A stretch of DNA of 16,067 nucleotides from the NCBI GenBank assembly GCA_027618625.1, contig JAQCER010000008.1, positions 1 through 16,067 on the forward strand, in the 5' to 3' direction. The notes beneath the pieces were generated by a model, which saw only the letters and a program-made list of their open reading frames with translations, did not search any database and was not told where the DNA came from. The position numbers and the translations under genes are program-made. Source of the DNA: Verrucomicrobiota bacterium (lineage in GTDB: Bacteria; Verrucomicrobiota; Verrucomicrobiia; Verrucomicrobiales; DEV007). This document shows, one piece after another, positions 1 to 16,067 of this stretch (within the stretch, counting starts at the first letter, position 1; every line of letters starts with the position of its first letter).

Positions 1-233
1 CGCTCTCACGAGCGGGCGCGGATTGAAACATTACTTCCTCCCCATAGAATTCTCGGCTTTCTATCGCCCGCTCTCACGAGCGGGCGCGGATTGAAACAAT
101 CACAAGATAGCGCGAATTAGCGTCGATGAGCATCGCCCGCTCTCACGAGCGGGCGCGGATTGAAACATTGCCGATTGGACATACGGCGAGCGCTTCGAAT
201 CGCCCGCTCTCACGAGCGGGCGCGGATTGAAAC
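1..233 (+). CRISPR. CRISPR array (distal end), type I-C-like repeat, 4 repeats, 3 spacers
   Basis: Four copies of a 35-nt repeat are seen at 1-29 (cut by the window edge), 63-97, 132-166 and 199-233; all visible copies are identical. Spacers are 30-62 (33 nt), 98-131 (34 nt) and 167-198 (32 nt). Inside the repeat CGCCCGCTC and GAGCGGGCG form a perfect 9-bp stem with a TCAC loop. The 11 nt after the stem are CGGATTGAAAC. An 11-nt handle ending in ATTGAAAC is what Cas5d leaves in type I-C systems, so I infer type I-C. By that convention the leader is to the left, outside the window, transcription is rightward, and 234 onward is the trailer. No further repeat follows 233. No cas gene lies in the window. 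The repeat carries no decay, which suggests a recent or active array. Confidence 0.97.
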
Positions 234-569
234 CAAGCCGTGACATCGTAAATCTGTGGTAGCCAACGAGGCTCAGAAATCTTGCCGTCGTACATCATAG
301 TGTCGCGACTGCCACTTCCGACAGGCTGCTCCAACGTTGCCTGATCGAAGAATCGCGAACGTAACTCAATGCAGACTCTGTTGGCGGTTTGTCCCGATGG
401 GCACCAGTACTCGGGAGCGGCGAGTTACCTACTCTTCGTAGGACCTTTGCTATCGGCCCAGATGTGTGTGATTCCCCCACAACGGTGGTCACCTACACAT
501 CGACATGATCGCGTCTAAGTAAGATTCTGTTACCTTCAAGATCACTGGCGAATTGTGTAGTTGATACGA
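234..569. other. CRISPR trailer / intergenic region without recognisable gene
   Basis: This gap lies between the last CRISPR repeat and the end of the leftward polymerase gene. I see no convincing coding region; the short open frames here have no SD and run into CRISPR repeats. The first ~33 nt after the last repeat could be an unclosed terminal spacer. Confidence 0.6.
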
Positions 570-576
570 CTACACA
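554..576 (-). terminator. Hairpin overlapping the polymerase stop codon, weak terminator candidate
   Basis: TGTGTAG (554-560) pairs with CTACACA (570-576) around a 9-nt loop, and includes the TAG stop of the polymerase gene. There is no T-run after it on the minus strand, so intrinsic termination is doubtful. The GTGTAG/CTACAC arms resemble the dyads upstream of the integrase at 9106-9181, which may be chance. Confidence 0.3.
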
Positions 577-2774
577 GATGCCTTCGGCTCCCACGGCAGC
601 AACTTCCCGTTCTCGTCGAAGACCGGTTTCGCACCCTTGTGCCAGCGTCGCATCAGGGCGTACTCGCAGGAGATCGGCAGGTCGGACTGGATAACGTCCC
701 GCATCGCTTCACGCATGACGCGACTAACGTCATCGGCTGCGGATTTATGGTCTATCCCGTGCTCAGGTAGCTCGACGATGACTTCGTCATGCACGCACGC
801 CACAACACGATAACCGGCCCGCATCAAACGGTAGAGGGCTTCCTTCATGCCGTCAGCAGCTAGTCCCTGGAACGGTGTGTTCCGTGCTGCTGTGAAGCGT
901 ACGTTGGCGCGGATTCGACCGGTCAATGTTTCCACGCTCGACGTAAAGAGCTTACGGAACAGCTCCGGTCCGGCCGCGTAGGCCGCGATCGCAATCGACG
1001 GGTTGCAGTTGATTCTATGGAGGTTTAACCACACGTGCGCCATTCCGGTTGCGTTGTACGGTTTTCCATCGCGACTGGCGGTGTAGCCCTGCAGTACTCG
1101 TCTCGCGAATCCTAGTGATGCATCGTCGCGAAACTGGGTACGGACGATGTCGACGGTAGTTTGCAGGTTCTCGGCCAGGACCGCGTAACCATCCTCCGCC
1201 AAGTAGTGCGATAACTCGGGGTACGTTTGCGTGATATGTGTGGTACGAAAGTGTTCCGCTTCTTCCAGCGTCATGTCAACCCCGTACGTCAGCCTGGCGT
1301 AAGCGGTGAGCGTTTGCGCTGACAGGCCGCCAGGGATACCGAAGTTCACCGCCTTGGCTCGCTGTCGCCAGTTCGCGTAGTCTTCGGTTCCCTTTAGCGT
1401 TCGGAATACGTCGATCGGTATTCCCGCCAACTGGGATGCGGTGTACTCGTGGGGGTCGTACCCTTGCCGTATAGCCTGACCCAGATTGCTAAAGCCGTAC
1501 ATGCGTTCGCAGACTGCTGCCAGCGTTACCAATTCGATATAGCTGTAGTCACAGGCGAGGAAGAGCTGTCCTGGTGACGGGATAAACATATCGCGTACGT
1601 GCCCAGACCGCGGTAGCTGCTGGATGTTGGGCTCCTTACAGCTGGTACGCCCCGTGCGCACCATGACACGGTACGACGGGTGAACACGATCCTCAGTGAT
1701 GTTCGCAAAGAATGATTGCAATTTGACCGCTTCCTCGAGTCCGATCCACGTTTCGATGATCGGATCGACGTCTGCGAACTGCCGCCATACAGTTTTGATC
1801 GACGTCGACATGCGGCCGTTGGCGGTGGTCGGAATATTCAGTTCGTGCGAAACGGCAATACGAGATAAGACGTCGATGAGCGTTGCCTGATTCTTGGAAG
1901 GGATGCCGGTCTTCGGTGTGCGCAAGATCTCTCCAGTTTTCTTCGATCGCTTGAACAGTTCACCGCCGATCAGCTGCTCCAGCCGTGCCACGAACGTCTC
2001 GATCGACGCTCGCAGTTCTGCGTAGGACCGGTCCCGGCAGGTCATATCAATGGCGATCCCCCGACGGCTGATGTCCGCGAGTGCCACCGCTGCACGCGTT
2101 TGCGTGAAAATCGACAGCGGGCCGGCCAGGGGATGGATGTGTTGAGTGCGGATTGACGCAAGTTCCTGCCATTGCTGCGCAAAGATCCGCATCGTGGTAA
2201 CCGCGTCCAGCATGGCGTAGTCTCTTGCCTCGGCCGGCCAGCGGTCCAACGGTCGATCGGCCAGCTGGTGGTACCGGCAGCGCCAACTCCCTTCGCCTTT
2301 GTCCAGCTCCACGCCGAAGCGTCGTCGGCTGACACGATCCAAGGATTCGGGGAACGGGTCCGCGTCATCGGCTGCCAGTCGTAGCAGTCCTTCCAACAGC
2401 ATCGCGTCCCAGCAGCGGTTCTGCTCCAACGCGTCGAATAGGAAACGGGACATGACCGGACCGGCGGCTTGCGCAAGAACGGGTAGATCAAAGCCTACGT
2501 TCCAGAACACGAACGACCGGTCCCGGTGAATCGCCAGGAAGCGAGGGAACGCGTTCGGTTTCAGTAAGTAGTGAGAAGCCCCATCGCTTACCGAAATGAT
2601 CACCAACGGTTGCACCGAGGTCCGTAGGTCCACGGTAGCATCGGTCTCGCAGTCAAGAGCGATAAACGGGGCGAGCTGCTGGTCGGACCACTCGGAATAC
2701 TCGATCCGCTCGCCGGCGAAGGATGTCTGCCAAACGGTCGGCGGGGTGGTGTGGAACGGGACACAAACCGTCAT
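570..2774 (-). CDS. Family A DNA polymerase with 3'-5' exonuclease (phage/plasmid type)
   Basis: A 734-residue replicative-type DNA polymerase. The N-terminal proofreading domain is intact: Exo I D41-x-E43 in 'ALDCETDA', Exo II N92-x-x-F95-D96, a further Asp at D123, and Exo III Y186-x3-D190. The polymerase domain has 'TGRTSCKEPNIQQLPR' (about 374-389), motif A 'DYSYIE' with D409 and E414, motif B R470-x3-K474-x3-F478, and motif C 'HDE' at 662-664. There is no 5'-3' exonuclease domain. In motif B the bacterial 'NFGLIYG' is 'NFGIPGG', so the Tyr equivalent to E. coli Y766 is replaced by Gly, a change I associate with element-encoded rather than housekeeping enzymes. The ATG has the SD AAGGA about 8 nt upstream. 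It is the last gene of the leftward replication train, after the PrimPol-helicase. Function as the element's own polymerase is an inference from context. Confidence 0.95.
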   Translation of the reverse strand: MTVCVPFHTTPPTVWQTSFAGERIEYSEWSDQQLAPFIALDCETDATVDLRTSVQPLVIISVSDGASHYLLKPNAFPRFLAIHRDRSFVFWNVGFDLPVLAQAAGPVMSRFLFDALEQNRCWDAMLLEGLLRLAADDADPFPESLDRVSRRRFGVELDKGEGSWRCRYHQLADRPLDRWPAEARDYAMLDAVTTMRIFAQQWQELASIRTQHIHPLAGPLSIFTQTRAAVALADISRRGIAIDMTCRDRSYAELRASIETFVARLEQLIGGELFKRSKKTGEILRTPKTGIPSKNQATLIDVLSRIAVSHELNIPTTANGRMSTSIKTVWRQFADVDPIIETWIGLEEAVKLQSFFANITEDRVHPSYRVMVRTGRTSCKEPNIQQLPRSGHVRDMFIPSPGQLFLACDYSYIELVTLAAVCERMYGFSNLGQAIRQGYDPHEYTASQLAGIPIDVFRTLKGTEDYANWRQRAKAVNFGIPGGLSAQTLTAYARLTYGVDMTLEEAEHFRTTHITQTYPELSHYLAEDGYAVLAENLQTTVDIVRTQFRDDASLGFARRVLQGYTASRDGKPYNATGMAHVWLNLHRINCNPSIAIAAYAAGPELFRKLFTSSVETLTGRIRANVRFTAARNTPFQGLAADGMKEALYRLMRAGYRVVACVHDEVIVELPEHGIDHKSAADDVSRVMREAMRDVIQSDLPISCEYALMRRWHKGAKPVFDENGKLLPWEPKASV

Positions 2775-2926
2775 TTGTCATTCCTTATGGCAAGGGGATC
2801 AACATGCTCTTAGCTGTATTCTTGATCCCCTTGATCCCCTTGACCCCCTTCGGCAGGTGAAACGGGACACAAACCGTCATTTATCATTCCTTACGGCAAG
2901 GGGATCAACATGCTCTTAACTGTGTT
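2751..2926. repeat. 70-bp direct duplication (65/70 identical) covering the polymerase RBS and start codon
   Basis: Bases 2751-2820 and 2857-2926 align without gaps at an offset of 106 bp; I count five differences, all transitions. Each copy contains the minus-strand AAGGA SD, an ATG followed by the same codons, and the 16-mer CAAGGGGATCAACATG. Confidence 0.85.
2785..2880 (-). CDS. Possible 31-residue leader peptide made by duplication of the polymerase start
   Basis: This ORF starts with the same AAGGA ribosome-binding site and the same first eight codons (MTVCVPFH) as the polymerase, because a 70-bp segment is duplicated 106 bp upstream. It then runs through the 9-bp repeats, giving 'KGVKGIKGIK', and stops with TAA at 2787-2785. 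That stop overlaps the AAGGA site of the polymerase, whose ATG follows 10 nt later, so translation of the leader could be coupled to the polymerase. It may equally be a by-product of the duplication. No family is recognised. Confidence 0.35.
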   Translation of the reverse strand: MTVCVPFHLPKGVKGIKGIKNTAKSMLIPLP

Positions 2927-3143
2927 GGGACCTTCTTGAATTCTTTGCTCCACTTCAGTCTCAATAACCGGTTGAAGTTTTAGTGTGTCCGAATATCAAA
3001 TTGCTTCGGGAGACCAACCAAACCGTCACCGAGGGGATCAAGGGGATCAAGAATACAGTTAAGTGAAACTTGATCCCCTTGAACTACCGTGACCCCCTTG
3101 AGTCTTTTCCATAGCAAGGGGATCAACATGATCCCCTTGATCC
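2791..3143. repeat. AAGGGGATC 9-bp repeat cluster with inverted copies
   Basis: The unit AAGGGGATC (or CTTGATCCC on the other strand) occurs many times. CAAGGGGATCAACATG occurs at 2791-2806, 2897-2912 and 3115-3130. Tandem CTTGATCCCC units run at 2821-2849. An inverted copy of the block 'CTTARCTGTATT' plus CTTGATCCCCTTGATCCCCT lies at 3032-3062. Strong hairpins result: 3115-3125 with 3129-3139 (11-bp stem, 3-nt loop), and 3040-3051 with 3069-3080 (12-bp stem, 17-nt loop). The cluster fills the space between the PrimPol-helicase stop and the polymerase start. Function is unknown; an origin, a protein-binding array or a small mobile repeat are all possible. Confidence 0.85.
3115..3139 (-). terminator. 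Hairpin just after the primase-helicase stop, terminator or RNA-processing candidate
   Basis: CAAGGGGATCA and TGATCCCCTTG pair perfectly (11 bp) around ACA, 8 nt downstream of the primase-helicase stop codon. There is no T-run, so it may stabilise or process the mRNA rather than stop it; the polymerase gene follows on the same strand. Confidence 0.4.
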
Positions 3144-3146
3144 CCT

Positions 3147-5147
3147 TCAGTCTTGGGCAGTATCTTCCGAGTCCGTTTCTGTCGCGGTAGCCCGCAGGGA
3201 TTCCGGTAGCTCCCAGACCCATAACCCGTCGGGCTGTTTCTGCGAAGCGATGCCAATTTCCTTTTTTGCCCGTTTCAATGTAATCGCGGTGATGTCCATA
3301 CCGGCCGCGTTCTTCTTGATCTGTTTGGCCGGAACTGGACCCTGCTTGAGTTCTTCCATCAAGAAGGTTACCGCCTCATTTAGGGCCGATACATGCTCCT
3401 GGTTTCCAGTGTGACCGAGGGGGCGGTTCACGTGATTCGCCTCCCACACGCAGCGAGTAGTCGGCTGTTGCCTGTTTACCATCGAAACGTCCGCCGGCAC
3501 CTCCTCGATCTGGTAGGCCCATCCCCGGTCGCAACGGATGATGTTCGCCTTGGAAGGCCACAAAATACGGCGGCCGGTATCCGGCTCTTCTTCGATGCTC
3601 CACGCCACCCGGGCGGCTGCTACCCACTGGCCGCTTCCGAGCACGCGGTTCTTTCGGGAGCGCGTCTCGTCTTTGCTGTAATGCGTAACCGCCACCACAC
3701 CGATTCCCAACGTCGCTGCCAGATTGCCCAAGATACGCATCAACGGTCGGGCGTGTTCAACGTCCTTTTTACCGCCCAGCGCCGCCATTAACGGGTCAAC
3801 GACGAACATTACACATTCCGTAGTGCGCAACATGTCTGCCAATGACGCTACGTGAGATGGCTGAAAGAAGTCAAACTCTTCCTGCTGGCCGGACACATGT
3901 TCGACCAACATCCGGTGGCAAACTACCCGTAGACCGTCCCCTTGGGCGGCAACAATGCGCGGCGTAACCACGGTCCGCACATCGTCTTCGTAGTTCAGGA
4001 AGCAGACGTTCGACGCAGCGGGAAAGACGAATCCGTCAGGAAACGGAAGGCCAGCCGATAGACGGGCTGCCCAGTCGCAACAGATGCTCGACTTACTAAC
4101 GCCCGCTTCACCGGCAAGCAGTGTAACCATGCCGCGGGGAATGTGCCCGGGCCACAGCCAGTCAATGTCCGAAGCCGCTTCCGGTTGGCAGATGTCATAG
4201 AGCGACACCGGCGTGGGGGCAGTCACCAAAGCCGCCGACTGAAACACGCTCGCGTCGTGTTCCCCATTCGTACGGCAAGCGAAATCCGGAACTGCGACGC
4301 CCTGCTGCTCGGCTTCGCGTTTCGCGATATGGTCGACGATGTCCCGTATTTCGGTTTCCGGTAGTGGAGGACGGTTGCGGCAATTCCAAACAGTCGCACG
4401 TTCGAGCAATCCCGGCAAACCGTGGTCCCGTGCGCAACGCCCTACCAGCTTCGTTGCGACGTCGTGCCGCGATACGTTCACACCCTTAGTCACGCCGATA
4501 TGATCCTCCAAACAGCCGTCTATCGCCGCCGTGACACGCAATACTTCACCGGCGGATCCTTCGGCCAACTGCCGCAGCCAGTCCGGCAACGTTGCCAGCT
4601 CGACGTCAAACGGGCTAAGGCCCGTTTCCCATTCATAACGTCCGCCCGACACGTGCACGCTCGGCCAGACGTGGACATTGTCCCTTTTCAGCTCAACGTC
4701 GCTCGGTAGCCGAATTGCGTTCTTCGCCAAAGGTGCGTCCTGTGACCAAGGGCTGCGGAACCAGATGTGTGGTAATCGCTTCCCGCCGGAAACACCTCGC
4801 CATGTAACGGGCAATATCCCGTACTGCCGCTCCCATTCCGCCAACTGTGCGACGTGCTCTTGTGAGTCCATTTCGAGAACAACGATTCCCACGTGCCACA
4901 GTGAAACGGCAATGCTCATGCGTGGTTCGGTCGTCCATAACGCCTCGGCAATCGCGGGATCGCTCGACGCGCTATTGCGTCCATGAGGAAACAGCTCGCC
5001 GTAGGGATGCTTGCCAGCGCTACATTCCGTAGAGCCGCATGCGCATTGCCCATCTTCGGTCCACCATGTACCGAAAATAGGTAGGCCGAACTGAGCATAA
5101 CGTACTACTGCATCCTTGATTTCCAGAACGAGTTTTCCTACACTCAT
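3147..5147 (-). CDS. PrimPol - AAA (RepA-like) helicase fusion, element replication initiator
   Basis: A 666-residue protein of three parts. Residues ~12-195 look like the bifunctional primase-polymerase N-terminal domain: C35-x-C37, C42, 'GKHP' (45-48), the metal-binding strand 'VVLEMD' (E92-x-D94), 'SGG...HIWF' (120-130) and 'SVHVSGGRYEW' (163-173). Residues ~335-540 form a RecA-fold ATPase of the RepA/AAA_25 kind, with Walker A 'GEAGVSKS' (346-353), Walker B ending at D451 and a sensor His in 'VTHYSK' (H489). Residues ~600-648 look like a winged helix ('TLKRAKKEIGI ... WVWELP'). It should unwind and prime DNA for the polymerase encoded next. The first metal ligand is Glu where Asp is usual. 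I chose ATG 5147, not the ATG 31 codons upstream, because a strong hairpin lies in that extension and PrimPol domains normally begin close to here; the SD (GAAG) is weak. Confidence 0.9.
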   Translation of the reverse strand: MSVGKLVLEIKDAVVRYAQFGLPIFGTWWTEDGQCACGSTECSAGKHPYGELFPHGRNSASSDPAIAEALWTTEPRMSIAVSLWHVGIVVLEMDSQEHVAQLAEWERQYGILPVTWRGVSGGKRLPHIWFRSPWSQDAPLAKNAIRLPSDVELKRDNVHVWPSVHVSGGRYEWETGLSPFDVELATLPDWLRQLAEGSAGEVLRVTAAIDGCLEDHIGVTKGVNVSRHDVATKLVGRCARDHGLPGLLERATVWNCRNRPPLPETEIRDIVDHIAKREAEQQGVAVPDFACRTNGEHDASVFQSAALVTAPTPVSLYDICQPEAASDIDWLWPGHIPRGMVTLLAGEAGVSKSSICCDWAARLSAGLPFPDGFVFPAASNVCFLNYEDDVRTVVTPRIVAAQGDGLRVVCHRMLVEHVSGQQEEFDFFQPSHVASLADMLRTTECVMFVVDPLMAALGGKKDVEHARPLMRILGNLAATLGIGVVAVTHYSKDETRSRKNRVLGSGQWVAAARVAWSIEEEPDTGRRILWPSKANIIRCDRGWAYQIEEVPADVSMVNRQQPTTRCVWEANHVNRPLGHTGNQEHVSALNEAVTFLMEELKQGPVPAKQIKKNAAGMDITAITLKRAKKEIGIASQKQPDGLWVWELPESLRATATETDSEDTAQD

Positions 5148-5198
5148 AATTGCAACTTCTTTCTTTCGTCGGAGTGACGGCCGGCGGTGGGAAACGTG

Positions 5199-5229
5199 GG
5201 GCGCTCGAGTGACGGCGAGCGCCCTTTTT
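5199..5229 (+). terminator. GC-rich hairpin with T-tract on the plus strand, in the leader of the primase-helicase gene
   Basis: GGGCGCTCG (5199-5207) pairs with CGAGCGCCC (5216-5224) around an 8-nt loop and is followed by TTTTT on the plus strand. It is a textbook intrinsic terminator for rightward transcription, yet no rightward gene is seen to its left. On the minus strand it forms a 5'-leader hairpin before the primase-helicase start. It may block antisense transcription or regulate the leftward mRNA. Confidence 0.6.
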
Positions 5230-5265
5230 CGTTGCGTCACATGACGGCCAAAAGCAAAACGTCAA

Positions 5266-5306
5266 ACCCCGTGCCGCTTGCGAACGCGGCTAACGCGTGA
5301 CGGGGT
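5266..5306 (-). terminator. Compound hairpin after the Pro/Gln-rich gene
   Basis: ACCCCGT (5266-5272) pairs with ACGGGGT (5300-5306), enclosing an inner stem GCCGC/GCGGC (5273-5277 with 5286-5290). On the minus strand the next bases are TTGACGTTTTGCTTTT, so partial termination or attenuation between this gene and the primase-helicase is possible. Confidence 0.35.
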
Positions 5307-5320
5307 GAAGGCACAGGGCC

Positions 5321-6004
5321 TTACTGCTGCAGGTTCAGTGGGATCGCAGTCACCACATCACTGAAGCCCTTGGCGTTTTGCTGGACGACGATCGAATACG
5401 GTCTCCCCTTCAGTTGACTTAAGTAAAACTTCTCTCCATCCTGCAACTGACGACCGGATAGCATGCTGGCCAACTTGACAAGTTTACTCTTGGGGTTAAA
5501 TGACACATTGGCCAGCACACCCACTCGTTTCCCGTTATATGGGCCACCGTCCAGTTGAAACGTGAAATCCAGTTTCTTTTGCGGCTCAACGTGAAATTTT
5601 GACCTCATCGTCTTCTTTGTATAGCCCATAAACGTTGCCGCGTAATTTCCGGGCGGAACCACATCCGTCCCCGAGTTTACCGTAAACTCCTCGTCAAATG
5701 CCGATTCTTGTGGCAACGGTTGGGGCGTCTGATAGCCCGGAACGTGCGGCAGCGGTTGCTGAACGGGATAATTTATCCCTTGTTGCGGCAACGGCTGCTG
5801 CGTCGGATAGCCCGGAACCTGTTGCGGCTGCGGTTGCTGCACCGGATACCCTCCAGCTTGTTGCGGTTGCGGTTGTTGCACCGGATGCCCTCCAACTTGT
5901 TGCGGTTGAGGTTGAGCGGTCTCCGGCGACTGTTGAACCTGTCGCGGATCAACGCCAGGTGTCATACCCCCAGGGCCAAGCGATGGATTTTGAAAACTGT
6001 TCAT
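5321..6004 (-). CDS. Pro/Gln-rich repeat protein with possible ssDNA-binding C-terminal domain
   Basis: A 227-residue protein. Residues ~20-100 are low complexity, made of imperfect 11-17-residue repeats around 'GGYPVQQPQPQQ'. Residues ~105-224 form a beta-rich domain starting 'VPPGNYAATFMGY', with 'LDFTFQLDGGPYNGKRVG', 'SKLVKLASMLSG' and 'LKGRPYSIVV'. This arrangement resembles small phage-encoded domains thought to be OB-fold-like single-strand binders. Together with the neighbouring primase-helicase and polymerase this suggests an SSB-like role, but that is an inference and no catalytic motif is seen. The start at 6004 is supported by TAAGGATG about 5 nt upstream; an ATG 35 codons further up has no comparable site. 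In canonical SSBs the disordered tail is C-terminal; here it is at the N terminus. Confidence 0.75.
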   Translation of the reverse strand: MNSFQNPSLGPGGMTPGVDPRQVQQSPETAQPQPQQVGGHPVQQPQPQQAGGYPVQQPQPQQVPGYPTQQPLPQQGINYPVQQPLPHVPGYQTPQPLPQESAFDEEFTVNSGTDVVPPGNYAATFMGYTKKTMRSKFHVEPQKKLDFTFQLDGGPYNGKRVGVLANVSFNPKSKLVKLASMLSGRQLQDGEKFYLSQLKGRPYSIVVQQNAKGFSDVVTAIPLNLQQ

Positions 6005-6113
6005 GGAAACATCCTTAAAGTAAGAACAAAACTCGAAAACATTCCGTGTTTCCGCGTACGTATCAGAAACATCGTTACCTAATTGTTTCGCGTCTTCGGC
6101 CTGATGCATCGGG

Positions 6114-6476
6114 TCAGATGCTGCACCACTCCTTCATTTCTGCAGCATCTTCCCGCATGTTCCGAATGTCGAGCAGCAATTCATGCCACCTATCGATACG
6201 GCGCAAAAGCTGCTGCAATCGACACGTCAGAGACTCGACACGCACGCGTGATAACGCGTCGTTTATGGCATCGGGTAGACATGACAGGCCAGCAGACGAC
6301 AGATAGCCTGTGTCGTAGCCTGCTTGCCGCATCGCTACGGCCAGCGTCACGCGATGCCGAAGAATGGCATCTCGCTTCTTGTCCGCTTCGACTGAAAGGT
6401 GGTCAACCTCAGACAGTAAAACGTCGGACGGTAACGCCTCCGCTGTGACGGCGAAAGACATAGTGACGGCACTCAT
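6114..6476 (-). CDS. Hypothetical helical protein, 120 residues
   Basis: I do not recognise this family. The protein (MSAVTMSFAV... to ...MKEWCSI) is rich in Leu, Arg, Asp and Glu, with two long predicted helices: around 'VDHLSVEADKKRDAILRHR' and the C-terminal third 'LTCRLQQLLRRIDRWHELLL'. No signal peptide or membrane segment is present. The ATG at 6476 is preferred over the in-frame TTG at 6485 because GGAGG sits 10 nt upstream of the ATG and directly against the TTG. That GGAGG lies inside the last codons of the four-cysteine gene, so the two are likely translationally coupled. A role in replication or its control is inferred only from operon position. Confidence 0.75.
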   Translation of the reverse strand: MSAVTMSFAVTAEALPSDVLLSEVDHLSVEADKKRDAILRHRVTLAVAMRQAGYDTGYLSSAGLSCLPDAINDALSRVRVESLTCRLQQLLRRIDRWHELLLDIRNMREDAAEMKEWCSI

Positions 6477-6481
6477 TTGTA

Positions 6482-6634
6482 TCAATCCTCCAAATCAGAT
6501 GACGGTTCGGCTAATCGCTGCTCGCGAAGTTGCCAGCAGTCGTCACATAGGTAGGTAATTTGGCCCAAACAGTCGGCATAGGCCGGTACAGCGGGACCTT
6601 GACACTCTTCACACTTCAGCTGCTCGTCAATCAT
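6482..6634 (-). CDS. Four-cysteine zinc-ribbon-like small protein, 50 residues
   Basis: The 50-residue protein begins MIDEQLKCEECQGP and has two CxxC knuckles, C8/C11 and C30/C33, with a further Cys at 22, followed by an acidic tail. This spacing suggests a single zinc ribbon; ligation of zinc is inferred. Its ATG shares one base with the TGA of the upstream HTH gene (TGATG), and GGGGAGG lies about 6 nt upstream inside that gene. Its own stop region carries the SD of the next gene. Such packing on both sides is strong evidence that it is real despite its size. It may bind DNA or act as a subunit for the replication proteins; I recognise no named family. Confidence 0.8.
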   Translation of the reverse strand: MIDEQLKCEECQGPAVPAYADCLGQITYLCDDCWQLREQRLAEPSSDLED

Positions 6635-6834
6635 CACCGCCTCCCCTTCGCAGTTGCGCGGATGGCAGCGTCGAGTTCTTGACGTGAAATGAGACGCTTA
6701 CGGCGAACTGGCCGGTAGACCGTTAATTGACGTGCCGCGATCATCCGCTCGATCGTGCGTTTGCACATGCGGCCGTATACGGCCGCCTCGTTGATCGTCA
6801 ACCAGTTCGATAGGGTGGTGGCAGGATCGCTCAT
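6634..6834 (-). CDS. Excisionase/MerR-like helix-turn-helix protein, 66 residues
   Basis: The core 'WLTINEAAVYGRMCKRTIERMIAARQLTVYRPVRRKRLISRQELDAAI' is the classic layout of the HTH_17/excisionase family: helix-turn-helix, then a wing with basic residues, then the 'I/V-x-x-x-E-L-D' helix. Members act as recombination directionality factors for tyrosine integrases or as small repressors. The start overlaps the stop of the preceding HTH gene by ATGA. The protein ends in a basic tail (TAKGRR). With an integrase about 2.4 kb away, an excision role is plausible; a regulatory role for the replication operon is equally possible. Confidence 0.85.
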   Translation of the reverse strand: MSDPATTLSNWLTINEAAVYGRMCKRTIERMIAARQLTVYRPVRRKRLISRQELDAAIRATAKGRR

Positions 6835-7046
6835 ACCGCACCCCTTTCCGATCGTCTTGCATCGAGTGCGTTCAGTTCGTGACGCACCTGTGCGACCGCT
6901 GCCTTGCGGAAAAGTCGTACACGGCCCGCGTATGCTGCCGGACGAATGTGATGCCGAGTACGAAGGACGTACTCGACGCGATGCAACGGTTCGCCAATCT
7001 CTTGGACGATCCGTCCTATCGTGACCAACTTAGGTGGATAGTTCAT
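6831..7046 (-). CDS. Small DNA-binding protein (winged HTH, MerR-like), 71 residues, first gene of the replication operon
   Basis: The sequence 'LVTIGRIVQEIGEPLHRVEYVLRTRHHIRPAAYAGRVRLFRKAAVAQVRHEL' fits a MerR-type winged HTH: two short helices, a recognition helix ('RVEYVLRTR'), a wing with 'GRVRLF', and a final helix. The ATG has a near-ideal SD (AAGGAGGT) 9 nt upstream. It is the first gene of the tightly packed leftward set; its stop overlaps the start of the next HTH gene by 4 nt (ATGA). It lies beside the CCTGAACGC repeats at 7083-7182, which are candidate binding sites for this protein or the next (inference). Confidence 0.8.
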   Translation of the reverse strand: MNYPPKLVTIGRIVQEIGEPLHRVEYVLRTRHHIRPAAYAGRVRLFRKAAVAQVRHELNALDARRSERGAV

Positions 7047-7082
7047 GTTTCCCGCACCTCCTTTCTAAAAGGATGCAGAAAA

Positions 7083-7182
7083 CCTGAACGCAGAACGGCA
7101 ACGATTTACGTAATCCGTTGCGTAACAAGGAGTTACATTTTTACAAAAACCTGAACGCGCCCTGAACGCGCCCGGAACGGGT
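7083..7182. promoter_or_regulatory. CCTGAACGC direct repeats upstream of the replication operon (operator or origin candidate)
   Basis: CCTGAACGC occurs at 7083-7091, 7150-7158 and 7161-7169. The last two are part of a tandem 11-bp unit CCTGAACGCGC (7150-7160, 7161-7171), followed by a degenerate third unit (7172-7182). The palindrome TTACGTAA lies between them at 7106-7113. One-turn spacing puts the units on the same face of the helix, as in iterons or operators. I could not place a confident -35/-10 pair. Confidence 0.55.
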
Positions 7183-7183
7183 T

Positions 7184-8518
7184 CTAAACGGATTTCGCCT
7201 TGCGTCCGATGATGCTTCTCATTTTGTCAGCCATATCGTCGTTGCGTTGATCGGCGATTAAATCGTTGAGATCTTCCTGCGTATCGCGTTTCGGAGTCTT
7301 GATAATGGGGTATTTCCTTCGAAACTTCTTGTAGGATTTGCTTGATTCCAATGACGTAACATAAACTCGCTCTTTGTACTTCGACCAGATAATTTCCACT
7401 ATTTGTTTAGAAGTCATCGCCTGCAGTAATTCCGGATTTTTCTCATACTCAAGCCAAAGTCTCAAAAACAGATTACTAACCTCGCCGTTCGCTCGCTTGG
7501 TCCGTTTTTCGGAATTCTCGCCAGTACTTTCACTTTGATCCTTTTCCGATAAGCCGACCAAGACGACCTTATTGCCGACGTCCACGTCGGCGGACCCTTC
7601 TGCCGACAAAGGCGAGATGTCAGTGGCTCGAGGCAATGTCGCATTTGCGTCGCCGATCGCCAGTAAAAGATCAATAGCGTAAACCGAAGCCGACGACAGA
7701 TCCGTAATCACGGAGTACCAATGCGTCGGCGGGTCGGGAATTTTTGCAAGATCGTCTAATAGGACGCCACTCTCACCTTGCAACCGTAATTTCGGCAAGG
7801 CATCAAGCGGCACACTAGTTCTTCCGTTCCAGGCGAACTTACTGGCGACTAGGGGCGAGCCAGGGATTCGTTGCCAAGCTATTTCGAACAAGGCATTAAC
7901 CCACATATCCCGATTGTCAACGGCGTCGAAACCGCCAAGCCAATCTCGCCACACAACGCGGTTCACTTCGACCGGTAAGCCAACGAGGCACTGCCCCGCA
8001 TCGGTAGCCGTCGAATCAAATAACCCGTAAGTTACCTCCTGATGTTTTGGCGAACCATTTGCGTAGACGGAATACTGCCCAAATACTTCTGATCCAATTG
8101 GGAGCGATCTTCCGGCAGGAAGCACAATCGGCTTACCTTTGGGTTCACATGCCGGCGTGTCGCCAACGCTCAGATCGCGAGAACAGCTGCCAACGTCTAA
8201 ATCCAAATCAGGTCGCCCCCGCGGCTGTCGGTGTAATCCGCGGCCGAATGCAACAATCACCTTATCGTCGGTTTCCCATAAGTCTGGCAGGTCTGGCGTC
8301 TTAGCCCCTCCAGGGACGATGACAAATTGCTTGAGAACGCACGTCAGTTGGACGTGGTGGCGGGCAGCAGCATTAGTAAACCGTTCCCGTAGACGTTGAA
8401 GCGATTTCCGCCACACGGTGGACTGAACAGTGCCAAGCGGGTTAAACCGTTTCGAAACGTCATGAGTCACCCGTATCAAGGGTAAATCCGAATCCTGTCC
8501 ACCCAATTTGGAAGGCAT
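7184..8518 (-). CDS. Unrecognised 444-residue protein
   Basis: I do not recognise this protein. It has no signal peptide and no clear membrane segment. The first ~120 residues are basic ('RKSLQRLRERF') with 'DDKVIVAFGRGLH'. The middle is a mixed alpha/beta region with many Trp and Gly ('NRVVWRDWLGGFDAVD', 'THWYSVITDLSS'). After a hydrophilic linker near 335-350 ('ESTGENSEKRTKRAN') a basic helical tail follows, 'MTSKQIVEIIWSKYKERVYV ... YKKFRRKYP', which may bind nucleic acid. The ATG has AGGA about 9 nt upstream. It is convergent with nothing and co-oriented with the replication operon, ending directly at the 11-bp repeats. Being an accessory gene between a replication module and a tRNA/integrase it may be cargo, defence or regulation; the sequence does not decide. 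Confidence 0.75.
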   Translation of the reverse strand: MPSKLGGQDSDLPLIRVTHDVSKRFNPLGTVQSTVWRKSLQRLRERFTNAAARHHVQLTCVLKQFVIVPGGAKTPDLPDLWETDDKVIVAFGRGLHRQPRGRPDLDLDVGSCSRDLSVGDTPACEPKGKPIVLPAGRSLPIGSEVFGQYSVYANGSPKHQEVTYGLFDSTATDAGQCLVGLPVEVNRVVWRDWLGGFDAVDNRDMWVNALFEIAWQRIPGSPLVASKFAWNGRTSVPLDALPKLRLQGESGVLLDDLAKIPDPPTHWYSVITDLSSASVYAIDLLLAIGDANATLPRATDISPLSAEGSADVDVGNKVVLVGLSEKDQSESTGENSEKRTKRANGEVSNLFLRLWLEYEKNPELLQAMTSKQIVEIIWSKYKERVYVTSLESSKSYKKFRRKYPIIKTPKRDTQEDLNDLIADQRNDDMADKMRSIIGRKAKSV

Positions 8519-8954
8519 CGCGTCGATTCCTATTTAGGCTCCCGAAACGAAACGGTGGCAATGTGAGTCAGGGTGTCCAGCCTTTCAGTGGCATAACCCT
8601 ATTCCGCCTCGCAATTGTATTCACGATCGAGACATCAAGAATAACACGCGACACCACATCGGATCGTGTTTGCTCCGATGAAGTCGTGGCGTTTCCGCTT
8701 AGGACGTTTCTGTCCTGATACCTACCTTTAGGATGGGACTGCTTAGCGGCGATAACCGGCAACCAAAAACTGTGGACATACTGTGGACACTTGGGGTCGT
8801 TTTGAGGCATTCCGGGGCACAGTTGGCGGAATTGCGACAGAAAAAGAACGGCGTGTCACCTGCAGAAATAAGCGGAAAACAGCCTATTTCTGCTAAAGAA
8901 CCTTGTGAAGGCGCCGGAAAACAGCTTGTTTTCACGGCATTCACAGGAAGAAAA
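8519..8954. other. AT-richer intergenic region with several repeats
   Basis: No convincing gene is seen between the 444-residue gene and the tRNA terminator. The region contains the tandem 11-mer ACTGTGGACAY at 8769-8779 and 8780-8790, the inverted repeat GCAGAAATA/TATTTCTGC (8862-8870, 8885-8893), the direct repeat CGGAAAACAGC (8873-8883, 8915-8925), and a 7-bp hairpin GAAAACA-GCT-TGTTTTC (8917-8933). Short open frames here cross the tRNA or lack an SD. Confidence 0.6.
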
Positions 8955-8989
8955 CCTAAAAAACGCTTGTTTTTCAGGTTGTTTTTAGG
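8946..8989 (-). terminator. Intrinsic terminator after the tRNA gene
   Basis: On the minus strand, directly after the tRNA 3' end, CCTAAAAAC pairs with GTTTTTTAGG and is followed by TTTTCTT. The stem is AT-rich but long, and the T-run is in the right place. Confidence 0.7.
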
Positions 8990-9063
8990 TAGCGGAGGAG
9001 GGATTCGAACCCCCGACACGCGGATTATGATTCCGCTGCTCTAACCGACTGAGCTACTCCGCC
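8990..9063 (-). tRNA. tRNA with anticodon CAT (elongator tRNA-Met most likely)
   Basis: A 74-nt cloverleaf can be drawn by hand: acceptor GGCGGAG/CTCCGCT with a G-T first pair, T8-A9, D stem GCTC/GAGC, anticodon stem GCGGA/TCCGC with loop ATCATAA (anticodon CAT), T stem GGGGG/CCCTC with loop TTCGAAT, and discriminator A. CCA is not encoded. The first base pair is not the unpaired C1 of initiator tRNA and the anticodon stem lacks its three G-C pairs, so it is not tRNA-fMet. Elongator Met is preferred; tRNA-Ile with a modified CAT anticodon cannot be fully excluded. The integrase gene begins 138 nt from its 5' end, divergently. Confidence 0.93.
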
Positions 9064-9093
9064 GCAACCCTTGTTTTATAGGGTCATTTCAAC

Positions 9094-9193
9094 TTTTCGC
9101 GAAACGGTGTAAAATCCGACTACACCCTTTACTACACCCTTGGCCCTGGCAGGCCGACTACCGGGTGTAGACTACACCCTTTTCGCGAAGGAG
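9094..9193 (+). promoter_or_regulatory. Integrase control region: ACTACACCCTT repeats, dyad and flanking TTTTCGCGAA pair
   Basis: ACTACACCCTT occurs at 9119-9129, 9131-9141 and 9171-9181. The last copy forms a perfect dyad with GGGTGTAG (9163-9170), giving GGGTGTAG-A-CTACACCC at 9163-9179. TTTTCGCGAA occurs at 9094-9103 and 9180-9189, bracketing the set. The integrase SD (GGAG, 9190-9193) follows at once. These are likely repressor or integrase arm-type sites (inference). Confidence 0.6.
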
Positions 9194-9201
9194 TCGAAGT
9201 A

Positions 9202-10365
9202 GTGAAAATAGCGGCCAAATCGTCGCCAGGCAAGGCCAAGGCGTCAACGAAGAAGTTCCCACTTACTGCTCACAGGGGAGCGAACCAGTGGGTCAAGAAG
9301 ATTCGAGGCAAGCAGTATTACTTCGGCAAACTCGACGACCCCGACTCGGCGTTGAAGCGGTACCTAAGTGAACGGGACGATTTGGCGGCAGGACGGAAGC
9401 CACGAACTACCAGCGACGCCAGCGGAGCTGCCATCCTGCTGGTTTTAGTGAACCAGTTCCTGACGTTCAAACGTCAACTAGTCGCCTCAGGCGAATTGAA
9501 AAACCGAACGTTTCAAGACTATCACGAGGCCTGCACTTTACTGCTGGCAGGGATCGACAAAAGTCGTTTAGTCGAAGATCTCGACTCCGACGATTTCCTC
9601 CATTTGAGGTCCACTATCTCTAAAAATGTGGGACCGGTTTCTACGAGCAACCGAATACGGCAAATCCGGATGATATTTAAGTTCGCTTACGATCAGGGCC
9701 TCATCGATAAGCCGATTCGATACGGGCAGGGATTCAACGCTCCACGAAAGCAGGTGATGCGTCTTGATAGGCAGAAGATCGGCAGCCGGATGTTGGAACG
9801 GCACGAGATCATTCAGCTCATGGATGCGTCTCCCCCGATTATGCGTGCGATGATTTTGTTGGGACTAAACGCCGGATTTGGGAACCACGACGTCGGGTTG
9901 CTGCCAAGACGTGTTATTGACGTAACACGAGGCTGGATTACGTGGCCAAGACCAAAGACGAGCATTGAGCGAAAAGCACCCCTTTGGCCAGAAACGATCG
10001 AGGCACTCAATAAGGCTGATCCTCTCCGTCCCAAGCCAGTGAGCGAATCGCTGGACGAACTCTTTTTTCTCACTCGACAGGGTGATTCTTGGTACAAAGA
10101 TTCGAAAGCAACTCCGCTATCGGCTGAATTCAGGAAGTTGCTTAATAAGACCGGACTTTACCGCAGGGGGCTCGGCTTTTACTCGCTCCGGCGTACGTTC
10201 GAAACGATTGCAGGGAGTACTGGCGATCAAATCGCGACGAATTTAATTATGGGGCACGCCGACCAGAGTATGGCGGCGGTTTACCGGCAGCGAGTAGACG
10301 ACGAACGACTTCTAAAAGTCTCGACCCACGTGCACGATTGGTTATTTTTGGAGAAAAATTCATGA
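9202..10365 (+). CDS. Tyrosine recombinase (integrase), planctomycete-type
   Basis: A 387-residue site-specific recombinase. Residues 1-70 form a basic arm-binding region ('RGANQWVKKIRGKQYYFGKLDD'). Residues ~80-170 are the helical core-binding domain. Residues ~195-385 are the catalytic domain, with Lys K252 ('PRPKT'), R330 ('SLRRTFET'), H352 ('MGH') and the nucleophile Y361 ('VYRQR'). The first catalytic Arg is not visible: the usual 'TGLR..E' is 'LNAGFGNHD'; and the His of H-x-L-R is Tyr. These changes are typical of a group I associate with planctomycetes. The start is GTG with GGAG 8 nt upstream. It is full length. The tRNA beside it is a candidate attachment target. It most likely moved this or a neighbouring element, and the excisionase-like HTH protein could be its partner. 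Confidence 0.93.
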   Translation: MKIAAKSSPGKAKASTKKFPLTAHRGANQWVKKIRGKQYYFGKLDDPDSALKRYLSERDDLAAGRKPRTTSDASGAAILLVLVNQFLTFKRQLVASGELKNRTFQDYHEACTLLLAGIDKSRLVEDLDSDDFLHLRSTISKNVGPVSTSNRIRQIRMIFKFAYDQGLIDKPIRYGQGFNAPRKQVMRLDRQKIGSRMLERHEIIQLMDASPPIMRAMILLGLNAGFGNHDVGLLPRRVIDVTRGWITWPRPKTSIERKAPLWPETIEALNKADPLRPKPVSESLDELFFLTRQGDSWYKDSKATPLSAEFRKLLNKTGLYRRGLGFYSLRRTFETIAGSTGDQIATNLIMGHADQSMAAVYRQRVDDERLLKVSTHVHDWLFLEKNS

Positions 10366-10524
10366 CTAAATTCGCACAACAGCTTTCAACAGATTATTGA
10401 TGTGCTGCTGTGCCTCGCGGGCAAGGTGGTCAACCGTCAGCGCCCAAGCTCTTGCCGTGAAGCCCTGTAAGGTCCTTGGCTGCATCGCTCCGGCGAACTG
10501 CGAGCGGTCAACACGGCTGACGCT

Positions 10525-11028
10525 GGGCCGAAAATGTTCGAGGCAGAGGAAATTCGGCTGCTCATGGCGGCCGCCGATCCGGTCATGAGAGCCATGATTC
10601 TCTTGGCAATCAATTGCGGGTACGGCAACCACGACGTGGGGCAACTTCCGCGGAGCGTCGTCGACCTCGAATCCGGCTGGATCACGTGGCCGCGCCCGAA
10701 AACCCGAGTCGAGCGTCGGGCACCCCTGTGGCCGGAGACGGTCGAGGCGATGCGAAGCGCAATTCCGCTGCGTCCCAAACCGAAGGCCCCTGAGGACGAG
10801 AGGTTCTTTTTCCTGACGCGTACGGGAACCCCATGGCACAAGGATTCTGAAACGTTCATTTCGGGACCGCTATCTCAGGCGTTCCGGAAGTTACTGGGTA
10901 AGACCAAGCTACACCGCCCTGGGAACGGATTCTATTCGTTCCGCCGCACATTTGAGACCATTGCCGGAGAAAATGGCGATCAAGTGGCAGTCGACCGAAT
11001 TATGGGACATGCCGACAATTCGATGGCC
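10525..11028 (+). pseudogene. Second tyrosine recombinase, truncated at both ends
   Basis: From about 10525 the frame reads 'MFEAEEIRLLM...AINCGYGNHDVGQLP...TWPRPKTRVERRAPLWPET', closely paralleling residues ~197 onward of the intact integrase. The Arg-containing 'FRRTFETIAG' and the His of 'IMGH' are present. The similarity stops at 'HADNSMAA', exactly where the intact copy has V-Y, so the catalytic Tyr and C terminus are lost. The N-terminal ~195 residues are also absent: the 160 bp upstream carry stops and no recognisable integrase N terminus. It has more G+C-rich codons than the intact copy, so it is a diverged paralogue rather than a recent duplicate. It cannot be a working recombinase. 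Confidence 0.88.
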
Positions 11029-11069
11029 GCAACTTCCAGATCCTGGAACCGCTCGATTTCCTGGCCGAG
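11029..11069 (+). mobile_element. 41-bp internal fragment of an IS91-type transposase gene
   Basis: This stretch matches 15394-15434 inside the intact IS91 transposase at 38 of 41 bases. The three differences are all third-position silent changes in the frame RNFQILEPLDFLAE. It begins at the exact point where the second integrase loses homology. It is a relic of a different, diverged IS91 copy. The bases after it (11070-11140) encode 'EQLLDDQDEFVRSVVEVELEAVA' in another frame, of unknown origin. Confidence 0.75.
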
Positions 11070-11189
11070 AGCAGCTGCTCGACGACCAAGACGAATTCGT
11101 GCGGTCGGTCGTGGAAGTCGAACTCGAAGCTGTGGCTTGACTCATCGGGACTTGGCGGTGCGAGCCGTCGCCCTGTGGGTTTCGAGTGG

Positions 11190-12008
11190 CTATTTGCCCT
11201 CACTGACGAAGAATAGCGGTTGGCCATATTGCGACACTCCGAAATCTCGGATCGCTTGCTCCGCTTCGGGGGAGATCAGGAAGTCGGCAAAGCGACGAGC
11301 GGCTTCGTGGCGTACGTGGGGGTGCTTCCGTGAATTGACAATGATGACCGAGTAGTCATTCCTCAGCAGGGGGTCGCTTTCGACAGCAATCTCCAGACTG
11401 ATCCCCGACCGTTGGGCAAGAAACGTCGCTCGGTCACTCAGAGTGTAGGCACCTTTCTGGTCGCTCATGCGGAGTGCCTCTGCCATCCCGGCTCCAGCCT
11501 GAATGTACCATTTTCCAACGGGTTGAACGCCTGCTTTATTCCAGATCGCCTTTTCCTTCAGGTGCGTGCCAGATTCGTCCCCTCTTGAGACAAATGGCGT
11601 GGCGGTCTGAGCAATCTGGCGGAAGGCATCCGCAACCGAGGTTGACTCGCTGATCTGTGCAGGACCGGCTTCCGGCCTGACCAGAATGAAGTCGTTGTAC
11701 ATCACGAGTCGCCGCTCGTCTCCGTACCCTTGATTCATGAAATCCTGTTCCGCATCAGCAGCATGTGTCAGCAATGCATCCGCATCGCCACGGCGACCGA
11801 GTTCGAGGGCCTGTCCACTCCCCACGGCGATCACCTTGACCGTGATGCCGGTCTCTTCCTCGAACATCGGGATCAGCACGTCCAGTAAGCCGCTGTCACG
11901 AGTGCTGGTCGTCGTGGCCAGAGTCAGAGTCCGCTTTGCATCCTGTTTTTGTGAACATCCGGCAAAGGCCAAAAAGAAGATGGCAGCGATCAGGCATTTC
12001 CGCATCAT
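11190..12008 (-). CDS. tupA: Tungstate ABC transporter substrate-binding lipoprotein TupA
   Basis: A 272-residue periplasmic binding protein that captures tungstate (related members take molybdate). The N terminus is a lipoprotein signal, MMRKCLIAAIFFLAFAGC, with the lipidated Cys at 18. The mature part starts with the family hallmark 'LATTTSTRDSGLLDVL', where the Thr/Ser cluster binds the oxyanion. 'VSRGDESGTHLKE' and 'GAYTLSDRATFL' are further TupA signatures. Its ATG has AGGAG about 9 nt upstream. It is the last gene of the operon, 19 bp after tupC; in most known operons tupA comes first. Length is normal. Tungstate rather than molybdate is a family-based assignment. Confidence 0.93.
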   Translation of the reverse strand: MMRKCLIAAIFFLAFAGCSQKQDAKRTLTLATTTSTRDSGLLDVLIPMFEEETGITVKVIAVGSGQALELGRRGDADALLTHAADAEQDFMNQGYGDERRLVMYNDFILVRPEAGPAQISESTSVADAFRQIAQTATPFVSRGDESGTHLKEKAIWNKAGVQPVGKWYIQAGAGMAEALRMSDQKGAYTLSDRATFLAQRSGISLEIAVESDPLLRNDYSVIIVNSRKHPHVRHEAARRFADFLISPEAEQAIRDFGVSQYGQPLFFVSEGK

Positions 12009-12027
12009 CGTTTCTCACTCCTGAAGA

Positions 12028-12759
12028 TCAGTAGATCATTCGTCCCTGCACGAAATCAGCAGTGCGAGGATCGGCGGGACGCTCGAAGAACTCGGTTGAC
12101 GGTGCGAACTCGGCCAGTTGTCCGTTCAGAAGGAGTCCGGTGCGTGTTGCTACACGTCGGGCCTGAAACAGATTGTGAGTTGCCCACACAATGCTCATTC
12201 CTCGGTCTCGTTGCCGTTCCTGAATCGTGTCCTCCACGAGTGCGACATGGGCGGGATCGAGATTGGCGGTCGGCTCATCGAGCAGCAATATGTCCGGTTC
12301 TATGACCAGTGCCCTTGCCAATGCCACAAGTTGCGTTTGCCCTCCCGAAAGCGTCCGTGCCGACTGCGATGCCAACTTCAGGAGACCGAGACGGTCGAGC
12401 ATAGCGTCCACGATTTGAGAGATTCCTTTGGCATTCCGCAGGCGTAGACCGTATTCCACATTGAATCGTACCGTGCCTGCGAGCAGCAGAGGACGCTGAT
12501 GAACGAGAGTGATGCGGCGAATGGTCTTCAACGGAAGGTCGGCGGAATTTAGCGATCCACCGTCAAAGCGGACTTCCCCGGTGTCGGGGGACTCCAACCC
12601 TGCCAGCAGACCGAGGAGCGTGCTTTTCCCTGCTCCGGTCGGCCCCAGCAACCCGATGACTTCCCCACGTTCGATGGTCAAAGTCGGGATGTGCAGCGTG
12701 AAGGCCGCTCCGTGGCTCTTCTGGACTTCCTTCAATTGGTACAGCGGGACATCGCTCAT
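12028..12759 (-). CDS. tupC: Tungstate ABC transporter ATP-binding protein TupC
   Basis: A 243-residue ABC ATPase on the cytoplasmic side of the tungstate importer. Walker A 'GPTGAGKST' is at 39-47, Q-loop Q88, signature 'LSGGQ' 137-141, Walker B 'LLLDEP' 158-163 and switch His H195. The open frame extends 206 codons upstream, but that extension lies antisense-free over tupB in another frame and has no ABC content. The ATG at 12759 overlaps the tupB stop by ATGA, so translation is coupled. All catalytic residues are present, so the protein should be active. Confidence 0.93.
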   Translation of the reverse strand: MSDVPLYQLKEVQKSHGAAFTLHIPTLTIERGEVIGLLGPTGAGKSTLLGLLAGLESPDTGEVRFDGGSLNSADLPLKTIRRITLVHQRPLLLAGTVRFNVEYGLRLRNAKGISQIVDAMLDRLGLLKLASQSARTLSGGQTQLVALARALVIEPDILLLDEPTANLDPAHVALVEDTIQERQRDRGMSIVWATHNLFQARRVATRTGLLLNGQLAEFAPSTEFFERPADPRTADFVQGRMIY

Positions 12760-13412
12760 GTCGGCCACCGGCCTCCGTGCAACCGGAGGATGGCCAGATT
12801 GACAAGCAGGGCGAGCAGAAGCAGTGCCCCACCCAGTGTCAGGGCCATTCCGAAATCGCCCTTGCTTGTCTCCACGACAATCGCCGTGGTGAGAACTCGT
12901 GTCTGGCCCTGAATGTTCCCTCCCACGATCAGCACGGCACCGACTTCCGAAATGCTCCTGCCGAACGCTGCCGCCACAGCCAGAACGACACCAGTTCGAG
13001 CTTCCCGCAGAATCGACCAGCGAACCTGCCACGGACTCGCCCCGAGACTCCGAAGTTGAAGCGACAATTCCGCAGGGACGCTCGCCACAAAGCTCATCGT
13101 GATCCCCACCACAAACGGCAGGGTCAGCAGCGTTTGAGCGAGGATCATCGCTTCGGGCGTAAACAGCCAGCCGAGAAACGCCAGCGGGCCGCTGCGGGAC
13201 AACATGATGTAGAGAACCAGACCGATGACAACCGGGGGCAGTGCCATCCCGGTATGGATCAGGGCGGACAACCACCGCTTTCCCCCGCTCCGAGACAGCC
13301 CCAGCCAGACTCCACATGGAATCCCCAAGAGCGCAGCGACAAGAACCGCTGTCCCCGAAACCCGCAGCGACAGCCACACAACCGACCAGAACTCCACATC
13401 GACGAAAGGCAT
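12756..13412 (-). CDS. tupB: Tungstate ABC transporter permease TupB
   Basis: A 218-residue inner-membrane permease with about five hydrophobic segments (near 10-38, 48-72, 87-110, 140-165, 188-212). The cytoplasmic coupling loop of importers is seen in 'LRSLGASPWQVRWSILREA'. 'ALPPVVIGLVLYIMLSRSGPL' is typical of TupB. It is the first gene of the operon. The ATG has GGAGAAGG just upstream. A short dyad CTCGA-TATAAT-TCGAG lies at 13427-13442, 15 bp upstream of the start, which could be part of the promoter or a regulator site. The order tupB-tupC-tupA is rearranged relative to the common tupA-B-C. Confidence 0.92.
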   Translation of the reverse strand: MPFVDVEFWSVVWLSLRVSGTAVLVAALLGIPCGVWLGLSRSGGKRWLSALIHTGMALPPVVIGLVLYIMLSRSGPLAFLGWLFTPEAMILAQTLLTLPFVVGITMSFVASVPAELSLQLRSLGASPWQVRWSILREARTGVVLAVAAAFGRSISEVGAVLIVGGNIQGQTRVLTTAIVVETSKGDFGMALTLGGALLLLALLVNLAILRLHGGRWPT

Positions 13413-13442
13413 TGCCTTCTCCGAAGCTCGATATAATTCGAG

Positions 13443-14388
13443 TATTCTACCAGATTCTGCTCCGAATTCGGATCGCCAGATCGATGTCTTTTTCGCTTAC
13501 GATCACAGCAAGCTGACTGCTTCCGCTCTACTCTTAAGGATCGATCCGAGCCACCAACTTCCAAGTGGTCGACGATTTCGCTCCGGGTCCAACTCGGCAT
13601 GACAGGTCTCCGGAACGGGGACGCTCCGCACGAATCGGAAGCGATTGCTTCCTGAAACTGGACTTCTGTCGATGCGATCCGTTGAACGCTGTCAATTTCA
13701 ATTATCGCCAGAACACAAGATTCTCAAGGCCGAGCTCCTTCGCTACCCCATTTTAAGCGGGCAGAATCTCACGTCGGTCGACTCGACCTCCTGCGAATGG
13801 CTGCTGGTCTTCGTGCTGGCAGTTGCACAAACTTCAGCGGCTTAGCTTTTCACGCAACTGCAAGAGGTGGTGACCACCTCGGAGGAAGCGCCATCAAAGT
13901 GACGGCGTCATACGGCGTGTCGTTTGGTTGGTTGCCAGTTCGCGATTTCGTGACTCATGAAGGCGTGTCGTGAGCACGCTGGCCGGTAATCCAACGCTCG
14001 TTCCATTCGGAGCAACGGCCGCCCGCGCAACTTCGCGAGGTGAGGAAGACCTCGGCAACCGGATCACTTTTTGCTCGGCAGTGACCCGACGTCCTAATCG
14101 CCACTACGTCGGTCATGAATTGCGTCAGCGTGCCGACGGCGAACTGCGTTCGGTCCGACACGCCGACGCAGATTCGGAAACGGACCTTGGCCGCGTCGGG
14201 CGATGTGACCGACGTACGATAGCTGCGATCCGGGGATTCCCTCTGGAAAGATCACGGGCTCCCTGCGGTCGGTGAGGATCGACAGTTTTTCCACGCTCGT
14301 CCGACGCGGCCCATCAGAAGCCTCGGCGACGTAACCGGCTTGCCCGCTGGCAGTTCCGTCCAGGGAAGCAGTTGCCGGCTCGACGATA
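13443..14388. other. About 0.95 kb without recognisable gene
   Basis: The region lies between the divergent tupB start and the IS91 transposase. No open frame has both an SD and recognisable content. A hairpin GAGGTGG-TGA-CCACCTC is at 13864-13880, a smaller one CGAGGT/ACCTCG at 14036-14054, and a direct repeat GGCGTGTCGT at 13914-13923 and 13962-13971. It may hold gene debris and the 5' (terminus) end of the IS, whose exact border I cannot place. Confidence 0.5.
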
Positions 14389-14442
14389 TGTGTACATGTG
14401 TTCTATATGCCCTCATAGTGAAGGTGTGTTCACATGTACACA
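14389..14442. repeat. 12-bp perfect inverted repeat just upstream of the transposase
   Basis: TGTGTACATGTG (14389-14400) and CACATGTACACA (14431-14442) flank 30 bp and lie 15 bp before the transposase ATG. It could be a transposase or regulator binding site, or the hairpin at the terminus end of an IS91-like element. Confidence 0.7.
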
Positions 14443-14456
14443 CTACGGTTCCTGCC

Positions 14457-15896
14457 ATGGTCACCGCCTGTGTCGAGCCCCGACCGCTCTACCATCCACG
14501 CGATCCCCAGGCCTCCGACCTGTGGCGCCTGCTCGATGAACATTTTGACTCCTTCCAGCAGGTCTATGACGAGCGTTTTCAGGAGAAGTACGGTTACTGG
14601 AGGCCAATCGTCGAGCAGTCGGTGGCTGCTTTTCTCAAGTGCGGCGATTTGCAAGAAGGCTTTGCCCGAGTTCGCTGCCCCGACTGCCAGCACGAGATGT
14701 TCGTCGCGTTCTCCTGCAAGCAGCGCTGCACTTGCCCGTCCTGCCACCAGAAGCGGACGTTGCTGACTTCGCTGCATGTTGCCGAAGATGCCTGCTCGCC
14801 CGTCGCTCATCGGCAAGTCGTGTTGACGATCCCCAAACGTTTGCGAGTTCACACACGCTTCGATCGCCAGCTGCTGGGGAAACTTTCCTCTTGTACCTGG
14901 GCGTGTCTGAAGGCGGAAGCCCGACGACTGCTGGGGCGCGACGATGTCGTACCCGGCATGATCGCGGCGATTCAGACTCACGGCCAACTCTTGCACTGGC
15001 ATCCCCACATGCATGTGCTGATCACTTGCGGGGCCTGGACACCCGAGGGCGAGTTTCTAGAGCTGCCCGAGTTCGAGATGCAGCGGCTGCTCGTCGCCTG
15101 GCAGGACGCGGTCTTCGAGCTGTACCTGGCTGAACAGAAGCTCGAAGCGGAAGTGGTCGAGAATATGCGGACTTGGGAACATAGCGGTTTCAGCGTCGAT
15201 CAATCGGTGTTTCTGCCGGCTGGGGATCAAGCGGGCATCGAGCGTCTGATCCAGTACATGACACGTTGCCCATTTAGTTTGTCACGGTTGGTCAAGGTCA
15301 GCGACACGGGCCAGGTCATCTACCAGTCCGAGAAGCAGGCGTGCCGGGCCTTTCCCGATCCGAAGGGAGACGGCATGCGAGCGGGAGTGCCGCGCAACTT
15401 CCAGATCCTCGAGCCACTCGATTTCCTGGCCGAGTTCACGCAGCATATTCCTCCCAAGGGCTCGCACCTGATTCGCTACTATGGTTGGTACTCGAACAAG
15501 TCACGTGGCATGCGGAAGAAGGCGGCTGCGGTAGCATCCGACGAGGCTCCGGCCGACCCACCCCATGAAGAAGCCACATCGCAGCGCAGCAGCCAAGCCT
15601 GGGCGATGTTGATCAAGCGAATCTACGAAGTCGACCCCTTGTCTTGTCCCGAGTGCGGCGGTCAGATGCAAGTGGTGTCGTTCATCGAACCGCCGCAAAC
15701 CGACGTGATCGAAGCGATCCTCAAACACTGCGGTTTGTGGGAGTCTCGGTCACCGCGAGCGCCACCTGAGGTGCATGAATTAGTGCTCGAGCTGGACCCC
15801 GCCTACTCAGGCAACGCGCTCGATGCACCAAACGAAGCCGACGAGTCTCAGGAGTTGACGTACGTCGACATCGACAACTTCCTGGACAACTACTAA
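14457..15896 (+). CDS. IS91-family HUH rolling-circle transposase
   Basis: A 479-residue transposase. An N-terminal zinc-binding part has C74/C77, C87, C91, C93 and C96 ('CPSCHQKR'). The HUH motif is 'HWHPHMHVL' (H180-H186), which binds the metal. The nucleophile is probably Y267 in 'LIQYMTR'; only one Tyr is there, so it is a Y1 enzyme as in ISCR-like members rather than the Y2 of IS91 itself. 'RYYGWYSNKSRG' (340-351) is a family signature. A second CxxC (C397/C400, 'CPECGGQM') is near the C terminus. I chose ATG 14457; the frame is open for 39 more codons, but these run through an inverted repeat and have no transposase content. No strong SD is seen. The gene is intact, so the element may be active. 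Confidence 0.93.
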   Translation: MVTACVEPRPLYHPRDPQASDLWRLLDEHFDSFQQVYDERFQEKYGYWRPIVEQSVAAFLKCGDLQEGFARVRCPDCQHEMFVAFSCKQRCTCPSCHQKRTLLTSLHVAEDACSPVAHRQVVLTIPKRLRVHTRFDRQLLGKLSSCTWACLKAEARRLLGRDDVVPGMIAAIQTHGQLLHWHPHMHVLITCGAWTPEGEFLELPEFEMQRLLVAWQDAVFELYLAEQKLEAEVVENMRTWEHSGFSVDQSVFLPAGDQAGIERLIQYMTRCPFSLSRLVKVSDTGQVIYQSEKQACRAFPDPKGDGMRAGVPRNFQILEPLDFLAEFTQHIPPKGSHLIRYYGWYSNKSRGMRKKAAAVASDEAPADPPHEEATSQRSSQAWAMLIKRIYEVDPLSCPECGGQMQVVSFIEPPQTDVIEAILKHCGLWESRSPRAPPEVHELVLELDPAYSGNALDAPNEADESQELTYVDIDNFLDNY

Positions 15897-16043
15897 TTTT
15901 TCCCCGACCCGGGTCGGCACGAGGAAGCTGCGCACCTTCGGTGGGCTCGAGGCACATTTTGCCTGCAGCGACGTGCCAGTTGCACTCCAGCAGCCCTCCA
16001 ATCGGCGCGCCACTTCCAGAAACGGCCTGGGGTTTCGAGTGCT

Positions 16044-16067
16044 GAAAGGCGGGCGCGCCCGCCTTTC
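16044..16067. terminator. 24-bp perfect palindrome at the window end
   Basis: GAAAGGCGGGCG is followed directly by its reverse complement, ending in CCTTTC. A-rich and T-rich outer arms around a GC core are typical of a bidirectional intrinsic terminator. The T-run may continue beyond the window. Confidence 0.6.

Follow-up and report, generated by a model that had tools for sequence, protein, structure and literature searches.

The analysed stretch of DNA (the window; 16,067 nucleotides, starting at a contig end at position 1) probably contains a small piece of integrated bacterial DNA that carries its own primase-helicase, DNA polymerase, SSB-like protein and a probable, repeat-rich site where replication starts, and we consider it fairly likely that a small, cryptic mobile element, integrated here, has its replication module at this locus and follows the cycle proposed below. 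The initial annotation had described seven co-oriented genes and an integrated element that encodes replication proteins of its own, and both statements hold: seven minus-strand open reading frames (ORFs) lie at 570-2774, 3147-5240, 5321-6109, 6114-6485, 6482-6640, 6634-6834 and 6831-7046 (the 52-aa ORF at 6482-6640 is too short for the limit of the ORF list and was taken directly from the sequence), and neither a phage structural gene, such as a capsid gene, nor a conjugation gene or relaxase was found in the scanned window proteins with Pfam and PHROG. Absent from that annotation were an eighth co-oriented gene that belongs to the module (7184-8518), the iteron cluster (2792-3147), a tRNA gene (8988-9063), a divergent integrase (9202-10365) and a truncated second integrase. 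The ORFs of the module are open across 8 kb. Two further proposals, a replicon of its own type and a planctomycete host, had to be given up: the "cryptic integrated MGE" encoding AEP primases is already published (PMC5862659), and the assembly from which the window comes does not belong to the planctomycetes, as its RpoB clusters with Lentisphaerae, with the binning of the assembly being uncertain.

The gene at 570-2774 (minus strand) encodes a family A DNA polymerase of 734 aa with a 3'-5' proofreading domain, as assigned by Pfam (PF00476, 2.6e-36; PF01612, 2.1e-5), PHROG (phrog_17, 8.9e-71) and alignment. PF00476 and PF01612 are its sole Pfam domains, with no 5'-3' exonuclease domain among them. 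In a 17-sequence alignment D409, E414, R470, K474, H662 and D663 are invariant, the catalytic residues are intact, and DxE is present in exonuclease motif I. A polymerase with 93% identity to the window copy occurs elsewhere, and phages carry homologues as well; in the polymerase tree the viral polymerases form a separate clade, while the window polymerase joins G095-G099, L007 and G104 in a 12-row fork (SH-aLRT 89).

The primase-helicase (3147-5240, minus strand; Pfam, PHROG and alignment) combines Prim-Pol (AEP; PF09250, 6.9e-18, 66 bits against a cut-off of 22.8), PriCT_1 (PF08708, 1.8e-4) and AAA_25 helicase (PF13481, 1.8e-21) domains with a C-terminal tail; for this protein and for the polymerase Pfam returns the families named initially. 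Residues 610-684 match phrog_296 (5.8e-4), and the C-terminal tail, judged by eye, looks like a winged helix; the protein may start at an internal Met at about 5147, giving the 666-aa form P0001. In the alignment, PrimPol motif I of the window copy shows Glu in place of the Asp of most relatives, motif III has Glu (likewise in P0012 and P0014) and Ser replaces Gly in Walker A, and we count these substitutions against our preferred explanation. Among relatives the gene upstream of the polymerase differs, with PrimPol or other primase domains and AAA_25, DUF3987 or D5-like helicase domains. A same-strand ORF of at least 250 aa ends no more than 2.5 kb upstream of the polymerase domain in 37 of 39 loci, the remaining two being contig starts. 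Seven of the ten upstream proteins scanned have primase- or helicase-type Pfam domains (DUF3987 and DUF3854 being presumably of this type); the other three have no Pfam match, which also counts against the preferred explanation.

The gap between these two genes (2775-3146) stands out by its repeat counts, and on this basis it is probably a replication origin, for which we regard it as a candidate. AAGGGGATCAA is present in 11 copies at 2792-3147 in both orientations (0.2 expected by chance from shuffles), several of them at 9 nt spacing, and a 70-bp direct repeat lies in and around the gap (2751-2820 and 2857-2926, 93%). The top 9-mer of the gap has 10 copies, a number that none of 56 background windows reaches. 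At least four copies of a 9-mer were found in 10 of 22 gaps directly upstream of the polymerase versus 6 of 409 other intergenic gaps (Fisher P 8e-11), and the polymerase-upstream gap is the strict repeat maximum of its own locus in 16 of 37 element loci and in none of 11 viral loci. Against the preferred explanation, it is not the strict maximum in the other 21 element loci, and of the nearest relatives only G097 exceeds background (3 copies), with no gap repeats above background in G095, G096, G098 and G099. Excerpts of published work describe a similar arrangement: SaPI Rep and SCCmec Cch2 recognise iterons directly 3' of the helicase gene (PMC7581432), and in pRN1 the region downstream of the replication-protein gene is required (PMC4234260).

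The 262-aa protein (5321-6109, minus strand) has, according to homologues and a structure model, a Pro/Gln-rich N-terminal region and a DUF669/OB-like C-terminal domain, while no Pfam family matches it. Its AlphaFold model is confident at residues about 150-257, a C-terminal beta domain, and has 53 viral structure matches at E ≤ 1e-3, with at least six named DUF669 among the best 50 of the 53; in the PDB, OB-fold ssDNA-binding proteins are matched weakly (best E 0.02) and none at E ≤ 1e-3. By this modelled fold the protein is probably ssDNA-binding (SSB-like); of the earlier SSB-like claim, the Pro/Gln-rich region is thus plainly there and ssDNA binding is a fold-level prediction. Homologues are present in L005, L006 and L009, and recognition in three relatives only is a point against the preferred explanation.

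Among the small minus-strand genes, the 123-aa protein (6114-6485), which the initial annotation called helical, has no Pfam or PHROG match and no homologue among the relative loci compared. The four-cysteine protein reported initially does exist as a zinc-ribbon-like ORF of 52 aa (6482-6640), with weak zinc-binding matches under the curated cut-off (Zn_ribbon_6, 0.022; CEBP_ZZ, 1.4e-4), and directly upstream of the SSB-like gene of L005/G095 there is a gene whose protein gives comparably weak zinc-ribbon matches. From the two supposed HTH genes one was retained, the 66-aa HTH_17 protein of the excisionase/regulator type (6634-6834; PF12728, 2.1e-9; phrog_66, 1.9e-4, annotated as "excisionase and transcriptional regulator"), while the 71-aa protein (6831-7046) has no Pfam or PHROG match. 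The first gene of the module, co-oriented and encoding 444 aa (7184-8518, minus strand), likewise has no Pfam or PHROG match; in the delimited L005/G095 element a homologue (E 1e-10, 28% identity) precedes the SSB-like gene, and a large protein search (8000 candidates scored) gave three homologues besides itself (33-43% identity).

A tRNA gene with a CAT anticodon follows at 8988-9063 (minus strand; ARAGORN; Rfam RF00005, 68 bits). The window shows no duplicated tRNA 3' end and no att pair with the tRNA end, which we count against the preferred explanation. The 387-aa tyrosine integrase (9202-10365, plus strand) is divergent from the module; its PF00589 match (6.7e-5, 23.2 bits) is under the cut-off of 27.1, and it directly matches the integrase beside tRNA-Tyr in G516 (6.9e-7), while a profile seeded with it recruits the G516 protein (3.6e-56) and the G537 element integrase (1.8e-21). 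It likely belongs to the window element, but its position 5' of the tRNA has no parallel in any of the 16 relatives whose integrase adjoins a tRNA or tmRNA, and this also counts against the preferred explanation. The truncated second integrase (10513-11040, plus strand; PF00589, 1.1e-9) is 62% identical to residues 190-362 of the first and is probably the remnant of an older element. An IS91-like fragment was observed with the neighbouring truncated integrase.

As for the possible ends, an inverted pair, GTGTAGT-TGATACG-ACTACAC, lies directly downstream of the polymerase gene (553-577) and is a candidate recombinase core or protein-binding site, with no second exact copy in G000. ACTACAC occurs five times in the window (0.73 by chance; none of 200 shuffles reaches five), confined to this pair and to 9119-9177, where an ACTACAC(CC) cluster lies between tRNA and integrase (9106-9180), a candidate for the matching end of the element. 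The 9-bp direct repeat CGACTACAC at 567 and 9117 is the sole candidate end repeat in the window.

Related elements without phage genes are found in tRNA genes of planctomycetes and relatives, and four have direct repeats at their integration ends: G095 (9,990 bp, 49-nt repeat, tRNA-Met), G096 (9,558 bp, 19-nt, tRNA-Val), G097 (10,452 bp, 16-nt, tRNA-Arg) and G098 (28,382 bp, 22-nt, tRNA-Val), the last carrying type I R-M genes. Each of the three small complete elements (9.6-10.5 kb, between tRNA 3'-end direct repeats) has an integrase; the 22 Pfam families of their 35 chosen non-overlapping ORFs include no capsid, portal, large terminase or relaxase (the G095 primase-helicase, displaced by antisense ORFs, was scanned separately). 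As a positive control, 42 phage ORFs from loci with a related polymerase gave a large terminase in three and a portal in two (best 25 of 78 families). The integrases of relatives match the tyrosine phage integrase family PF00589; an integrase-profile match is present anywhere in the stretch examined in 30 of 39 loci, and in 16 of 38 (window left out) this match overlaps a tRNA or tmRNA gene or is at most 200 bp away from one. The polymerase with an upstream primase-helicase-type gene recurs near tyrosine integrases, often in tRNA genes; the full seven-gene order, which the initial annotation had proposed to look for, was not found elsewhere. Pieces of it recur: the order SSB-like, PrimPol-AAA, polymerase in L006 and L009; SSB-like, DUF3987-type gene, polymerase in L005; the SSB-like gene in three relatives overall and the 444-aa gene with the weakly matching zinc-ribbon gene in one. 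The decay in relatives that the annotation had allowed for was not seen, the core genes of the delimited relatives being open.

In the cycle that we infer, the tyrosine integrase would cut the element out in circular form, probably assisted by the HTH_17 protein in the role of excisionase or regulator. The primase-helicase would bind the iterons directly 3' of its own gene via its C-terminal tail, open the DNA and lay primers; the SSB-like protein would coat the single strand, and the element's own proofreading family A polymerase would extend the primers. Copies could then reintegrate or, given that neither a transfer gene nor a capsid gene turned up, depart as free DNA or together with a helper phage or a conjugative element. 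A wider reading, which we put forward tentatively and at somewhat less than even chances, is that small self-replicating integrative elements of Planctomycetota and Lentisphaerae-like hosts form a widespread family with no name yet, in which the proofreading family A polymerase and an iteron origin directly upstream are constant, while the primase-helicase initiators (PrimPol or TOPRIM-like; AAA_25, DUF3987 or D5-like) are unrelated and replace one another, the origin repeats changing along with them, i.e., a replisome chassis with an exchangeable initiator-origin cassette. Integrated elements commonly rely on the host replicative polymerase. A 10-kb element with primase-helicase, SSB-like protein, proofreading polymerase and origin candidate is a near-minimal replisome; such elements could reveal how replication modules pass between satellites, plasmids and phages, and could supply a candidate replicon for planctomycetes. 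Since many sequence-distinct initiator-origin pairs adjoin one polymerase family, their co-evolution is directly testable.

It seems doubtful that the element is a phage satellite, self-replicating but dependent on a helper phage for packaging, as P4, PICI and PICMI are, which would be a special case of the preferred explanation. The relatives of about 10 kb integrated in tRNA genes, the own primase-helicase with iterons, the HTH_17 gene and the related phage polymerases would fit, as would a 143-aa G096 protein with a sub-threshold Terminase_4 small-subunit match (0.0013, 19.5 bits versus a cut-off of 24.7); however, the three small elements show no above-threshold terminase small subunit, capsid-remodelling or helper-control family in their 22 Pfam families or in the best 25 of their 60 PHROG families, and Pfam and PHROG gave no packaging or helper-control family in the window. 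We likewise think it unlikely that the window copy is a stranded relic, immobile and non-replicating, with damaged ends and a partly inactive primase. The motif I and Walker A substitutions, the missing att pair and the adjoining truncated integrase and IS91-like fragment speak for it, with the motif III Glu a weak point because P0012 and P0014 share it, but the open ORFs, the intact polymerase with its 93% identical counterpart and the well-preserved iterons speak against it.

An early region of a complete or decayed prophage is very improbable. Phage contigs with terminase and portal likewise have the primase-helicase to polymerase order, and the 68 ORFs around G104 and G105a include at least one terminase-like match (phrog_19299, 4.1e-8; best 25 of 34 families). 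On the other hand, the surroundings of G103 (40 ORFs over about 50 kb) gave 12 PHROG families and no named structural one, and viral polymerases form their own clade. A piece of prophage is unlikely because three complete relatives, bounded by tRNA direct repeats within 10.5 kb, have no structural genes, while phage contigs with a related polymerase show terminase and portal; for the delimited relatives the prophage reading is largely refuted. Improbable, too, is a defence or repair module whose PrimPol, SSB and polymerase would target DNA that is damaged or entering the cell. Parts of the ICETh2 report support it, as Ppol there limits transformation and its mutant is without effect on element replication (PMC7693054), and R-M genes are present in the 28-kb relative. 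A replicon fits better with the repeat cluster recurring directly between helicase-type and polymerase genes, with differing helicase types next to one polymerase family, and with the integrase linkage.

SCC elements use the large serine recombinase Ccr, and an SCC element was rejected since integrases here match the tyrosine family PF00589 (the window's own below cut-off). A pipolin was rejected as well, because the window polymerase is family A by Pfam and not family B piPolB, and so was an integrative conjugative or mobilizable element, as no relaxase or conjugation Pfam family was found in the scanned window proteins or the three small elements. Pipolins share integration and an own DNA polymerase, which is of family B there (PMC7385651). 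A-family polymerases in SCCmec are already published: in excerpts on SCCmec pattern 2 (CCPol-MP-Cch2), an integrated element brings an A-family polymerase of its own along with a small partner that contributes ssDNA binding, and its helicase binds iterons next to the helicase gene, but CCPol is without exonuclease domains, primes with MP, and the families differ (PMC7581432). The P4 alpha protein and SaPI Rep share primase and helicase functions, origin recognition and their place in integrated satellites, with iterons beside the helicase gene in SaPI, while the cited excerpts state no element polymerase (PMC8628076, PMC7581432), and these satellites have helper-hijacking genes, of which none were found in the window or the three small elements. 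The PolA3 group, in the portion drawn on, is likewise without a 5'-3' exonuclease and has an intact proofreading site, phage homologues and a scattered distribution, but it is reported from prophage regions, and the likeness is one of domain features (PMC12926913). ICETh2 of Thermus is close in plan (11.3 kb, tRNA-Val, 47-nt att repeat, tyrosine integrase and excisionase, PrimPol and helicase); its description, as far as excerpted, does not mention a family A polymerase, and its Ppol mutant lacking a replication effect counts against the preferred explanation (PMC7693054). The nearest published category is class iii of the integrated MGEs with AEP primases, cryptic and without phage and conjugation genes (Kazlauskas et al. 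2018, PMC5862659), and the window carries such a primase gene (PF09250). In the excerpts, chromosomal PrimPol (PrimPol-PV1) likewise lies in att-bounded elements, most of them inserted into tRNA genes and one into a tmRNA gene, and no element-encoded proofreading replicative polymerase or iteron gap is described (PMC5862659), whereas here the polymerase family recurs across relatives and the primase-helicase varies.

Eight co-oriented genes occupy the minus strand of the window (contig C896 in full, 16,067 bp), as determined by ORF listing and reading of the sequence. The seven listed in the initial annotation are all real open frames, while the eighth, missing from that list, encodes a 444 aa protein (7184-8518, minus strand). 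The remaining products of the module, on the same strand, are proteins of 71 aa, 66 aa (HTH_17), 52 aa (four-Cys), 123 aa and 262 aa (Pro/Gln-rich), together with two enzymes, a primase-helicase of 697 aa (3147-5240) and a polymerase of 734 aa (570-2774). The polymerase had been assigned to family A with proofreading, and both domains were found with Pfam, with no 5'-3' exonuclease domain; its catalytic residues are among those invariant in the alignment across 17 homologues. One homologue, P0037 (1,235 aa), carries an additional PF02086 domain and is named in its source as a polymerase with site-specific DNA-adenine methylase.

The assignment of the second enzyme as a PrimPol-AAA helicase was likewise borne out by Pfam (Prim-Pol, PriCT_1 and AAA_25). 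In the alignments, its PrimPol motif I reads E-x-D, with D-x-D in most relatives that have a Prim-Pol domain, motif III holds Glu, as in the homologues P0012 and P0014, with Asp in the closest relatives, and the Walker A motif is GEAGVSKS versus GEGGVGKS in L006 and L009, two loci with a related polymerase. These three substitutions could lower the primase-helicase activity. The C-terminal half of the 262-aa protein is common to L005, L006 and L009. Its AlphaFold model (mean pLDDT 65, confident only at residues ~150-257) gave 53 viral structure matches at E ≤ 1e-3, DUF669-type phage proteins among them; gene V protein, RPA and PRD1 P12, which bind ssDNA through an OB fold, matched weakly, with no hit reaching E ≤ 1e-3. 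The earlier description of this protein as SSB-like stands as far as a fold-level resemblance to DUF669/OB-fold proteins is concerned; from the model we infer a putative SSB-like protein, with ssDNA binding as its presumed role.

The gap between the primase-helicase and polymerase genes, which the initial annotation did not mention, is probably a replication origin, judging from its repeats. These 372 bp contain 11 copies of AAGGGGATCAA with at most one mismatch (0.2 expected), several of them at 9 nt spacing, and a 70 bp direct repeat that is 93% identical. This direct repeat (2751-2926, 70-bp units) copies the polymerase start region along with one iteron. When the best 9-mer repeat of the gap upstream of the polymerase was compared with background windows of the same locus (48 to 84 in each of the 37 element loci), it exceeded all windows of its own locus in 16 of 37 element loci and in none of 11 viral loci. 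Among intergenic gaps of 120-1200 bp, at least four 9-mer copies were present in 10 of the 22 directly upstream of the polymerase and in 6 of 409 others (Fisher P 8e-11). The repeat sequences vary from element to element, as is expected for initiator-specific iterons, and the GGTTCACC-type iterons of several relatives may resemble P4 iterons. Against the reading as an origin counts the fact that the gap does not stand out in 21 of the 37 element loci; by 9-mer scoring, such repeats were not found in the nearest relatives G095, G096, G098 and G099, and G097 has only three. A winged-helix-like tail together with iterons was also considered as a joint mark of elements versus phages, and was rejected because the viral loci L101 and L107 have a similar tail.

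The gene upstream of the polymerase is of several kinds. PrimPol with AAA_25 is present in the window (Pfam) and in L006/G096 and L009/G098 (alignment, the domains also appearing in the element scans), PrimPol with DUF3987 in G097 and G099, PriCT_2 with DUF3987 in G095, DUF3854 with DUF3987 in G100 and L021, and DUF3987 alone in G103, while the upstream protein of G209b has DUF3854 and DUF5906, plus a sub-threshold Pox_D5 match. Three of the ten scanned upstream proteins (G105b, G155 and G161) had no Pfam match. We take DUF3987 to be a helicase-type domain and DUF3854 a TOPRIM-like primase domain. The viral primase-helicases of L086, L092 and L098 show, by eye, a zinc-finger-like N-terminus and, in the alignment, end after the AAA domain; a C-terminal tail similar to that of the elements is present in two further viral loci.

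In the polymerase profile search, which kept 80 of 129 confirmed places, 18 of the first 21 rows are planctomycete contigs (33-49% identity), and the other three are two Lentisphaerae records (32%) and one Bdellovibrionaceae record (28%). The best viral contigs among the matches listed reach 32-36% identity. No close relative was found in named phage and plasmid records, where all 709 phage and 102 plasmid matches were below 60% identity, and, among the matches listed, a query coverage of 80% or more went with 22-25% identity. Of 297 genomes sampled from the class to which G096 belongs, 25 had a polymerase match at 1e-60, a rate that is a rough guide only, as 7 of the 25 came from already identified genomes. 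In the phylum of G000, the assembly holding the window, 3 of 287 other genomes match, two being the L021 and L022 records, and none of its 94 nearest relatives matches the single polymerase sequence at 1e-30. A quick polymerase tree (midpoint root for drawing only, SH-aLRT support without bootstrap) places the viral loci, including L085 and L094, and two metagenome proteins in one clade (15 rows, SH-aLRT 98), and the window with its sister P0030 (93% identical) in a fork with G095-G099, L007, G104 and three metagenome proteins (12 rows, SH-aLRT 89).

Of 39 loci surveyed for layout, the window included, 30 have an integrase-profile match at variable distance; one of the iterated profiles was seeded with the window integrase, whose own score is thus no independent evidence. 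The integrase overlaps a tRNA or tmRNA gene, or lies at most 200 bp from it, in 16 of the 38 loci besides the window. Ten loci (G100, G103, G104, G105a, G105b, G153b, G161, G197, G229 and L021) are ordered tRNA, integrase and, further on, upstream gene and polymerase, with the integrase reversed in G161, and G537 is one more locus of this layout. Four loci of another layout are bounded by a repeated tRNA 3' end and measure 9,990, 9,558, 10,452 and 28,382 bp; such a repeat was not found, 4 to 58 kb past the tRNA, for the ten tRNA-then-integrase loci, G099, L017 or the window. At L010 (G099; 7531-9342), which like L004 and L015 is a Candidatus Kuenenia stuttgartiensis record, the element integrase gene overlaps the tmRNA gene end. 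A second integrase or its remnant adjoins the delimited elements at L006 (491-4396) and L008 (2853-3410), and in the L006 neighbour no polymerase gene separates a primase-helicase-like gene from the integrase.

In the window itself, the tRNA gene with a CAT anticodon (8988-9063) has no duplicated 3' end, and an ordinary tRNA-end att pair was rejected after both exact and mismatched searches came back empty. The five best typed matches of this tRNA in relatives are four tRNA-Trp (83-87%) and one tRNA-Met (82%), and its body would be odd for a host Met tRNA. The integrase (9202-10365, plus strand) lies on the tRNA 5' side and reads away from it, differing in this from all 16 relatives with an adjacent tRNA or tmRNA gene; it has no close relative in 94 other relatives of G000 at 1e-30, and none in viral contigs. 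The window has five copies of the heptamer ACTACAC (0.73 by chance). They are confined to 555-575, where an inverted pair is separated by 7 bp, and to 9119-9177, ahead of the integrase. This distribution suggests two ends of a ~8.5 kb unit, with a single protein binding at both. The candidate core would be CGACTACAC, repeated directly over 9 bp at 567 and 9117, and ends at these positions would leave the integrase just outside the unit, as in an element that moves by means of the integrase of its neighbour. G000 was searched for a second copy of the ACTACAC pair, but no exact match was found outside the window; the weaker matches are regarded as chance, since the search gave 5 matches versus 24 for a control pattern read backwards.

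The insertion site looks like a hot spot, because the truncated second integrase (10513-11040, plus strand) resembles the situation at the G096 and G097 elements, each of which is flanked by another integrase or an integrase remnant. The truncated integrase (10513-11070) continues into a 42-bp piece (93%) matching 15393-15434 of an IS91-type transposase gene (14340-15896), suggesting an IS91-associated deletion. At the contig edge (1-233) there is a CRISPR array of four exact 29-nt repeats, three of its stretches matching Rfam CRISPR-DR9; the rest of the assembly lacks this repeat, and exact scans of the three spacers against viral contigs gave no match. Some 340 bp separate the end of the array from the polymerase stop codon, and the array may be contained in the element.

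The module had been proposed to be planctomycete, and this host is contradicted on three counts. The RpoB tree groups G000 with Lentisphaerae, apart from nine planctomycetes; PF07596, which is abundant in planctomycetes, is missing in G000 (and present in 2 of the 13 genomes searched); and a phylum-limited search for G000 returned genomes sharing a test stretch with the L021 (Lentisphaerae) and L022 (Lentisphaeria) records. The flanking ABC transporter genes (11190-13412) encode a binding protein, a permease and an ATPase, and the binding protein had no match when 36 further relatives of G000 were searched. With 17 of 20 pieces usable, the tetranucleotide correlation to G000 was 0.78-0.85 for the flanks versus 0.79-0.93 for its own contigs. 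The contig may have been binned into G000 by mistake.

Alternatively, the genes could be part of a complete prophage. From the three small elements, 35 ORFs without mutual overlap were selected on length, and a Pfam scan of them gave 22 families, among them polymerase (3), integrase (3), Prim-Pol (2), DUF3987, AAA_25 and small DNA-binding families, with capsid, portal, large terminase and relaxase absent; a single weak Terminase_4 match was under its cut-off. The G095 primase-helicase, displaced by antisense ORFs under this choice, was scanned separately. PHROGs of these elements agree with Pfam among the 25 of 60 families listed, and the cargo of the 28-kb L009 (G098) element includes genes for type I restriction-modification as well as HNH and FGE-sulfatase-type genes (25 of 38 families listed). 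Around G103, a scan of 40 of the 44 ORFs yielded 12 PHROG families, of which two are nameless and the others carry no structural name. Around G104 and G105a, 68 of the 76 ORFs yielded 34, with one terminase-like match (4e-8) among the 25 families listed. In the phage control (42 of 83 listed ORFs from four viral loci, L098 omitted), large terminase was found in 3 and portal in 2 ORFs (25 of 78 families listed), and therefore the method detects structural genes where present, although PHROGs may overlook planctomycete phage families. Since the delimited relatives are without structural families while the controls reveal them, a complete prophage is rejected.

In the portions of the open-access literature available to us, no element was found that unites a PrimPol-helicase, a proofreading family A polymerase, an SSB-like protein and an iteron gap. 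AEP-bearing cryptic elements integrated in tRNA genes are already published (PMC5862659), A-family polymerases are described within integrated elements for SCCmec (PMC7581432), and a catalogue of PolA3 polymerases, which are phage-like, exists (PMC12926913). ICETh2 is a close structural parallel to the window element (PMC7693054).
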